This document shows, in pieces, positions 1 through 64,000 of a stretch of 64,000 bases of DNA; within the stretch, counting starts at the first letter, position 1; each line of letters starts with the position of its first letter. The notes under the pieces are model-generated. The model saw only the letters and a program-made list of their open reading frames with translations, had not been told where the DNA came from and did not search any database. The position numbers and the translations under genes are program-made. Source of the DNA: Actinokineospora sp. NBRC 105648 (GTDB lineage Bacteria; Actinomycetota; Actinomycetes; Mycobacteriales; Pseudonocardiaceae); NCBI RefSeq assembly GCF_030269645.1, contig NZ_BSTR01000016.1, positions 62,001 through 126,000 of the forward strand, read 5' to 3'.

Positions 1-13
1 CGAGGCGAATGGT

Positions 14-1459
14 TTGGTCGAGTTGATCGGGGACTGGACCACGGCGGCGGGTCCGCTCTACCGGAAGCTGGCGGGAGCGGTGGCAGCGAGCATTGAGCTG
101 GGTGACCTGCCCGCTGGCGAGCGGTTGCCGTCCGAGCGTGATCTGGCGCGGTTGCTCACCGTGAGCCGGGCGACGGTGGTGGCCGCCTATGACGAGCTGC
201 GCGGGCGCGGGCTGGTCGACAGCGTTCGCGGCAGTGGGACGCGGGTGAGTGCTCGGCGTCGGGTCAACGGGGCCGAGGGGCGGGTGGCGGGTGGTCGGGC
301 CACTTCGATCTCCCAGCGGCTGGTGGACGGGCCGGGTACGACCATCTCGTTGGCCATGGCGATCGAGCCTGCCGCGCCGGAGGTGGCTGAGGCCTATCGG
401 TCGTTGGACGGGGACCTGGCCGAGTTGATGGCCGATGTCGGCTACCACCCGCGCGGCTATCCCCCGCTGCGGCGGGAGGTGGCGACGCACTACACGGCGG
501 CGGGGGCGGTTACCGAGCCTGACCAGGTGTTGGTGACCACCGGCGCGCAGCAGGCGATCGGGCTGGTGGCGCAGATGTACCTGCGGCCCGGGTGCACCGT
601 CGTGGTGGAGTCGCCGAGCTGGCCGGGCTGCCTGGACGTCTTCCGCGAGGCGGGCGCGCGGCTCGTCGGGGTGCCGTTGGACGAGGAGGGCGTGCGGACC
701 GACCTGCTGGCGGCGGCGTTCGCCGACGAGGCGCCGGTGCTGGCCTACTTGATGCCGACCTACCACAACCCGACCGGCACGCTGTTGTCCGCCGGGCGCA
801 GGCGGCGGGTGGCGGAGTTGGCGGCGCGGTACAACGTGCCCGTCCTGGAGGACAACGCCCACAGCGGTTTCCACAGCCTCGCCAGTGGTGCCACACCACC
901 CCCGATCGGGGCGTACGCGCGGGGTGGCGCGGAGGTGCTGACCATCGGTTCGATGGCCAAGTCGGTCTGGGGTGGCCTGCGGATCGGCTGGGTGCGCGGG
1001 CCGGTCCCGATCGTCGACCGGCTGACCCGGTACAAGGTGCGCGCCGACCTGGGCAGCCCGGTGCTCGACCAGGCCCTCTCCGCCCGGCTGCTGCCCCGGT
1101 TGGCCGAGATCACCGCCGCCCGGGGCACGGTGCTGCGGGCGCGGCTCGAGCACCTGCAGGCGCTGCTCGCGGAGCGCCTGCCGAGCTGGCGCTGGCGCTC
1201 CCCCGACGGCGGCTCGGCGCTGTGGGTCGAGCTGCCCGACACCAACGCGCGGATCTTCGCCCAGGTCGCGCTGCGGCACGGGGTGGAGGCGGTGCCCGGG
1301 TCGGCCACCGACCCCTCCGGCGCGCACGACAACCACCTCCGGCTGCCGTTCACCTTCCCGGTCGAGACGATCACCGAGCTGGTGGACCGGCTCACCCGGG
1401 CGTGGCACGACCTGCGCAGGCACGGGCCCGCGGAGAACCTGACGCGACCGGTGGTCTGA
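14..1459 (+). CDS. MocR-type GntR/aminotransferase fusion transcriptional regulator
   Basis: About 481 residues: an N-terminal GntR winged helix (PLYRKLAGAV..., LPSERDLARLL, about residues 12-78) joined to a class I/II aminotransferase fold. The PLP-binding lysine is in TIGSMAKSVWGG and the fold's NPTG motif (YHNPTGTLLS) is present. MocR proteins are DNA-binding regulators that sense PLP or an amino-acid-derived ligand, often controlling vitamin B6 or amino acid genes. The first possible start is TTG at 14, but the frame is open to the window edge, so the true start may lie upstream. No vitamin B6 gene is visible next to it, so the target is unknown. Confidence 0.85.
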   Translation: MVELIGDWTTAAGPLYRKLAGAVAASIELGDLPAGERLPSERDLARLLTVSRATVVAAYDELRGRGLVDSVRGSGTRVSARRRVNGAEGRVAGGRATSISQRLVDGPGTTISLAMAIEPAAPEVAEAYRSLDGDLAELMADVGYHPRGYPPLRREVATHYTAAGAVTEPDQVLVTTGAQQAIGLVAQMYLRPGCTVVVESPSWPGCLDVFREAGARLVGVPLDEEGVRTDLLAAAFADEAPVLAYLMPTYHNPTGTLLSAGRRRRVAELAARYNVPVLEDNAHSGFHSLASGATPPPIGAYARGGAEVLTIGSMAKSVWGGLRIGWVRGPVPIVDRLTRYKVRADLGSPVLDQALSARLLPRLAEITAARGTVLRARLEHLQALLAERLPSWRWRSPDGGSALWVELPDTNARIFAQVALRHGVEAVPGSATDPSGAHDNHLRLPFTFPVETITELVDRLTRAWHDLRRHGPAENLTRPVV

Positions 1460-1738
1460 AGGGGCACGGCACCGGCCCGCCGGGTGGGCGCCAACCAGAC
1501 AACCGGGCGCGGCCAGCGGTCGGCGGGCCGCCTTGTCCGGGCCGAGCCGGTCGTCCCGTGGCCGCGCCCCAGCTCCACAGTGGAGCGCTCCACCGACGCC
1601 GGCCCGGCCGAAGTGCTGGTCGCGATCGACAAGACCTACCGCGAGTTCGCCTCCGACCGGAGGTGACCAAGGAGCAGCGGGCGCGCAGCCGCGACAACGG
1701 CGCCGTCCTGCGCACCTTCTCCGGGACGCACGGCCTGG
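1460..1738. other. Intergenic stretch without a convincing gene
   Basis: Between the MocR gene and the TetR gene, which converge here. A 60-codon open frame (GTG at 1484 to 1666) abuts a 27-codon frame preceded by GGAGG, but neither resembles a protein I recognise. The palindrome CTCCACAGTGGAG lies near 1573. It may be a decayed gene or plain spacer; I see no clear terminator. Confidence 0.4.
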
Positions 1739-2332
1739 TCAGGTGACGAGAACATCCCAAACGGACAGTGCAGCGTCGACAACCCCTTGCAGGGTCGCGG
1801 TATCGCTGCCATCTCTGGCTTGGATTGACATTCCATAGAGGACAGTCAGGTAGAACGAGGTGACCGCCGCCGGATCCGCGTGGTCGGCGAGCTCGCCCGC
1901 CGCCTTGGCGCGGACCAGTCTGCGGGTCAGCATCTCCCGGTCGCGGGTGCGCAGCTCGGCGAGCAGGTCGCGCACGGTGTCGTTGCCAGGGCTGGTGTTC
2001 GTCGCGGCGAGCACGACCATGCACCCCGGCGGCCCGTCCGGGCCCGCGTAGGACTCGGCGCGGGCGCGGAGCATGTCCTCGACGGCTTGGCGCGCGGTCG
2101 GGCGGTCGCAGTAGCGGGCGGTGGCGTCGGCGCTCTCGTAGAGCTCCACCGCCTCGCGGAACAGCAGCTCCTTGCTGCCGAAGGCGGTGTAGAGGCTGCG
2201 CGTGCCGATCCCCATCGCGGCGGTGAGGTCGGTGATCGAGACCGCCTCGTAGCCGCGTGCCCAGAACAGGCGCATGGCGGTGCGCAGGGCCTCGCCCCGG
2301 TCGAAACCGCGCGGGCGTCCCGGTCCCGACAT
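1739..2332 (-). CDS. TetR/AcrR-family transcriptional regulator
   Basis: 197 residues, normal length for the family. The N-terminal HTH (ALRTAMRLFWARGYEAVSI, then DLTAAMGIGTRSLYTAFGSK, residues 14-52) is typical of TetR. The C-terminal ligand domain carries the PGCMVV motif seen in AcrR/NemR-like regulators that pair with reductases. It is divergent from a short-chain dehydrogenase across an 82-bp gap, the classic arrangement in which the TetR protein represses itself and its neighbour and is released by a small electrophile or substrate. The ligand is not deducible. Confidence 0.88.
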   Translation of the reverse strand: MSGPGRPRGFDRGEALRTAMRLFWARGYEAVSITDLTAAMGIGTRSLYTAFGSKELLFREAVELYESADATARYCDRPTARQAVEDMLRARAESYAGPDGPPGCMVVLAATNTSPGNDTVRDLLAELRTRDREMLTRRLVRAKAAGELADHADPAAVTSFYLTVLYGMSIQARDGSDTATLQGVVDAALSVWDVLVT

Positions 2333-2347
2333 CCGATCCCCTTCCGC

Positions 2348-2379
2348 TTGACAGGGCGAGCCTACCCGTGTTGGCTAAT
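2348..2379 (+). promoter_or_regulatory. Probable promoter of the SDR gene in the divergent TetR/SDR gap
   Basis: TTGACA at 2348-2353 matches a sigma-70-type -35 box; a weak -10 candidate (TTGGCT or GCTAAT) lies 17-20 nt downstream. The AT-richer run TTGGCTAATTGTGCAACG is the most likely place for the TetR operator. The ribosome binding site AGGGAG follows at 2403-2408. Confidence 0.45.
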
Positions 2380-2414
2380 TGTGCAACGTTCGATGCGGAA
2401 TTAGGGAGACCAGC

Positions 2415-3152
2415 ATGGGCCTGGATGGACGAGTGGCGGTCGTGACCGGCGGCAGCCGTGGCATTGGTGCCGCGATCGCGCGGCGACTCGCGGCGGGCGG
2501 CGCCGACGTGGCCCTGACCTACAACTCGGCCGCCGACCGCGCCTCGGCGGTGGCGGACGAGATCACCGCGCTGGGAAGGCGGGCGCTGGTGTTCAAGGCA
2601 CCGGCCGACGACCGGGAGTCGGTTGCGCAAGCGGTGCGCCAGACCGCGGCCGAACTGGGGCGGCTCGACATCCTGGTCAACAACGCCGGGATCTTCGACT
2701 ACGGGCACCTTGAGGACCTGACCGACGAGCAGTTCGACCGGACCGTGGAGGTCAACGTGCGCGCGGTCTTCACCGCGACGCGGGCGGCAGCGCCGTTGAT
2801 GGGCCCGGGCGGGCGGGTGATCAGCATCGGCAGCAACCTGGCCGATCGTGCAGGCGGCGCGGGGATAAGCCTGTACGCGATGAGCAAGGCCGCGCTGGTC
2901 GGGTTGACGCGTGGGATGGCGCGGGATCTTGGTCCGCGCGGGATCACGGTGAACCTGGTGCAGCCTGGGTCGACCGATACGGACATGAACCCGGCTGATG
3001 GGGTTGGCGCGGAGGCGCAGTTGGCGTCGAGTGCGGTGGGGCATTACGGGGTGCCGGAGGATGTGGCGGGGGCGGTGGCGTATTTGGCTGGGTCTGGGAG
3101 TGGGTATGTGACTGGGTCTGTGCTCACTGTGGACGGTGGGCAGCTGGCTTGA
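2415..3152 (+). CDS. Short-chain dehydrogenase/reductase (classical SDR, FabG-like)
   Basis: 245 residues from ATG 2415, chosen because AGGGAG lies 6 nt upstream. Classical SDR features: TGGSRGIGAAIA cofactor loop, NNAG motif (ILVNNAGIFDYG), catalytic Ser in SIGSN, Tyr-x-x-x-Lys in SLYAMSKAAL, and the PG motif in VQPGSTDTDMNP. It would be an NADP(H)-dependent oxidoreductase of a carbonyl or alcohol substrate. Partnering with a divergent TetR regulator suggests inducible detoxification rather than fatty acid synthesis. The substrate is unknown. Confidence 0.9.
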   Translation: MGLDGRVAVVTGGSRGIGAAIARRLAAGGADVALTYNSAADRASAVADEITALGRRALVFKAPADDRESVAQAVRQTAAELGRLDILVNNAGIFDYGHLEDLTDEQFDRTVEVNVRAVFTATRAAAPLMGPGGRVISIGSNLADRAGGAGISLYAMSKAALVGLTRGMARDLGPRGITVNLVQPGSTDTDMNPADGVGAEAQLASSAVGHYGVPEDVAGAVAYLAGSGSGYVTGSVLTVDGGQLA

Positions 3153-3185
3153 GTTGTATTGGCTTGCCGTTCGGGTTGCGGCGGG

Positions 3186-3310
3186 GCTCGATCTAGGACG
3201 TCTTGGGGTTACCGTCTTCGGTGCCTGGGTTGCGGGGCGTGGGCAGGGTCTGGTGGGTTTGCTGCCCTGGGGTTGCCGTCTTCGTTGCCCGAGTTACGAG
3301 CGTGGGCTCG
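3186..3310. repeat. Imperfect direct repeats preceding hairpin element A
   Basis: GCTCGATCTAG occurs at 3186-3196 and again at 3306-3316, where it starts hairpin element A. Between them, about 40 bp containing GGGGTTaCCGTCTTCG (near 3205) recur 64 bp later as GGGGTTgCCGTCTTCG (near 3269), both ending in GCGTGGGC or CGTGGGC. This looks like local duplication at the element's edge. Confidence 0.6.
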
Positions 3311-3445
3311 ATCTAGTGAACTCGCTTCGTGCGGGGCCCCTAGAGCACCGCGGTGGCGAAAAAAGGGCGGGTGAAGGACATCCCCACCACACGGCAAGTT
3401 TAGCGGCACTCCTCCCCCACACGAAGCGAGTCCACTAGATCGAGC
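3306..3445. repeat. Hairpin element, copy A (about 140 bp, inverted-repeat arms)
   Basis: Arms at 3306-3331 and 3420-3445 are 26-nt reverse complements with a single mismatch (left GTGAAC opposite right GTCCAC). Inner segments pair partly: GTGCGGGG with the C-rich run before the right arm, and a G-rich run with TCCCCACC. It lies between the convergent SDR and subtilase genes. Related copies occur at 8628-8767 and 63703-63844; see findings. Confidence 0.85.
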
Positions 3446-3483
3446 ATCCGTAACGGGACTTGCGTTCCAGCGAGGGCGGCCTA

Positions 3484-3620
3484 TCCGCTGCGGTCTGGTG
3501 GGGACGGCCCCTCCGCTGCGGTCTGGTGGGGGCGGTCTCTCCGATGCGGTTTGGGGGGGTGGCCTCTCCGATGCTGGACCAGTGGGGTCGGCATCCGCTG
3601 CGGTTGGGCGGATGGGGCTC
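3484..3620. repeat. 28-bp imperfect tandem repeat, about five copies
   Basis: Units begin TCCGCTGCGG or TCCGATGCGG at 3484, 3512, 3540, 3567 and 3594, so the period is 27-28 bp. Each continues with a tTGGTGGGG-like run and ends in a GGCC(T/C)C or GGTCTC block. There are no spacers, so this is a minisatellite and not a CRISPR array. It shows no protein with recognisable features in either direction. Confidence 0.75.
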
Positions 3621-3721
3621 TGCCGCGGTTGGGTGGAGTGGACTTCCGTTGGGATTGGCGCTACTGGAAGTCGTTGTGCACCAAGGTTTTTGGGTCCTGA
3701 GTTGTGCGTTGTGGAGGCGAG

Positions 3722-3753
3722 GCCGGTGGCCGGACTGGAGTCCGGCCACCGGC
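3722..3753 (-). terminator. Strong GC hairpin downstream of the subtilase gene
   Basis: GCCGGTGGCCGGACT (3722-3736) and AGTCCGGCCACCGGC (3739-3753) are perfect 15-nt inverted repeats with almost no loop. It lies 45 bp beyond the stop codon of the leftward subtilase gene, the right place for a terminator. There is no T-tract in that direction, common for actinomycete terminators. Confidence 0.7.
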
Positions 3754-3797
3754 TTTCCCCTCTCACCAGCCGGATCGGTCGGCGGCTGGGGAGTTGG

Positions 3798-5426
3798 TCA
3801 GAGGACTCGCCAGGAGAAGGTCGCGGTGCCGGTGGCGCCGCTGGTGTTGGTGGCCGTGACGGTGACCGAGTAGGTGCCCGCTCGGGTGTAGGTGCCGGTG
3901 ATCCGGCCGGTGCGGGCGTCGATCGTCAGGCCGGTGGGCAGGCCGGTGGCCGCGTAGGTCAGCGCGGAGCCGTCCGAGGAGCGGGCGTAGACGCTGTAGT
4001 TGGCCGGGTGGCCGACGAAGCCGAACTGCTGGCCCGGGTTGAAGACCGTGACCGTGCTGTTGGGCTTGGTCGTGGTGGTCGGGCGGGTGGTCGTCGTGCT
4101 GGGCGGGGTCGTGGTGGTCGGCGGGGTGGTCGGCGTCGTCGGGCGGGTGGTGCTGGTGGGGCTGGTCGGCGTCGTGGTGGGGGTGCCGTCGAAGACGCTG
4201 TAGAGGAGCTTGTTGGGGGAGCCGTTGAGGTTGGTGACCTTGCCGCTGGTGGCGTTGTTCACCAGGGCGTCGCGGACCTGCTGGTTGGTCGCGTTCGGGT
4301 TGGCCGCCAGGTACAGCGCGGCGACGCCGGCCACGTGCGGGGTGGCCATCGAGGTGCCGCTGATGGAGTTGGTGCCGTTGTCCAGCCAGGTCGAGGTGAC
4401 GCCGGTGCCGGGGGCGAAGATGTCCAGGCAGGTCCCGTAGTTGCTGCCGTTGACCTTGTTCCAGTCCTCGGGCAGGGCGCGGCTGTCGGTCTTGGTGGTG
4501 GCGCCGACGGTGATCGCGTCGGGGACGCGGGCCGGGCTGTAGTTGCAGGCGTCCTTGTTGTCGTTGCCCGCGGCGACCGCGACGGTGACGCCCGCCTGGA
4601 TGAGGCGCTTGATGGCGTCGTCGCTGGCGGTGTCGGCGCCGCCGCCGAGGCTCAGGTTGGCGACGGCGGGCTTGGCCGCGTTCTTGGCGACCCAGTCGAT
4701 GCCCGCGATCACGTTGCTGTTCGGGCCGGAGCCGCTGCAGGGCAGCACCCGGACGCCGAACAGGTTGACCTTCTTGGCCACGCCGTAGGTCTTGGAGCCG
4801 ATGGTGCCCGCGACGTGGGTGCCGTGGCCGTTGCAGTCGGTGGCGTCGTTGTCCTTGTCCACCGCGTCGTAGCCGTGCTTGGCGCGGCCCTCGAACTCGG
4901 GGTGGGTGGTCAGCACGCCGGTGTCGATGATGTAGGCGTTGACGTTCGACGCGGTGGTCGAGTACGTGTAGCCGTTGCTCAGCGGCAGGTCGCGCTGGTC
5001 GACGCGGTCCAGGCCCCAGGTGGGGTTGGGCTGGGTCTCGTTGACGGTGACCGTGGAGTCCTGCTGGACGTAGGCCACGGCCGGGTCCGCGGCCAGGCGC
5101 TTGGCCTGCTCGGCGGACAGCTCCCCGGCGAAGCCGCGGATCGAGGCGGTGTAGGTCAGCTTGACCTTCGCGCCGTAGCGCTGGGCCAGGTCGGTGGCGG
5201 TGGTGCCGGTCGCGCTCGCGACCGACGAGCCGTCCTTGAACACCACGATGTAGCTGCCGGGGATGGCGTTGTCGGCACTCAGCACACCCGACGGGGTCGG
5301 CTGCTGGGCGGGCGCGGCCTCGTTGGCCGAGGCCGGGATGGTGACCGCGGCGAGCACGGCCAGGGCGGCGGCGCCGAGTGCCCCGCCCGCGGCGGCCACG
5401 CGCCGGAAGTTGCGATCTTGTCGCAT
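3798..5426 (-). CDS. Secreted subtilisin-like serine protease (S8) with I9 propeptide and C-terminal Ig-like domain
   Basis: 542 residues. A signal peptide (residues 1-34, hydrophobic [16 protein letters not shown]) is followed by an inhibitor I9 propeptide (about 55-128, [10 protein letters not shown] to VAYVQQD), then the S8 catalytic domain with Asp168 (IIDTG), His201 (NGHGTH) and Ser359 (GTSMATPH). A Thr/Pro-rich linker (about 415-455) leads to a putative Ig-like domain ([17 protein letters not shown]). This is an alkaline-protease/proteinase-K-type secreted enzyme that would self-activate by cleaving its propeptide. ATG 5426 is preceded by AGGGAG. A paralogue with the same order lies at 9827-11773. 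Confidence 0.93.
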
Positions 5427-5724
5427 GGTGGAAGATCTCCCTCGCTCACTCCACCCGGAGAACTTTCACCGGGTGGTGGGCCGCCATTGCAGGTTTGGTG
5501 ACTGACGGCCACGAGGTCACCCTCAAGGGTCACAATCGGTGGTAACAATTGGGGGATTCAGTAGGTAGTGCGTAGTTTTCGGCGACTACCCGACCTACCG
5601 CCGCCACTGCGGCGCCCACCTGGTGGACGGACCGGTCACGCCCGGTCGCAGCGGCGTGTCGGCGCCCCGGTTCGGCAGTCATCTCCTGGTGCGGGGCCTG
5701 CGGGAGGCCCCGGTGGGAGGCGTG
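5427..5724. other. Divergent promoter region between subtilase and LAL regulator
   Basis: 298 bp with no gene of its own. It contains an imperfect palindrome near 5561-5604 (GGTAG and GTAG paired with CTAC and CCTACC), a candidate operator. The LAL frame is open upstream to 5623, but the start at 5725 is better supported. Confidence 0.5.
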
Positions 5725-8577
5725 ATGAGCAGGAAGGTCCGGCATCGGCTCGGTGGTCTGTCGCCACTGGTCGGCCGGGGCGCCGAACTGCGCGCGGCCC
5801 GGGCGGCGCTGGCGGCGCGGCCGTCGGTCGTGCTGGTCGAGGGCGAGGCCGGGGTAGGCAAGAGCAGGCTGATCGGCGAGCTGGTGCACGGGCTCGACGA
5901 CGCCGTGCTGACCGGGTTCTGCCAGCCCTCGACCGAGCCGTTCCCCTACGGCGCGCTGCTCGACGCGCTCAACGGGGTCGGTGACCGGCTGGCGGGCACA
6001 CCCCTGAGCCCCGTTGCGGGGGCGCTGCGCCCGCTGCTGCCCGAGCTCGGCGCGCACCTGCCGCCCGCGCCGCCCGCCACCGGCGACCCGCACGCCGACC
6101 GGCACCAGGTCTCGCGCGCCGTGCGGGAGCTGCTGACCGCGCTCGGACCGGCGGTGCTGGTCGTCGAGGACTTGCACTGGGCCGATGTCGGGACCCGCCA
6201 GCTGGTGCGCTTCCTGATGGGCGACCCACCGCCGGACCTGGGGATCGTGGTGAGCTACCGGCGCGAGGACGTCCCCGACGGCATCCCGCTGGGTTCGGCC
6301 TACCGTCCGCCCGGGGGCGCGGTGAGCACCCTGGTGGAGGTCCGGCCGTTCGACCTCGGCGAGGTCCGCGCGCTGGTCGGCGGCGTTCTCGGGGTGCGCG
6401 AGGTGTCCCCGCAGTTCGTCGCGCGGCTGCACGAGCGCACGGCGGGGATCCCGTTCGTGGTCGAGGAGACGCTGCGGGCACTGCGCGGGGTGACCGACGT
6501 GAGCAGGCTCGACGGCGCGAGCGCCCGGCGGCTGCTGGACTCCGTGCCCTCCCCCGTGCTGCTGCGCGACGGCGTGGTCGAACGGCTGGCGCCGCTGCCC
6601 GACAGCGCGGTGCGCGTGGTGCACGCGGCGGCGGTGCTCGACGCGCCCGCCGCCGCCGAGCTGCTCGGCGAGGTGGCCGAGCTCGACCCCGCCGAGACCC
6701 GGGCCGCGCTGGTCCACGCGGTCGGCGCGGCGGTGCTGCACGAGGCCGACGGGCGGTACCGGTTCCGCCACGAGCTCGCCCGGGCGGCCACCTACGACAC
6801 GCTCAGCGCGCCCGACCGGCTGCACCTGCACGCGCGGGTCGTCGGCGTGCTGCGCCGCGCGGTGCCGGTGCCGCTGGCCCGGCTCGCCGAGCACAGCAGG
6901 CGCGCGGGCAGGCACGACGACTGGCTCGAGTACGGCCGGGCCGCGGCCGACCGGGCGATCGAGGTGGGCGATGTGAGCACGGCGGCCACCGTGCTGCGCA
7001 GGCTGCTCGCCGACCCGGCGCTGACCCAGCGGCAGGTCGACGGGCTGGCGGTGGAGCTGAGCCGGGTGGCGGGCGCCGACATCGACCAGCGGGCGGGCAC
7101 CGAGGTGCTCGGGCGGCTGCTGCGCGAGCACCGGCTCTCCGCGCCCGCGCGCGAGCAGGCGCAGTGGTGCCTGGGCGTGCTGCTGCTGCACCAGCCGGAC
7201 GGCGGCAGCCGCGGCCGGGCGCTGATCGAGGCCACCCTGGACGAGTTCGGGGACGCCTCGGCCGGGGCGCGGCTGTGCGTGAGCGTGCTGGCCAACACCG
7301 CCAACGGCGCGGCCGACCGGACCGCGATGGGGTTCTGGCTGCGCCGGGCGGAGGCATACCTGGCCGAGTGCGACGACGAGGCGACCCGGTTGCACCTGCT
7401 GGCCAACACGACCGGGTCGCGGCTGCTGCTGGGTGACCCCTCGGTCGTGCCGGGGCTGGCGGCGCTGCCCTCGACGGCGGCGACCGCGGCGGGCAGGCGG
7501 CAGCTGTCCAGGGTGCACTGCAACATCGCCGACGCCGCGGTCAACACCGGGCACCTGCGGGTGGCGGCCACCTCGGTCGCCGAGTTCCACCGGATCGCCG
7601 ACGACCGCGCGGCCGGGCTGATCGAGGTGGCCACGCACATGACCGAGACCCGGTTGGCCTGGCTCACCGGCGAGTGGGCGGGCCTGGCCGAGCGCGCGGC
7701 CGCGATCATCGACCAGCACGGTGAGCTGTTCCACGTGGTCAACGAGGCCCACCTGGTGTCCGGGCTGCTGGCGGTGACCCGCGGGGCGTGGGACGCCGCC
7801 GAGCGGCACTTCCGGGGGACGGGGGTGCTGGACCCGGTGAACTCGGTCTCACCGGTGACGGTGGCGGGGTTCGCCGGGCTGGCGGCGGTCGCCCTGGGTC
7901 GCGGCCAGGTCGAACAGGCGTGCCTCGAGGTGGAGAACGGGCTGGAGCTGTTGCGGCGCAGGGGGATCTGGACGTGGTCGGCCGATCTCGGGTCGGTGGC
8001 CGTGGGGGTGTACGCGGCGGCGGGGTTGACGGCGTCGGCCGAGCGGCTGGTCGCGGAGATCGCCGAGGGCATCGACGGCCTGGACGCACCACACGCCCGG
8101 GCGGCGTTGTCCTACTGCCGGGGCAGTGTGGCCTCCGCACGTGGCGATGTGCTTGGGGCGGCTCAGTTGTACGGGGAGGCCGCTGCGCTGTACGAGGCGT
8201 TGCCTGCGCCGTATCTGGGGGCGTTGGCGGGGGTGCGGGAAGCGCGGTGTCTGGTCTCGGCGCACGATCCCCGGGGGCGTGAACTGGCTGCCGAGTTGCT
8301 GCCCCGGTTGCGGGGGTTGGGGGCTCATCGGGACGCGGCTCGGTGCGCGCGGCTAGTGGAGCAGAGCCCGGCCCGGTCCCGGCGGGGGCGGCGGGGGTAC
8401 GGGAGTGAGCTGTCACCTCGGGAGAACGAGGTGGCGGAGCTGATCGGCAAGGGGTACTCGAACCGGGAGATCGCTGACGTGCTGGCGCTGTCGCCGCGGA
8501 CGGTCGAGCACCACGTGGCGCGGGTGTTGGCGAAGTTGGAGCGGAGTCGGGCTGACCTGCGCTCGGAGCATGCTTGA
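5725..8577 (+). CDS. LAL-family transcriptional regulator (AAA ATPase + LuxR HTH)
   Basis: 950 residues from ATG 5725, chosen for the GGGAGG ribosome binding site and because homology begins at LSPLVGRGAELRAAR. Walker A is GEAGVGKS (about residue 42) and Walker B-like VLVVEDLHWAD (about 155). A long helical TPR-like middle leads to a C-terminal LuxR HTH (LSPRENEVAELIGKGYSNRE, then IADVLALSPRTVEHHVARVL). LAL proteins are ATP-dependent activators, often of secondary metabolism or sugar use. The neighbours are secreted proteases, so control of exoenzymes is possible but unproven. Confidence 0.88.
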   Translation: MSRKVRHRLGGLSPLVGRGAELRAARAALAARPSVVLVEGEAGVGKSRLIGELVHGLDDAVLTGFCQPSTEPFPYGALLDALNGVGDRLAGTPLSPVAGALRPLLPELGAHLPPAPPATGDPHADRHQVSRAVRELLTALGPAVLVVEDLHWADVGTRQLVRFLMGDPPPDLGIVVSYRREDVPDGIPLGSAYRPPGGAVSTLVEVRPFDLGEVRALVGGVLGVREVSPQFVARLHERTAGIPFVVEETLRALRGVTDVSRLDGASARRLLDSVPSPVLLRDGVVERLAPLPDSAVRVVHAAAVLDAPAAAELLGEVAELDPAETRAALVHAVGAAVLHEADGRYRFRHELARAATYDTLSAPDRLHLHARVVGVLRRAVPVPLARLAEHSRRAGRHDDWLEYGRAAADRAIEVGDVSTAATVLRRLLADPALTQRQVDGLAVELSRVAGADIDQRAGTEVLGRLLREHRLSAPAREQAQWCLGVLLLHQPDGGSRGRALIEATLDEFGDASAGARLCVSVLANTANGAADRTAMGFWLRRAEAYLAECDDEATRLHLLANTTGSRLLLGDPSVVPGLAALPSTAATAAGRRQLSRVHCNIADAAVNTGHLRVAATSVAEFHRIADDRAAGLIEVATHMTETRLAWLTGEWAGLAERAAAIIDQHGELFHVVNEAHLVSGLLAVTRGAWDAAERHFRGTGVLDPVNSVSPVTVAGFAGLAAVALGRGQVEQACLEVENGLELLRRRGIWTWSADLGSVAVGVYAAAGLTASAERLVAEIAEGIDGLDAPHARAALSYCRGSVASARGDVLGAAQLYGEAAALYEALPAPYLGALAGVREARCLVSAHDPRGRELAAELLPRLRGLGAHRDAARCARLVEQSPARSRRGRRGYGSELSPRENEVAELIGKGYSNREIADVLALSPRTVEHHVARVLAKLERSRADLRSEHA

Positions 8578-8627
8578 CGCTGCTTTTTGAGGTGTCACGC
8601 CGTGTGTTGCCGCGGGTAGAGCGGTGG

Positions 8628-8767
8628 GCTCGATCTGGTGGACTGCCTTTGCGCGGGGCCCCTAGGGACCCTGCGTGGGGAAAAATGCGTGGGGAGAAGG
8701 GCATCCCCACGCACGGCAAGTTTGCAGGGTCCCCCACCCCACACAAAGGCAGTCCACCAGATCGAGC
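8628..8767. repeat. Hairpin element, copy B (perfect 24-bp arms)
   Basis: The left arm 8628-8651 and right arm 8744-8767 are perfect 24-nt reverse complements. Internal stems also pair perfectly: GGGACCCTGC with GCAGGGTCCC, and GCGTGGGGA with TCCCCACGC around a short loop. The whole 140-bp element could fold into one long stem with bulges. It lies between two codirectional genes, where it could act as a terminator. The other 8578-8885 bases hold only the promoter of the next gene. Confidence 0.88.
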
Positions 8768-8873
8768 AGAGAACGTCGGGGGCCGGCGGTACCAGCGGAG
8801 TCGACTTCTTTCAAGACGAGGGCAAGGATGGGTGACCCTCGCCGCACGTCGGTCTGGGTGGGGGTGAGGTATG

Positions 8874-8879
8874 TATAGT
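8874..8879 (+). promoter_or_regulatory. -10 box of a probable leaderless transcript for the OhrR-type gene
   Basis: TATAGT ends 6 nt before ATG 8886, the spacing at which transcription would begin at or next to the start codon. No Shine-Dalgarno is needed with this arrangement, and none is present. Confidence 0.6.
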
Positions 8880-8885
8880 GGGCTA

Positions 8886-9377
8886 ATGGTTAGTGCACGA
8901 AGTAAGGGCTCGGCGGGCGCTGGGGCCGGTGGTGGCGGTGCTGCCGATGCCGTGGATCCGTTGGCGTTGGAGCGGCAGGTGTGCTTCGCGTTGGCGATCG
9001 CGTCGCGGAGTGTGATCAGTGTGTACCGGCCGCTGTTGGAGCCGATGGGGCTGACGCACCCGCAGTACCTGGTGATGCTCGCGTTGTGGCAGTCGGCGCC
9101 GTTGTCGGTGAAAGAGCTCAGTGGGATGTTGGCGTTGGAGCCCGCGACCCTGTCGCCGTTGCTGAAGCGGTTGGAGGCCAACGGTTACGTGCGCCGGGAT
9201 CGGTCCGTTGACGATGAGCGGGCGTTGGCGGTGGCGTTGACCGACGCGGGGGCCGCGTTGCGGGAGCGGGCGCTGGAGATCCCGCCTGCGATCGTGGCGC
9301 GGTTGGGGATGGAGATCAGTGAGCTGACGGCGTTGCACGGGGCACTCACCCGGGTGATCGCCGCGGCGAAACCGTGA
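8886..9377 (+). CDS. MarR-family regulator, OhrR type (organic hydroperoxide sensor)
   Basis: 163 residues from ATG 8886, chosen because TATAGT lies 6 nt upstream (leaderless). The segment LERQVCFALAIASRSVISVY carries the single Cys in the position of the OhrR reactive cysteine (LDNQLCFAL in known OhrR). The winged HTH follows (LSVKELSGMLALEPATLSPL to RDRSVDDERA). OhrR represses peroxide-defence genes and releases DNA when that Cys is oxidised. The usual target ohr is not visible nearby; the next gene encodes a DUF5313-like membrane protein. Overlap with that gene suggests an operon. Confidence 0.82.
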   Translation: MVSARSKGSAGAGAGGGGAADAVDPLALERQVCFALAIASRSVISVYRPLLEPMGLTHPQYLVMLALWQSAPLSVKELSGMLALEPATLSPLLKRLEANGYVRRDRSVDDERALAVALTDAGAALRERALEIPPAIVARLGMEISELTALHGALTRVIAAAKP

Positions 9378-9388
9378 AGGGACAGCAG

Positions 9389-9793
9389 ATGCGTAGTCCG
9401 TCGTTCCCGGTGAAGGTCTGGTATCTGTTCGGGGGCAAGATCTCCGATGAGTACCGGGAGTGGGTCTTGCGGGACGCCGCCCGGGCGAGTTGGGGGTGGT
9501 GGTTCGCGGTACGGACCCTGTTCCGGATGCTACCGCTCACCGTGGTGATCACGCTGGGGTTGTTGTTCGGGCTCTCGGCGCCGCTGGGGCTCTCGCTCGC
9601 GTGCGGGTCGTTGGGGTTGATCGTGGGCTGTTACTTCATGCTCTCCTACGCCCTGGAGAGCACCGAGCACCGGATGACCCGCTACGGCTGGCCGCACGGT
9701 GCCGCCGCCCTGGCCCGCGCCGAGCGGACGCGGGCCAGGGATCTGCAGCGGCAGGCCGCCTACGACGCCGTGTGGCGCGACTCGGCGGCGTGA
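9389..9793 (+). CDS. DUF5313-like small membrane protein
   Basis: 134 residues from ATG 9389, preceded by AAGGGA; a GTG at 9374 overlapping the upstream stop is the alternative. Two adjacent membrane segments (about residues 40-85, RMLPLTVVITLGLLFGL and LGLSLACGSLGLIVGCYFML) follow a conserved VKVWYLFGGKISDEYREWV start, and a charged tail ends in RDLQRQAAYDAVW. This pattern matches the actinobacterial DUF5313 family, whose function is unknown. Coupling to the OhrR-type gene suggests redox-responsive expression. Confidence 0.75.
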   Translation: MRSPSFPVKVWYLFGGKISDEYREWVLRDAARASWGWWFAVRTLFRMLPLTVVITLGLLFGLSAPLGLSLACGSLGLIVGCYFMLSYALESTEHRMTRYGWPHGAAALARAERTRARDLQRQAAYDAVWRDSAA

Positions 9794-9809
9794 GTCCACA
9801 TCGGACTCA
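9791..9809. terminator. Short inverted repeat between convergent genes
   Basis: TGAGTCC (9791-9797) and GGACTCA (9803-9809) flank ACATC, overlapping the stop codon of the DUF5313-like gene. It sits between that gene and the leftward subtilase and may be a weak bidirectional terminator. It also belongs to the iterated GTCCAC...GGAC palindromes noted in findings. Confidence 0.45.
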
Positions 9810-9826
9810 CCTGGGACTCCCCCGGT

Positions 9827-11773
9827 CTATGCGGCGGTCAGGGCCAGGTCGTCGAGGAGGAACTTGGTCCCGGCGGCGAAGTCCTCGATGCCGTGGAACG
9901 ACACGATCAGCGTCTGGCCGGCGAAGGCGCCCACGGGGAACGACTTGAGCGCGTAGGCCGCGCTCGCGTTGGTGTTGTCGTAGGTGGCCAGGATCGTGCT
10001 GCCCACGCTCACGGTGAGCCGGTCGTAGCGGATCGGGTCGGTCTCCTCGGTGACCACCCTGAGGTAGAACGACAGTGTCGAGTGGACACACGCGGCCGGG
10101 ATCGTGACCGCCTGGTTGATGGTGTCGTCGGAGTCGACGCCCAGGCCGTTGAGCACGGCGGCGCGGGTGCCTGCGCGCGGGGCGCGGTCGCCGGTCCAGG
10201 CGCCGATCGTCTGGGTGTCGCCGATCCAGCCGCTGGTACCGGACTCGAAACCGGGGTTGATCAGCTTTTGGCCGGTGGCCCCGCAGCCGCCGGTGGCCAC
10301 CGTGACGACGATCGTGAACGAGGCCCCGCGGGCGCGCCCCGCCGCGTCAGTGGCGGTGACCGTGACCGCGGCGGTCGCCTGGGTGGTGGGGTTGCCGGAG
10401 ATGAGGCCGGTGGCGGCGTTGATGGTCAGCCCCGCGGGCAGGCCCGACGCCGTCCAGGTGTAGGGCGCGGTACCGCCCGCGGCGGTGTTCGGCAGGGAGA
10501 ACGGGGTGCCGATCTTCGCGGCGCGGAAGCCGGGGTTGGTGACGACCGGGTAGCCGGGGCGGTTGCCGGTGTTGGTGGCGAGCAGGCGGTTGGGTGTGCC
10601 GGTGCGGTTCGCGATCACCCGGTTGGCGCCCGCGTCCAGGTAGAGGGCCTCGGCCGCGCGGGCCGGGGTGAGGGTGGGCTCCGCGGCGACGAGCAGGGCC
10701 AAGGCGCCGGTGACGTGCGGGGTGGCCATGGACGTGCCGTCGAGGATCTCGGTGGCGGTGTCGCCGGTGTTCCAGGCCGAGGTGATCCCCTCGCCGGGGG
10801 CGTAGATGTCGACGCACGGGCCGTAGTCGGAGAAGTCGGAGGTGCGGTCGGTGTCGTCGACCGAGGCCACCGTCACGCCCTCCGGTGTGCGGCCGGGGGT
10901 GTGGTTGCAGGCGTCCTCGGTGTCGTTGCCCGCGGAGAGCGCGTAGACCACGCCGTCGGCGATGGAGCGGCGGACCGCGTCCTCGAGCGCCTGGTCGGGA
11001 CCGGGGCCGCCCAGGCTGACGTTGGCCACCGCCGGGCCGGAGACGTGGTTGGCCGTCACCCAGTCGATGCCCGCGATGACCGCCGAGTTGGTGCCGGTGC
11101 CGGTGCACGGCAGCACCTTGACCGCCACCAGCTTGACCCCCTTGGCCACGCCGTGGGTGGTGCCGCCGACGGTGCCCGCGACGTGGGTGCCGTGGCCGTT
11201 GCAGTCGGTGTTGTCGCCGTCCCCGGAGGTGTTGGTGCCCCATTGCGCGCGGGTGCCGAACTCCTGGTGCGTGGTGCGGATCCCGGTGTCGATGATGTAC
11301 GCGGTCACGGTGGCGGCGGTGTTCGCGGGGTAGCTGTAGGTGTTGTCCAGCGGCAGGTCGCGCTGGTCGACCCGGTCCAGGCCCCACGACGGCGGGCTGA
11401 CCTGCGTGCCGTCCACGGACACCCGGCGGTCCTGGGTCACGTAGGCGACCGCCGGGTCGGCGGCGATCCGCTTGGCGGCCGCGGCGTCGAACTCGCCCGC
11501 GAAACCGTTGAGGGCGTGCCGGTACGTCTGCCGCACCTTGGCCCCGTAGCGGGCGGCGAAGGTCGCCGCGGTGGTCGAGGTGAGGGATCGCTCACCGGGG
11601 GCTTCCTTGAACACCACGATGTAGCTGTTGTCGATGAACTCCGCCTTCGGCGATGCGTGGTCCCCCCTCTGTGGACGCTGCGAGGCCGCTGCCGCGCTCA
11701 CCCACACCGCGGAGAGCCCCATCACCACGGCGAGCACCCAGGACACACGTCTGGTCAGGTTTCGCTTACGCAC
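9827..11773 (-). CDS. Secreted subtilisin-like protease (S8) with C-terminal Ig-like and carbohydrate-binding-like domains
   Basis: 648 residues from GTG 11773, which has GGAGG 10 nt upstream; the frame extends further but the signal peptide (RKRNLTRRVSWVLAVVMGLS) starts here. Order: signal peptide, I9 propeptide (NSYIVVFKEAPG to VAYVTQD), S8 domain with Asp (IIDTGI), His ([10 protein letters not shown]) and Ser (GTSMATPH), an Ig-like domain (ASGLPAGLTINAATGLISG) and a beta-rich domain beginning LINPGFESGTSGW, typical of substrate-binding modules. It is a paralogue of the subtilase at 3798-5426 with a different C-terminus, suggesting a different substrate or surface. Confidence 0.92.
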   Translation of the reverse strand: MRKRNLTRRVSWVLAVVMGLSAVWVSAAAASQRPQRGDHASPKAEFIDNSYIVVFKEAPGERSLTSTTAATFAARYGAKVRQTYRHALNGFAGEFDAAAAKRIAADPAVAYVTQDRRVSVDGTQVSPPSWGLDRVDQRDLPLDNTYSYPANTAATVTAYIIDTGIRTTHQEFGTRAQWGTNTSGDGDNTDCNGHGTHVAGTVGGTTHGVAKGVKLVAVKVLPCTGTGTNSAVIAGIDWVTANHVSGPAVANVSLGGPGPDQALEDAVRRSIADGVVYALSAGNDTEDACNHTPGRTPEGVTVASVDDTDRTSDFSDYGPCVDIYAPGEGITSAWNTGDTATEILDGTSMATPHVTGALALLVAAEPTLTPARAAEALYLDAGANRVIANRTGTPNRLLATNTGNRPGYPVVTNPGFRAAKIGTPFSLPNTAAGGTAPYTWTASGLPAGLTINAATGLISGNPTTQATAAVTVTATDAAGRARGASFTIVVTVATGGCGATGQKLINPGFESGTSGWIGDTQTIGAWTGDRAPRAGTRAAVLNGLGVDSDDTINQAVTIPAACVHSTLSFYLRVVTEETDPIRYDRLTVSVGSTILATYDNTNASAAYALKSFPVGAFAGQTLIVSFHGIEDFAAGTKFLLDDLALTAA

Positions 11774-11932
11774 TAAGGTTTCCTCCCCCTCCAGTCGCCA
11801 GTTCCCTTTACTGGCAACGAGCGGGTACAGGTTCACACCCCGATGCGCCGCGGCACAACCCGCCAGATGGGGCATGGACGTACGGGGTCCACAAAGGACA
11901 AGGATGGTCCGGCGTCGGACGAACTTGCCCGG

Positions 11933-12322
11933 CTAGGAGTCGAGCGGGAGGACGAGACGGCGGAAGAGGCGGTCCAGGTCCGCGTCCGGGTCAGTCGTGA
12001 GACCCGTGTGGGTGGGCGAGGTCTGGACGAGGGTGCTACGCGGGGCGGTGAGCCAGCGGAAGCGTTGTCCTACCGAAATTCCCGTCACCGGGGCGGCGTT
12101 CGCACTACCATCGCACGCACCGCACAACAGGCCAAGAGTGTCCGCGAGAACGGAAAGGTCAAGAGACGCATCCAACGCGAGCAGGCGCTCCTTGTCCACG
12201 TGGGTGCGGCAACGCAGGTAGTCCAAGGGGGCGCAGTAGAGCAAGACGCCGACGTTCATTGCCTCGCCGCGGTCCTGTCGGGGTACGGCGCGCAGCAGGG
12301 CGTACTCAAACACGTGCGGCAC
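11933..12322 (-). CDS. DUF3037-family protein
   Basis: 129 residues, with the family's opening (FEYALLRAVPRQDRGEAMNVGVLLYC) followed by a short alpha/beta body. Its start overlaps the end of the upstream HipA-like gene by 17 nt, so the two are translated as a pair; the pairing of DUF3037 with a HipA-like kinase recurs in bacteria. The function is not established. A toxin-antitoxin-like or signalling pair is possible, but no antitoxin DNA-binding domain is visible. Confidence 0.8.
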   Translation of the reverse strand: MPHVFEYALLRAVPRQDRGEAMNVGVLLYCAPLDYLRCRTHVDKERLLALDASLDLSVLADTLGLLCGACDGSANAAPVTGISVGQRFRWLTAPRSTLVQTSPTHTGLTTDPDADLDRLFRRLVLPLDS

Positions 12323-13088
12323 GCGCGGCCTCCAGGTCGTCGAGCCAGGCGGGGTCGGCCAGCCGGGCCTCGAAGTACGCGGTGTACGCGGCGCGCGCCT
12401 CGTCCGCGGTCGAGAACGCGCCGTCTTGAGTCAGCCAGTCCTCCGGAACGAGTGCGAGCACGCCAGCCAGCGCGGGTAGGACAAGAGGGCGAAGCTCTTG
12501 GTCCGCCTCGGCAAGAGAACCTGCGACAGGCAGCATGACGTGGTCGGAGGCGTCATAGCGATAAGAGGCCGCCGGTTGCCACCCAGGCGCGAAGCGGTGG
12601 TGGAAGTAGAGAGCCGCGCCGTGGTCGATGAGCCAGACGTCGCGGTGCCACAGCAGCAGGTTCGGGTTGCGCCAGCTGCGGTCGACGTTGAGGACCAGCG
12701 CGTCCAGCCACAGCACCCGCGCGGCGAGCGCCGGGCCGGGATCGCGCACCAGCGGGTTGAAGTCGAACGAGCCGGGCAGGAAGTCGAACCCGAGGTTGCG
12801 CCCGCCGCTGGCCCGCAGCAGCGCCTGGACCTCCTCGTCCGGCTCGGCGCGGCCCAGCTCGGGGTCCAGCTCGGCCAGCACGATCTCGGGGACGCGCAGG
12901 CCCAGCGCCCGGGCCAGCTCGCCGACCACGACCTCGGCGACCAGCGCCTTGACGCCCTGGCCCGCGCCGCGGAACTTGAGCACGTACATGCCCAGGTCGT
13001 CGGCCTCGACCAGACCGGGCAGCGACCCGCCCTCGCGCAAGGGCGTCACATAGCGCGTCGCGGCAACCGCGCGCAGGGACGTGGACAC
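12306..13088 (-). CDS. HipA-like kinase-fold protein
   Basis: 260 residues, shorter than HipA (about 440). The kinase-like core is visible: glycine-rich loop region (REGGSLPGLVEADD), Lys in YVLKFRG, catalytic Asp in LDALVLNVDRSWRNPNLL (HipA has N-x-D-x-x-x-x-N) and metal-binding LIDHG. HipA kinases phosphorylate serine residues, for example on a tRNA synthetase; the target here is unknown. There is no HipB-type HTH gene next to it; the partner is the overlapping DUF3037 gene. Confidence 0.78.
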   Translation of the reverse strand: MSTSLRAVAATRYVTPLREGGSLPGLVEADDLGMYVLKFRGAGQGVKALVAEVVVGELARALGLRVPEIVLAELDPELGRAEPDEEVQALLRASGGRNLGFDFLPGSFDFNPLVRDPGPALAARVLWLDALVLNVDRSWRNPNLLLWHRDVWLIDHGAALYFHHRFAPGWQPAASYRYDASDHVMLPVAGSLAEADQELRPLVLPALAGVLALVPEDWLTQDGAFSTADEARAAYTAYFEARLADPAWLDDLEAARAARV

Positions 13089-13095
13089 CCCCGAA

Positions 13096-14303
<1,208 letters not shown>

Positions 14304-14304
<1 letters not shown>

Positions 14305-14645
14305 CAGCCCGCGACCGGCCGCACCTCGATGGGCAGGGTCAGGATCCGGGCCGCCGCGCGGCCCCAGTCCAGCGCGGCGTCGAGGTCGGCGGCCTCGATG
14401 ACCCAGAACCCGCCGACGTGCTCGCGGCCCTCGGCGTACGGGCCGTCGGTCAGCAGCACCTCGTCGCCCTCGAGCCGCAGGACGGTGGCGGTCTCCGGGG
14501 CGTGCAGGCCAGCGTTGAACACCCACGCGCCCGCGTCGCGCAGGCGCTGGTTGAACGCGCCCAACTCGCGCATGATCGGGTCGAGCACCTCGGGGGCCGG
14601 GGGTGGGCCGTCGGGCTGCTGGATGCTGAGCAGGTACTGCGCCAT
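14304..14645 (-). CDS. YCII/DGPF-domain protein (partner of the ECF sigma factor)
   Basis: 113 residues from ATG 14645, with GGAAGGAAG upstream. Opens MAQYLLSIQQPDGPPPAPEV and contains GPYAEGREHVGGFWVIEAAD, the DGPF signature of YCII-related proteins. These are small ferredoxin-fold proteins that accompany ECF42 sigma factors; their biochemical role is not known. The stop overlaps the sigma start, so the sigma factor is co-translated. Confidence 0.88.
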
Positions 14646-14752
14646 GGTGGTCTTCCTTCCGGTGGGTCTCACCCCCTATACGAACAGGGGAGGCGGAAAT
14701 CGACACCTCGGGAGCACGTGTCCCGACCCGGTTCGGACTGTACGGTGCGGTC

Positions 14753-15811
14753 ATGTCGGAACCGCCCCGCCAGCCGCGCGACCCCCGCCAGCCCGACCAG
14801 GGCGGATACCGCCCGCCCGGGCAGCCCTACCGGCGGCCGACAGACCCGCGCGACTACCGGCAACCGGGCGACCCGTACCAGCAGGCCGACCACTACCAGC
14901 CGGACCCGTACCAGTCCGGCGGCGGTCAGGCACCCGATCCCTACCGCCGCGCCGAGCCCTACCGCGCCGACGAGTCCTACCGCCAGGCCGAGTCCTACCG
15001 CCCCGAGCGCCAGTACCCGCCGACGGCCCAGTACCGGACCCCTGAGCCCTACCGGCAGGAGTCACATCGACCCGCTGAGTCTTACCGCCCAACAGAGCCC
15101 TATCGCTCGGGCGACTCTTACCGCCCCGAGCCGCACCGGCCCACGGCACCGACCCGGCCGCCGCAGTCCTTCCCGTCCGAATCCGGGGGCGGCGGCTTCC
15201 GGCTACCCGGGCTGGGGGTCATCCTGGCGATCGTCGGCGCGGCCGTGCAACTGCTCAGCCTGGTGGCGCTCCCCTGGTTCGCCAACGGCGGCGACGCTCA
15301 GTCGCTGATCAGCATCTGGCACACCCTCTCCGACAGCGGCGCCAGCGGCTTCGGCGCCTGGTACCTGCTGGTGTTCAGCTACCCGCTGGCGATCCTGGGC
15401 GTGCTGCTGGCCTTCGCCGCGGTCCTGGAGTCGGTGGCGATGAAGGTGGTGTGGGGCGGCCTGGTCGTCCTCGGCGTCGGCTACCTGCTGCTGCGCTACG
15501 GCGTCGCCCCGCTCACCGGTCTGTTCGGCGTCGAGCGCGACTTCACCACCCGAGACGTCGTCCTGGCGGTCGCGGCCGTCGCGGCGGCGGTGGTCGCGGT
15601 CTTCGTGCTCAAGAGCGCGGTCACCATGTTCCGCCGGGTGGCGGGCCTGGTCCTACTCGCCCTGTCGGGCCTGCACGTGGCCGCCCTCAACGACCTCACC
15701 GACGGCGGCCTGAGCAGCCTGAGCATCGGCGCCTTCGGCCCGGTCGCGGGTTACCTGATCATCGCGGTGGCCGCCCTGGTCGGCCCCCGCCGCTTCGTCC
15801 CCGGCACCTAG
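14753..15811 (+). CDS. Membrane protein with disordered Tyr/Pro/Arg-repeat N-terminus
   Basis: 352 residues from ATG 14753. Residues 1-143 are low complexity with repeated PYR, SYRPE and DPYQ units, surely disordered and cytoplasmic. Five or six hydrophobic segments follow, starting LGVILAIVGAAVQLLSLVAL (about 148), with others near 205, 230, 267, 290 and 325. I recognise no catalytic motif. The layout resembles actinobacterial integral membrane proteins that bear long proline-rich tails. The final stop codon TAG spans the edge of the MITE-like element that follows. Confidence 0.75.
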   Translation: MSEPPRQPRDPRQPDQGGYRPPGQPYRRPTDPRDYRQPGDPYQQADHYQPDPYQSGGGQAPDPYRRAEPYRADESYRQAESYRPERQYPPTAQYRTPEPYRQESHRPAESYRPTEPYRSGDSYRPEPHRPTAPTRPPQSFPSESGGGGFRLPGLGVILAIVGAAVQLLSLVALPWFANGGDAQSLISIWHTLSDSGASGFGAWYLLVFSYPLAILGVLLAFAAVLESVAMKVVWGGLVVLGVGYLLLRYGVAPLTGLFGVERDFTTRDVVLAVAAVAAAVVAVFVLKSAVTMFRRVAGLVLLALSGLHVAALNDLTDGGLSSLSIGAFGPVAGYLIIAVAALVGPRRFVPGT

Positions 15812-15913
15812 GGCCTGTCCGCAAGCCGGATGAGCGGTGTACATCAACTCATGCCCGCGCACCACAACCCAAGATCAAACCAGGCCACCAACACCCACTT
15901 CGAGGACAGGCCC
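15811..15913. mobile_element. MITE-like element, 103 bp, TA target duplication
   Basis: GGGCCTGTCC (15811-15820) and GGACAGGCCC (15904-15913) are perfect inverted ends, each flanked outside by TA and then G or C so that the symmetry extends to 13 bp (CTAGGGCCTGTCC). The interior has no coding capacity. Termini of this kind with a TA duplication are typical of IS5-group (IS427-like) elements, so it is probably a non-autonomous derivative. The insertion recreates TAG, leaving the upstream gene's stop intact. Confidence 0.7.
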
Positions 15914-15914
15914 T

Positions 15915-15938
15915 AGCCCCGGTCACCTCGACCGGGGC
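15915..15938. terminator. Hairpin at the end of the pentapeptide-repeat gene
   Basis: AGCCCCGGTC and GACCGGGGCT flank a 5-nt loop immediately beside the MITE-like element. The leftward pentapeptide-repeat gene stops at 15923, inside the hairpin, so it could terminate that gene. Confidence 0.5.
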
Positions 15939-16744
15939 TTGCGCCGGACCGGCAGCGGTGAGGTCCAGTGCGCGGGGTGCCTGACCCGATCCGGCAACCG
16001 GGTGCCCGGGCCGCCGCGCGCGGAGTCCACTTGGGACTGGACCAGGAACAGCGCGCCGGTCAGGTCGGCGTCGGTGAGGTCCGCAGTGCGCAGGTCCGCG
16101 CCGATCAGGTCGGCGCCGCGCAGATCAGCCGCACGGAGGTTGGCGCCAATCAAGTACGCCCCGCGCAAGCTGGCGCCCCTTAAGTCCGCTTTGCCGAGAT
16201 CCGCCCCGAAGAGGTCCGCGCCTCGGTAGTCCTTCTTGCGTTTGAACCCGGCGCGCGCGACCGTGCTGACCTTGAGCAGCAACGCGTTGACCCGTTCGCG
16301 CAACGCGCGTACGTCGAATCGGGCGATCTCGTCGACCGTTCCCGCGGTGGCCAGTTCGGTCTCTTGCCGCACCGCCAGCAGGTCCGCGCGCACGCCGTCC
16401 GCCGCCGCGAGGGTGAGTGCTTCGGTGAGGTACCAGAGCAGTTCGTGCAGGTCGCGCATCGCCGGGAACACCTCGGCGGCCCGGGCCGACGGCTCGCCGC
16501 CGAGTGTCACCTGGACGACCTGCTGCCCGGCGCCGAAGCAGTCGTAGACGGTGCAGCCGGTGAAACCCCGGTCGCGCAGGGTGTCGTGGACGCCGCAGCG
16601 GTGGTCGGCCAGCAGGTTCGGGCAGCGGGTGCCCGCGGGCTTGTCGATCGCGAAGTCGGCCGAGGCGGCGAACGCCGGGACCACGCAGCAGAGCGCGGCG
16701 CACCGGCCGCAGTCGGCGCGCAGCCGGTCGAACGGATCGGACAC
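15923..16744 (-). CDS. Pentapeptide-repeat protein with N-terminal cysteine cluster
   Basis: 273 residues. The N-terminus has clustered cysteines (CGRCAALCC at 12-20, then Cys near 41, 50, 64 and 69), suggesting a metal site. A helical middle follows, and from about 170 a run of A(D/N)LxG pentapeptides ([18 protein letters not shown] and on) forms a right-handed beta-helix. Pentapeptide proteins can mimic DNA and protect gyrase, but the added Cys cluster makes a different role equally likely. It is divergent from the condensation-domain gene across 175 bp. Confidence 0.8.
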
Positions 16745-16919
16745 TGCGCTCCCGGGGCCGTGTGGACTCCCGACATCCTACGCCCGGCCGAGTCACCGCT
16801 CCCCAGCCTGGTCGAGCGAGCGGAATCGATCACGAGATAGGGGGATTTCCCCCATGCTCGCCGCCCACGCGCTGCCTAGGGTCCTACCGGGGATCCACTG
16901 GCCTCGGGAGGAACTCGCC

Positions 16920-18545
16920 ATGACGGTGCCACTGTCGACACTGCCGGTGCGCTTCCGGGGGGCGCGCGGGGCCAGCGGCCCGGTGACCCTCGGGCAGCGC
17001 AACGTGTTGCGGTGGCTGGGATCCGACGGCGACCGCTCCGACGTGCTGCCGGTGTTCGTCGAGTTGGCCCCCGGCCACACCCTGGCCGAGGTGGTCAGCG
17101 CGCTGGGCGTGCTGGTGGCCCGGCACGAGGCGCTGCGCACCCGGTTCGTCCCCGATGCGCCAGATGGTCCAGTCCAATGCGTGCAGGCCGCCGGCGAGGT
17201 CGAGCTGGAGCTGCACGAGCTGCGCGGCGACCCGTGGCAGTTCGTCGGCGAGCTGGTGTGGCGGGCGGTGCTGGTGCCCTTCGACGTGGTCAACGGGCTG
17301 CCGCTGCGGGTGCTCGCGGTGACCGGCGCGGACGGCGCGCCGCTGGTGGTGGTGCTGCTGTTCTGCCACGTCGCGGTGGACGCGGCCGGGGCGGCGATCG
17401 TCGGCGACCAGCTGCGCGCGCTGCTGGCCGGGCGCGACGACCTCGACCAGGAGCCCGGGCACCAGCCGCTCGACCAGGCCGAGTGGGAGCAGTCCGAGGT
17501 CGGTCGCAGGCGCACCCGCTCGGCGCTGCGCTACTGGGATACCCGGTTGCGCCAGGTGCCGCAGGCGATGTGCGCGCTGCCGCCGCACCCGGACGGCGTG
17601 CCCGGGCACCTGGAGCGGCGGATGCTCTCCAGCGCGGTCGCCTCGGCGCTGCGCACGATCGCGGGCCGCACCGGCGCCAGCCACTCCACGGTGGTGCTGG
17701 CCGCGGGCGCGGCGCTGCTCGGCGTGCACACCGACACCCCCGCGGGCGCGATGGTGTCCATCTGCGGCAACCGGTTCCGCTCCGCGTGGCGGGAGTACGT
17801 CGGGCCGCTCGCCCAGGACGCGTTGGTGCCGTTCACGCTGGCGCCGGAGGCCACCTTCGACGAGCTGGTCAGCCAGGTTCAGGCCACCACGATCAACGCC
17901 TACCGCTACGCGCAGTTCGACTCGGTGCAGCTGTGGGAGGTCATCGACGCCGTCGGCCGCGAGCGCGGCACGTACTTCCACCGGGACGCGGTCTTCAACG
18001 ACCTGGGCGCCACCGGCGCGAGCGCGGCCAGCCAGGCGCCCGAGGATCCGGTGGCCGCGCTGGCCGACACCCGGCTCGAGGCCATGCCCGACCGGTCGCT
18101 GCCCACCGCCTTCCTGCTCACCCTGGGCGGCGTGGACGAGACGACCGCCGACATCCGGCTGCACACCGACACCACGCGCTTCCCCGACGTCGACGGGTTC
18201 CTGCTGGCCCTGGAGCGGCTGCTGGTCACCGCGGCGACCGGCGAGCCGCGGGTGCGCGACATCGCCGCGATCACCGGGGTGGTCCCGGTGGCGCGCGGCG
18301 CGGACTGGCAGGTGATCGACTCGTCCTGGGTGGACCTGGCCCGGGTGCGCGAGCTGGTCGGCGGGCCGGTGCGGGTCGAGGACGGCCGGATCGTGGCCGA
18401 GGTGGCCGGCGGGGCGGACACCCCGGCCGCCGCGCACGCCCGGGTGCTGGCCCAGCTCCCCGGCAGCCCGGCCGCGATGGCCCCGCACCACTATGTGATC
18501 CAGGCCGCCGACCGCACCCCGATCGGTGAGGGAAGCGGGCGCTGA
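16920..18545 (+). CDS. Free-standing condensation-domain-superfamily protein
   Basis: 541 residues from ATG 16920, preceded by GGGAGGAA. The N-terminal part matches NRPS condensation enzymes (LVARHEALRTRF; active-site motif FCHVAVDAAG with His150 and Asp154 in the HxxxD pattern). The first His of the usual HHxxxDG is Cys and the Gly is Ala. About 120 extra residues follow the C-domain fold. No carrier protein or adenylation gene lies next to it; the neighbour is a LAL regulator. It belongs to the same subfamily as the enzymes at 39169-40575 and 46288-47646 and may act with the cluster at 36-63 kb. Confidence 0.78.
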   Translation: MTVPLSTLPVRFRGARGASGPVTLGQRNVLRWLGSDGDRSDVLPVFVELAPGHTLAEVVSALGVLVARHEALRTRFVPDAPDGPVQCVQAAGEVELELHELRGDPWQFVGELVWRAVLVPFDVVNGLPLRVLAVTGADGAPLVVVLLFCHVAVDAAGAAIVGDQLRALLAGRDDLDQEPGHQPLDQAEWEQSEVGRRRTRSALRYWDTRLRQVPQAMCALPPHPDGVPGHLERRMLSSAVASALRTIAGRTGASHSTVVLAAGAALLGVHTDTPAGAMVSICGNRFRSAWREYVGPLAQDALVPFTLAPEATFDELVSQVQATTINAYRYAQFDSVQLWEVIDAVGRERGTYFHRDAVFNDLGATGASAASQAPEDPVAALADTRLEAMPDRSLPTAFLLTLGGVDETTADIRLHTDTTRFPDVDGFLLALERLLVTAATGEPRVRDIAAITGVVPVARGADWQVIDSSWVDLARVRELVGGPVRVEDGRIVAEVAGGADTPAAAHARVLAQLPGSPAAMAPHHYVIQAADRTPIGEGSGR

Positions 18546-18621
18546 CACTTCCGGAGTCTCGGCGGTAACCTGTCCTCGACAATCGATTCCCGTCATGTCG
18601 ATTGCGAATCAGGGGGTCCGG

Positions 18622-21129
18622 ATGGGAGCACCCGCCCGCGAGCGCGTCGTCGGTCGCGAGCAGGAACTTTCCGCACTGCGTCGGGCTCTCGACGCGCTGG
18701 TGGCGGGCCGGGCGCAGGTGGTCGAGATCCACGGCGAGCCGGGAATCGGGAAAACGCGGCTGCTCGCCCAACTGGCCGACCTGGCCGATTCCCGGGGCCT
18801 GCGGGTGCTATTCCCGGCGGTGTCTCGACAATGGAGTGAACGGAAGTCCGATGATCCCGCGACGGTGCTCGCGGTCGACGACGCGCATTCGGCGCACTGG
18901 CTCGACGGGGTGCTGCGGGTGCCGCCGCCGGGGCCGGTGCTGCTCGCGGTGGGCTACCGGGACGGGTGCGTGTGGCTGCCCGCCGCGCTGGCCCGGTCGC
19001 CGTGGCCGCTGACCCGGCTGTCCCCCGGGCCGCTGGGTCCGGCGGAGGTGGCGGCCCTGCTGCCGGGCACGCCCGCGCACGAGTGCCGCGCGCTCGCCGA
19101 GGCGGGCGGTGGCAACCCGCTCTACCTGCGCGCGCTGAGCCGGGTGGCGCCCTCGGTCGTCGCCGCGCTGCTCGACCCGGACCGGGTCGGTGAGGCCCCG
19201 CTGCCCGACCGGGTGCTGGCGGTCGCGGTGGGTGAGCTGCACGGCCTGGCCAGGACACCGCGCGAGGTGGCCTACGCGGTCGCCGCCGCGGGCACGCCCG
19301 CCGACCTGGACGTGGTGGTCCGGGTGGCCGGGCTGCCGGAGTCGGTGGTGCTGCGCGCGGTGGACGAGCTGGTGGCGGCGGGCCTGGTCGCCGCGCACGG
19401 TCCGCGGCTGCGGTTCCGGCACCCGCTGGTGCGCGCGGCGGCCTACCAGTCGGCGGGAGTCACTTGGCGCACCCAGGCCCACCGGCGGGCAGGCGAGTAC
19501 CTCAGGGCGTGCGACGGGCCGCTGCCGCTGCGCGCCTTCCACGCGGTCCGCACGGCGGGCTACGGCGACACGGAGGCGGCCGAGACGCTCGCGGCGGCGG
19601 CGAACGCGGTGCTGCACTCGGCCCCGGCCACCGCGGCCACCTGGGTCGAGCGCGCGGTGGACATCCTGCCCGCGGACCGCGCCGCGCCGCTGCTCCCGTT
19701 GCTGGGCCAGGCGTTGAGCCTCAGCGGCGACCTCGCCCGCGGCCGCGACGTGCTACACCGGGCTCTAGTCCACAATGGACCAGATCGGGCCGCCGCAGTG
19801 CGTGCCTGCGCCCGCACCGAGCGGCTGCTGGGCCGCTACGCCGAGGCGAAGGCGTTGCTGGACAACGAACTCGACCGCGCGGACTCCCCCGACACCGCCG
19901 GGATCGCGGCCGAGCGGGCCACCGTCGCCCTGCTCCTGGGCGACACCGCGGGCTGCACGCACTACGCCGGCCGGGCACTGGCCGCCGGCGACGAGGCCGC
20001 CGGACACGTGCTGGCCGGCCTGGGCGCGGTGCGGTCCGGGGCGACGTCGGTCGAGGGCCTGCCCGCGACCGTCCGGCTGGTCGACGGACTACCGGACTCG
20101 GTCGTGGGCGATCACCTGGCGGCGCTGGCGTGGCTGGAGCTGGAGTCGGGCCACCCCACCGACGCGGCCCGACACCTGCGGCGGGGCTTGGACTTCGCCC
20201 GCGCGACCGGCCGCCGGTCCACCCTGCCGACCCTGCTCACCGCCGACGCGGCGCTGGCCGTGCGCACCGGCGCGCTGGTCCGGGCGCGGGCCAGCGCGAG
20301 CGAGGCGGGCCGGATCGCACTCGCCCTGGGCAGCCCGGAACTGGCGGCGATGGCAGCGGCGGCGGAGTTGCCGTGCGTGCTGTGGCAAGAGGGCCCAGTG
20401 GCGGCCTTGGCGGCGGCGCCCGCACCGCAGTCGCGGTGGTCGGCGGAACTGGTCGACCTGGCTGTCGCGGAAATCCACCTGGCGGCGGGCGACTTCACCG
20501 CGTGCGCGGAGCACGTCACCCGCGCCGTGGGCGGGGATCTCTCGGCCGCGAGCCCGCGGGAACGGCCCGCGTGGGCCGGACACCTGGCGGTGGCGCTGGC
20601 CCACTTGGGGCGAGCCGAGGAAGCGCTGCACCTGGTGCGCGGCACAGCGGTCGGAAGCCTCGCGCGGGCGCTGGTCTTCGCCTGTCTCGACCACCCGGGC
20701 GCGGCTCGGGCCGAGGCCCTGCTCGCGACGGCGGCCGACCCGTTGACCCGGGCGCGGGCACACGAACTGCTCGCGGAACTGCTTGCCGCAGAAGGAGAAC
20801 TGACCGCGGCACGGGCGGAGCTGGGGAAGGCCAAGGAGGGCTACCTCAGCTGCGGCGCCACGTGGCTGTCGATTCGGCTGCGGGGCACCGAGACCCGGTT
20901 GGGCGCCCGGGCGCCGCGCCCCCGCAGGCCGCTGGGGACGGTGGAGGCCCTGTCGGGACGGGAGCTGGAGATCGCCGAGTTGGTGGCCTCGGGGTTGACG
21001 AACCGGGAGGTGGCCACGCGGTTGTTCCTGAGCAGCAAGACCGTGGAAGGACACCTGGCACGGGTGTTCACGAAGCTCGGCGTGAAGTCGCGGATGGGTG
21101 TGGCACAAAGACTCTCCGCCCGGTCTTGA
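18622..21129 (+). CDS. LAL-family transcriptional regulator (AAA ATPase + LuxR HTH)
   Basis: 835 residues from ATG 18622, chosen for AGGGGG 6 nt upstream; ATG 18595 and a GTG at 18526 inside the upstream gene are alternatives. Walker A GEPGIGKT, Walker B VLAVDDAH, a long helical middle and a C-terminal LuxR HTH (LSGRELEIAELVASGLTNRE, VATRLFLSSKTVEGHLARVF). It lies 76 bp after the condensation-domain gene and may be cotranscribed with it. No dedicated regulator sits within the 36-63 kb cluster, so this gene is a candidate controller; that is inference. Confidence 0.87.
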   Translation: MGAPARERVVGREQELSALRRALDALVAGRAQVVEIHGEPGIGKTRLLAQLADLADSRGLRVLFPAVSRQWSERKSDDPATVLAVDDAHSAHWLDGVLRVPPPGPVLLAVGYRDGCVWLPAALARSPWPLTRLSPGPLGPAEVAALLPGTPAHECRALAEAGGGNPLYLRALSRVAPSVVAALLDPDRVGEAPLPDRVLAVAVGELHGLARTPREVAYAVAAAGTPADLDVVVRVAGLPESVVLRAVDELVAAGLVAAHGPRLRFRHPLVRAAAYQSAGVTWRTQAHRRAGEYLRACDGPLPLRAFHAVRTAGYGDTEAAETLAAAANAVLHSAPATAATWVERAVDILPADRAAPLLPLLGQALSLSGDLARGRDVLHRALVHNGPDRAAAVRACARTERLLGRYAEAKALLDNELDRADSPDTAGIAAERATVALLLGDTAGCTHYAGRALAAGDEAAGHVLAGLGAVRSGATSVEGLPATVRLVDGLPDSVVGDHLAALAWLELESGHPTDAARHLRRGLDFARATGRRSTLPTLLTADAALAVRTGALVRARASASEAGRIALALGSPELAAMAAAAELPCVLWQEGPVAALAAAPAPQSRWSAELVDLAVAEIHLAAGDFTACAEHVTRAVGGDLSAASPRERPAWAGHLAVALAHLGRAEEALHLVRGTAVGSLARALVFACLDHPGAARAEALLATAADPLTRARAHELLAELLAAEGELTAARAELGKAKEGYLSCGATWLSIRLRGTETRLGARAPRPRRPLGTVEALSGRELEIAELVASGLTNREVATRLFLSSKTVEGHLARVFTKLGVKSRMGVAQRLSARS

Positions 21130-21245
21130 CCTGCCGCCCACCTGTGTTCGCCGCTGCGGTTCCGAGTGAGGAAGAGAACTCGATCCAGCGAACTTGCTCG
21201 CAGTCTCGTCGCGGGATCGCGATCGCGGAGAAACGAGTCCTGGCC

Positions 21246-21818
21246 TCAGTGAGGCTGGAACCGATGCACTTCTGGCGGCACCTCCGACACGGCGAACCAG
21301 GTGTTGTCGAAGGAGACGGTCAGGTCGCCGACGTCCCAGTCGTCTGCGGTGATGGGTTGTGCGGTGAAGGTCGTCCCCGCGAAGGAAACCGGGCCCGCGA
21401 AGATCGCGTCGGAGAAGTCCGCGCTTCCCCTGAACGCCGACTCGCTGAAATCCGCTTCGGCGCGGAAGACGCACCTGCGGAAGGACGTCCGGCCGGTGAA
21501 AACCGCGGCCCGGAAGGTGGCGCGGCGGATCGTGCAGGCCTGCAGCGCGAAGTCGGGCAGGTGGGCGCCACTCAGGTCGAGGTCGATGTCCGGCCAGAAC
21601 CAGGCCACCGGTTCGTGCGGGTCCACCGGGCTCAGGTGGTGGACCAGCACTCCGTGGACCACGTCGCGGTGATCCCGCGCCGTTGACCTGAGGTAGGCGC
21701 ACAGCTCTTCGACGACTCGTCCGCGCAGTGTCGGATCCGCCTGCCCGAGGCGTTCGAGCGCGTACACCGCGTCCAGTGATCCGGCGTGCAGTCGGGTGGC
21801 CTGCTCGTCGATGTCCAT
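21246..21818 (-). CDS. Pentapeptide-repeat protein
   Basis: 190 residues. A helical N-terminus (ALERLGQADPTLRGRVVEEL CAYLRST) as in actinobacterial pentapeptide proteins precedes loosely matched pentapeptides (DLSGAHLPDFALQACTIRRA, then TFRAAVFTGRTSFRRCVF). No transmembrane segment is seen. Function unknown. The 116 bp before it (21130-21245) hold a degenerate half of the hairpin-element arm (ACTCGATCcAGcGAACT near 21179) but no gene. Confidence 0.8.
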   Translation of the reverse strand: MDIDEQATRLHAGSLDAVYALERLGQADPTLRGRVVEELCAYLRSTARDHRDVVHGVLVHHLSPVDPHEPVAWFWPDIDLDLSGAHLPDFALQACTIRRATFRAAVFTGRTSFRRCVFRAEADFSESAFRGSADFSDAIFAGPVSFAGTTFTAQPITADDWDVGDLTVSFDNTWFAVSEVPPEVHRFQPH

Positions 21819-21937
21819 GCCCCAGTATGGCGCCCGACTTGCCTAAGGAACTGTTAGGTTCCGCCGCCACGCCTTGTGACCACCCGCCCACCCGCCGCAC
21901 TGTGGTCCCGATCACCGTGGATCACCGGGAGGGGCAC

Positions 21938-23224
21938 ATGACCACACAGCAGGCAGCACAGCGGCGGGTCGTCTCGAACATCGCCAAGGGCTCGATCGGC
22001 AACCTGATCGAGTGGTACGACTGGTACGCCTACACCGCGTTCTCCATCTACTTCGCCGCCACGTTCTTCCCCAGCGGCGACCAGACCGCGCAGTGGCTCA
22101 ACACCGCCGCCGTGTTCGCGGTCGGGTTCCTGATGCGGCCGATCGGCGGGTGGCTGCTCGGCCGGTTCGCCGACCGGTTCGGCAGGCGACGGGCGCTGAC
22201 GCTGTCGGTGACGCTGATGGCGTTCGGCTCGCTGCTCATCGCGGTCTGCCCGGGGTACCGGTCGATCGGCGTCCTGGCCCCGATCACCCTGGTGGCCGCC
22301 CGGCTCCTGCAGGGGCTCTCCGTCGGCGGCGAGTACGCGACCTCTGCGACCTACCTGTCGGAGATGGCCGCGAGCGGCAAGCGCGGGTTCTACTCCAGCT
22401 TCCAGTACGTCACGCTCACCGCCGGTCAGCTCATCGCGCTCGGGTTGCAGATCGTGCTGCAGAACGTGCTCACCCCGACGCAGATGTCGGACTGGGGGTG
22501 GCGGATCGCGTTCGGGGTCGGGGCGCTGGGCGCGGTCGTGGTGATGTACCTGCGCCGCACGATGGACGAGTCGCCCAGTTTCGAGGCCCAGCGGGACAAC
22601 GCCGCTCGGGGCACCCTCCGCGCGCTCCTCAAGCACCCGCGTTCGTGCCTGGTGGTCGTCGGGCTCACCCTGGGCGGCACGGTCGCGTTCTACACCTACA
22701 CCACCTACCTGCAGAAGTTCATGGTCAACACCAGCCACATCCCCAAGGGCACCGTCGCCTGGGTGAACTTCCTCGCGCTGGTCGTCTTCGTGGTCCTGCA
22801 ACCGGTCGCGGGCGCGCTGTCGGACCGGATCGGGCGCAGGCCGCTGCTGCTGGGGTTCGGTGTGGCGGGCACGCTGCTGACCGTGCCGCTGCTGAGCACC
22901 CTCGCCGGGACCAGCGACCCGGTGCTCGCGTTCCTGCTCATGCTGGGCGCGCTGGTGATCGTCACCGGCTACACCTCGATCAACGCGGTGGTCAAGGCCG
23001 AGCTCTTCCCCGCGCAGATCCGGGCGCTGGGGGTGGGGCTGCCCTACGCGCTCACCGTGGCGATCTTCGGCGGCACGGCGGAGTACGTCGCGCTCTGGCT
23101 CAAGCAGGCGGGCCACGAGTCGACGTTCTACTACTACGTGGCGGGGTGCGTGCTGGTGTCGCTGGTGGTCTACTCCCTGATGGGCGAGACCTCGCAAGAC
23201 TCACCGCTCGAGGACCGGGACTGA
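21938..23224 (+). CDS. MFS transporter, metabolite:H+ symporter (KgtP-like)
   Basis: 428 residues from ATG 21938, preceded by GGGAGGGG. Opening GSIGNLIEWYDWYAYTAFSI and the loops GRFADRFGRRRALTLSV and RLLQGLSVGGEYATSATYLSE are diagnostic of the MHS family (alpha-ketoglutarate, citrate, proline/betaine permeases); twelve membrane segments are expected. It probably imports a dicarboxylate or tricarboxylate. The response regulator starts 2 nt after its stop, so transporter and two-component system form one operon. Confidence 0.88.
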   Translation: MTTQQAAQRRVVSNIAKGSIGNLIEWYDWYAYTAFSIYFAATFFPSGDQTAQWLNTAAVFAVGFLMRPIGGWLLGRFADRFGRRRALTLSVTLMAFGSLLIAVCPGYRSIGVLAPITLVAARLLQGLSVGGEYATSATYLSEMAASGKRGFYSSFQYVTLTAGQLIALGLQIVLQNVLTPTQMSDWGWRIAFGVGALGAVVVMYLRRTMDESPSFEAQRDNAARGTLRALLKHPRSCLVVVGLTLGGTVAFYTYTTYLQKFMVNTSHIPKGTVAWVNFLALVVFVVLQPVAGALSDRIGRRPLLLGFGVAGTLLTVPLLSTLAGTSDPVLAFLLMLGALVIVTGYTSINAVVKAELFPAQIRALGVGLPYALTVAIFGGTAEYVALWLKQAGHESTFYYYVAGCVLVSLVVYSLMGETSQDSPLEDRD

Positions 23225-23226
23225 CG

Positions 23227-23886
23227 ATGCGCGTGCTGCTGGTCGAGGACGACGAGGGGGTGGCGGGCGCGGTCGTCGAGGTGCTGGCCGCGCACGGCCA
23301 CCCGGTCGACTGGGTCACCCGGGGCTCGGACGCGCTGGTCCGGCACCGCGACGCCGATGTGGTGCTGCTCGACCTCGGGCTGCCCGACATCGACGGCCTG
23401 GACGTGCTGCGCAGGCTGCGAAAGCTCGCGCAGACCCCGGTCGTGGTGCTCACCGCGCGCGGCGACGAGCGGACCGTCGTGCGCGGTCTGCGTCTTGGCG
23501 CCGACGACTACCTGGTCAAGCCGGTGCGGATGATCGAGCTGCTGGCGCGGATCGAAGCCGTCACCCGGCGCGCGCGGGCGGGCGCGGTGGCTCGGCCGGG
23601 GGTGGTTCAGGTGGCCGACCTCGCGGTCGACCTCGACGCGCGGCGGGTGGCCGTCGGCGGCGACGCGGTGTCGTTGACGCCGCTGGAGTTCGAGATCCTG
23701 GCCGTGTTGGTCCGGCACGCCGGGGTGGCGGTGAGCAGGCAGCAGCTGCTCGACGAGGTGTGGGGCGACGCGTACCTGGCGGTGTCGCGGGCACTGGACG
23801 TGCACCTGGCCCAGCTGCGGGCGAAGCTGGGCAGACCCGGGTTGGTGCGCACCATCCGCGGTTTCGGCTTCCGGCTGGGCGACTGA
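23227..23886 (+). CDS. OmpR/PhoB-family response regulator (TctD-like)
   Basis: 219 residues. Receiver domain with acidic pocket (LLVEDDEG), phosphoacceptor Asp in VVLLDLGLPDIDG, conserved Thr in VVLTARG and Lys in DDYLVKPV; C-terminal winged helix (LTPLEFEILAVLVRHAGVAV to VRTIRGFGFRL). It is sandwiched between the MHS permease and its kinase, so it likely controls uptake of the same organic acid. Confidence 0.92.
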   Translation: MRVLLVEDDEGVAGAVVEVLAAHGHPVDWVTRGSDALVRHRDADVVLLDLGLPDIDGLDVLRRLRKLAQTPVVVLTARGDERTVVRGLRLGADDYLVKPVRMIELLARIEAVTRRARAGAVARPGVVQVADLAVDLDARRVAVGGDAVSLTPLEFEILAVLVRHAGVAVSRQQLLDEVWGDAYLAVSRALDVHLAQLRAKLGRPGLVRTIRGFGFRLGD

Positions 23887-23887
23887 G

Positions 23888-25228
23888 GTGCGCAGACGGC
23901 TCCTGATCGTCCTGTTGGGACTGTGCTTGGCGGCGTTGGCCGGGTTCGCCGCGCCGTTGCTGGCGAGCACGTCGGCCGAGCGCACGCAGCGGTTCGCGAT
24001 CAGCCGGACGGCGGACCTGGACCGATTCGCCGAGCTCGCGGGCACCGGCGCCGACCGACTGGCCGCCGAGGTGCGCGCGCACGTCGAGCTCTACGGCGAC
24101 GCCGTGGTCGTGGTGGACGCGCGCCGGGTCCCGGTGCTGGAATCCGGGGCGCGCGCCGACGAGCCCGCCGTGCGTGCGGCCTTGGACGCCGCCCTGCGCA
24201 ACCAACCCGCCGCGCCGCCACCGGACGTGCGGCCGTGGTCGTCGGGACCGGTGCTGTTCGCCCGGCCGGTCGGCAGCGGCACCCGGGTGACCGGCGCCGT
24301 GGTCCTGCGCTCCACTGTAGACCGAGCGGCGGCGGACGTTGGCGCCCAGTGGGGGTTCATCCTGCTCGGGGTTGTTGGCGCTGCACTGGCATTCCTGGCC
24401 CTGGCACTGCTGTTGGCGCGCTGGGTGCTGCGCCCGGTCGCCGAACTGGAGCGCGGTGTTCGGGCGGTGGGGGGCGGCTCGCCGGGCGCGCACGTCTCGC
24501 CCGCGCTGGGACCACCGGAGCTGCGCGGGCTCGCGGGTTCGTTCAACCGGATGTCGGACGCGGTCGCCGAATCGGCCCGGGCGCAGCGGGCACTGGTGGC
24601 CGACACGTCGCACCAGCTGCGCAACCCGTTGGCGGCCTTGCGGTTGCGCATGGACTCGCTCGCCGGGCGGGTGCCCGAGTCTGCGCGGGTGACGTACGCG
24701 TCGATGGTGGCCGAGCTGGACCGGTTGGAGGCGTTGTTGGACGGGATGCTGGCACTGGCGTCGGCCGACACCGCAGCCACCGAACTGGCGGCGGGCGAGC
24801 ACACGGCGGCTTCGTGCGACGGGGTGGTGGTCGTGCACGACCGGATAGATGCTTGGCTACCCGCGGCATCAGCGGCCGGTGTGTCGCTTGTGGACTATTG
24901 TGAACCCGCCGTGTTCGGTTGCGCCAGCTCGGAACTGGAGCAGATCATGGACGTGCTGCTGGACAACGCGATCAAGTACGCCCCCGGCGCGACCGTGGCG
25001 GTGACCTGCGCACCCGGCGTGATCACGGTGCGGGACAACGGGCCGGGGGTCGCGCCCGAGGACATCCCGAGGCTCACCGACCGCTTCTGGCGCGCGAGCC
25101 GGGACGGGAACGGTTCGGGCCTCGGCTTGGCCATCGCCCACCGGTTGGTGACCGCCCGCGGCGGCCGACTGGTGATCGCCAGCGACAACGGGCTCTCGGT
25201 GAGCGCGGAACTCCCGGGAGCGAACTGA
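23888..25228 (+). CDS. Sensor histidine kinase
   Basis: 446 residues from GTG 23888. Two membrane segments (about 4-27 and 155-178) bracket a ~125-residue periplasmic sensor. A HAMP-like linker, the H-box (VADTSHQLRNPLAALRLRMD), N-box (DNAIKYAP), G1 (VRDNGPGVAPED) and G2 (GSGLGLAIAH) complete a class I kinase. It would phosphorylate the adjacent response regulator. The orphan TAXI binding protein downstream may present the ligand to the sensor domain. Confidence 0.92.
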   Translation: MRRRLLIVLLGLCLAALAGFAAPLLASTSAERTQRFAISRTADLDRFAELAGTGADRLAAEVRAHVELYGDAVVVVDARRVPVLESGARADEPAVRAALDAALRNQPAAPPPDVRPWSSGPVLFARPVGSGTRVTGAVVLRSTVDRAAADVGAQWGFILLGVVGAALAFLALALLLARWVLRPVAELERGVRAVGGGSPGAHVSPALGPPELRGLAGSFNRMSDAVAESARAQRALVADTSHQLRNPLAALRLRMDSLAGRVPESARVTYASMVAELDRLEALLDGMLALASADTAATELAAGEHTAASCDGVVVVHDRIDAWLPAASAAGVSLVDYCEPAVFGCASSELEQIMDVLLDNAIKYAPGATVAVTCAPGVITVRDNGPGVAPEDIPRLTDRFWRASRDGNGSGLGLAIAHRLVTARGGRLVIASDNGLSVSAELPGAN

Positions 25229-25265
25229 TGGTTGTCGGCGCGTCGGCCCTGATCGGAGGTCCACG

Positions 25266-26198
25266 ATGAGCGCGATCTCACGACGCACGGCGTTGCTGGG
25301 GCTGCTGGCCCTGGGCGGCTGTGGCCTGCCCAGTCCACAAGCGACAGTGCGGATCGCGGCGGGCGAGACCGGCGGCTTCTACGTCGAGTTCGCCCGACTG
25401 CTGGCCGCCGAGCTGACCGCCACCGAGCCGGGCCTGCGGGTCGAGGTGGTCGAGACCCAGGGCAGCGTCATGAACATCGGCCGCGTCACCACCGGCGGCG
25501 CCGACCTGGCCCTGTGCCTCGCCGACGCCCTGGCGGCCGCCCGCGCAGGCGAGCACCCGTTCGGCACCGCGGTGCCGCTGCCCGCGCTGGGGCGGGTGTA
25601 CGAGAACTACATGCAGCTCGTCGTGCGGGCCGACAGCCCGATCCGCACCTTGCCCGACCTGGCGGGGCGGGCGGTGTCCCTCGGCGCCGAGGGCTCCGGC
25701 GCCGCCCTCTTCGGCGACCGCCTCCTTAGCGCGGCGGGGGTGGCGGTGACCGTCGACCGGCACCCCTTGGCCGGCGCCGTCACCGCCCTGCGCACCGACC
25801 GGGTCGCGGCACTGCTGTGGTCCGGTGGCCTCCCTACGCCCGCCTTGGCCGACCTGGACGCGTCGATCGGCATCCGCCTGCTGGACCTGTCCCCCTACCT
25901 CACCACCCTCCGCACCCGCCACGGGGCGGTCTACGAGCAGGTCACGGTGCCTGGGCGCACCTACAGCTCCCCGGACGCGGTGACGACAATCGGCGTCCCC
26001 AACCTGTTGGTGCCCGCCCCGGATCTGCCGGACGCGGTCATCCGAGCCACCGTCCACACCCTCGTCGACCACGCCACCCGATTGGTGCCGCAGCAGGCGT
26101 TGGGAACGCAGTACTTGGACGTGCGATCACTGATCGACACCACCCCCGCTCCCCTACACCCCACCGCCGCCGAGACCTACCGCGACCTACGCGGCTAA
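25266..26198 (+). CDS. TAXI-family solute-binding lipoprotein
   Basis: 310 residues from ATG 25266, with GGAGG upstream. An N-terminal lipobox (LLGLLALGGCGLP) predicts lipid attachment. TAXI-TRAP features: IAAGETGGFYVEFARLLAAE, then the ETQGSVMNIGRVTTGGADLA block. TRAP transporters need DctQM membrane proteins, but none are present here. With a two-component system and an MHS permease directly upstream, the protein more likely senses or delivers a carboxylate for this system than feeds a TRAP channel. Confidence 0.85.
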   Translation: MSAISRRTALLGLLALGGCGLPSPQATVRIAAGETGGFYVEFARLLAAELTATEPGLRVEVVETQGSVMNIGRVTTGGADLALCLADALAAARAGEHPFGTAVPLPALGRVYENYMQLVVRADSPIRTLPDLAGRAVSLGAEGSGAALFGDRLLSAAGVAVTVDRHPLAGAVTALRTDRVAALLWSGGLPTPALADLDASIGIRLLDLSPYLTTLRTRHGAVYEQVTVPGRTYSSPDAVTTIGVPNLLVPAPDLPDAVIRATVHTLVDHATRLVPQQALGTQYLDVRSLIDTTPAPLHPTAAETYRDLRG

Positions 26199-26256
26199 CA
26201 CCCGATGCGGCACGGGCAACAAACAGGAATGCACCGATTCGGGGATTCGCCAGTCC

Positions 26257-26262
26257 TAAGAT
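26257..26262 (+). promoter_or_regulatory. -10-like box, leaderless start of the toxin-like gene
   Basis: TAAGAT ends exactly 7 nt before GTG 26270, and no Shine-Dalgarno is evident. The same 7-nt spacing occurs at both NACHT genes downstream. Confidence 0.5.
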
Positions 26263-26269
26263 CAAGATC

Positions 26270-27055
26270 GTGTCCATTGCCGAGAACGCCGACCGACTAC
26301 GGGCGGTCGCGGCCACTGTCGCGGCTATACGGGACAAGCTGACCCCGTGGTCGCGAGCGCTTGCCGAGGCGCAGCAGGTCATCGGCGGAACCCTTCAGGG
26401 AACGGCAGCGCACAGCAGGGCCAGCGGCGCGGTGGAGGCGGCGCTGAGCACCCTCGGCGAACTGCACACGGCCTTGGGCGAAGCGGCACGCCTGATCGAC
26501 GAAACAGCCGACCACCACAGCAAGGGCCACCCCGGAGCGGCACCGTCAACCAGTCACTTACAGCGTCCGATCAGGGCACCTGTTTCAGCGGAGACAACCG
26601 GGAAGTCCGGACGTGCGAAGAACGCTACCCTGCCCGAGGCAGTCCGGAAACGGCTGGCTGAAGGACAGCAGTTCAATCGGGACAACTGGCACCAATACCC
26701 AACGAACGAGCTCATTTTGAACAACCGCAAAGTGCTCGACTCCTACGTACCCGACCGCGAGATCATCTCCCGAAAGCACACGCAGATAGCAAGCATCAAG
26801 GCTGCAACCTGGCAAGCATATCTAGCCGAACACGAGAACAAATACAAGCGTGGCCAGACCATCAAGGACACCCCGACTATGCGGGAGAAGTACCCCGATC
26901 TCGTGGGAGAAGAAGTCACGGGATTGCCGTACATGGAGGTCCCCGTACAGGAGGCCGACGTTCCTGATTGGGCGCTTCAGGCTGCGGCGCGCCTGGGCAT
27001 TAGGATCAGGGACGTCGACGGGCGCATCTACGAACTACCGGAGGACCTGGCGTGA
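26270..27055 (+). CDS. Polymorphic-toxin-like protein with helical N-terminus and C-terminal toxin module
   Basis: 261 residues from GTG 26270. Residues 1-95 are helical and Ala-rich, resembling the short secretion-type N-termini of actinobacterial effectors; a linker with TGKSGRAKNATLPEAVRKRL follows. The C-terminal ~125 residues (LDSYVPDREIISRKHTQIAS, GLPYMEVPVQEADVP, IRDVDGRIYELP) resemble C-terminal toxin modules of polymorphic toxins as I remember them, probably nuclease-like. Base composition is clearly less GC-rich than neighbours from about 26590 to 26990, a sign of transfer. The stop overlaps the next start (GTGA), typical of a toxin-immunity pair. Confidence 0.6.
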   Translation: MSIAENADRLRAVAATVAAIRDKLTPWSRALAEAQQVIGGTLQGTAAHSRASGAVEAALSTLGELHTALGEAARLIDETADHHSKGHPGAAPSTSHLQRPIRAPVSAETTGKSGRAKNATLPEAVRKRLAEGQQFNRDNWHQYPTNELILNNRKVLDSYVPDREIISRKHTQIASIKAATWQAYLAEHENKYKRGQTIKDTPTMREKYPDLVGEEVTGLPYMEVPVQEADVPDWALQAAARLGIRIRDVDGRIYELPEDLA

Positions 27056-27537
27056 GCTGGACGTACTGCGAACAGTGGAACCAAGTTCTCAAGCAGCCCC
27101 TGCACCCGTTCGGCGAAGGCGAAGCGCGACGTCGGCATGGGGCCGGTGAGCTGTACACCGCGGTCGGGCAGGGCGAGGACGGGTCGACAGTCCTGGTCGA
27201 GATCCGGAGTGCGAACGGGTATGCCGCGACCCGTTTCCTGGATGACAAGGGCCGGGACGGGTTGGTCTACCTGTTCAGCCAGCAAGGCGACCGGCTTTTT
27301 CTCCGCAAGATCATGGCGCATACCTACGGCGAGGAGGCTGGCGCCCGGGGCGATATAGCACTGGTCATCGAGAGCTACACCTACACCACAGACGGGGTTG
27401 TCCGGCACAAAGTCGACGATTCCCGGCACAGTGAGCTTGCGGTGGCCGACTACGACTCGGTTGACGTCTCCTCGCATTGGGAGGACAACCCCGCCTTCGG
27501 GGAGTACGCGTCCATCTCGCGGTGGGACCGGGGCTGA
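27052..27537 (+). CDS. Probable immunity protein of the upstream toxin-like gene
   Basis: 161 residues from GTG 27052, overlapping the upstream stop by 4 nt. The product is an acidic, soluble, beta-rich protein (WTYCEQWNQVLKQPLHPFGE, VLVEIRSANGYAATRFLDD, YDSVDVSSHWEDNPAFGEYA) without signal or membrane segments. I do not recognise a named family. Its position, acidity and size fit an immunity protein binding the toxin module. The assignment rests on context. Confidence 0.5.
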   Translation: MSWTYCEQWNQVLKQPLHPFGEGEARRRHGAGELYTAVGQGEDGSTVLVEIRSANGYAATRFLDDKGRDGLVYLFSQQGDRLFLRKIMAHTYGEEAGARGDIALVIESYTYTTDGVVRHKVDDSRHSELAVADYDSVDVSSHWEDNPAFGEYASISRWDRG

Positions 27538-27551
27538 CGGAGCGCGCCGCC

Positions 27552-27557
27552 TATACT
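27552..27557 (+). promoter_or_regulatory. -10 box, leaderless start of the first NACHT gene
   Basis: TATACT ends 7 nt before GTG 27565, with no ribosome binding site between. The box lies just beyond the immunity gene's stop, so the NACHT gene can be transcribed independently of it. Confidence 0.6.
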
Positions 27558-27564
27558 CCGTACG

Positions 27565-30465
27565 GTGCGCAAGCAGCCCTCCCTGACGTTCGCGGACGCC
27601 TTGCGGATCCTCGGCACGCACGAGCCCGGTCTGGTCGACCGGCTCGACCGCGCGCTCGGTGCCGGGATCCTCGGTGCGGGGGCGGTGGCCGGGTTGACCG
27701 CGATCGGCGGGCTCCCGTTGGCGCCATTGGGTTTGTTCACGCTGGTGTGGGGTTGGGTCGACCAGAAGAACGAGGCCATGGGCCTGCTGCGTGGCGTCGT
27801 GCGCGGGTTGTCCGGGCGGCTCGCGGGCAAGCGCGGCCTGGAGCGGCGGGAGCTCATCGAGGCCGCGCACAGCGTCATCGTGGTGGCGGCGTTCTTCGAG
27901 GTGCTCGAGGACGAGTTGGGGCGCACCGCCATGAAGGCGATGCTCACCGACCAGGACCGGCAGTACATCGCCACCGGTGTGTCGACCCGGGCGACGCGGG
28001 ATGTGTACGACTCGCTCTACCTCGGTGCGATCGCGGCCCCGTCGCCGTCGCGTGGGTTTCGGGAGAACTACCTGCCACTGGGCTTGTGGATCGACAACAC
28101 CGCGCGGCGGGCCGATCGGTTCCTGGCGGGGTTGGCGGCCTGGCGGGACAGGCCCGGACTCGCGTCGAACCGGCTCACCAACCTCGTCCTCGACCGCTAC
28201 GCCACGCACTACCTCGGGTTGGCCACCAAGGTCCCCGAGTTCCTGGTGTGGAGCAGCCTCGGCGAGCACGCCGCCACCCGCACCGGTGTCGCGGCCCTGA
28301 CGACCGAGCTGCGGGCGGCGTTCACCGCCCACGGCGCGGCGCTGGCCAGGACGCACGCCCTGCTGAGCGTCACCGCGGGCGCGGACCCGGCGGACCAGGA
28401 AGCGCGTTCCGCGCTGCACAAGGCGAACCACGCCGTCCTGTCGCACCCGGTCGTGCCCGGCGACGCCGACACCCACGACACCGGGATCACCTTCCCCACG
28501 GTCGAGCAGGTCTTCGTCATGCCGCGCTACCGGATCACCCGCCGGGTGGACCGGTCGCACGTGGCCGACGAGCGCTGGTGGCGGAGCGAGCCCAAGCGGG
28601 ACGACCTGGACCTGGCGCTCGCCGCCCAGCTGACCGCGCCCGAGGCCACCCGGCTGCCGATGCTGGTGCTCGGCCACCCGGGCGCGGGCAAGTCCCTGCT
28701 GACCAAGGTGCTCGCCGCGCGGCTGCCCGCCGCCGAATACACCGTCGTCCGAGTGCCGCTGCGCGCGGTCAGCGCGAACGCGCCGATCATCGACCAGGTG
28801 GGGCAGGCGCTCGACCTGGCGACCCACCAGCGGATCAGCTGGCCGCGACTGGTCCGGGAGAGCGCCGACACGGTCCGCGTCGTGCTGCTCGACGGGCTCG
28901 ACGAGCTGCTCCAGGCCGCCCAGCACGACCGGGGCGGCTACCTGCGGGAAGTGGCCGAGTTCCAACGGGTCGAGGCCGAGCAGGGGCACCCGGTGGTGGC
29001 CGTGGTGACCTCGCGGACGGTGGTCGCGGACCGGGTCACCACCGCGCCGGGCACCACGGTGGTGAAGCTGGAGCCGTTCGACCCGGACCAGGTCGACGCC
29101 TGGCTGGCCGCGTGGCGGGCGGCGAACGCGGGCGCCGCGGGCACGGCGCGGATGCTGACCGCGGCCGAGGCCGCGCTGCACCCGGACCTGGCCGCCCAGC
29201 CGCTGTTGCTGATGATGCTGGCCGTCTACGCGGCCGACCCGGACTCCGCGCCGCTGGACGCGCGGCTCTCGACCTGGGCGCTCTACGGCAGGCTCTTCGA
29301 CAACTTCGCCCGGCGCGAGGTCCAGAAGCAGTCCCGGCGGCCGTTGCGCGGCGAACGGCTGGCCGAGGCGGTCAGGGACCAGATCTTCCGCTTGTCGGTG
29401 GCCGCGCTGGCGATGTTCAACCGCGGCGCCCAGCAGGTGCACGAGGCGGACCTGAACGCCGACCTGCGCGTGCTGGGCGGTCTCGAGCCGCACCGCGGGA
29501 GCCGGGTGCTGGGCGAGTTCTTCTTCGTGCACGCCGCCGAGGCGGTCCTGCACCAGACCGAGCGGTGCTACGAGTTCCTGCACGCCACCTTCGGCGAGTA
29601 CCTGGTGGTCCAGCACGTGCTGACCGAGCTGTGCGGCCTGTCGGTCGCCGCGTACGGCGGCGAGTACGGGAATCGCAGGCCCCAAGACGACTTGCTGTTC
29701 GCCCTGCTGTCGCACCAGGTCTGGACTACCAGACAGTCCCTTGTGGACTTCGCGGGCCAGCACTTCGACGCCCTGCCCGATCCGGTCCGGATCGCGGTGC
29801 GGCGCGCCCTGGTCGAATTGGTCCGATCCCTGCGCAGCCACAAGCGCGGCGCCGACTTCGACGGCTACCGACCGACCCCGGTTGACCTCGTCCGGCAGTT
29901 GGCGGTGTACTCGGCGAACCTGGTGACCCTGCTGGTCACCTTCGGCGAGGACTTGGACCTGGTCGACATCTTCGGCGGCACGCCGGAGGAGGCGCTGCGG
30001 GCCTGGCGGTCGACGCTGGCGCTGTGGCGCACGCTGGAGGCGGGCAGCTGGCACGCCACGCTGAGCCACTTCACGGTGACCCCGGACCTGGCCATCCAGG
30101 GCGGGTTCGGCGCGGAGTGGCGGATGAGCGAGGGCTACGCCGAGCTGAGCCTGGCCAACGTCAGCAGGCGCCCCGAGCTGGCCCGCCTGCTCCGGCTGGG
30201 CATGGGGATGACCGGTGAGACCGTGCTCGACCGGCAGTACTGGGTCGAGTCCATGCTCGGCTGGATCGCCGGGCGGATGGTCGACACGCACCACCAGACC
30301 CTTGTCCCGGCGCTACCGCCTGCGGCTTCCGACGAGGACATCCAGCGCGCCGCCGCGCCCCTCTCCGCCCTCTTGGCCAGCCGGGCGGATTGGGATCTGG
30401 CGGGAGGTGACATGGAGCGGTGGCAGCGCTTCATCTGGCCGTGGACCGACAGCGACAACCCCTGA
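27565..30465 (+). CDS. NACHT-domain STAND NTPase (NLR-like), paralogue 1
   Basis: 966 residues from GTG 27565. The N-terminal ~300 residues form a helical domain with a hydrophobic stretch (residues 31-63, ending LFTLVWGWVDQKNE). The NTPase core has Walker A GHPGAGKS (370-377), Walker B VVLLDGLDELLQ (439-450) and a sensor-like VVAVVTSRT. The C-terminal ~350 residues are helical (YEFLHATFGEYLVVQHV, a NACHT-associated motif). Bacterial NACHT proteins are described anti-phage sensors that oligomerise on recognising invasion. It closely matches the gene at 31390-34239 in the N-terminal and NTPase parts and less in the C-terminus, as expected if the C-terminus detects different triggers. Confidence 0.8.
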   Translation: MRKQPSLTFADALRILGTHEPGLVDRLDRALGAGILGAGAVAGLTAIGGLPLAPLGLFTLVWGWVDQKNEAMGLLRGVVRGLSGRLAGKRGLERRELIEAAHSVIVVAAFFEVLEDELGRTAMKAMLTDQDRQYIATGVSTRATRDVYDSLYLGAIAAPSPSRGFRENYLPLGLWIDNTARRADRFLAGLAAWRDRPGLASNRLTNLVLDRYATHYLGLATKVPEFLVWSSLGEHAATRTGVAALTTELRAAFTAHGAALARTHALLSVTAGADPADQEARSALHKANHAVLSHPVVPGDADTHDTGITFPTVEQVFVMPRYRITRRVDRSHVADERWWRSEPKRDDLDLALAAQLTAPEATRLPMLVLGHPGAGKSLLTKVLAARLPAAEYTVVRVPLRAVSANAPIIDQVGQALDLATHQRISWPRLVRESADTVRVVLLDGLDELLQAAQHDRGGYLREVAEFQRVEAEQGHPVVAVVTSRTVVADRVTTAPGTTVVKLEPFDPDQVDAWLAAWRAANAGAAGTARMLTAAEAALHPDLAAQPLLLMMLAVYAADPDSAPLDARLSTWALYGRLFDNFARREVQKQSRRPLRGERLAEAVRDQIFRLSVAALAMFNRGAQQVHEADLNADLRVLGGLEPHRGSRVLGEFFFVHAAEAVLHQTERCYEFLHATFGEYLVVQHVLTELCGLSVAAYGGEYGNRRPQDDLLFALLSHQVWTTRQSLVDFAGQHFDALPDPVRIAVRRALVELVRSLRSHKRGADFDGYRPTPVDLVRQLAVYSANLVTLLVTFGEDLDLVDIFGGTPEEALRAWRSTLALWRTLEAGSWHATLSHFTVTPDLAIQGGFGAEWRMSEGYAELSLANVSRRPELARLLRLGMGMTGETVLDRQYWVESMLGWIAGRMVDTHHQTLVPALPPAASDEDIQRAAAPLSALLASRADWDLAGGDMERWQRFIWPWTDSDNP

Positions 30466-30563
30466 TCCACCAGTGATCCCGGCAGCATCGACATCCCGGC
30501 GCAGATATCCCAGCGCGGATATCCACTTGCCGCGAGCGGACGCCCGGGCCACAGTGCGGCGTC

Positions 30564-31370
30564 ATGGGTACTGAGTCGCCGTCGCTGTTCTGTGACATCG
30601 CGTTGGCCGAACGTGTCGAGCGGGCCGAGGCCGCGCTGATGGCGACCGCCAGTCGGGGGTTTGGCATCCCGGTCGGGGGTGGGGTGGCGACTTTCGGTGA
30701 GCCGGGTTCGCCGTTCAACAAGGTCGCGGGGCTTGTGGGGGTGCCGAGCGCGGCGGAGCTGGCCGAGGTGGAACGGGCCTTCGCGGAGCGCGGGGCGGCT
30801 GTGCAGGTCGAGTTGGCTCATGTGGCCGATCCTGCGATCGGCGCGTTGTTGACCGAGCGGGGTTATCGGCTCGTCGGGTTCGAGAACGTCCTCGGTCGCG
30901 TGCTAACCGGCACCACCGAACGCGTGAAGCCCCAGGGCGTCGAGATCCGCACCGATGACGAAGTGCAGCCCTGGATCGACGTGCAGGTGGCGGGCTTCGC
31001 CCACCCCGACACCGAGGGAACGCCGTCGCACGAGGAGTTCCCGCGCGACGTCATCGACCGCGCGATGCGCGACATGGTGGCGGCGGGCACCCGGCGCTAC
31101 ACGGCGAGGTTCGACGGCGTGATCGCGGGCGGCGCCAGCTTCCGTGTCACGGACGGCATCGCGCAGCTCACCGGCGCCGCCACGGCGCCGGAGTTTCGGC
31201 GGCGGGGGGTGCAGACGGCGTTGTTGTCCGCGCGCCTTGCTGACGCGGCTGAGGCGGGGTGCGATCTGGCCGTTATCACCACTCAACCGGGCTCGAAGTC
31301 GCACCAGAACGCGCAACGGCGGGGATTCGACCTGCTCTACACGCGTGCCATCCTGATCAAGACCCCCTGA
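30564..31370 (+). CDS. GNAT-family N-acetyltransferase
   Basis: 268 residues from ATG 30564. The C-terminal half is a GNAT fold with the acetyl-CoA loop in TAPEFRRRGVQTALLSARLA, preceded by the strand IAQLTGAATA and followed by HQNAQRRGFDLLYTRAIL. The N-terminal half is a degenerate second GNAT-like domain. Substrate unknown. It is set between the two NACHT genes, transcribed the same way, with a weak box (CACAGT) 8 nt before ATG. It may belong to the defence unit or be a passenger. The gap before it (30466-30563) holds two GATATC sites 8 nt apart. Confidence 0.82.
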   Translation: MGTESPSLFCDIALAERVERAEAALMATASRGFGIPVGGGVATFGEPGSPFNKVAGLVGVPSAAELAEVERAFAERGAAVQVELAHVADPAIGALLTERGYRLVGFENVLGRVLTGTTERVKPQGVEIRTDDEVQPWIDVQVAGFAHPDTEGTPSHEEFPRDVIDRAMRDMVAAGTRRYTARFDGVIAGGASFRVTDGIAQLTGAATAPEFRRRGVQTALLSARLADAAEAGCDLAVITTQPGSKSHQNAQRRGFDLLYTRAILIKTP

Positions 31371-31376
31371 CTTCCG

Positions 31377-31382
31377 TACACT
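31377..31382 (+). promoter_or_regulatory. -10-like box, leaderless start of the second NACHT gene
   Basis: TACACT ends 7 nt before GTG 31390, the same spacing and downstream codons (GTGCGCAAGCAG) as at the first NACHT gene. The box starts 6 nt after the GNAT stop codon. Confidence 0.55.
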
Positions 31383-31389
31383 GCGCCCG

Positions 31390-34239
31390 GTGCGCAAGCA
31401 GCCCCCGTTGACCTTCGCCGACGCGCTCCGCATTCTCGGCAAGCACGAGCCCGGCCTGATCACCACGCTGGACAAGGCGCTGGGCGTCGGCATCCTGGGC
31501 GTCGGCGCCACCGCGGGCCTGGCCACCCTCGGCGGTGTGGCGTTGCCGCCGCTGGCGCTGTTCGTGCTGATCTGGGGTTGGGTCGACCAGAAGAACGAGG
31601 CGATGGGCCTGCTGCGCGGACTCGTGCGCGGCCTGTCGGGCAAGGTCACCGGGACGCACGGCCTGGAGCGGCGCGAGCTGATCCAGGCGGCGCACAGCAC
31701 GATCGTGGTGGCCGCATTCCTGGAGGTCCTGACGGAGGAGCTGGGTCCGCGCAGGAAGCTCACCAAGCACGACCAAGAGCACATCACCACGGTGACGACG
31801 CAGCCCGCAGTGGAGTACCTGTACCGGGCGATGATCCCCGCACCCCTTGCGGCGCAGGGATTCGACGAGCAGCTCAACCAGGTCAAGCTGTGGACCCTGG
31901 TGGCGGCCGACCACACGGGCAAGTTCTTCAGCGGCCTGCCGGACCAGGACAAACCGGTCCTGGACGACGAGTTCCTGGTCCGGGTACTGGGCCGCTACGA
32001 GTCGCGGTACCTGGAGCTGGCGGCGGCGGTCCCGGAGTTCCTGATCTGGGCGGGCCTGAACGAACACGCCGCCACCCGATCGGTCATCAACGGCCTCCAC
32101 GATTCGGTCCGCACCGCCTTCGAGACCCAGGGCGACGCGCTGGCCCGGTTAGAAGCCCTCCTGAGCCTGCCGCGCACAGGTGAGGCGCCCTCCCCGGACT
32201 TGATCGCCCTCCATCGCGCCAACCAAGGTGTCTTGACCCGGCCGTTCGTCCCGACGACCGAGCGTGGCGATCTTGAGGTCACGTTTCCCACGATCGAGCG
32301 AATCTTCGTCACCCCGCGATACCAGATCACCCAGCACCAGGCGACCAGCCGGTTGGCCGACGAGAACTGGTGGGACGAGCAGCCGGTCTGGCACGAGCTG
32401 GACCTGATGCTGGCCGCGTACCTGACGACCCGCGCCGCGACTCAGGCACCGATGTTGCTCCTCGGTCATCCGGGAGCGGGGAAGTCGTTGCTCACCAAGG
32501 TCTTGGCGGCTCGACTGCCCGCGGCCGAGTACACGGTCGTGCGGGTGTCGCTGCGGGATGTGCAGGCGGGTGCGCCGATCATCAACCAGGTTCAGGAAGC
32601 CCTCGACCACGCGACCAACCACCGCGTCCGCTGGACCGACCTGGTGGACCAGAGCGCCGACATGGTCCGCGTGGTGCTGCTGGACGGCCTGGACGAACTC
32701 CTCCAGGCCACACCGCACGACCGCAGCGGCTACCTCCAAGAGGTCGAGCGGTTCCAGGAGGTCGAGGCGGCACAGGAACGCCCGGTGGCGGTGATCGTCA
32801 CCTCACGCACCATCGTGGCGGACCGGGTCATCGTCCCCGAGGGGGCGGTGGTGGTGAAGCTAGAGCAGTTCGACAAGCGGCAGATCGGATCGTGGCTGGA
32901 GCGCTGGCGAACGGCGAACGAGGCGGCGATCAGCAGCGGAGCGATCGGCGAGCTGAAACTGGATGGTGCGCTGCAGCACCCGCACATCGCAGGCCAACCG
33001 CTCCTACTGCTGATGCTGGCGCTCTACGCAGCCGACCCGACGTCCCCCAGACTGGACGAAGACCTGTCAACTGCCGCGCTGTATGAGCGGATCTTCGACA
33101 GTTTCGCCCGGCGCGAGGTGCTGAAACACGCCGAGCACCCGCCGCACGGAGACGCGCTGACGAAAGCGGTCGAGGACCAGATCGAACGCCTCTCGATAGC
33201 GGCCCTGGCCATGTTCAACCGAGGCTCCCAGCACGTGAGCGAAGCCGATCTGGAGGCGGACCTCAGGCACCTGTGCGCTGACCGAGCGGTGGCGGGCGAG
33301 CGGGTGCTCGGCGAGTTCTTCTTCGTGCACGCACCGGAAGCGATCGAGCGGGTCAAGGTCCGCTCATACGAGTTCCTGCACGCTACCTTCGGCGAGTACC
33401 TCGTGGCCAGGTACGTGGTGCACGAGCTCCGCCGCGTCGCTCTGGCCGCGCGATACAACCGGGACGGCGCCAACGATGATCGATTGTTCGCCTTGCTCTC
33501 ACACCAGGTGTGGGCGCTACGGACGGAGATCGCCCTTTTTGCCCACCACATCCTGCAGACCTTGCCGGGTGAACTCGGACTCCTCCGAACGATTCTGGCC
33601 GAACTGGCACGCACTTTCCGAGCCAGGCGGCGGTTCTCGACGTTGGAGGCGTATCGCCCGACCCCCGTGGACACCGTACGCGCACAGGCCGTGTACTCGG
33701 CGAACCTGGTGCTCCTGGCCACAGCGGGTGCTCGCCAGAGTCCCCAGGAGATACTCGGCGACACGCCGGATGAGGCGCTATCAGCGTGGCGGTCGGCCAT
33801 CGCGCTGTGGCGAACCCTGGAAGTCGGCGAGTGGAGCACGATTGTCATTGCCCTGATGGTATCCACGTCTCATGGGCAGCACGGCGGGCTCATATCGTTC
33901 GGCGATGATTCGGCGGAATACTACGCTGCGGTGTTGGCGCAGGACGTGGTTCTGGCCGGAAGGCACGCCTATGCACTCGGATTCGGCGGCGAGATAACGT
34001 TGTTCCACCCGAACACGCGGGAGTTCGTACTGGGTCAGATCAGCGGAAGGTTGTTGGGCAAGCACGCTGTCGTGGACCTGCTCGGCCCGGCCGACCAAGT
34101 GGGCGTCGAGGGGTTGGCTGACATCGCCGAGGCACTGCGGCTGTTGCTTCGGGTGCGGTTTGATGATCTGACGCCCGAAGAAGCCGAGGAGTACCGAGCG
34201 TTCATCGTGAAGTACGGCGGCGCCACCAGCGGGGCTTGA
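31390..34239 (+). CDS. NACHT-domain STAND NTPase (NLR-like), paralogue 2
   Basis: 949 residues from GTG 31390. Same plan as the gene at 27565: helical N-terminus with hydrophobic residues 31-63 (ALFVLIWGWVDQKNEAMG), Walker A GHPGAGKS (359-366), Walker B VVLLDGLDELLQ and the YEFLHATFGEYLVARYV motif in the C-terminal helical region. The last ~150 residues differ most from paralogue 1. The 3' end overlaps the convergent DUF1992 gene by 38 nt. Tandem duplication followed by sensor divergence is the likely history. Confidence 0.8.
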   Translation: MRKQPPLTFADALRILGKHEPGLITTLDKALGVGILGVGATAGLATLGGVALPPLALFVLIWGWVDQKNEAMGLLRGLVRGLSGKVTGTHGLERRELIQAAHSTIVVAAFLEVLTEELGPRRKLTKHDQEHITTVTTQPAVEYLYRAMIPAPLAAQGFDEQLNQVKLWTLVAADHTGKFFSGLPDQDKPVLDDEFLVRVLGRYESRYLELAAAVPEFLIWAGLNEHAATRSVINGLHDSVRTAFETQGDALARLEALLSLPRTGEAPSPDLIALHRANQGVLTRPFVPTTERGDLEVTFPTIERIFVTPRYQITQHQATSRLADENWWDEQPVWHELDLMLAAYLTTRAATQAPMLLLGHPGAGKSLLTKVLAARLPAAEYTVVRVSLRDVQAGAPIINQVQEALDHATNHRVRWTDLVDQSADMVRVVLLDGLDELLQATPHDRSGYLQEVERFQEVEAAQERPVAVIVTSRTIVADRVIVPEGAVVVKLEQFDKRQIGSWLERWRTANEAAISSGAIGELKLDGALQHPHIAGQPLLLLMLALYAADPTSPRLDEDLSTAALYERIFDSFARREVLKHAEHPPHGDALTKAVEDQIERLSIAALAMFNRGSQHVSEADLEADLRHLCADRAVAGERVLGEFFFVHAPEAIERVKVRSYEFLHATFGEYLVARYVVHELRRVALAARYNRDGANDDRLFALLSHQVWALRTEIALFAHHILQTLPGELGLLRTILAELARTFRARRRFSTLEAYRPTPVDTVRAQAVYSANLVLLATAGARQSPQEILGDTPDEALSAWRSAIALWRTLEVGEWSTIVIALMVSTSHGQHGGLISFGDDSAEYYAAVLAQDVVLAGRHAYALGFGGEITLFHPNTREFVLGQISGRLLGKHAVVDLLGPADQVGVEGLADIAEALRLLLRVRFDDLTPEEAEEYRAFIVKYGGATSGA

Positions 34240-34675
34240 CCTCTGGCCCCGGTTCCGGGGTGGGTGGTGGGGACGGGCGGACGCGCGTGGTGTGCCAGTG
34301 GTCCACTATGGACTGCTCGTCCACGAAGCGGACCTGGAAGTGGGTGTCGGTGCCTGAGCGCATCCACTTCTCTATGCGGGTGTTCAGGTCCGCGACTGTG
34401 TCGCGGACCTGCTGTTCGGTGGGGGCTGTCCGGACGGCCTCGGGGAGGCGTTCTGCTTCCTTGCGTAGGCGTAGGGCTTCCGGGAGGAGGGCCTCGGCGG
34501 ACAGGCCCTCTTTGCGGAGGTAGTCGGCTAGCCAGGTTTCGTTGTCCGGGTGCAGGTTGGTGAGGGGTTTCCCGGTGCCGGGTAGGTTGTCGAACTCGCC
34601 TCGGTCGGCGGCGGCTCGGATCTGGGACTCGACCCAGGACTCGACACTGACGCCGCGGGGTTTGCGCTTGGTCAT
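34202..34675 (-). CDS. DUF1992 (DnaJ-homologue subfamily C member 28-like) protein
   Basis: 157 residues from ATG 34675, chosen for GGAGGTGG close upstream; GTG 34684 is the alternative. The core SWVESQIRAAADRGEFDNLP, GTGKPL and LRKEGLSAEALLPEALRLRK is the DUF1992 domain, widespread in actinobacteria and fused to J domains in eukaryotes. Function is not established. The C-terminus is Pro/Arg-rich. It overlaps the 3' end of the second NACHT gene on the opposite strand. Confidence 0.85.
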   Translation of the reverse strand: MTKRKPRGVSVESWVESQIRAAADRGEFDNLPGTGKPLTNLHPDNETWLADYLRKEGLSAEALLPEALRLRKEAERLPEAVRTAPTEQQVRDTVADLNTRIEKWMRSGTDTHFQVRFVDEQSIVDHWHTTRVRPSPPPTPEPGPEVKPRWWRRRTSR

Positions 34676-34807
34676 CGGGACCACCTCCGCCTCCCACGAT
34701 AGGCGAGGCGCGGCCGACGGGTGGCCAGGGAGCGGGCTCGGCGGGCATGGTGGCAGCCCGTTCGGCTCGGGTGTCAGCCGAACGAGCTCATCACCGACGC
34801 CGCGTGG

Positions 34808-34999
34808 TCAGAGTTCGGCGAGGAAGGACCGCCAGTCGGAGGTCGAGAAGGCCAAGGTGGGCCCCGCGCTGAACTTGGAGTCGCGCACGGCCACCTCCGC
34901 AGGGCGGGCCGCTACCTCGACGCAGTCGCCGTTGGCGGTGCTGAAGCTGCTCTTGCGCCAGACGACACCGGCAGGCTCCATCGGCTCAGACCCGTTCAT
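34808..34999 (-). CDS. DUF397 protein (XRE-partner small protein)
   Basis: 63 residues from ATG 34999 with AGGAGG 7-8 nt upstream. The core VVWRKSSFSTANGDCVEVA and VRDSKFSAGPTLAFSTSDW is diagnostic of DUF397. These proteins pair with XRE regulators bearing DUF5753 and modulate development in Streptomyces (the WhiJ/BldB-type systems). Its start lies inside the upstream XRE gene by 14 nt, so the two are co-translated. Confidence 0.92.
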   Translation of the reverse strand: MNGSEPMEPAGVVWRKSSFSTANGDCVEVAARPAEVAVRDSKFSAGPTLAFSTSDWRSFLAEL

Positions 35000-35861
35000 C
35001 GTGCTCCTCCTGATCGGGGTACAGCTCGGTTGCCAGGCCGGCAATCAGCTCCCTCGATTGTCCCTCATCGAGCGCGGTGTCGGCCAACGCGACCAAGATC
35101 GAGCGGTAGGCGGCGATCTCCTCCGACCGCTCCAGGAAGGTGCAGGACGTCTCGCTCTCCAGGAAGACGATCGGTTTGATGCCCGCGAAGTCCATCAGGC
35201 GGAAGGGTCCGGCGGTACCCGCGTGCGCCCCGTGGCGCGCCTGCAAGACCCGGATGCTGATGTACCTGCGCACCGACAGCCGCAGGAGTTCGTGCAACTG
35301 GGCGGACATGACAGCGGGACCGCCCACCTCGAGCCGCAGGGCGAGCTCGTGGATGTAGAACACGCAGTCCGGCGGCGGGGAGGCCGAGATCAGCCGCTGC
35401 CGGGCCAGCTTGGCCTCGACTCGGTCCTCCACCTCGTGCGCGGGCACGTTCACGGTGCACCGGATGATCTCCCGAGCGTACTCGGCGGTCTGCATCAGCC
35501 CGGGGATCAGGTGAACCTCGAACTGCGAGATGGCCACCGCCTGTTCCTCGTGGTCGATCAGCGTCCTGAGCTGCTTGGGGAGCCGGGAGCCGTGTTGTTG
35601 GAGCCAGCCTCTGGCGTCCCGTTCCCGGCACAGGTCGAGCAGCCGGTCGCGTTCGGCGCCCGCTACCCCGCACACGCCGAGGAAGGTGGCGACGTCCACC
35701 TCGGTCACGCCCCGGTTGCCGACGAACATCCTCGACACCTTGCTCGTCGACCACCCCAGCCTGGCCGCCATCTGCTTACCGTTGATACCCGCGCCGACCA
35801 TGGCCAACCGCAGTCCCTCGCCCAGTTCGCGACTGCGGATTGTGGGCTCCCTGTAGTCCAT
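34986..35861 (-). CDS. XRE-family regulator with DUF5753 domain
   Basis: 291 residues from ATG 35861. The N-terminal HTH (LRLAMVGAGINGKQMAARLG, WSTSKVSRMFVGNRGV) is followed by the DUF5753 domain (FEVHLIPGLMQTAEYAREII, and SILVALADTALDEGQSRELI at the end). Such WhiJ-like regulators occur in many copies in actinomycetes with a DUF397 partner and influence sporulation and antibiotic production. It lies immediately beside the biosynthetic cluster but has no obvious specific link to it. Confidence 0.92.
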   Translation of the reverse strand: MDYREPTIRSRELGEGLRLAMVGAGINGKQMAARLGWSTSKVSRMFVGNRGVTEVDVATFLGVCGVAGAERDRLLDLCRERDARGWLQQHGSRLPKQLRTLIDHEEQAVAISQFEVHLIPGLMQTAEYAREIIRCTVNVPAHEVEDRVEAKLARQRLISASPPPDCVFYIHELALRLEVGGPAVMSAQLHELLRLSVRRYISIRVLQARHGAHAGTAGPFRLMDFAGIKPIVFLESETSCTFLERSEEIAAYRSILVALADTALDEGQSRELIAGLATELYPDQEEHDERV

Positions 35862-35915
35862 GCGCCAGTGATACCGATTGACCGGCGGGCGAGGGGACCG
35901 AACCACCCGATCGGG

Positions 35916-37244
35916 CTACGGCACCAGCGCCTGGTAACGGGTCAGGGCCCGGTCCACCAACGCATCCGCCGACCCCAGGTAGCCCGCCGGGTCCAGTAGC
36001 GCCTCTACATCGACCGAGGCCAGTTCCGGTGCGGCGCGCAGGGCGTCGGCGAACGACGGCTCACGGGACAACCTGGCCAGCAGTTTCTTCGCCTCGGCCT
36101 TTCCCAGTACCGGGGCCAGAGCCACGTTCAGGCGCTCCGATACGATCGTGCCGCCGGTCAGCTCCACGTTGGCGCGCAACCGGTCCGGGAACACCTCCAA
36201 GCCCGAGGCCAGCTCGGCCGCCGTGTGCGCGGCGCCGCCGATCAACCTGAGGCACTCGCGCAGGGGTTGCCATTCGGCGTGCCAAGCGCCGGGGGCGCGT
36301 TCGTCCTCGGCGAGCATCGACTGCGCCAACACCGTGGCGTACAACGGAACCTGGCGCGCGGCCGACATGATCAACGTGGCCAGCACGGGGTTGCGCTTCT
36401 GCGGCATCGCCGAGGACACGCCTCGCCCCTCCGCGCTCGGCTCCACCACCTCGGCGACCTCGGTGCGGGACATTCCCTGTACGTCCAAAGCGAACTTCCC
36501 CAACGCGCCGGTCACCAACGACGCGGCCGCGCCGATCTCCAGGAACGGCGTGCGCAGGGCGTGCCACGGCACCGGCGCCTCTGGCAAACCCAGCTCGCGG
36601 GCGAACTCCGCGCTCAACGCCATGCCGTGGTCCACCGCGCCCGCATATTCCACATAGGACGCGAGAGTCCCGGCCGCACCGCCGAGCTGGGCGGGGAGAA
36701 CCACGGAACGCAAGCGCTCCACCGCGTCCAGCACCAGTGAGAGCCAGCCTGCCGCTTTCAACCCGAAGGTCACCGGGACGGCGTGCTGGGTCAGCGTGCG
36801 ACCGGCCATCACCGAGCCGCGGTGCGCGTCGGCCAGGGAGGCGAGTGCGGCGGCCGTGCGGAGCAGGTCGCGGGTGACGACCGCGAACACCCGTTGGGTC
36901 AACAACATCGCCGCCGAGTCCAAGATGTCCTGACTGGTGCCGCCGCGGTGGACGTACTCCGCGGCCTCGCCCGGCACGCACGCCGTGAACGCGGTCACGA
37001 ACGCCACCACCGGGTTCGCCCCGCCACGGGAGCGGACGGCCAGGTCGACCACGTCCAGCGACACCGCTGCCGAGGCGATGGCCTCCGCCGCCGACGCCGG
37101 GATCACGCCCAGCCGGGCCTGCGCCCGCGCCAGCGCGATCTCGACGGTGACCATCGCGGCCACCCACGCCTCGTCGGTCACCAGGTCGGCGGCCTCGGTG
37201 CCCGCCCACACGGGCGCGAGCAGGCCGCTGTCGGTTCCGGTCAC
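35916..37244 (-). CDS. creD-like: Nitrosuccinate lyase (CreD-like, aspartase/fumarase superfamily)
   Basis: 442 residues from GTG 37244, with AGGAG 4 nt upstream. The superfamily signature is GVSSAMPQKRNPVLATL; the second conserved block is GGTSQDILDSAAML. By sequence alone it could be called 3-carboxy-cis,cis-muconate cycloisomerase, but it follows a CreE-like monooxygenase by 9 nt. That pairing is the known aspartate-nitrosuccinate pathway (cremeomycin, fosfazinomycin and others), in which CreE oxidises aspartate to nitrosuccinate and CreD releases nitrous acid and fumarate. Nitrous acid then serves N-N bond or diazo formation. The reaction is inferred from that family knowledge and the gene pair. 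Confidence 0.75.
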   Translation of the reverse strand: MTGTDSGLLAPVWAGTEAADLVTDEAWVAAMVTVEIALARAQARLGVIPASAAEAIASAAVSLDVVDLAVRSRGGANPVVAFVTAFTACVPGEAAEYVHRGGTSQDILDSAAMLLTQRVFAVVTRDLLRTAAALASLADAHRGSVMAGRTLTQHAVPVTFGLKAAGWLSLVLDAVERLRSVVLPAQLGGAAGTLASYVEYAGAVDHGMALSAEFARELGLPEAPVPWHALRTPFLEIGAAASLVTGALGKFALDVQGMSRTEVAEVVEPSAEGRGVSSAMPQKRNPVLATLIMSAARQVPLYATVLAQSMLAEDERAPGAWHAEWQPLRECLRLIGGAAHTAAELASGLEVFPDRLRANVELTGGTIVSERLNVALAPVLGKAEAKKLLARLSREPSFADALRAAPELASVDVEALLDPAGYLGSADALVDRALTRYQALVP

Positions 37245-37253
37245 GGGTCTCCT

Positions 37254-39041
37254 CTAGGCGGGACGGGCAAGCACACCGGCGGTCGCACTGGTTGTCACCG
37301 CCAGCGCCGCCCGGGCGATGGCGTCCGCGTCGGCGAGGATCACCGAGTTGACGCCGGGGCGGATGCCCGCGGCGGTGACCCAGTGCACCGACTCGGTGGG
37401 AACACCGTAGCCGAAGCGCCGCGGGTGGGGCCGACCGTCGGCGTCGACCAGGCGGTACGGCCGTTCGGTCACCGCCATCCCACCGGTCTCGACCGCGCCC
37501 GGCAGCCGGTAGGGCGCGCACTCCCCCGCCGCGCGCAGCCCGGAGATCAGCGGGTCGGTGGTGCGGCGGATGTCCACTTCGGGCAGTCGGGCCTCCACCA
37601 GCGCCCGCACGGTGACCGCCGATCCGGCGACCACGGGCGAGCTGACCACGAAGCCGTCGGTGCCGCGCTCGACCCGCATACCGGGACCGACCACGCGGAC
37701 GACGTCGGCCTCGACGAGGGCGATCAGCTCGGCCACCCGGCGGACGGGCGGGCCGATGGACAGGTACGCGTTGAGCGGGGTGTACCAACCGTCGAGGTCG
37801 GCGCGGTAGGAGGCACCGGTGACGCCGCCGTGGTCCACGGCGAGGCGGATCTCGTTGCGCAGGTCGCGCAGCACGTCGAGTGCGGCTTTCACCGGGTCGC
37901 TGACGTTGCCGCCCAACGCCTGCCGCACGTCTTCCCGCAGCAGGTCGAGGAGCCAGTCGTGGAACGCCGCGGGCGAGTCGAAGGACCGGTCGCCGTGCGG
38001 GCAGGCGATCCGGTCCCAGTCCCAGCGCAGCTCCGGCGGGACGTCGTCGGGACCGCGTCCCAGCGCCGTGTAGTAGACGTGCTCCACCTCGGCGGCGACC
38101 AGCGGCCAGATGTCCCGGCGGAAGGACACCGGCGGCCCGGACCGCAGCCGGGCGATCACCGCCTCGGTCAGGAACAGCGGCTCGTGCCTACCGAAAGCAC
38201 CCTTCTCGTTCTCCCCGCGCGAGTGATAGGGCACCCCGCGCCGGGAACCTGTGATGATCACCGGCTCGCGGCCGGACGCCAGGTAGGCCAGCGACCCGTC
38301 CGAGCGCTCCTTGAACCGCCCGCCCCGGTCGACGGTCAGCAGCGCTAAGTGGTCGAAGAACGCCAGCCCCATCCCCCGCACGGCCACCGGCTCACCCGGG
38401 GCGAGCGCCTCGAGGTCGACCTCGGCGGGGTTGGCGGGCGGCCAGTAGGCGAGGCCCAGCGAGTTCGCGAAGGCCAGGAGTGAGTGGTCGACCGCGCACA
38501 GCGGCATGTCCACGTGTCCCTGCGCCAAGATGACAGCCTCGAGATCGGCCAGCACCGTGTGGTCGGCCAGGGTCACGACCTGGGCGCCGTCGTCGGCCTC
38601 GGTGAGCGAGACGGCCAGCTGCCGGTGCAGCACCACCTCGACGCCCGGGGTGCGGCGGATCCGGTCTAGCACCCAGTCGAGGTAGTGGCCGTAGAAAGCC
38701 CTGGTGGGATAGGAGTTCGGGGTCAGCGCCGACGCCTCGGCGACGATCTCCGCCGGGTACCCGGCGGGCAGCGCGCGGGCCCACTCGTACAGGCTCGGTC
38801 CCGGCACGATCGGGCCGGCGCACACCACGCTGGCGTCGGTGAACATCGACACCTGCGAGGCGATGGTGTTCATCAGCAACGACGCGGGCTGGGCGGTCGA
38901 CCACACCCGGCCGCCGCGCCGGACGAACGGGTCGACCAGGTGGACCACCAGCGGGCCGTCGGCGTTGGCGCACAGCCGTTCGACGACGCTGAGGCCGCGC
39001 GGTCCCGCGCCGACGACGCACACCGCCCGGACCCGGTGCAT
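37254..39041 (-). CDS. creE-like: FAD-dependent aspartate N-oxygenase (CreE-like)
   Basis: 595 residues from ATG 39041, with GGGGGAG upstream. The N-terminal FAD-binding loop is VCVVGAGPRGLSVVERL; a second dinucleotide region lies near AVRGMGLAFFDHLALLTVDR. Length and motifs (STAQPASLLMNTIASQVSMF, NSYPTRAFYGHYLDW) match the CreE type of flavin enzyme that oxidises L-aspartate through several steps to nitrosuccinate. It lies directly upstream of the CreD-like lyase. The two together would supply nitrous acid to the cluster. A GC hairpin at 39077-39107 separates them from the operon upstream. Confidence 0.75.
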   Translation of the reverse strand: MHRVRAVCVVGAGPRGLSVVERLCANADGPLVVHLVDPFVRRGGRVWSTAQPASLLMNTIASQVSMFTDASVVCAGPIVPGPSLYEWARALPAGYPAEIVAEASALTPNSYPTRAFYGHYLDWVLDRIRRTPGVEVVLHRQLAVSLTEADDGAQVVTLADHTVLADLEAVILAQGHVDMPLCAVDHSLLAFANSLGLAYWPPANPAEVDLEALAPGEPVAVRGMGLAFFDHLALLTVDRGGRFKERSDGSLAYLASGREPVIITGSRRGVPYHSRGENEKGAFGRHEPLFLTEAVIARLRSGPPVSFRRDIWPLVAAEVEHVYYTALGRGPDDVPPELRWDWDRIACPHGDRSFDSPAAFHDWLLDLLREDVRQALGGNVSDPVKAALDVLRDLRNEIRLAVDHGGVTGASYRADLDGWYTPLNAYLSIGPPVRRVAELIALVEADVVRVVGPGMRVERGTDGFVVSSPVVAGSAVTVRALVEARLPEVDIRRTTDPLISGLRAAGECAPYRLPGAVETGGMAVTERPYRLVDADGRPHPRRFGYGVPTESVHWVTAAGIRPGVNSVILADADAIARAALAVTTSATAGVLARPA

Positions 39042-39076
39042 TGGTGACTCCCCCCGAAGGCTGGCAGATTGGAGGA

Positions 39077-39107
39077 GTGCGGGGGCGGTTGTGGCCCGCC
39101 CCCGCAC
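39077..39107. terminator. GC hairpin between the condensation-enzyme operon and creE-like
   Basis: GTGCGGGGGCGG (39077-39088) and CCGCCCCCGCAC (39096-39107) form a perfect 12-bp stem with a 7-nt loop, 62 bp after the stop of the leftward condensation gene and 35 bp before the creE-like start. It could terminate or attenuate the upstream operon so that creE-creD are separately controlled. Confidence 0.65.
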
Positions 39108-39168
39108 ACCTGATGTCCCCCGCGCGGGAAGGGGTCACCGCGCGGTCACCGGAGTCACTTGATCTCGA

Positions 39169-40575
39169 TCATGCGGCACCCCCCTCGACAGATTCCGCCT
39201 GGACTCCGACGGTCGCCGGAAACCTGGACTCGACGGGCACGCCGGTGGGCGCGCCGGGGTCGAGGGCGGCGGACACCGCGACGGACTCGACGGCCCGGAC
39301 GACGGCCTCCGTCTCCGCGGCGCCGAAGTATCGGGTGTCGACGGACATGACCAGCTCGACCGTGTCGGCCGGGTCGTCGACGTTGAGGTAGAGCTTCTGC
39401 CGCGGCAGCCCGGGCCCGTCCTCCCAGCGCAGCGCGGACCGGTCGAGCGCGGCGAACAGCTCCGCCTCGGTCGGCTCGGCCGCCGCGGCGGGGACGCGGT
39501 CGGACTTGCGGCGGTCGTTGAAGAAGCAGGAGAAGTCGACCGGCTCACCGCGCTCGGCCACCACCCGGTCGACCACCTCGTCCTGGGCGTCCGGGTCGTA
39601 GTAGGCGTGCTTGTAGGCGTTCATCGTGCTGCGCGCGGCCCGGGCGACGGCCTCGCCGAGGGTGGTGCCCGCGACGTCGATCAGGTACGGGCTGATCTGC
39701 ACGACCGAGCTCACCGAGTCGGCGAACCCGGGCCGGAAGCGGTTGCTCACCATCAGCATCGCCAGGACCGGGTTGCTCGCCCCGCACCGGGCCAGCGCCA
39801 CCGCGAAGCAGGCCAGCAGCACCGGCGAGGTGCTGGTCCCGGCGCGCCGGGCGACCGCGTCGGTGGCCAGCCGCAGGGCGGGTGAGCGGTAGCGGACCTG
39901 GCGGAACTCGGGGACGCCGTCGCGCTTGGGCGGTCCGAAGCGGCTGGGCGAGGCGGTGCGCAGGACGTGGTCGAGGTAGCGCAGCGAGGCCGCGGACTGG
40001 CGCAGTGCGGCGGGTTGTTGCTGCTGCCTGGCCTGTTCCAGCGGCGGCAGCGCGGTGACCGGGGTCAGCTCGGTGTTGGCCTGGCCGAACTCGGCGACCA
40101 GCACGTCGAGCCCGCCCGCGTCCAGCGAGAGGTGCAGGTAGACCGCGACCATGTGCGTGACTTCGCCGTCGCGGCGCACCACGCCCATCCGAATCGGCCA
40201 CTCGCGTTCGTAGTCGAACGGCACGGACGCGTAGCGTTCCCGCAGGTCAGCGGCCACGACGGCCGGGTCGGCGGCGCCCGCGTCGACGATCTCCAGCGGT
40301 ACCTCGCCCGAGTCGGACAGGCACTGCCGGGGCCGGCCCTCGGTGAACACCAGGCGGGTGCGTAGCGCCTGGTGCCTGCCGACGACCGCGGCCAGCGCGG
40401 TCGCCGCCTGCTCGACGGTGCTGCCGGGCGGGAGCGGGGTGCTCCCACCCACGGTCCGGGACTCGCCGGACCGCGCGAGGGCCTGCCAGATGCCGATCTG
40501 GCCCCACGTCAGGTCGGCCTCGCCGCTGCCCTCCCCCTGGAAGGGGATGAGTAATCGCTCGCTCACCGCGGTCAC
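39169..40575 (-). CDS. Free-standing NRPS condensation enzyme
   Basis: 468 residues from GTG 40575, whose GTGA overlaps the stop of the E1-beta gene. A condensation fold with VVGRHQALRTRL and active-site VYLHLSLDAGG (His148, Asp152). The first His of HHxxxDG is Leu and the Gly is Ala, as in the two relatives in this window, which all share a DLTWGQ-like start. It has no fused adenylation or carrier domain. It should join an acyl or aminoacyl group held on one of the cluster's carrier proteins to an amine. Which pair it uses cannot be read from sequence. Confidence 0.83.
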   Translation of the reverse strand: MTAVSERLLIPFQGEGSGEADLTWGQIGIWQALARSGESRTVGGSTPLPPGSTVEQAATALAAVVGRHQALRTRLVFTEGRPRQCLSDSGEVPLEIVDAGAADPAVVAADLRERYASVPFDYEREWPIRMGVVRRDGEVTHMVAVYLHLSLDAGGLDVLVAEFGQANTELTPVTALPPLEQARQQQQPAALRQSAASLRYLDHVLRTASPSRFGPPKRDGVPEFRQVRYRSPALRLATDAVARRAGTSTSPVLLACFAVALARCGASNPVLAMLMVSNRFRPGFADSVSSVVQISPYLIDVAGTTLGEAVARAARSTMNAYKHAYYDPDAQDEVVDRVVAERGEPVDFSCFFNDRRKSDRVPAAAAEPTEAELFAALDRSALRWEDGPGLPRQKLYLNVDDPADTVELVMSVDTRYFGAAETEAVVRAVESVAVSAALDPGAPTGVPVESRFPATVGVQAESVEGGAA

Positions 40576-41549
40576 CAGCCCGGGCTCTTGAGCACCGCGC
40601 GGACCGCCTCGGCCAGCTGCGCCCGGGTCGGCTGCAGCGCGACGTCGAGCTCGGGGACCGCGCCGACGATCGCGCCGTCGGGCCGGGTGACCCGCTTGGG
40701 CGGCGCGGTCAGGCGCATCTCCTCGGCGGCGGTGGCCAAGATCTCCGCGCCCATGCCGCAGGCGCGGTTGGAGTCGTCGAAGACCACCAGCCGCCCGGTG
40801 CGGGCGACCGACTCGGCCAAGCCCGCCCAGTCGAACGGGTAGACCGAGCGCGGGTCCCACACCTCGACCGAGGCCTCCTCGGCCAGTTCCTCCGCCACGG
40901 CAAGGGCTTCGTGCACCAGATGTCCCAACGCGACTACCGTGACGTCGGTGCCCGGGCGGTGGACCCGGCCGCTGCCGAGCGGGATCGGGCCGAGGTCGGC
41001 GTAGTCGACGTCGGCGCGGACGCCGAGCGCGGCCAGCGGGCCGAGCACGACCACCGGGTCGTCGTCGCGGATGGCCGTGGTGAGCAGGCCGTAGGCGTCG
41101 GCGGGGGTGGCGGGCAGGACGGTCTTGACGCCCATGTGCGCGAACAGGCTGTAGACCTGGTCGGAGTGCTGCGCGCCCCAGCCCGCGCGCCAGCCCGCGG
41201 CCGGGCACAGGTAGGTCACCGGGACGCTGCGCTGACCGCCGCTCATCAGCAGGAACTTGTTGGCCTGGTTGGTGATCTGCTCGAACACCAGCAGCAGCAG
41301 GAACGGGATCTGGAACTCGACCACCGGCCGCCGACCGGCCAGCGCGGCGCCGGTGGCGAAGTTGGTGAAGCCCTGCTCGGTGAGCGGCACCTCGACCACC
41401 CGGTCCGGGCCGAACCGGTCCAGGAACCCGGCGGTGACGTTGGTCAGCGCGTGGTTCATGTCCTCGCCGAGCACGAACACCGACTCGTCCCGGTCCATCT
41501 CGTCGCCGAGGGCGCGGTGCAGCGCCTTCAGGTAGGACAGTCTGGGCAT
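40572..41549 (-). CDS. TPP-dependent 2-oxoacid dehydrogenase E1, beta subunit
   Basis: 325 residues. Transketolase pyrimidine-binding domain (LGEDMNHALTNVTAGFLDRF, EVPLTEQGFTNFATGAALAG) and C-terminal domain (DVTVVALGHLVHEALAVAEE, VWDPRSVYPFDW). The conserved GAQHSDQ active-site His is present. It pairs with the E1-alpha gene 21 nt upstream. No E2 or lipoamide dehydrogenase gene is present, so the pair does not belong to a housekeeping complex. Precedents are PglB/PglC in phenylglycine biosynthesis (pristinamycin) and the ACP-loading TPP enzymes of the quinocarcin type. Confidence 0.87.
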   Translation of the reverse strand: MPRLSYLKALHRALGDEMDRDESVFVLGEDMNHALTNVTAGFLDRFGPDRVVEVPLTEQGFTNFATGAALAGRRPVVEFQIPFLLLLVFEQITNQANKFLLMSGGQRSVPVTYLCPAAGWRAGWGAQHSDQVYSLFAHMGVKTVLPATPADAYGLLTTAIRDDDPVVVLGPLAALGVRADVDYADLGPIPLGSGRVHRPGTDVTVVALGHLVHEALAVAEELAEEASVEVWDPRSVYPFDWAGLAESVARTGRLVVFDDSNRACGMGAEILATAAEEMRLTAPPKRVTRPDGAIVGAVPELDVALQPTRAQLAEAVRAVLKSPGW

Positions 41550-41570
41550 GTGCTCACCCCTTTCCGGTGA

Positions 41571-42563
41571 TCAGAGGGACACTCCCGCGCGGGGGCGGAA
41601 GCCGTCGGCGTACATGAACTCCTGCGCGTCGGCCGGGTCGGGCCGCGGGCTCTCGACCGCGAACCGGACGACCTCGTCGAGCTGCCGCTCGACCTCGTCG
41701 TCGATCCCCTGGCGCACAACGGGATCCACGCGCTCGGCCTGGATGTCGAGTGGGTCCCGCCGCTTCCAGGCGTCGACCTCGGCCCGCTCGCGGTAGCTGA
41801 GCCGGGCCTTGAGCTCGAAGGTGTGGTGGCCGTGGTAGCGGTAGGTGCGCATCTCCAGCAGCGAGGGACCGCCGCCGGACCGCGCACGATCAACGGCCTG
41901 CTGTACCGCAGCGTACACGGTTTCCGCGTCTTGTCCATCCACTGTGGAGGAGGGGATCCCGAACGCCGCGCCGCGCCCGGTGATCGTGCCCGCGACGGCC
42001 GTCTCCACCGGAAGGGTTGTGGCGTAGAGGTTGTTCTCGCAGATGTAGACGACCGGCAGCTTCCAGAGCCCGGCCAGGTTGAAGCCCTCCAGCAGCGCGC
42101 CCTGGGTCACCGCGCCGTCGCCGAAGAAGCTCAGCACGACCTTCGGCTCACCCGCTCTGACCGCCGCCCAGGCGATCCCGGCCGCGATGCCCGCACCGTG
42201 CCCGACCGTGCCGGTGGCGTTGTAGACCCCCGCGGTGAAGTCCGACGGGTGGAACGAGCCGCCCCGGCCACCGTCGATCCCGGTGGCGCGCCCGGCCATC
42301 TCGGCCAGGACCCGGCCCGGGTCGCAGCCCTTGGCCAGCAGGTGGCCGTGACCCCGGTGGCTGGAAAGGACTATGTCGTCGGGTTCCAGGGTGGCGCAGG
42401 CCCCGACCGCCACCGCCTCCTGCCCGATGCACGGGTGGATGCCGCTGACGATCTCGCCAGACTGGACCAGCTCGATCGACCGCTCCTCGAACCGCCTGAT
42501 GAACCGGATCCTCCGGTACAGCTCGACACCGTCCGGGCCGGCTGAACCATCCACTGTGGACAT
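41571..42563 (-). CDS. TPP-dependent 2-oxoacid dehydrogenase E1, alpha subunit
   Basis: 330 residues from ATG 42563, with GGGGAG upstream. TPP/Mg motif FFGDGAVTQGALLEG ... ICENNLYA, and the HRGHGHLLAKG loop. It forms the usual alpha2beta2 enzyme with the next gene. Substrate candidates in this cluster are 4-hydroxyphenylglyoxylate from Hmo (giving a hydroxybenzoyl thioester) or a simple 2-oxoacid/ketose phosphate (giving an acyl-ACP). The alpha subunit lacks the long N-terminal extension of housekeeping enzymes. Confidence 0.87.
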   Translation of the reverse strand: MSTVDGSAGPDGVELYRRIRFIRRFEERSIELVQSGEIVSGIHPCIGQEAVAVGACATLEPDDIVLSSHRGHGHLLAKGCDPGRVLAEMAGRATGIDGGRGGSFHPSDFTAGVYNATGTVGHGAGIAAGIAWAAVRAGEPKVVLSFFGDGAVTQGALLEGFNLAGLWKLPVVYICENNLYATTLPVETAVAGTITGRGAAFGIPSSTVDGQDAETVYAAVQQAVDRARSGGGPSLLEMRTYRYHGHHTFELKARLSYRERAEVDAWKRRDPLDIQAERVDPVVRQGIDDEVERQLDEVVRFAVESPRPDPADAQEFMYADGFRPRAGVSL

Positions 42564-42568
42564 ACCGC

Positions 42569-43462
42569 TCACTCCCCGAACGCCGCGAGCACGGAGTCCG
42601 GCCAGCGGGTGGAGTCCGCGCCGTGCCGGTTGATCAGCGCCAGCGCCAGTCGCTCCAGGCCGAACGCGACGCACGAGGTGTGCGCGGTCTCGCCGCCCGC
42701 GGTGATCTCGAAGGTCTCGCCGAAGTGCTCCTTGTGGTAGTTCGCCGAGGCCACCGCCTGCACCTGGCCGTCGGCGACCGGCACCTTGAGCTCCCACTTG
42801 AGCTCCTGCATCCGTTGCGCCGCCTGGAAGAGCTTGCGCCCCGGGCCGAAGAACGGGTCGTCGGCCACCTCGACCGACACCTCCAGACCCAGCTCGGTGA
42901 ACCAGCCCTCGACCTGCTCCAGCCGGGCGGCGCGCCACTTCAGGCAGTGCTCGTCGGTGGCGACGGTGACCAGCTCCAGCATCCGGAACGAGCGCAGCCG
43001 TCCGGGCTCGGCGGTCGCCTCCTGCCGGAAGCAGGTGCCCTCCACGGTCACCTTCGCCGGGTCGGTCAGGCTCCGGCCGGCCAGCGTGGCGTAGACCGGG
43101 TAGCAGGCGGCGGGCAGCAGGACCAGGTCGCCGATCGCTTGCTGGGCATGCCATTCGCCACCCTCGGCGACCAGCGGCTTGAGCCGGGCCCAGCCCGACG
43201 GGGTGCCCGCGTACCCGTGCACGGTGCCCAGCAGGTTGGGGAACGCCTCCACGTAACCGGCCCGCTCGATGGTCGCCCGGGAGATGACCGGCGGGATCAC
43301 CAGCCGGTCGAACGGCTCGTCGGCGGCCAGCGCCGCGACCCCCGAGCGCAGCAGGGCGACGACCCGCTCGAAACCGGCCGGGGACAGGTAGACCCCGGGC
43401 ACACCCGTGGCCACCGGCAACCCGTCGCCGCCGGGGAACGCCCCGGCCACCGTCTCTACCAT
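42569..43462 (-). CDS. Class II aminoacyl-tRNA-synthetase-like amino acid:[carrier protein] ligase
   Basis: 297 residues from ATG 43462, overlapping the PPTase stop by 7 nt. It is far shorter than a seryl-tRNA synthetase and lacks its tRNA-binding arm. Motif 2 (CFRQEATAEPGRLRSFRM, about 145-161) and motif 3 (AFGLERLALAL, about 266-276) form the ATP site. Cys120, Glu163 and Cys264 are spaced like the zinc ligands of the SerRS-like Gly/Ala:carrier protein ligases. Those enzymes activate a small amino acid and attach it to a carrier protein's phosphopantetheine. Here it would replace an adenylation domain and feed a condensation enzyme. Confidence 0.85.
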   Translation of the reverse strand: MVETVAGAFPGGDGLPVATGVPGVYLSPAGFERVVALLRSGVAALAADEPFDRLVIPPVISRATIERAGYVEAFPNLLGTVHGYAGTPSGWARLKPLVAEGGEWHAQQAIGDLVLLPAACYPVYATLAGRSLTDPAKVTVEGTCFRQEATAEPGRLRSFRMLELVTVATDEHCLKWRAARLEQVEGWFTELGLEVSVEVADDPFFGPGRKLFQAAQRMQELKWELKVPVADGQVQAVASANYHKEHFGETFEITAGGETAHTSCVAFGLERLALALINRHGADSTRWPDSVLAAFGE

Positions 43463-44112
43463 GGCGCCACCTCTTCCAGTCCACACCAGCGGTGCTCGCG
43501 CACCTCGAAGTCCTCGGTCCCGGCCAACGCCACCGCGGCCAGGTAGCCGCGCGGCGCCGGGATGTCACGCACCCGGTAAGGCCCATCTGCTTGCCACACA
43601 ACGGTTCTGTCGTGCACGGGCAGGCGCAGGCCGGGGAACAGCCGCCCACCCGCCGCCTTCACACACGCTTCCTTGCGCGCCAACAAACCGGTGAAGCGCG
43701 CGGGCGACCCCCCGACGTGCCGGGCCTCGTCGGCGGGGTAGAACCGGGTGGCCGCGCGCGGGATGTCCAGCCCGTCGTCCACCCACTGCAGATCGACACC
43801 GACCGCACGGCGGTCCGCGCAGGCCACCATGGCTAGCCCGAACGAACGGGTCAGGCTCATCCGCAGGCCATCGACCTCAGGCTTGCCGTGCCGCCCGATC
43901 GTCCAGCGCACCCGGGCGGGCTCGATCCCCAGGGCCCGCCCGACGATGGCGCGGGCGGCACCGTGCGCGGCGATGTACTCGCGGCGCTGCCGCGCGCCCA
44001 TCTCCGCCGCCTTGGCGCGCTCGCCAGGGTCGAGGGTGGCGGCGAGCCGGTCGAGCTCCGGCGCGGGGAGCGCGGAGTCGACCAGCCAGACGCGCACGGT
44101 GTCGGGGCTCAT
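43456..44112 (-). CDS. Sfp-type 4'-phosphopantetheinyl transferase
   Basis: 218 residues. Signature motifs AVGVDLQWVDDGLDI (Mg-binding Asp) and FTGLLARKEACVKAAGG are intact; the substrate-side motif HGKPEVDGLRMSLTRS fits Sfp/Gsp enzymes. It would convert the cluster's four apo carrier proteins to holo form using CoA. Its start overlaps the upstream stop by 4 nt (ATGA), and its own stop overlaps the aaRS-like start, tying expression to the carrier-protein ligase. Confidence 0.93.
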   Translation of the reverse strand: MSPDTVRVWLVDSALPAPELDRLAATLDPGERAKAAEMGARQRREYIAAHGAARAIVGRALGIEPARVRWTIGRHGKPEVDGLRMSLTRSFGLAMVACADRRAVGVDLQWVDDGLDIPRAATRFYPADEARHVGGSPARFTGLLARKEACVKAAGGRLFPGLRLPVHDRTVVWQADGPYRVRDIPAPRGYLAAVALAGTEDFEVREHRWCGLEEVAPW

Positions 44113-45014
44113 CCGGCCACCAGCGAACGGTCGGCCCCATGGTTCACGGTGTCGGCCGCACTGTCCACTATGTCCTTCTGATAGTCCACCGCGTCCTTTT
44201 CATAGTCCACAGTGGAGAAGCAGAGGTAGCCGAGCGCGGGTTCGTAGTCCGCCACCAGGACGACGCCGTCCCGCGGCAGCTGGGCCAGCTCCCACCACAC
44301 TCCGGTGTACGGCTGCCCGGGAGCGGCCACGACGTCGGCGACGCCGGGCGCCGCCTCGGCCAGTCTGCTCGAGGCGATCACCGTTCCGCCCGCGGCGCGG
44401 GCGGCCTCGGCGAACAACCCGGGCACCCGCTTGGCGTCCACGCCCGTGTGCTGCCGGACCGCCACCGGGCCGCCGGTCGCGGACTCGAACTTGAGCGCTA
44501 CGGCGGTGTGCCGGTCGGGCACCGGCGCCGGTTCGGTCAACTCGTAGTGCAGCGCGGACTGCTCCACCACGAAGACCAGCGCCCGCCCGCGGGACCCCGA
44601 GCCGAGGTAGGACTGGGTGAGCCGGAGCGCGGTGAACGCCGCCGCGCTCCCCTGGTCGCACACCGCGAACGCCACCGGCGTGCCTGGGCACAGGTCGCTC
44701 AGGTAGGCCGCGGTCGACCGTGCCAACCGCAGGTCGTGCATGGCGAAGACCAGCACCAGCAGGTCGACCGGCTCGTCCGGCGCGGTGATCGAGGGCAGCA
44801 GCGCCTCGGCCATCTCGCCGAACGAGTGACCGGCGCCCGTGGTGAGCAGGTCCTCGCGCAAGGCGTTGCCGTACTGGCGGACGAGGTCGACCAGGAACGG
44901 CCGCAGCGCCGGGTCCAGCGCGGTGGCGGAGGTCTCGTCGAACACCCGGGCCACCGCGGCGCGCAGGCGCGCGGGTGGGCCGGGGTCGGTGCCGGGTGGG
45001 CCCGCGACGAACAT
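44109..45014 (-). CDS. Divergent thiolase-fold (KAS III-like) protein
   Basis: 301 residues from ATG 45014, overlapping the ACP stop (TGATG). A thiolase-like centre is visible: VDLLVLVFAMHDLRLARSTA, then AFAVCDQGSAAAFTALRLTQ with a Cys in the active-site position (about residue 145), and LVFVVEQSA. The expected His and Asn motifs of KAS III are not recognisable, so it may be a partner or acyltransferase rather than a condensing enzyme. The C-terminus carries an internal repeat (VDYEKDAVDYQKDIVDS) absent from the fold. The family cannot be named with certainty. Confidence 0.55.
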   Translation of the reverse strand: MFVAGPPGTDPGPPARLRAAVARVFDETSATALDPALRPFLVDLVRQYGNALREDLLTTGAGHSFGEMAEALLPSITAPDEPVDLLVLVFAMHDLRLARSTAAYLSDLCPGTPVAFAVCDQGSAAAFTALRLTQSYLGSGSRGRALVFVVEQSALHYELTEPAPVPDRHTAVALKFESATGGPVAVRQHTGVDAKRVPGLFAEAARAAGGTVIASSRLAEAAPGVADVVAAPGQPYTGVWWELAQLPRDGVVLVADYEPALGYLCFSTVDYEKDAVDYQKDIVDSAADTVNHGADRSLVAG

Positions 45015-45331
45015 CACTCGTCCGCGACGGTGTGCGCGGCGATGTAGGCCGCCAGGGTGCCGACCGTCTCCAGGTCGCCCTGGTCGATCTCCTCCACGTC
45101 GATCTGGATCTCCAGCTCGTCCTCGAGCTCGAGCAGCAGCTCCAGCGTGCTCGCCGAGCTGAGGCCCAGCCCGGTGAACAGCCTGGTGTCGCGGGTCAGC
45201 TCGGGCACCTCCCGCTTGAGCACCCTGGGCAGCAGCTCGCCCATGCTCGCCACCACCCGCTCGCGCAGCTCGGCGGTCGAGTCGTCCTCCACGGCCACAG
45301 CCACCGCGACGGCGCCCTCATCGACAGTCAT
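45014..45331 (-). CDS. Acyl/peptidyl carrier protein
   Basis: 105 residues with GGGAGG upstream. A four-helix carrier fold with LGLSSASTLELLLELEDELE; Ser59 is in the phosphopantetheine position, the usual preceding Asp being Ser and following Leu being Ala. An acidic N-terminal extension of about 20 residues (VAVAVAVEDDS) precedes the fold. It lies between the KAS III gene and the KAS III-like gene, so it may carry the chain these enzymes extend or transfer. Confidence 0.85.
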   Translation of the reverse strand: MTVDEGAVAVAVAVEDDSTAELRERVVASMGELLPRVLKREVPELTRDTRLFTGLGLSSASTLELLLELEDELEIQIDVEEIDQGDLETVGTLAAYIAAHTVADE

Positions 45332-45358
45332 AGCGTCCTCCCAACCGAACGAAGTGCC

Positions 45359-46291
45359 CTAGTGCTCGAAGACCATCGCGGAGAACGTCGCGCCGAGTCC
45401 GGCGGCGCCCACCAGGTAGCGCTCCCCCGGCCGCAGCCGCCCCTGGTCGTGGGCGGTGCGGTAGTTGAGGAACGGGTCGGCGGCGAAGCTGTGCCCGGTG
45501 ACGGCGACGTTGTCGAGCACCACCCGCTCCAGCGGGAACCCGATCTGCTTGCACACCCGCCGCCAGGACACGGAGTTCACGTTGTGCGGCAACAGGACCG
45601 CGATGTCGTCGAGGGCCAGCCCGGCGCGCTCGACGGCGGCCAGCAGCACCTCGGCGAGCAGCCCGTGGTACTCGTTCTGGAACCGCGCCGCCAGCGTCGG
45701 GTCGATGCTCAGCCTGCCGTCGAAGTCGCCGCGGGTGGTCGTGGTGTAGGCGAGCAGCCGGTCGCGCGGGCCCGCGGCGGACACCAGCACGGCGGCCGAG
45801 CCCTCGCCGAAGATCGCCGTCTCCTGGACCAGCCGGGCGTCCGGGGTGAAGGTCTTCTCCCCGGACACCACCAGGGCCAACGCCTCCGGGTCGGCCTCGC
45901 CCGCGAGCAGCCTGCCCGCGACGTCGACCGCGAGCAGCCCGGTGGCGCACGCCTGGTGGGTCACGGTGAACGCCATGGCGTGGTCGAGGCCGAACTTCGC
46001 GCACATCTCGTGCAGCGGGTTGTTCGGGTAGGGCACGGCCGCGGGCATACCCCGCGCGTACACCACGTACCGCACCCGGCTCTCGTTGCCGCGCAACGAC
46101 TCCAGGCCGTCGGTCGCGGCGACGAGCAGGTCCAGGAGGGTGCCGTCGAGGTCGAGGCAGACCTCCGAGAGACCGTGGAAGCGGCGGAACAGCCGGATCT
46201 GCCGCTCGGTGAGGTCCAGCCGGTCGGCCAGGTCCTCGAGGGCCAGCCGGTCCGGCGGCAGGTGGGCCGCGACCTCGACGATCGCGGTCAC
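45359..46291 (-). CDS. KAS III-family condensing enzyme or acyltransferase with Cys-His-His site
   Basis: 310 residues from GTG 46291, overlapping the condensation gene's stop (GTGA). Cys115 lies in HQACATGLLA, His236 in LLPHNVNSV, and GHSFAADPF puts His267 where FabH has Asn. FabH uses Cys-His-Asn, so the change suggests acyl transfer or an unusual nucleophile rather than standard malonyl condensation. KAS III homologues that acylate amines or alcohols are known in other pathways. A malonyl-ACP route would also need an acyltransferase, which the cluster lacks. Confidence 0.8.
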   Translation of the reverse strand: MTAIVEVAAHLPPDRLALEDLADRLDLTERQIRLFRRFHGLSEVCLDLDGTLLDLLVAATDGLESLRGNESRVRYVVYARGMPAAVPYPNNPLHEMCAKFGLDHAMAFTVTHQACATGLLAVDVAGRLLAGEADPEALALVVSGEKTFTPDARLVQETAIFGEGSAAVLVSAAGPRDRLLAYTTTTRGDFDGRLSIDPTLAARFQNEYHGLLAEVLLAAVERAGLALDDIAVLLPHNVNSVSWRRVCKQIGFPLERVVLDNVAVTGHSFAADPFLNYRTAHDQGRLRPGERYLVGAAGLGATFSAMVFEH

Positions 46292-47646
46292 GACGGCACC
46301 CCGCTGCCCGCCGCAGGGTCGAGCGCGGCGGCGACCAGCAGGGACTCGGTCTCGGTGAGCACGTCGAGCAGCCGCGCCGGGGCGGTCCGGTGCGTGTCGC
46401 CCTGCAGGCCGAACCGCAGCGCGCCCGGCGCCTCGTCGATGTCGAGGTAGAGCAGCGCCTGGTCGTCGTTGGTCCACTTGGTCCACTCGTGCGTGGTGTC
46501 CGCGCGGGCGGCCAGGATCTCCTCGGCGGTGGGCAGCTCGGTGAAGCGCTCCTGCCGCCCGGGCGGGCGGCGGTCGTTGAAGTAGGTGTCCATCTCGACC
46601 CGGCCGCCGAGGTCCGCGCTGACCGCGTCGATCATCGCGGCGCGCTGCTCCGGGTCGTAGTAGGCGTACTTGTAGGTGACCATGGTCGCCTGGCGGGCCC
46701 GGCCGACGGCCTCGTCGAAGCTCGCGCCCGCGAGGTCGACCATCAGCGGGCAGGTCTGGGCCATCGTGCACACCGAGCCCATGACCGACTGGCGGAACCG
46801 GTTGTTGACGGCCATCTGCAGGGCCACCGGGTTGTTGCCGATGGTGCGGGCCAGCGCCCCGGCGAAGGCCGCGAGCAGCACCGGCGAGGTGTCGGTGCCC
46901 AGCCGGGTGGCGATCACCTTCATCGCCAGGTAGGCCGCGCGGGAGATCAGCGACACCTCGCCCCAGCGCGGGTCGCGCACGTCGTCGGACTCGCCCTCGA
47001 TGCGCAGCGGCGAGACCGTGCGCAGGACCCGCTCCCAGTAGCGCAGGGCGGCGGCGCTGTTGCGCAGCGCGCCCGGCGACCGCTGCTGCTCGGCCTGCGC
47101 CAACGGCTGCACGGCGTCCAGCGGCACGGTCGGCCCGCCGGTCTCCGGGTCCATTGTGGACAGGTCGGCGATCAGCGCCTCGAGCCCGTGGGCGTCGATC
47201 GAGAGGTGGTTGTAGACGGCCACCGAGTGCGTCGCGGCGCCGTCGACGACCACGACCGCCATCCGCACCGGCCACTCGTGCTCGTGGTCGAAGTCGAGCT
47301 CCTCGTACTCCCGCTTGACCCGCGCGGCCACCTCGGCCGGGTCGGCGCCCGCGGCGTCGACCACCGCGAGCGCGATCTGGCCGGAGTCGAAGACCTGTTG
47401 GCGGGGACCGCCGTCGGCGGCGTCGAAGCGCAGCCGGGTGCGCAGCGACTGGTGCCTGCCCATCACGTACCGCAGCACCCTGGCCGAGTGCTCGACGCCG
47501 GTGCCCGGGGCCAGCTCGACGATCCCGCCCATGGTCTCCGAGCGACCGGTCTTGGCGACCACGCGCCAGACCGTGCGCTGCCCCCAGGTGAGCTCGTCGA
47601 CCCCGGAACCGGGTCCGTGGAAATCGACGAGGATCTTGTCCGCCAT
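46288..47646 (-). CDS. Free-standing NRPS condensation enzyme
   Basis: 452 residues from ATG 47646, with GGGGAG upstream. Opens VDFHGPGSGVDELTWGQRTV; VMGRHQSLRTRL and active-site VYNHLSIDAHG (His147, Asp151). It is a close relative of the enzyme at 39169-40575. As the first gene of the nine-gene leftward operon that ends with that second condensation gene, it suggests two successive amide- or ester-forming steps. No adenylation or carrier domain is fused. Confidence 0.83.
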   Translation of the reverse strand: MADKILVDFHGPGSGVDELTWGQRTVWRVVAKTGRSETMGGIVELAPGTGVEHSARVLRYVMGRHQSLRTRLRFDAADGGPRQQVFDSGQIALAVVDAAGADPAEVAARVKREYEELDFDHEHEWPVRMAVVVVDGAATHSVAVYNHLSIDAHGLEALIADLSTMDPETGGPTVPLDAVQPLAQAEQQRSPGALRNSAAALRYWERVLRTVSPLRIEGESDDVRDPRWGEVSLISRAAYLAMKVIATRLGTDTSPVLLAAFAGALARTIGNNPVALQMAVNNRFRQSVMGSVCTMAQTCPLMVDLAGASFDEAVGRARQATMVTYKYAYYDPEQRAAMIDAVSADLGGRVEMDTYFNDRRPPGRQERFTELPTAEEILAARADTTHEWTKWTNDDQALLYLDIDEAPGALRFGLQGDTHRTAPARLLDVLTETESLLVAAALDPAAGSGVPS

Positions 47647-47683
47647 GCTCTTTTGCTCCCCGCCGCATATGTGCTCTGGACGC

Positions 47684-47712
47684 ATTCTTGGCAGCGGTCA
47701 GCACACTGTCAA
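47684..47712 (-). promoter_or_regulatory. Promoter of the leftward nine-gene operon
   Basis: Reading leftward, TTGACA (47712-47707) and AAGAAT (47689-47684) are separated by exactly 17 nt, 38 nt before the start codon at 47646. It lies in the 167-bp divergent gap with the carrier-protein gene at 47814, for which TTGACG at 47721-47726 is a possible opposite -35. Confidence 0.6.
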
Positions 47713-47813
47713 TACTCCACTTGACGCCTCCCCCGGACGGTCGCCAGATTTGTCGTGACGCTCCCGCACCCGTGCGGTACGTTGGCGCGCAACCGGTGTT
47801 TGGAGGTCGCGCG

Positions 47814-48080
47814 GTGGCGCTATTCGAAGAAGTCGCGGGAATACTCCGAGAGGTGGTCGGGCCCTGCGGCGGACGACCCCCGGCAATTACGCCGAACGCC
47901 ACGCTGGAGGGCGACCTGCGATTCGACAGCGTCGACCTGGCGGCCGTGCAGGCCGGGCTCGCGCGCCGCTTCGGCGACCGGGTGGACCTGCCCGCGCACG
48001 TGTCCGCCCTGGGGCTCGAGGAGATCATCGGGCTCACCGCGGCGGACGTGGCGCACTACGTCGAGGACCGGCTCCGGTGA
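47814..48080 (+). CDS. Carrier protein
   Basis: 88 residues from GTG 47814, with GGAGG 8 nt upstream. The carrier motif is LRFDSVDLAAVQAGL with Ser39, in the LPAHVSALGLEEIIGLTAAD context. It is the first gene of the rightward operon carrying the glycosyltransferase and exporter, the next start overlapping by GTGA. It may hold the intermediate that is glycosylated or loaded before export. It is distinct from the three carrier proteins on the other strand. Confidence 0.83.
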   Translation: MALFEEVAGILREVVGPCGGRPPAITPNATLEGDLRFDSVDLAAVQAGLARRFGDRVDLPAHVSALGLEEIIGLTAADVAHYVEDRLR

Positions 48081-49270
48081 GCCGGTTCCTGTTCGTCGTC
48101 CCGCCGCTGGCCGGGCACCTCAACCCCAGCCTCGGCGTCGGCCAGGCGCTGGCCCGGGCGGGCCACGAGGTCGCCTGGTGCGGCCCGGAGCTGCACGTGC
48201 GGCCGCTGCTCGGCCCGGACGCGCTGGTCTTCCCGACCGGCAGCAGGCTGCACCGGCCGCAGTCCGACCACGGGCTGGCCGCGGTCAAGTCGGTGTGGGA
48301 CCGGTTCATCGTGCCGTTCGCCCGGTTCAGCCTGCCCGCGGTCGAGAAGGCCGCCGCCGACTACCGGCCGGACGTGCTCGTGGTCGACCAGCACTCACCC
48401 GCGGGGGCGATAGCCGCGCACCGCCTTGGCCTGACCTGGGCGACCCTGGCCTGCTCGACAATGGACCTGGGCGACCCGCTGGCGGGCCTGCCGCGGGTGC
48501 GCGAGTGGGTCGAGGGCCGGGTGCGACACCTGTGGGACAAGGCGGGACTGCCCGCCGAGGAGTACTTCGACCTGCGGTTCTCCCCGCACCTGGTGATCGC
48601 CTCCACCGGCCGAGCGCTCGCCGGGTCGGACTTCCCCGAGCACTACGCCCTGGTCGGCCCGGTGCTGGCCGAGCGCCCGGCGCAGCCGGACTTCCCCTGG
48701 GACTGGCTGGACCCGGACCGCGAGCACGTGCTGGTCTCGATGGGCACCCTCGCCGACGACGTCTCCAGCCGGTTCCTGCACGAGACCGTGGCCGCGCTCG
48801 CCCCGCTGGGCGAGCGGCTGCAAGGGGTGTTCGTGGCCCCGCCCGACGCCCTGCCCGACCTGCCACCGCACCTGCTGGCCCGGGCCAGGGTGCCGATGCT
48901 CGACCTGCTGCCCCGGATGGACCTGGTCGTCTCGCACGGCGGCCTCAACACCGTCTGCGAGTCGCTGGCCAACGGGGTCCCGCTGGTCGTGGCCCCCATC
49001 CGGCACGACCAGCCGATCAACGCCAACCAGGTGGTCGCCGCGGGCGCGGGGGTGCGGGTCGGGTTCGCCCGGGCCGACGCCGACGCGCTGCGCGCGGCCG
49101 TCACCACCGTTCTCGGCGACCCGGCCCACCGGGCCGCCGCCCACCGCGTCCGCGCGTCGTTCGCCGAGGCGGGCGGCGCCGACGCCGCCGCGGCGGCCCT
49201 CACGCGGTTGAGCGCCCAGAGCACTGCACAGTCGCCGGTACCAGCCGGCCGAGGCGGGAGCACGTCATGA
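48077..49270 (+). CDS. MGT-family (GT1) glycosyltransferase
   Basis: 397 residues. N-terminal acceptor side (FLFVVPPLAGHLNPSLGVGQ) and C-terminal nucleotide-sugar signature (SHGGLNTVCESLANGVPLV, then PIRHDQPINANQVV). MGT/GT1 enzymes transfer a sugar from UDP- or dTDP-sugars to macrolides, phenols and similar acceptors; some inactivate antibiotics for self-protection. No deoxysugar genes are in the window, so a common sugar nucleotide is likely. Overlaps the carrier-protein gene upstream and the ABC gene downstream (ATGA). Confidence 0.92.
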   Translation: MSRFLFVVPPLAGHLNPSLGVGQALARAGHEVAWCGPELHVRPLLGPDALVFPTGSRLHRPQSDHGLAAVKSVWDRFIVPFARFSLPAVEKAAADYRPDVLVVDQHSPAGAIAAHRLGLTWATLACSTMDLGDPLAGLPRVREWVEGRVRHLWDKAGLPAEEYFDLRFSPHLVIASTGRALAGSDFPEHYALVGPVLAERPAQPDFPWDWLDPDREHVLVSMGTLADDVSSRFLHETVAALAPLGERLQGVFVAPPDALPDLPPHLLARARVPMLDLLPRMDLVVSHGGLNTVCESLANGVPLVVAPIRHDQPINANQVVAAGAGVRVGFARADADALRAAVTTVLGDPAHRAAAHRVRASFAEAGGADAAAAALTRLSAQSTAQSPVPAGRGGSTS

Positions 49271-50220
49271 TCGAGGTCAAGGGCCTGCGGAAGTCGTTCA
49301 CCGTGGGCAAACGGCGCAAGGCCCGCAGCGTGGAGGCCGTGCGCGGCGTCGACCTGTCGGTGGCCGAGGGGGAGATCTTCGGCTTCCTCGGCCCCAACGG
49401 CGCGGGCAAGACCACCACCGCGCGCATCCTGTGCACGCTGGTCGAACCGGACGGCGGCGACGCCGTCATCGCGGGTGCCGACCTGCGCGAGGACCCCGGG
49501 ACGGTGCGCCAGCGGGTCGGCTACGTCCCGCAGGGCGGCACCACCACCGACGAGGTCACCGCCCGCGAGGAGCTGGTGCTGCAGGCGCGGATGTACGGGA
49601 TCGGCAAGGCCGAGGCGATCGAGCGCAGCGAGAAGGCGCTCGCCTCGTTCGAGCTGACCGAGTTCGCGGACCGGCAGTGCCGGACCTACTCCGGCGGCCA
49701 GCGCCGCCGGGTCGACATCGCGATGGGCATCATCCACGAGCCCAAGGTGCTCTTCCTCGACGAGCCCACCACCGGCCTGGACCCGCAGTCCCGCGCGCAC
49801 CTGTGGGACGAGGTGCGCAGGCTGCGCGACGCGGGCATGACCGTCTTCCTCACCACGCACTACCTGGAGGAGGCCGACGCGCTGTGCGACCGGATCGCGA
49901 TCATCGACCACGGTGAGATCGTCGCCCTGGGCACCCCGACCGAGCTCAAGCACGGCGTCGCGGGCGACGTGGTCACCGTCGGGCTCAACGGCGCCGCCCC
50001 ACGCGCCGCCGAGCTGCTCGAGGGCAGCTCCTACGTGCGCAAGCTGGAGGTCGGCGAGGGCGGCCTGCGGCTCTACGTCGAGGACGGCACCACCGCGATG
50101 CCGCAGATCATGCGCGCGCTCGACGGCCACGACATCGCCTTCGACACCGTCGAGCTGCACCGGCCCAGCCTCGACGACGTGTTCCTGATCAAGACCGGCC
50201 GCTCGCTGCGCGACAAGTAG
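49267..50220 (+). CDS. ABC transporter ATP-binding protein, DrrA type
   Basis: 317 residues from ATG 49267. Walker A GPNGAGKTTTAR, Q-loop YVPQGG, signature YSGGQRRRVDIAMG, Walker B VLFLDEPTTGLD and H-loop TTHYLEEAD, with the C-terminal DrrA-type extension. It would energise export of the cluster product together with the permease 11 nt downstream, giving self-resistance. DrrA proteins export daunorubicin and many other drugs. Confidence 0.94.
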   Translation: MIEVKGLRKSFTVGKRRKARSVEAVRGVDLSVAEGEIFGFLGPNGAGKTTTARILCTLVEPDGGDAVIAGADLREDPGTVRQRVGYVPQGGTTTDEVTAREELVLQARMYGIGKAEAIERSEKALASFELTEFADRQCRTYSGGQRRRVDIAMGIIHEPKVLFLDEPTTGLDPQSRAHLWDEVRRLRDAGMTVFLTTHYLEEADALCDRIAIIDHGEIVALGTPTELKHGVAGDVVTVGLNGAAPRAAELLEGSSYVRKLEVGEGGLRLYVEDGTTAMPQIMRALDGHDIAFDTVELHRPSLDDVFLIKTGRSLRDK

Positions 50221-50231
50221 GAGAACCCCTC

Positions 50232-50996
50232 ATGAAGTTCCTCCGGGACACCTGGCTCGTCTACCAGCGGCAGATGCTGCTGGTCGGGCGCACACCGGCA
50301 CGGCTGGTGATCGGGTTCCTCCAGCCGATCGCCTACCTGCTGCTGTTCGCGCCGCTGCTCAAGAACGCCCTGTCCAGCACCGGCGCCACCAGCTACGCCG
50401 ACGCCTACCGGGTCTACGTGCCCGGCCTGCTGGTGGTGCTCGTGCTGCTCAGCGGCTTCTTCGCCGGGTTCGGCCTGCTCGCCGAGCTGCGCTCGGGCGT
50501 CATCGAGCGCTCCCGGGTCACCCCGGCCAGCCGGGTCGCACTGATCCTGGGCCGGGCGCTGTCCGAGGTCACGACGCTGATGGGGCAGGCGGTGGTGATC
50601 ACCGTGGTGGCCATCCCGTTCGGCCTGACGGTGGACCTGGGCTGGCTGCTGGTGGCGTACGTGATGCTGGCCCTGATGGCGCTCATGGCCTGCGGGTTCT
50701 CCTACGCGATCGCCATGCTGATCCCCAGCCCGGCGGCGCTCGGCCCGCTGATCAACACCATCTCCCAGCCGCTGTCGCTGCTGTCCGGGGTGCTGCTGCC
50801 GCTGACCCTGGCACCCGCCTGGCTGGTCGGCATCGCGGAGTGGAACCCGATCTACTGGACCACCAACGGCACCCGCGCGCTGTTCACCGGCAACCCGGGC
50901 GACCCGGCGGTCTGGCAGGGCATGGTCGTCATCATCGTGCTGGCCGCGATAACCGTCACCTGGGCGACGAAGATGTTCGCCAAGCAGGTGCGCTGA
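50232..50996 (+). CDS. ABC-2 type permease, DrrB type
   Basis: 254 residues, ATG 50232. Six hydrophobic segments typical of ABC-2 permeases, with RVYVPGLLVVLVLLSGFFAG, LISQPLSLLSG-like loop (LINTISQPLSLLSGVLLPLT) and PIYWTTNGTRALF near the end. It forms the membrane half of the exporter with the ATPase upstream. The operon ends at a strong bidirectional hairpin. Confidence 0.92.
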   Translation: MKFLRDTWLVYQRQMLLVGRTPARLVIGFLQPIAYLLLFAPLLKNALSSTGATSYADAYRVYVPGLLVVLVLLSGFFAGFGLLAELRSGVIERSRVTPASRVALILGRALSEVTTLMGQAVVITVVAIPFGLTVDLGWLLVAYVMLALMALMACGFSYAIAMLIPSPAALGPLINTISQPLSLLSGVLLPLTLAPAWLVGIAEWNPIYWTTNGTRALFTGNPGDPAVWQGMVVIIVLAAITVTWATKMFAKQVR

Positions 50997-51016
50997 CGCA
51001 TTCGCCGAATTCCACC

Positions 51017-51054
51017 GGAAATAGCCCGGACGGTCCACCGTCCGGGCTATTTCC
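51017..51054. terminator. Bidirectional terminator between exporter and phyH-like operons
   Basis: GGAAATAGCCCGGACGG (51017-51033) and CCGTCCGGGCTATTTCC (51038-51054) form a perfect 17-bp stem with a TCCA loop. It lies between the convergent permease and oxygenase genes. The AAAT/ATTT base of the stem provides the U-rich end on both strands. Confidence 0.88.
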
Positions 51055-51064
51055 GATTATCGGG

Positions 51065-51976
51065 CTATTCGCGCCAGAGGACCGGGCAGTACTCCGGGTC
51101 GGTGTAGTCGGGGTGGCCCTCGGAATTCCGGCGGACCAGGACGTCGTGGTTGTAGACGACCGGCGAACCATCCGGTTTCACGAATGGCCGGTACCGGTTG
51201 TCGCCGTCCTGCAGGTGCAGCGAGACGGCCCGCCGGGGCAGCTCGGCCAGGTTCGCGCCGCTGCCGTGGTAGGTGCGGCAGTGGTGGAAGCTGACGTGGC
51301 CCTTGGGGATGACCATCGGCAGCTTCTCGACGGTGGCGCCGTTGTGCTCGGCGTTGGCCACCAGCAGCTCCTCCAGCTCGGCCTTGTCCCGCTGGGCGAA
51401 GTGCCGGGTGGAGTCGTCGCCGGGGATCTCGGCCCAGCGGTGGCTGCCGTCGACCATGGTGATGGTGCCCATCCGCGTGTCGCAGTCGTGCAGCGGCAGG
51501 AACGCGGTGAGCATCCGGTCCGAGGTGCAGGTCTGCCAGTAGTGCCGGTCCATGTGCCAGGGGACCTGGTTGGACGGCTCCCCCGGGCGCGGCGGCTTGT
51601 AGATCAGGGTGCTCTGCCAGACCCGGATCTCCTCGGCCCGGGCCAGCCGGGCCGCGACGGCGCCGAGCAGCGGCTTGCGCAGGATGGCGGCGATCTCGTC
51701 GTTCTCGTAGTGCACGTAGTCGTTGTGCCGCTGGACATCGCCCCGCTCGGGGGTCCAGTACGCCAGGTTCGGCGGGCGGACCGGGAGCCTGCGGTCGGTG
51801 TGCCCGGCGTAGAACCGCTCGGTGGCCTCGACCAGGGTGTCGATCTCGTCGTCGGTGAACAGCTTGCGGCTGAGGTACCAGCCGCGGGCGGCGTACTCGG
51901 CGACCTCGCCATCGGTGGGTAACGCCTCGCGTTCGGCGTCGGTGAGGGTGAAGCGGTCGGTCAGCTCGGCGGTCAC
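51065..51976 (-). CDS. PhyH-family Fe(II)/2-oxoglutarate-dependent oxygenase
   Basis: 303 residues from GTG 51976, overlapping the hmaS stop (GTGA). The iron triad is readable as His141-x-Asp143 (WHMDRHYW) and His237 (CRTYHGSGANLAELP), followed by the 2-oxoglutarate Arg in PRRAVSLHLQD. PhyH-type enzymes hydroxylate, desaturate or halogenate unactivated carbons; the Asp ligand argues against a halogenase, which has Gly or Ala there. Its position after HmaS suggests oxidation of a hydroxyphenylglycine-derived or carrier-bound intermediate. Confidence 0.87.
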   Translation of the reverse strand: MTAELTDRFTLTDAEREALPTDGEVAEYAARGWYLSRKLFTDDEIDTLVEATERFYAGHTDRRLPVRPPNLAYWTPERGDVQRHNDYVHYENDEIAAILRKPLLGAVAARLARAEEIRVWQSTLIYKPPRPGEPSNQVPWHMDRHYWQTCTSDRMLTAFLPLHDCDTRMGTITMVDGSHRWAEIPGDDSTRHFAQRDKAELEELLVANAEHNGATVEKLPMVIPKGHVSFHHCRTYHGSGANLAELPRRAVSLHLQDGDNRYRPFVKPDGSPVVYNHDVLVRRNSEGHPDYTDPEYCPVLWRE

Positions 51977-52992
51977 AGGGTGGCTCCCTCGGTGTTGGCG
52001 CCGGTGCGCTCGCGCTCGACGGCCTGGTAGAGGGCCTTGATGTTGGCGCTGCCGAAGGTCAGCGCGCCCAGGCGCTCGATGACCTCGAAGAAGATGGTCC
52101 GGCGGGGGTGGGTGGTCTGGGTGAAGATCTGGAACAGCTCGCCCTCGTTGTCCTGGTCCACCAGCACGTTGAGTTCGCGCAGCTCCGGGATCGGCACGGC
52201 GGTGTGCTCGAACCGCTCCTCGAGGGCGTCGTAGTAGCTGCCCGGGGTGCTCAGGAACCCGACGCCGCGCTCGCCCAGGGTGCGCACGGCGGTGGCGATG
52301 TCGTCGGTGCGGAAGGCCAGGTGCTGCACGCCCGCGCCGTGGTGGGCGGCCAGGAAGTCGTCGATCTGGCCGGGCTCGGCGGTGGTGTCGGGCTCGAGCA
52401 GGGTGAGCGTGACCTCCTTGGAGATGCTCTGCACCACCTTGGAGTTCATCGCCTGGCCGCCGACCTCGATGTGCTCCTCGAAGATCTGCTTGAAGCCCAG
52501 CACCCGCTCGTAGTAGGCGACCGTGCGGTCCAGCTCGCCCGCGCCGACGCAGGCCGCGACGTGGTCGATCGCGTCCAAAAGGGACAGTGCGGCGCGGTCC
52601 GGCTCGGGCGCGGGCTCGACCGCCTCGAGCAGGGCACCCGGGCGGACGAAGACGTGCGCGACGTCGCCGAAGCCGGTCATCCGCCCGTCGCGCACCACCG
52701 CGCCCCGGTCGAGCGCCTCCGACAGCGCGGCCGCTGGTTCCTCCGTGGACAGCGCGATGGTGGCCAGCCCGTCGCCGTGCTCGGCGACGTAGGCCGCGGC
52801 CGGGTGCCGCGGGTCGCGCGCGGCGGTGAGCAGCACGCGGATGTCGCCCTGGCCCACCAGGACCGAGTACCGGGCGGGGTCCTCGCGCAGCCACCCGAGC
52901 AGCCCGAAGCCGTACTCCGAGCGCAGGGACGCGGCGACCTCGTCGGCGTCGCCGACGTAGAACTCGACATGGTCTATGGCGTGGATGTGCAT
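51973..52992 (-). CDS. hmaS: 4-hydroxymandelate synthase (HmaS)
   Basis: 339 residues from ATG 52992, preceded by AGAGG. Two vicinal-oxygen-chelate repeats with Fe(II) ligands His144 (AIDHVAACV), His224 (GVQHLAFRTDD) and Glu285 (EGELFQIFTQT). The enzyme converts 4-hydroxyphenylpyruvate to 4-hydroxymandelate. It is homologous to 4-hydroxyphenylpyruvate dioxygenase, but the C-terminal half (GSANIKALYQAVERERTG) and AMNSKVVQS closely match the HmaS of glycopeptide clusters. The presence of Hmo and HpgT in the same cluster confirms the Hpg pathway. Confidence 0.92.
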   Translation of the reverse strand: MHIHAIDHVEFYVGDADEVAASLRSEYGFGLLGWLREDPARYSVLVGQGDIRVLLTAARDPRHPAAAYVAEHGDGLATIALSTEEPAAALSEALDRGAVVRDGRMTGFGDVAHVFVRPGALLEAVEPAPEPDRAALSLLDAIDHVAACVGAGELDRTVAYYERVLGFKQIFEEHIEVGGQAMNSKVVQSISKEVTLTLLEPDTTAEPGQIDDFLAAHHGAGVQHLAFRTDDIATAVRTLGERGVGFLSTPGSYYDALEERFEHTAVPIPELRELNVLVDQDNEGELFQIFTQTTHPRRTIFFEVIERLGALTFGSANIKALYQAVERERTGANTEGATL

Positions 52993-53023
52993 GGTCAACC
53001 TCTGGGGTGCCGGGGGCTTGAGT

Positions 53024-54292
53024 TCACGACGCTGGCGTGGTGGTTCGGGTCAGGCGGGTGCCGGGGGCACCGAGCAGCAGGCTGACGTTGTGGCCGCCGA
53101 AGGCGAACGAGTTGGTCAGCGCGGCCCGCACGGGCCCGACGCGCACGGCCCCGCGGACGTGGTCGAGCGCGCAGTCGGGATCTGGGTCGTCGAGGTTGTG
53201 CGTCGGGGGCAGCACCCCCGCGGCGACCGAGAGCGCGGTCACCACCGCCTCGACCGCCCCGGAGCCGCCGAGCAGGTGCCCGGTGAGCGCCTTGATGGAG
53301 CTGACCGCGGGGCCGCGCTCGCCGAAGACCGCGCGGATCGCGGCCGCCTCGGCGGCGTCGCCCAGCGGCGTCGAGGTGCCGTGCGCGTTCACATAGTCTA
53401 CATCGGACAGTTCGAGTCCGGCGTCGGAGACGGCCCGGCGCATGACCGCGGCCATGCCGGTGCCGTCCGGCCGGGGGGTGGTCGGGTGGTGGGCGTCGGT
53501 GGTGACGCCCCAGCCGAGCAGCCCGGCGTAGCCGCTCGCGCCCCGGGCGTCGGCGAAGTCCGCGCGCTCGACCACGAGCACGCCCGCGCCCTCGCCGAGC
53601 ACGAAACCGTTGCGCCGCTTGTCGAACGGCCTGCTCGCCTGGGTCGGGTCGTCCCACTTGCGGGCCAGCGCCCAGGCGTTGCCGAAGGCGGCGGCGATCG
53701 TCGGGTGCAGCGGGGTGTCGCAGCCGCCGCACACCACGACGTCCGCGACGCCCTCGCGGATGAGCCGCAGCGCCTCGGCGACCGACTGGGCGCCCGCGGC
53801 GCACGCGGTGGCGTGGCACCCGCTGTGGCCGCGGATGCCGTGCCGGATCGCGATCCGGGCGGAGGCCATGTTCGCCAGCATCCCGGGCAGCAGGTACGGG
53901 CTCACCTTGGCGCGCCCGTGGTCCCGGCGCAGGGCGGCGTACTCCTCGAAGGTCTCCAGGCCCGCGCCACCGGTGGAGACCACCACGGCCACCCGCTCGG
54001 GGTCGACGTCGGCGCCCACGGTGATCCGGGCGTCGGCCAGCGCGTCGTCGGCGGCGGCCATGGCCAGCAGCACGAACCGGTCGACGGCGCGGGCCTGCTT
54101 GGGGTCGAGCACCTCGGCCGGGTCGACGTCCGGGGCGATGCCCGCCACGTCGAGCACCCCGGCGAGCCGGTGCCCAGCGGGCGGGGTGACCAGCCCCGAC
54201 CGGCCCACGCACACCGCGTCGAACACCTCGTCGACCTTGCGGCCGAGCGGGGTGACCAGACCGACCCCCGTGATCACCGCCGCGCGCGTCAT
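53024..54292 (-). CDS. KAS II-type beta-ketoacyl synthase with intact Cys-His-His triad
   Basis: 422 residues, full FabF length. Cys164 (HATACAAGAQSV), His304 (NAHGTSTPLGD) and His339 (SSIKALTGHLLG) are all present, so it should be a working decarboxylating condensing enzyme. It shares the operon with a degenerate short KS, a KS lacking one His and two carrier proteins. No ketoreductase, dehydratase or malonyl transferase is encoded here, so either primary-metabolism enzymes serve it or the product keeps its beta-keto groups. Confidence 0.9.
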   Translation of the reverse strand: MTRAAVITGVGLVTPLGRKVDEVFDAVCVGRSGLVTPPAGHRLAGVLDVAGIAPDVDPAEVLDPKQARAVDRFVLLAMAAADDALADARITVGADVDPERVAVVVSTGGAGLETFEEYAALRRDHGRAKVSPYLLPGMLANMASARIAIRHGIRGHSGCHATACAAGAQSVAEALRLIREGVADVVVCGGCDTPLHPTIAAAFGNAWALARKWDDPTQASRPFDKRRNGFVLGEGAGVLVVERADFADARGASGYAGLLGWGVTTDAHHPTTPRPDGTGMAAVMRRAVSDAGLELSDVDYVNAHGTSTPLGDAAEAAAIRAVFGERGPAVSSIKALTGHLLGGSGAVEAVVTALSVAAGVLPPTHNLDDPDPDCALDHVRGAVRVGPVRAALTNSFAFGGHNVSLLLGAPGTRLTRTTTPAS

Positions 54293-55896
54293 CCGGCGTC
54301 CTGCAGGTACTGCTCGCGCAGGGCCACCTTGCGGACCTTGCCGGTGGGGCCCAACGGGATCCGGGAGTCATCGACCACCACGACCTCCCGCAGCGTCGCG
54401 GCCACGTCGGGGCCCAGCGCGGTGCGGATGGCCTCGGTGCGGTCGGCCGACGGGTCACCGGCGGCGTCGAGCTGGAGCAGCACGTCTGTCACCACGGTGT
54501 CGCCGACCCGGACCGCGACCACCGTGCAGTCGGCCACGTCGGGGCAGGCGTTGAGCACGCGCTCCTCGGAAAGCGCCGTGTGCAGGCGCTTCCCGCCGCC
54601 GAGGTCGACCGAGTCGACCAGCCGGTCGACGTGGTAGAAGTAGCCCTCCTCGTCCCGGTAGACCAAGTCGCCGGTGAGGAAGTAGCCGCGCACCCGGGTG
54701 CGGTACGTGGTCACCGAGTCGTTCCAGTAGCCCAACGACAGGGTGGGCGACTTGGTGCCCAGCTCCCCCACCTCCCCCGGTGGCAGCTCGTTGCCGTCCG
54801 GGTCGAGCACCACCGGTTCGGCGAAGGTGTGCGGGCGGCCGATGCACCGGCCGTATCGGCTGGTCTCGCTGCTGTGGGTGATGTAGAAGTGCGAGTGCCC
54901 CATCTCGCTGGAGCCCAAGCCGTCGATGAAGTTGGAGCCCGGCTTGCGCACCCGACCCTCCCGTGTGGACACCTGGCGGTAGCCCAGCGAGATCAGCCTG
55001 CGGATGTGCGCCTCGTGCGCGCAGTCGCCGGTGTTCCACCACAGCGCGACCGAGTCCAGGTCGCGGCCGCGCAGATCGGTCTTGGCCATCTCCGACCAGG
55101 TGGCGGCGAAGCCGAGCACGCCGCCCGGGCGCCACCGCTCGATCGCGTCCACCACCGACGCCCCGGTCTGCGACGACAACGCGAGCAGCTGGCTCTCGCT
55201 GGAGAGCACCAGGTTGATCGCGATCAGCGTGGCGGCGTGCGGCGCGGGCAGCGCGGACAGCAGCCGGTCGGAGCCCTGCGCCTTGGGCATCCGCAACCGG
55301 TGGCGGTTCGCCGCGTACAGGCTGGCGTGCGAGTGCAGCACGGCCTTGGGCACGCCGGTGGTGCCCGAGGAGTGCGTGATCGCCACCGGGTCGTCGCGGT
55401 GGAACCGGTACGCCTCGGGCGCGTCGGCGGGGTCGGCGGCGCCCAGGTCCTCGATCGGCGCGAGCAGGGTCACCCCGTGCGGCGCCAGCGCCTCGCGGCG
55501 GGCTGCGTCGGCCAGGACGCCCACGGCGCCGAGCCTGCTCACGTACAGCGCGGTGATCTCCGGGGCGAGCTTGGCGTTGATCAGCGCCGGGATCGCGCCG
55601 AGCCGGGCGAGGGCGAGGAAGGTCAGGATGTTGTCCGCGGCGCTGGTGGCGGTGACCGCCACCGGGTCGCGCCTGCCGATGCCCAGGGCGCGCAGCGCGG
55701 CGGCGCGGGCTCGGACCCGCTCGTCCAGCCGCCGCACGGTGAGCGCGGTCCACGCGGGCACGCCGTCGACGTCGGTGTCGAAGGTGAACGCGGGGCGGTC
55801 GAGGTCCGCGCCGAGGGCCACCAGGGTGGTCAGCACGTTGCCCGCGCCCAGGTCCGGGTCCCGGGCCAGTCGGGCCCGGATGCTCACTGCGGTCAT
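54289..55896 (-). CDS. ANL-superfamily adenylate-forming ligase (CreM-like candidate)
   Basis: 535 residues; start and stop each overlap neighbours by 4 nt. Core motifs: phosphate loop THSSGTTGVPKAVLHS, an A5-type GLGSSEMGHSHFYITH, A7/A8 (YFLTGDLVYRDEEGYFYHVD, RLVDSV) and a C-terminal Lys (PLGPTGKVRKV). It could load an acyl group on a carrier protein. In cremeomycin and related ANS pathways an ANL enzyme (CreM type) instead uses ATP and nitrite to diazotise an amine; this protein is the better of two candidates because its substrate-side sequence is atypical. That role is inference. Confidence 0.8.
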   Translation of the reverse strand: MTAVSIRARLARDPDLGAGNVLTTLVALGADLDRPAFTFDTDVDGVPAWTALTVRRLDERVRARAAALRALGIGRRDPVAVTATSAADNILTFLALARLGAIPALINAKLAPEITALYVSRLGAVGVLADAARREALAPHGVTLLAPIEDLGAADPADAPEAYRFHRDDPVAITHSSGTTGVPKAVLHSHASLYAANRHRLRMPKAQGSDRLLSALPAPHAATLIAINLVLSSESQLLALSSQTGASVVDAIERWRPGGVLGFAATWSEMAKTDLRGRDLDSVALWWNTGDCAHEAHIRRLISLGYRQVSTREGRVRKPGSNFIDGLGSSEMGHSHFYITHSSETSRYGRCIGRPHTFAEPVVLDPDGNELPPGEVGELGTKSPTLSLGYWNDSVTTYRTRVRGYFLTGDLVYRDEEGYFYHVDRLVDSVDLGGGKRLHTALSEERVLNACPDVADCTVVAVRVGDTVVTDVLLQLDAAGDPSADRTEAIRTALGPDVAATLREVVVVDDSRIPLGPTGKVRKVALREQYLQDAG

Positions 55897-56456
55897 GGCC
55901 GTCCCATCGCCGTGACCAGGACCGCTGCGCCCTGGTCGGGTTCTCCGTGTCCGGTCGCCAGGTCGGCGGTGAGGACGAGTGCCTCATCCGCCTCACCGGC
56001 GGTGAAGAGCAGGGCGGCGCACGCGAGCGCGTCCGCCATCGGGTCGCCGGTGGGGCTGGTGCACACCACCGGGCCCGCCAGTCCCCAGCGCGCGGCGACG
56101 TGGCCGAGCACCGCGTTCGGGTTGGACTGGAAGAACAGCAGCGGCGGCACCCGGCGCCCCGCCGCCAGCGCCTCGGTGACCGCCCGGGTGGTGGTCACGT
56201 CGCCGCGCGCGCTGGCCAGCACGACCGCCGTGCGGGCGCCGCGCACCGGGTCGGCGGGCGCCTGGCCGTAGTGCGCCCGCAGGCACCGCTCGGCGAGCTC
56301 GGCGACCAGCGGGTTGAACGCGCTGAGCACGAACCCGGCGATCGGCGGCAGCGCCTCAACGGTGTCCACATCGGACTCCGGCCAGCGCGCCACGGCCAGC
56401 ACCGGCAGGACTGGCGGGACCGGCCGCGACTGGTCGGTCGGCGCGAGGGCGGTCAC
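55893..56456 (-). CDS. Short, catalytically incomplete KS-like protein
   Basis: 187 residues from GTG 56456, overlapping the KS stop by 4 nt. Only the N-terminal half of a beta-ketoacyl synthase is present (FNPLVAELAERCLRAHY, FQSNPNAVLGHVAARWG). The nucleophile region reads VCTSPTGDPMADALACAALL, so the active Cys position is not conserved. Similar half-size KS proteins occur in dissociated FAS/PKS-like clusters, where they may shape a dimer with a full KS, like a chain-length factor. It is an intact reading frame in a tightly overlapping operon and so not a random pseudogene. Confidence 0.7.
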   Translation of the reverse strand: MTALAPTDQSRPVPPVLPVLAVARWPESDVDTVEALPPIAGFVLSAFNPLVAELAERCLRAHYGQAPADPVRGARTAVVLASARGDVTTTRAVTEALAAGRRVPPLLFFQSNPNAVLGHVAARWGLAGPVVCTSPTGDPMADALACAALLFTAGEADEALVLTADLATGHGEPDQGAAVLVTAMGRP

Positions 56457-57529
56457 GGCGCACCGACGAGCAGCGCGGTGTTGGCCCCGCCGAAGGCGGC
56501 GTTGAGGCTGAGCGCGTAGGCCGGGCGCAGCCGCCGGGGCGCGTCGGTGACCAGGTCGAGGGCGCAGTCCGGGTCGGCGCCGAGGTACCCGGAGTTGACC
56601 GGGAGCGTGCCGGTGCGCAGCGCGTGCACGGTGACCACCAGCTCCACCAGCCCGGAGGCCTCCAGGGCGTGGCCGTGGGTGGACTTGGTCGAGCTCACCG
56701 GCACCCGGGCCAGCCCGGCGCCGAACACCCGGCGCAGCGCGGCGACCTCGGCGGCGTCGTTGAACTGGGTGCCGGTGCCGTTCGCGTTGACGTAGCCGAT
56801 GTCCGAAGTGGACACCTCGGCGCGCTCGACGGCGGTGTCGACCGCCCGGGCCAACCCGCTCCCGTCCGGGCGCGGCTTGCACACGTGGAAGGCGTCGCCC
56901 GCGCGACCCCAACCGGCCAGCCGGGCGAGCGGTTCGACCTCGGCGCCCGAGTCCGCCTCGAGCAGCACCGCCGCCACGCCGTCGCCGAGCAGCATCCCCT
57001 GTCGTCCGGCGCTGAACGGGCGCACGCGACCGTCGCGGGCCAGTGCCCGGCCCGCGTCGAACAGCGCGAACGTCACGGGCTCCACCAGGTAGCCCGCGGC
57101 CACCACCACCCGGTCGGCACGGCCGTCGGCGATCATCGTCGCCGCGTCGGCCACCGCCGAGGTGGCCGCGACGCAGGCTCCGGTGTAGGTGCGCGGGACA
57201 CCGAGCACCCCCGTGCGGCGGGCCACTTCCCCCGCCAGTGGCGGGATCTCGGCGTCGGCGTGCGCGGCCAGCAGCAGCGGGACCCCCGCCCGGGCCCGGC
57301 CGGGCAGGTGCGCGCACGCCTCGTCGACCACGCCCACCAACTCCTCGACCAGGTCCGGCGACCCGGGCAGCGTCGCCGCCTCGGTGGTGCGCCTGCCCGT
57401 GGTGTCGAACCGGGACACCTGGTCGAACGCCGGGACACCGGCGAACCCGTCGGTGAGCAGAGCGCCGGTGTCGCGGCCGAACGCGGTCCGCACCGCCACA
57501 CCGGTGACGACCACGGACCGCTCAGCCAT
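56453..57529 (-). CDS. Beta-ketoacyl-synthase-like protein with Cys-Asn-His site
   Basis: 358 residues, about 60 shorter than FabF. Cys119 (YTGACVAATSAV) and His287 (TKSTHGHALEAS) are kept, but the first catalytic His is Asn250 (YVNANGTGTQFND). Loss of that His usually abolishes decarboxylation while leaving acyl transfer possible. With the short KS overlapping downstream, it may form a heterodimer that transfers or gates a chain. It overlaps the carrier-protein gene by 8 nt. Confidence 0.82.
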   Translation of the reverse strand: MAERSVVVTGVAVRTAFGRDTGALLTDGFAGVPAFDQVSRFDTTGRRTTEAATLPGSPDLVEELVGVVDEACAHLPGRARAGVPLLLAAHADAEIPPLAGEVARRTGVLGVPRTYTGACVAATSAVADAATMIADGRADRVVVAAGYLVEPVTFALFDAGRALARDGRVRPFSAGRQGMLLGDGVAAVLLEADSGAEVEPLARLAGWGRAGDAFHVCKPRPDGSGLARAVDTAVERAEVSTSDIGYVNANGTGTQFNDAAEVAALRRVFGAGLARVPVSSTKSTHGHALEASGLVELVVTVHALRTGTLPVNSGYLGADPDCALDLVTDAPRRLRPAYALSLNAAFGGANTALLVGAP

Positions 57530-57788
57530 GGCCGACCTGTTCGGCCGGGGCCTGCTCCGGTGCGAGCGCGGCGGCCAGCACGCCGACGGCGCCGGTGACC
57601 GTGCCCATGCCCGCGAACACCTCGTCGGTGAGCTCGAGCTCCACGCCGTAGCGCTGCTCGACCTGGGCCACCAGCCAGGTCAGCTCCAGGGAGTCGAGGA
57701 CCTCGCCGACCTCGCCGGGTGAGCGGTCGCCGTACCCGGCGAGCAGGGCCAGCACCGCGGCGCGGTCCGGGGGTGCCGGGTGCGCCAT
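57522..57788 (-). CDS. Acyl carrier protein
   Basis: 88 residues. The carrier motif is VLDSLELTWLVAQVEQRYGV with Ser33, and helix III region LTDEVFAGMGTVTGAVGVL. It abuts a second carrier-protein gene (stop and start share one nucleotide) and overlaps the KS-like gene, so the pair probably serves the KS enzymes and the ligases of this operon. Confidence 0.87.
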   Translation of the reverse strand: MAHPAPPDRAAVLALLAGYGDRSPGEVGEVLDSLELTWLVAQVEQRYGVELELTDEVFAGMGTVTGAVGVLAAALAPEQAPAEQVGHG

Positions 57789-58072
57789 CAGACCGCGGTG
57801 CCCGCCGCGGCGTCCTGTGTGGACAGCCGAGCGGCGAGCGTGCCGGTGAACTCGTCGAGGGTCATCAGCGCCAGCGCCTCCATGTCGTCGTCGCCGAACT
57901 TGAGGCCGTAGGCGTCCTCGACCTGCACCGCGAGGTCGGCCAGGGCGAGCGACTCCAGGTCCAGGCCCGCGGGGCCCAGGTCGGTGTCCCCGGTGACCTC
58001 GCTGACGTCGTAGTTCATCTCCTTGAGCGAGTTGAGCACGAACTCGCGCAACTGGTCCTGCATCGCACTCAT
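57788..58072 (-). CDS. Acyl carrier protein
   Basis: 94 residues from ATG 58072, overlapping the ligase stop (ATGA). Carrier motif GLDLESLALADLAVQVEDAY with Ser41; the usual Asp before Ser is Glu. Tandem carrier-protein genes directly after an adenylate-forming ligase suggest this one receives the ligase's acyl or aminoacyl adenylate. Confidence 0.87.
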   Translation of the reverse strand: MSAMQDQLREFVLNSLKEMNYDVSEVTGDTDLGPAGLDLESLALADLAVQVEDAYGLKFGDDDMEALALMTLDEFTGTLAARLSTQDAAAGTAV

Positions 58073-59499
58073 CCTTCTTCCGTGGTTGGACCGGTGCCCG
58101 CGCTCGCGGCGGCGAGCACCGCGGGCGCCCGGACGACCTTCCCGGTGGCCGTCCTGGGCAGGCTGGGCAGCACGACGTACTCCCGGGGGCGTTTGAACGG
58201 CGCGAGGGTGGCGGCGACCGCGGTCCGGACGTCGTCGACCACCGCCCCCTCGGCCAGGCTCAGGTAGGCCCGCACGCCCCCGCTGTGCAGCACCACCGCC
58301 TCGCGCACGGCGGCCAGGCCCGCGATCGCCTGCTCCACCTCGGTGAGGTCGACCTTGAGACCGCCGATGGAGACCTGCGAGTCGAGCCTGCCCAGCACGG
58401 TCACCAGGCCGGTGTCCTGGTCCACCCGGCCGGCGTCCCTAGTGGACAGTCGGCCGTCGACGAACCTGGTCGGGTCGGCGAGTCCGAGGTAGGGCGAGGC
58501 GGGCAGGTCGATCCAGAGCTCGCCGCCGAGGACGTGCGCCCGCAGGCCGTGGGTGAGCGCGACCGAGGGCAGGCGGCTGCCGTCGAGGTCGGTGGCGATC
58601 ACCCCGGTCTCGGTCATCCCGTACATGGTGCCCAGCGGGACGCCGAAGCGCTCCCGGAAGCGCTCGGGGACACCGGGGCGGACCAGCTCGCCCGCCACGA
58701 TCATGCGGCGCAGTCCGGGAAGCGGTTCGGTGCCTGGCGCGGAGGTGAGCAGCTCGGCGTGGAACGGCACGCCGAGGATGGTGGTGGGGGTCTCGGCGGC
58801 GGCGACCTCGGCGAGGATGCCCTCGGCGGTCAGCCGCCGCGGGAACACCAGCTCCGCGTGCGCGTGCAGGGCGTTGAGCAGCCCGCCCACCAGACCGAGC
58901 ACGTGCACGATCGAGGCGAGCAGCACCACCCGCTCGCCCGCGCGCGGGAAGTCCGGGAGCCGGTCGTAGCGGTCCAGCTCGGCGGCCAGGTCCGCGGCCG
59001 TGCGGCCGATCACCTTCGACGCGCCGGTCGAGCCGGAACTGAACTGCACCAACGCGTGCGGCGTCGCGGCCGGGCGGCCACCGTCCCGGGCGGACACCGC
59101 GGCGACCACCTCGGCGTAGCCGCGCAGCCGGTGCGCGTCGACCTCGACGGGGTCGACGGTGAACTGGGCGGCCACCCGCTCGAGCGCGCCGTCGACCTCG
59201 TGCCGGGTCAGCCGGTGGTCGAGCAGGCTCACCTGCGCGCCGACCCGCCAGGCCGCCAGCAGGTAGCCGACCAGCGCGAGCGAGGGCGGGAGTCGCAACG
59301 CGACAGTGCCGCCGTCGGCCAGCCCGGCCGCGCGCAGCTCGGTCTCGCGCTCGGCGACCAACCGGCGCAACCCGGCCCGGTCGATCGGCCGGTCCAGGCG
59401 CAGGCACACGGCGTCGTCCGGACCCGCGAGCAGCAGGTCGTCCACCCATTCGCGGTTTATCCGGGGCTGCATTGCCCGCGAAAGATCGGCGCCCGTCAT
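58069..59499 (-). CDS. ANL-superfamily adenylate-forming ligase
   Basis: 476 residues from ATG 59499, chosen for AAGGA 7 nt upstream; the frame stays open further without homology. Motifs: phosphate loop QFSSGSTGASKVIGRT, A5-like GTMYGMTETGVIATD, A7/A8 (STRDAGRVDQDTGLVTVLGR, DSQVSIGG) and A10 Lys (PRTATGKVVRAPA). It is the first gene of the nine-gene operon ending in phyH and is followed by a carrier-protein gene. It may activate hydroxyphenylglycine or an aryl/alkyl acid onto that carrier. Confidence 0.85.
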   Translation of the reverse strand: MTGADLSRAMQPRINREWVDDLLLAGPDDAVCLRLDRPIDRAGLRRLVAERETELRAAGLADGGTVALRLPPSLALVGYLLAAWRVGAQVSLLDHRLTRHEVDGALERVAAQFTVDPVEVDAHRLRGYAEVVAAVSARDGGRPAATPHALVQFSSGSTGASKVIGRTAADLAAELDRYDRLPDFPRAGERVVLLASIVHVLGLVGGLLNALHAHAELVFPRRLTAEGILAEVAAAETPTTILGVPFHAELLTSAPGTEPLPGLRRMIVAGELVRPGVPERFRERFGVPLGTMYGMTETGVIATDLDGSRLPSVALTHGLRAHVLGGELWIDLPASPYLGLADPTRFVDGRLSTRDAGRVDQDTGLVTVLGRLDSQVSIGGLKVDLTEVEQAIAGLAAVREAVVLHSGGVRAYLSLAEGAVVDDVRTAVAATLAPFKRPREYVVLPSLPRTATGKVVRAPAVLAAASAGTGPTTEEG

Positions 59500-59825
59500 T
59501 GGTTCCTTCGCATTTGCACTAGGCCGACTGCCGTACCGGCGATGTTCAATCACCTGGCTGGCTGAAACAATCGCATACGGACTGACCTCCGTCAAGGACG
59601 CGCTTTTACGCCCAATTGCGACCATCCGGAGTAGTGGTTCGACATCGGATCTCGCCGGGCACAAGGGTTCCAGCGCAGGTGGTGGCTACCGCGCGCACAC
59701 GCCGGACCCGGAATAGGACGCGTTCGGTGACCGACTCGGGGAAAGCGTGTAAATTGCGGTCAGCGGATGACCGGATAACGTCCGGACAGTGCGCCGAACG
59801 GCCCAGAGCACGGTTGAGGAGAAGC
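59500..59825. promoter_or_regulatory. Divergent control region between the ligase operon and hmo
   Basis: 326 bp without a gene, noticeably AT-richer than the surroundings. It should hold promoters for the leftward nine-gene operon (start 59499) and the rightward hmo gene (GAGGAG ribosome binding site at about 59816). A TGTAAATT run near 59747 is a possible -10 for hmo. I see no convincing SARP-type repeats. Confidence 0.5.
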
Positions 59826-60896
59826 GTGAAGCCGATACGCGTCGAGGACTACTCGGCCCATGCGAAAGCCACCCTCGCGGGCGATGTCCTGGGATATCTC
59901 GACGGTGGAGCGGGTTCGGAGTGGACGCTGCGGGCGAACCTGGCGGCCTATGAGCGGATGACCGTCCGGCCGCGCGTGCTGGTGGACGTGGCGCGCTGCG
60001 ACACCGGCACGACGCTGCTGGGCACCGGGTTGAGCGCGCCGATCGGCATCGCGCCGATGGCCTACCACCGGTTGGTCCACGACGAGGGCGAGGCCGCGAC
60101 CGCCCGCGCGGCCGCGGCGGCGGGGGTGCTCTTCGTCGCGAGCATGTTCGCCAGCACCGGGTTGGCCGAGATGGCGGCGGCCGGGGGTCCACAGTGGATG
60201 CAGCTGTACTGGCTGCGCGACCGCGGCGCGCTGCTCGGGTTCGTCGAGCGGACCCGGGCGGCCGGGTTCGGCGCGCTGGTGCTGACCGTCGACGCGCCCC
60301 GGGTGGCCCGCAGGCCGCGCGACGCGCGCAACGGCTTCACCCTGCCCGCGCACGTGCGCGCGGTGAACCTCGACCCGGAGGTGATGGCCACCAGCCACGT
60401 CGCCGAGTCGGGCAGCTCCGCCCTGGAGCGGCACTCGCGCGAGCGGTTCGACCCGCGGATCACCTGGGCCGACCTGGGCTGGCTGCGCGAGCGGGCCGGG
60501 CTTCCCCTGGTGCTCAAGGGAATCCTCACCACCGAGGACGCCGAGCTGGCGGTCGCGCACGGCGTGGACGCGATCGTGGTGTCCAACCACGGCGGCAGGC
60601 AGCTCGACGGCGCGCCCGCCACCCTGGACGTGCTGCCCGAGGTCGTCGCCCAGGTGGCCGGCCGGATCCCGGTGCTGGTCGACGGCGGCGTGCGCACCGG
60701 CACCGACGTGCTCAAGGCCGTAGCGCTGGGGGCCAGCACGGTGCTGGTCGGCCGCCCGGCGCTGTGGGCGCTGGCGCACTCCGGCGCCGACGGGGTCGCC
60801 GACCTGCTGGGGATCCTGCGCGCCGAGCTGGACGAGGCGATGGCGCTGGCCGGTCGGCCGCGACTGGCCGACCTGGACCGTTCGGCGCTGGGCTGA
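59826..60896 (+). CDS. hmo: 4-hydroxymandelate oxidase (Hmo)
   Basis: 356 residues from GTG 59826, chosen for GAGGAG upstream and because homology starts at RVEDYSAHAKATLAGDVLGY. FMN-dependent lactate-oxidase family: substrate/FMN motifs PIGIAPMAYHRLVHDEGE and LQLY-like QWMQLYWLRD, catalytic His in VVSNHGGRQLDGAPATL, and VDGGVRTGTDVLKAVALGA. It oxidises 4-hydroxymandelate from HmaS to 4-hydroxyphenylglyoxylate, releasing hydrogen peroxide. It is the only rightward gene in this part of the cluster. Confidence 0.9.
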   Translation: MKPIRVEDYSAHAKATLAGDVLGYLDGGAGSEWTLRANLAAYERMTVRPRVLVDVARCDTGTTLLGTGLSAPIGIAPMAYHRLVHDEGEAATARAAAAAGVLFVASMFASTGLAEMAAAGGPQWMQLYWLRDRGALLGFVERTRAAGFGALVLTVDAPRVARRPRDARNGFTLPAHVRAVNLDPEVMATSHVAESGSSALERHSRERFDPRITWADLGWLRERAGLPLVLKGILTTEDAELAVAHGVDAIVVSNHGGRQLDGAPATLDVLPEVVAQVAGRIPVLVDGGVRTGTDVLKAVALGASTVLVGRPALWALAHSGADGVADLLGILRAELDEAMALAGRPRLADLDRSALG

Positions 60897-60922
60897 TCCG
60901 CTTCGGCGCTGGGCTGAGCCGC
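60881..60922. repeat. 21-bp tandem duplication at the hmo/hpgT stop codons
   Basis: TTCGGCGCTGGGCTGA-TCCGC (60881-60901) is repeated at 60902-60922 with one mismatch. The first copy contains the hmo stop codon; the second ends where the hpgT stop begins. A slippage duplication in the gap between convergent genes. Confidence 0.85.
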
Positions 60923-62245
60923 TCACACCCGGACGCCGCGGGCCGCGATGAACGCGGCCAGCCGGGCGATGCCCTCGACCAGGCGGTCGGGTTCGACGTA
61001 GCTGCAGGACAACCGCAGCTGGTCGAGCCCACCGCCGTCGAGGTGGAAGATGTTCATCGGTGTCCACAGCACGCCGTACTCGCGCGCGGAACATTCCAAC
61101 GCGGCGTCGTCGGCGACGAACGGAACGGTCACCACGGCGAAGAACCCACCGCCCGGTATGTTCCAGCTGACGCCGGAACCCGGTGGGAAGTGCCGGGCGA
61201 GCTCGGCGAGCATGAGCCGCATGTTGGCCCGGTAGAAGGCGATCGTGTCCGCGTTCCACTCGCGCAGCCTGCACCCGGCGCGCACCAACAGCCCGCCGAT
61301 CGCGGCCTGGCTCAGCGCCGAGGTGTTCACCGTGGTCATGCTCTTGATCTTGGCGAGGGCATCGGCGAGCAGCGTGCGGGTGCCGTCCGGCTCGACCACC
61401 GCTTGGTCGGCGAGCACATAGCCGACCCGCGCGCCCGGGAAGCAGGACTTGGCGAACGAGCCCAGGTAGATGACCGTGCCGTCGGTGTCGAGCGACTTCA
61501 GGGTCGGGGTCCGGACGTCCTCGGTGGTGAACAGGCCGTACGGGTTGTCCTCGATGACCAGCAGGTCCTCGGCCGCGGCGACGTCGAGCAGCCTGCGCCT
61601 GCGGTCCACCGGCATGCTGGTGCCCGACGGGTTGGCGAAGTCCGGGACGATGTAGAGCGCCCGCGCGCGCCTGCCCTCGGCGCGCAGCCGCCGGGCCGCC
61701 GCCGCCACGCGCTCGGGGTCCGGGCCCTCGTCGGTCTCCGGGACGCCGACGAAGTCGATGTCGAGCAGCCGCGCGGCGCCGGTAATGCCTACGTAGCAAG
61801 GGGAACTGACCAGCAGCACGTCGTCCGGCCCGGTGAACAGCGCCCGCAGGACGAGCAGCATGCCCTCCTGCGCGCCCACGGTCACCACCACCGACTCGAC
61901 CGGGACGTGGATGTCCTCGTCGTTGGCGACGGTGCGCGCGACCAGCTCGTGGATCTGGCCGTTGGTGCGGCCGTACTGGAACAGCGCGGACCGCACACCG
62001 GCCGCGTCCAGGCCGCGGTCGCGTTCGAGGTGCTCGCGGTAGGCCTGGAGGAAGTCGGTGATCGAGTCCGGGTCGAACAGTCCCTCGTACGGGCGGCCGG
62101 GGGCGAACGAGATCGCGTCCGGGAACCGGTGGGTGACCTCGTTGAGGAAGGTCATCGCCGAGAGCAGCGGGTCGGCGAGGCTGCGGTGCAGCTCGCCGGA
62201 GTGGATCGCGCGCGCCGTGCCCGGCCCGGGGATGATCTCGGTCAT
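60923..62245 (-). CDS. hpgT: 4-hydroxyphenylglycine aminotransferase (HpgT)
   Basis: 440 residues from ATG 62245, overlapping the hydrolase stop by 4 nt. PLP fold type I with NPSGTSMPVDRR, DNPYG (VIEDNPYGLFTTED) and the PLP Lys in LGSFAKSCFPGARVGY. It closely resembles HpgT of glycopeptide clusters, which transaminates 4-hydroxyphenylglyoxylate to L-4-hydroxyphenylglycine using tyrosine; the 4-hydroxyphenylpyruvate released can re-enter at HmaS. This completes the three-enzyme Hpg pathway. The prephenate dehydrogenase that often joins it is absent. Confidence 0.92.
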   Translation of the reverse strand: MTEIIPGPGTARAIHSGELHRSLADPLLSAMTFLNEVTHRFPDAISFAPGRPYEGLFDPDSITDFLQAYREHLERDRGLDAAGVRSALFQYGRTNGQIHELVARTVANDEDIHVPVESVVVTVGAQEGMLLVLRALFTGPDDVLLVSSPCYVGITGAARLLDIDFVGVPETDEGPDPERVAAAARRLRAEGRRARALYIVPDFANPSGTSMPVDRRRRLLDVAAAEDLLVIEDNPYGLFTTEDVRTPTLKSLDTDGTVIYLGSFAKSCFPGARVGYVLADQAVVEPDGTRTLLADALAKIKSMTTVNTSALSQAAIGGLLVRAGCRLREWNADTIAFYRANMRLMLAELARHFPPGSGVSWNIPGGGFFAVVTVPFVADDAALECSAREYGVLWTPMNIFHLDGGGLDQLRLSCSYVEPDRLVEGIARLAAFIAARGVRV

Positions 62246-63189
62246 CGGGCGACCTCCGTGCCGAAGGCGGTCCGCAGCCGGGCGGCGGCGGTCTCGACGG
62301 CCGCCGCGGCGGCGGGCAGCTCGCCGAACATGGCGAAGAAACCGTGGGCCATACCGGGGAAGCGGGTGAGTTCGGTGGGGACACCGGCCGCGCGCAGCCG
62401 CTCGGCGTAGCGCTCGCCCTCGTCGCGCAGCGGGTCGTACTCGGCGGTGATCACCGTCGCGGGCGGCAGCCCGGCGAGGTCGGCCGCGCGCAGCGGCGAG
62501 GCCAGCGGGTCGGCGCCGTCAGCCGGGTCGGCGAGGTAGTTGTCCCAGTACCAGGCGACGGAATGGTGGTTGAACAGGTACCGGTCGCTGTTCTCGCGCA
62601 AAGACGGGGTATCGGAATTGTATTCAGTGTTTGGGTAAACCAAGAGCTGGTGCGCGATGGGCGGGCCCTCGGTGCGCGCCAGCAGGCTGACGACCGCGGC
62701 GAGGTTGCCCCCGGCGCTGTCACCGCCGACGGCGAGTCGCCCGGGGTCAACACCGAGCTCGTCGGCGTGCTCGGCGACCCAGCGCACGGCGGCGTGGCAG
62801 TCGTGGACCGCGGCCGGGAACTTGTGCTCCGGGGCGAGCCGGTAGCCAGCGGCCACCACCACACAGCCGACGGCGTTGGCCAGCCTGCGGCAGATGGCGT
62901 CTGCGGTGTCGATGGTGCCCAGCGTCCACCCACCGCCGAAGAGGTAGACCAGGACCGGTGCGGGCTCCGCGCTCTCGACCGGCCGGTACACACGCAGGTC
63001 AAGTGGCCCGCCGGGCCCGGGGATGACGTGGTCGTCGAGGTGCGCGACCGGCTCGGGGTCACCCGCGGCGTCCTGGATGGAGCGCAGGTCCTCGGCCCTG
63101 GCCTGCGTGAGGGAGAGCTCGTAGAGCGGGGTCACCCGCCGCTGCTCCCGCCGCGCGCGGTACCGCTCGAGTTGGGGGTCCAGGGGCAT
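62242..63189 (-). CDS. Alpha/beta hydrolase, hormone-sensitive-lipase (HSL) type
   Basis: 315 residues. Catalytic Ser in GGDSAGGNLAAVV, Asp in EYDPLRDEGERYAERL and His in GMAHGFFAMF. The oxyanion-hole HGGG of the family is FGGG (VYLFGGGWTLGT), an unusual change. In a cluster without a thioesterase domain it may release the finished chain, cleave an ester or lactonise. Located first in the structural part of the operon with hpgT; the ribosome binding site is weak (GGGAGAGAAG). Confidence 0.88.
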   Translation of the reverse strand: MPLDPQLERYRARREQRRVTPLYELSLTQARAEDLRSIQDAAGDPEPVAHLDDHVIPGPGGPLDLRVYRPVESAEPAPVLVYLFGGGWTLGTIDTADAICRRLANAVGCVVVAAGYRLAPEHKFPAAVHDCHAAVRWVAEHADELGVDPGRLAVGGDSAGGNLAAVVSLLARTEGPPIAHQLLVYPNTEYNSDTPSLRENSDRYLFNHHSVAWYWDNYLADPADGADPLASPLRAADLAGLPPATVITAEYDPLRDEGERYAERLRAAGVPTELTRFPGMAHGFFAMFGELPAAAAAVETAAARLRTAFGTEVAR

Positions 63190-63221
63190 GGCTCGTTCTT
63201 CTCTCCCACCGGGCTGGGCGG

Positions 63222-63256
63222 GGACGTGGCCACGCCGCTACGACGTGACCACGTCC
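63222..63256 (-). promoter_or_regulatory. Hairpin between the short upstream frame and the hydrolase gene
   Basis: GGACGTGG (63222-63229) and CCACGTCC (63249-63256) form an 8-bp stem around a 19-nt loop, between a 16-codon frame (63321-63371) and the hydrolase start. The order short frame, hairpin, structural gene resembles a transcription attenuator, but no T-run follows. Confidence 0.4.
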
Positions 63257-63320
63257 GCTCACCTCGGCCAGGAAAGGGACCCAGCCGATCTCGTCACCGC
63301 TGTGCTGAACCCGGGTGGGC

Positions 63321-63371
63321 TCAGACCTCGCGGACGTTGCGCTCGAGGACGTTGCGCTCGCGGACCGACAT
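63321..63371 (-). CDS. Very short peptide frame with a near-perfect Shine-Dalgarno
   Basis: Encodes 16 residues, MSVRERNVLERNVREV. AGGAGGTGATC lies 3 nt before the ATG, the strongest ribosome binding site in the window, so translation is likely. The peptide is built from repeated ERNV units (GAGCGCAACGTC occurs twice). It precedes the hydrolase-hpgT operon by 131 nt. It could be a leader peptide, a translational coupler or a small bioactive peptide. No homologue is known to me. Confidence 0.45.
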   Translation of the reverse strand: MSVRERNVLERNVREV

Positions 63372-63614
63372 ACGATCACCTCCTGGACGGGGACACGCCT
63401 TGTGGGCGTCGACCGATTTCGGTGGAGCATATGCATGCTGATCAGATCCCGTCGATACGCCAAAAGGCGCCATCGGCGGACTAGGCCGAATGGACTCGAT
63501 CTGTCCTTTGTGGAGTGTCCAGAGGCGACGAATGCCGGAGTCCGGTACGCCGCTCAGCCCAATCGCGGGTATCGATACTCTAGGTGATCGAGAGACTAGG
63601 CCGAACGAGTGATA

Positions 63615-63656
63615 GCTCTCGGTCCAGGGCTCTCGGTCCGGCGCTCTCGGTCCGGT
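63615..63656. repeat. 14-bp tandem repeat, three copies
   Basis: GCTCTCGGTCC begins at 63615, 63629 and 63643 with three variable bases (AGG, GGC, GGT) completing each unit. It lies just upstream of hairpin element C. Confidence 0.85.
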
Positions 63657-63702
63657 GGTGGGATCTTTGGTTCTTTCAGGCTTGCGGGCGGACGCCCCGG
63701 GT

Positions 63703-63844
63703 GGCTCGATGGGGTGAATTGGCTTGGTTTGGGGCCCTAAGAGAAGAGGCGCCGGGTGAAGCGGGTGGGGAAGGGATCACCCACGCCGGGACCAGGCTAG
63801 CGCCTCTTCTCTCCCCAAACAAAGCCAATCCACCCCATCGAGCC
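63703..63844. repeat. Hairpin element, copy C (142 bp)
   Basis: Arms 63703-63725 and 63822-63844 are 23-nt reverse complements with one mismatch, at the same position as in copy A (left GTGAAT opposite right ATCCAC). Inner stems GTTTGGGG with CCCCAAAC, and GAGAAGAGGCGC with GCGCCTCTTCTC, pair perfectly; a further GCGGGTG/CACCC stem closes near the centre. The sequence differs from copies A and B in most arm positions yet pairing is preserved. Confidence 0.85.
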
Positions 63845-64000
63845 CGTCCACTGAGGTCTGGTTGGTCGGGTGAAGTGTTGGGGGACAAAGCAACTGCCGG
63901 TCATTGCGGCCTGCCAGTCATGTCCCACCAGGACGCTCCGCACCCATAGGCCACCCGACGAGACGCGGCGAGTCGGAGAGAAGCTCTGCAGCACAAGGCA

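Follow-up and report, generated by a model that had tools for sequence, protein, structure and literature searches.

A seryl-tRNA synthetase-like member of the amino acid:[carrier protein] ligase family in a conserved biosynthetic gene cluster of Actinokineospora

Bll0957 of Bradyrhizobium is a glycine:[carrier protein] ligase of known structure (PDB entries 3mey, 3mf1, 4h2s and 4h2w). The zinc site of this ligase family requires an alpha-amino group. Other relatives of aminoacyl-tRNA synthetases act in natural-product pathways. The accessible parts of two accounts (PMC2922099, PMC11705231) describe VlmL of valanimycin biosynthesis as a seryl-tRNA synthetase (SerRS) paralogue that works with VlmA via seryl-tRNA, and MetRS-like hydrazine synthetases as enzymes that form N-N bonds. 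Among open-licence papers, we found none on a carrier protein ligase of the Bll0957 kind in a conserved biosynthetic cluster without its usual dehydrogenase. The locus described here places a known ligase family in new surroundings.

The DNA analyzed, referred to as the window, is a stretch of 64,000 nucleotides from Actinokineospora sp. NBRC 105648 (NZ_BSTR01000016.1, positions 62,001 to 126,000). Its minus strand carries a run of 11 genes, given here in the direction of transcription, with intergenic gaps of -7 to +61 bp.

46288 to 47685, minus strand: C2, free-standing condensation-like protein, motif NHLSIDA (Pfam Condensation)
45359 to 46288, minus strand: FabH-like KAS III protein (PF08541, 61 bits)
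45014 to 45331, minus strand: ACP1, candidate carrier partner (PF00550, 39.7 bits)
44109 to 45017, minus strand: KSx, predicted KAS III-fold protein (no Pfam match at 0.01; model, best Foldseek match AbyA1/FabH, TM about 0.55)
43456 to 44112, minus strand: PPTase, ACPS family (PF01648, 27.6 bits; cut-off, 25)
42569 to 43462, minus strand: aaCPL, amino acid:[carrier protein] ligase-like protein, SerRS-like class II core, 297 amino acids (profile, structure, alignment)
41571 to 42563, minus strand: dehydrogenase E1 alpha (PF00676, 226 bits)
40572 to 41549, minus strand: dehydrogenase E1 beta (Pfam)
39169 to 40575, minus strand: C1, free-standing condensation-like protein, motif LHLSLDA (Pfam Condensation)
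37254 to 39107, minus strand: CreE-like L-aspartate N-hydroxylase (match to 8cp2, 590.8 bits)
35916 to 37244, minus strand: CreD-like nitrosuccinate lyase (NF052556, 566.3 bits, below the cut-off of 650)

The ligase open reading frame, with an ATG at 43462 and an alternative GTG start at 43486, lies on the minus strand at the coordinates given in the original prediction and encodes 297 amino acids. That prediction had assigned the protein to a SerRS-like carrier protein ligase family, and profile, sequence and structure comparisons all agree. The profile for amino acid--[ACP] ligases, NF005479, matches at 3.5e-85; since the score of 285.7 bits falls short of the curated equivalog cut-off of 357, we file the protein as a related branch and not as that equivalog. 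The closest solved sequences are two Bll0957 chains (2e-57 and 9.5e-57; 39% identity), followed by the type-2 SerRS 3w3s (2.2e-15). An AlphaFold model built from 29 related sequences (pLDDT, 90.0; pTM, 0.88) likewise retrieved the Bll0957 entries first (TM, 0.89; Z, 34.5 over 286 residues) and archaeal SerRS next (Z, 25.9). The model superposes on residues 190 to 493 of Methanosarcina barkeri SerRS, which is the catalytic part alone; hence the N-terminal tRNA-binding part is missing, as had also been predicted. A housekeeping SerRS is ruled out, as the protein has no tRNA-binding domain and scores 58.1 bits against serS_MJ (cut-off, 489.55), and two serS genes above the TIGR00414 cut-off lie elsewhere in the genome. 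These two genes (contigs C12 and C24 of genome G000) score nearly equally, at 435.6 and 435.3 bits, and one of them could be a resistance copy. In a tree of 44 rows, the nine window-type ligases form one clade (92/95) within a 15-row branch (99/88) that is separate from Bll0957.

The predicted catalytic residues are almost invariant. Among 35 aligned sequences, Cys120 and Cys264 are found in all 35 and Glu163 in 34, with one Asp, and these residues align with the Bll0957 stretches PAACYPVY, AHTGCVAFG and FRMRE, respectively. Arg146 and Glu148 of motif 2 and Arg271 of motif 3 are present in 35/35, as are R155, K222, E224, S239, N241 and H243. The claims that motifs 2 and 3 and a Cys120/Glu163/Cys264 zinc triad are retained thus hold, and the loss of zinc ligands on alignment, named beforehand as refuting, was not seen. 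At positions 120, 161, 163, 239, 241, 243 and 264, which we take to be the zinc site and pocket by class II analogy, sequence comparison finds the same residues in the window ligase and in Bll0957. Columns typical of the window type, defined as residues in at least 8 of 9 window-type proteins and in no more than 2 of 23 others, with three of the 35 rows excluded, number 54, a count made after the fact; six fall in residues 207 to 220, six in the motif 2 loop (147 to 157), and the remainder elsewhere. The two Bll0957 chains, one of them engineered, differ from each other at positions matching 208 to 218 of the window protein. Judged from sequence, the typical columns would fit an altered carrier surface around an unaltered pocket. 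Taken together, the alignment and the model indicate a zinc-dependent member of the amino acid:[carrier protein] ligase family, for which ligase activity is predicted.

The 7-bp overlap between the PPTase and ligase genes and the placing of two condensation enzymes in the same operon had been noted beforehand, and both are found. The condensation-like proteins score 66.1 and 49.5 bits against Pfam Condensation (cut-off, 30.6) but do not have the canonical HHxxxDG motif: they read xHxxxDA, keeping the second His and the Asp and losing the first His and the Gly. One condensation-like copy in the related cluster of G008 has Q in place of the catalytic His. KSx is read cautiously because its model has a pLDDT of only 69.9, and we place it no further than the KAS III fold. 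No E2 or E3 gene was recognized close to the E1 alpha/beta pair (40572 to 42563); of the 8 related clusters that have E1 beta, 7 show it as their best-conserved protein (70 to 94% identity), G014 being the exception. The CreE-like protein is named after 8cp2, which we take to be the L-aspartate N-hydroxylase of PMC10404684.

Upstream of the operon, a divergent block encodes ACP2, a glycosyltransferase and an ABC transporter, and past it the cluster extends to 63.2 kb.

47820 to 48080, plus strand: ACP2, candidate carrier partner, seen only in ligase-bearing clusters (17.8 bits, Pfam)
48077 to 49270, plus strand: glycosyltransferase, macrolide GT family (profile)
49267 to 50220, plus strand: ABC transporter ATPase (by-eye label from the open reading frame)
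50232 to 50996, plus strand: ABC transporter permease (by-eye label from the open reading frame)
51065 to 51979, minus strand: PhyH-type 2-oxoglutarate dioxygenase (82.1 bits)
51973 to 52998, minus strand: HmaS, hydroxymandelate synthase-like (best chain 2r5v, PCZA361.1, 3.6e-94; 4HPPD, 314 bits)
53024 to 54292, minus strand: KSa, FabF-type ketosynthase (profile)
54289 to 55896, minus strand: AMP ligase related to the diazotase AvaA6 (NF058622, 473.9 bits; cut-off, 975)
55893 to 56456, minus strand: KSc, small KS-like partner, AmcG-like (34.6 bits; cut-off, 80)
56453 to 57529, minus strand: KSb, AmcF/FabF-like KS (profile)
57522 to 57788, minus strand: ACP3 (16.8 bits, below the cut-off)
57788 to 58072, minus strand: ACP4 (22.0 bits)
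58069 to 59499, minus strand: AMPL, AMP ligase, proposed loader of the hydroxyphenylglycine-pathway product (profile)
59826 to 60896, plus strand: Hmo-like FMN-dependent hydroxyacid oxidase, start codon unsettled (PF01070, 433.7 bits)
60923 to 62245, minus strand: HpgT-like PLP aminotransferase (profile)
62242 to 63189, minus strand: alpha/beta hydrolase (by-eye label from the open reading frame)

Four carrier protein genes are present, as originally predicted, but only ACP1 and ACP4 exceed the Pfam cut-off of 20.8, which ACP2 and ACP3 miss. HmaS, Hmo and HpgT together are the set of enzyme types for the 4-hydroxyphenylglycine pathway, and by these sequence assignments the cluster seems to make that amino acid. 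The distinction between HmaS and 4-hydroxyphenylpyruvate dioxygenase depends on 2r5v, presumably a hydroxymandelate synthase, which ranks above every such dioxygenase among the matches listed. No NRPS adenylation domain was found in the cluster, its two AMP-ligase proteins scoring 93.8 and 118 bits against TIGR01733 (cut-off, 317). The hydroxyphenylglycine, KAS III, E1, diazotase-related and nitrite genes had all been omitted from the original prediction. In the 12 kb read outside the window, no additional cluster gene was recognized. Elsewhere in the window, 27565 to 30465 and 31390 to 34239 encode a tandem pair of similar large proteins with a P-loop-like GHPGAGKS, by eye NACHT-like NTPases.

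Matches to the ligase at 1e-40 were found in 12 of 390 genomes in a family-wide search and in 17 of 394 at the class level, and matches at 1e-10 in 51 of 397 at the order level. Within Actinokineospora, 9 of 16 genomes have it at 73% identity or more and the other 7 have none at that threshold; the closest named loci also belong to this genus. Window-type neighborhoods were read at five named Actinokineospora loci (L004 to L008) and in genomes G334, G188, G754 and G014 of this genus, of which G188 and G754 probably correspond to L007 and L005. Outside the genus they were read in two further families, represented by G058 and by G008, where the contig end cuts the view. The operon order recurs across them. 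The cluster was thus found again in one other family and partially in a third, with the ligase retained at 65 to 88% identity across the three. A biosynthetic setting, as had been claimed, is supported and is conserved across genera; to call the biosynthetic role clear was too strong, as substrate, partner and product are matters of inference. Overall, the original prediction is correct in its main lines and overconfident in its specifics.

Related clusters with and without the ligase were compared after a search with KSx as the query, which found 36 of 397 genomes. The six window-type clusters with at least 40 kb in view (the window, G334, G188, G754, G014 and G058) all have aaCPL, ACP2, C2, KSb and KSc. 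Two sister clusters, G286 and G373 (60 kb each), are without ACP2, C2, KSb, KSc and the window-type ligase and keep C1, KSx, ACP1, FabH, the glycosyltransferase, the AvaA6-like ligase, KSa, ACP3, ACP4, AMPL, HmaS, Hmo, HpgT, PhyH, E1 alpha, E1 beta and the hydrolase. The G286 genome gave no ligase match at an E value of 0.001; G373 has a homologue of 36 to 40% identity that lies next to an ACP gene, roughly 35 kb away from KSx. This distant homologue lies, with its own ACP, in L162 (1 to 6198), and a gene that by eye is ribosomal protein L11-like follows about 4 kb on. A third form, G367 (60 kb), keeps KSa, ACP4, ACP1, C1, PPTase, FabH, KSx, the glycosyltransferase and the AvaA6-like ligase, is without ACP2, C2, KSb, KSc and the hydroxyphenylglycine and E1 genes, and has no ligase match in its genome. 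HMM searches for ACP2 and KSc in the G286, G373 and G367 clusters gave best scores of 13.4 bits, on the ACP3 counterpart, and 10.1 bits. Loci L146 to L151 and L164, from one genus, show an additional cluster type in which FabH and KSx are combined with a glycosyltransferase and an AvaA6-like ligase; no hydroxyphenylglycine or E1 gene was found in 60 kb of G367 or 20 kb of the others.

In these clusters, aaCPL, ACP2, C2, KSb and KSc travel as a set, and the hydroxyphenylglycine genes track AMPL, ACP3 and E1. The presence/absence contrast may reflect a single gain or loss, since the nine window-type ligases form one clade. Co-occurrence as a set makes ACP2 and C2 the first-choice partners of the ligase and disfavors hydroxyphenylglycine as its substrate; as the ligase-free sister clusters retain the hydroxyphenylglycine genes, the charge is likely a small amino acid. 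It had been proposed that the ligase acts in place of an adenylation domain. The cluster indeed has no NRPS adenylation domain, but a replacement of one by the ligase is not supported: the AMP-binding proteins that G286 and G373 have in addition resemble acyl-CoA ligases, and the one in G286 does not look like an amino acid adenylation domain.

We favor, at a probability of roughly 60%, the reading that the ligase has been recruited to this biosynthetic cluster and loads a small amino acid onto a cluster carrier for the condensation-like enzymes. Family membership, catalytic residues, operon, conservation and co-occurrence are established by computation; for the substrate, the carrier partner, the order of steps and the product, we infer the following scheme. 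The ligase would convert ATP and a small amino acid, most likely glycine and next alanine, into an aminoacyl-AMP, with the amino group held by the Cys120/Glu163/Cys264 zinc. The PPTase of the overlapping gene would make the carrier holo, and the same ligase would then move the aminoacyl group to the phosphopantetheine thiol. ACP2, whose presence and absence follow those of the ligase, is the leading candidate for the partner; ACP1, encoded in the same operon and the closest of the four to carriers beside other ligases, is the second. The condensation-like enzymes, C2 first, would condense the loaded amino acid with an acyl chain borne by a second carrier, and this chain is probably the hydroxyphenylglycine-pathway product loaded by AMPL. 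The two hints as to the partner disagree, co-occurrence pointing to ACP2 and the carrier HMM to ACP1. With an HMM of carriers beside other ligases, ACP1 scored 23.7 bits, ACP4 20.4 and ACP2 -1.4, and ACP1 of the ligase-free G367 scored 21.1; a choice of partner by this HMM was set aside because the last of these and ACP4 score nearly as high as ACP1.

A possible alternative, of distinctly lower probability, is that the KAS III-like pair of FabH and KSx, and not the condensation enzymes, uses aminoacyl-ACP1 to form a C-C bond, for example by malonyl extension of glycyl-ACP1. In the window operon, the genes for FabH, ACP1 and KSx neighbor that of the ligase, and in G181 and G923, too, the cluster with the ligase includes FabH, an ACP and KSx. 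Furthermore, 9 of the 36 genomes with KSx have a ligase homologue no more than 20 kb from it, and the two co-occur in 17 of the 36 against 4.6 expected, in counts that ignore relatedness. However, in the other 27 genomes the order-level search at 1e-10 placed no ligase homologue so close to KSx, and FabH, KSx and ACP1 persist in the ligase-free clusters G286 and G367.

That the ligase loads 4-hydroxyphenylglycine, supplied by HmaS, Hmo and HpgT, is unlikely. In its favor, the cluster seems to make this compound, no NRPS adenylation domain was found there, and the zinc site of the family requires an alpha-amino group. Against this, G286 keeps HmaS, Hmo, HpgT, AMPL and ACP3 in a genome with no ligase match, which means that hydroxyphenylglycine does not need the ligase, and on this ground it was set aside as the substrate. 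In addition, AMPL and ACP3 accompany the pathway genes in both cluster types and adjoin them, and the pocket positions compared match those of the glycine ligase Bll0957.

The window-type neighborhoods were also set against those of other ligases. Among 26 rows compared, 4 were window type and 22 were others, of which two represent the same place, leaving 21. An acyl-CoA dehydrogenase like that beside the G024 ligase is found in 13 of these 21, in 11 cases together with an ACP-like gene; an ACP-like gene is present without it in four more (L049, L050, L052 and L102). Some of these other ligases, too, have biosynthetic surroundings. The G024 ligase, with its dehydrogenase, adjoins a type I PKS module and a reductase, the G570 ligase is accompanied by an NRPS module, and the G433 ligase adjoins a two-module NRPS. 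In G181 and G923, the ligase is directly downstream of a free-standing condensation protein, in clusters that also have genes for proteins we take to be SbnA/SbnB-like, a carbamoyltransferase, an ATP-grasp protein, a decarboxylase, FabH, an ACP and KSx; these loci (L112 to L115) carry diaminopropionate-type genes, and in G181 the decarboxylase is fused to an ACP. This pairing of ligase and condensation protein in other clusters counts in favor of the main reading. In G012 and G1054, on the same tree branch, no NRPS or PKS gene was recognized within 20 kb. A ligase gene that is only a passenger, serving another cellular need as may be true of relatives found with an ACP and the dehydrogenase, would draw on the 13 and 11 neighborhoods just given but is very improbable here, given the tight operon, the overlap with the PPTase gene, the retention of the ligase with the cluster at 65 to 88% identity in three families and the absence of that dehydrogenase from all eight window-type clusters tested.

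Alongside loading of a small amino acid, a part for the nitrite genes was considered. Of the 9 ligase-bearing Actinokineospora genomes, 8 have a close CreD (at least 81% identity) in the vicinity of the ligase; the exception is G014, where the hit is generic. The G058 cluster, which stops at a contig end, has no CreE/CreD pair in the 47 kb in view, and in G008 the pair is on a different contig from the ligase. Of five loci of the third cluster type with the AvaA6-like ligase near KSx, three have a generic CreD hit (G367, G056 and G126), one has none (G091) and one has a 47% identical protein (G015); G047 has a generic hit, G228 a 57% homologue, and G286 and G373 have homologues of 55% and 42% far from the cluster. 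As CreD is generic in G014 and generic or absent in four of the AvaA6-like-ligase loci, nitrite supply looks accessory. The CreE/CreD pair is best regarded as having joined the cluster later. Nitrite or diazo chemistry as the core function was rejected on the same distribution, including the distant CreD of G286 and G373. The azaserine and 4-diazo-3-oxobutanoic acid pathways, as the accessible text on them has it, both proceed via hydrazinoacetate chemistry, and a likeness to them was set aside, with no hydrazinoacetate genes noticed among the annotated cluster genes. A speculative and doubtful extension would make this SerRS-like ligase branch the amino acid loader of an undescribed class of free-standing clusters, marked by hydroxyphenylglycine genes, the KAS III pair, E1 and the glycosyltransferase, in which, in Actinokineospora, nitrite from CreE/CreD would act by way of the AvaA6-like ligase on the carrier-bound amino acid or an extended amino ketone to give a diazo or N-nitroso product.

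If the favored reading, in which the ligase loads a small amino acid for the condensation-like enzymes, is true, a compact loader of unrelated fold does the job of an NRPS adenylation domain, which would be useful for engineering. The cluster offers defined carriers, condensation enzymes and a likely product, and with these the role of the ligase family can be tested by assay and deletion.

In comparison with known systems, the window ligase shares with Bll0957 the fold, motifs 2 and 3 and the zinc triad, both are without the tRNA-binding part, and the pocket residues compared are identical. It differs in being only 39% identical and on a separate tree branch, in having window-type residues in the motif 2 loop and in the segment that corresponds to the engineered region of 4h2w, and in its biosynthetic surroundings, which do not include the acyl-CoA dehydrogenase found close to 13 of the 21 other actinobacterial ligase loci. 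The job predicted for it, amino acid activation and carrier loading for condensation enzymes, is that of NRPS adenylation domains, but those have the ANL fold, to which this class II aminoacyl-tRNA synthetase relative is unrelated. As far as the accessible parts of the accounts describe them, VlmL/VlmA and the MetRS-like hydrazine synthetases resemble the window ligase as aminoacyl-tRNA synthetase relatives recruited to natural-product pathways, and neither VlmL nor the MetRS-like enzymes belong to the carrier-loading SerRS-like family. Finally, like the ava, cma and cre nitrite/diazotase clusters, in the available part of PMC11705231, the window brings together CreE/CreD homologues and an AvaA6-related ligase; its AvaA6-like ligase, however, scores half the curated cut-off (473.9 against 975 bits).
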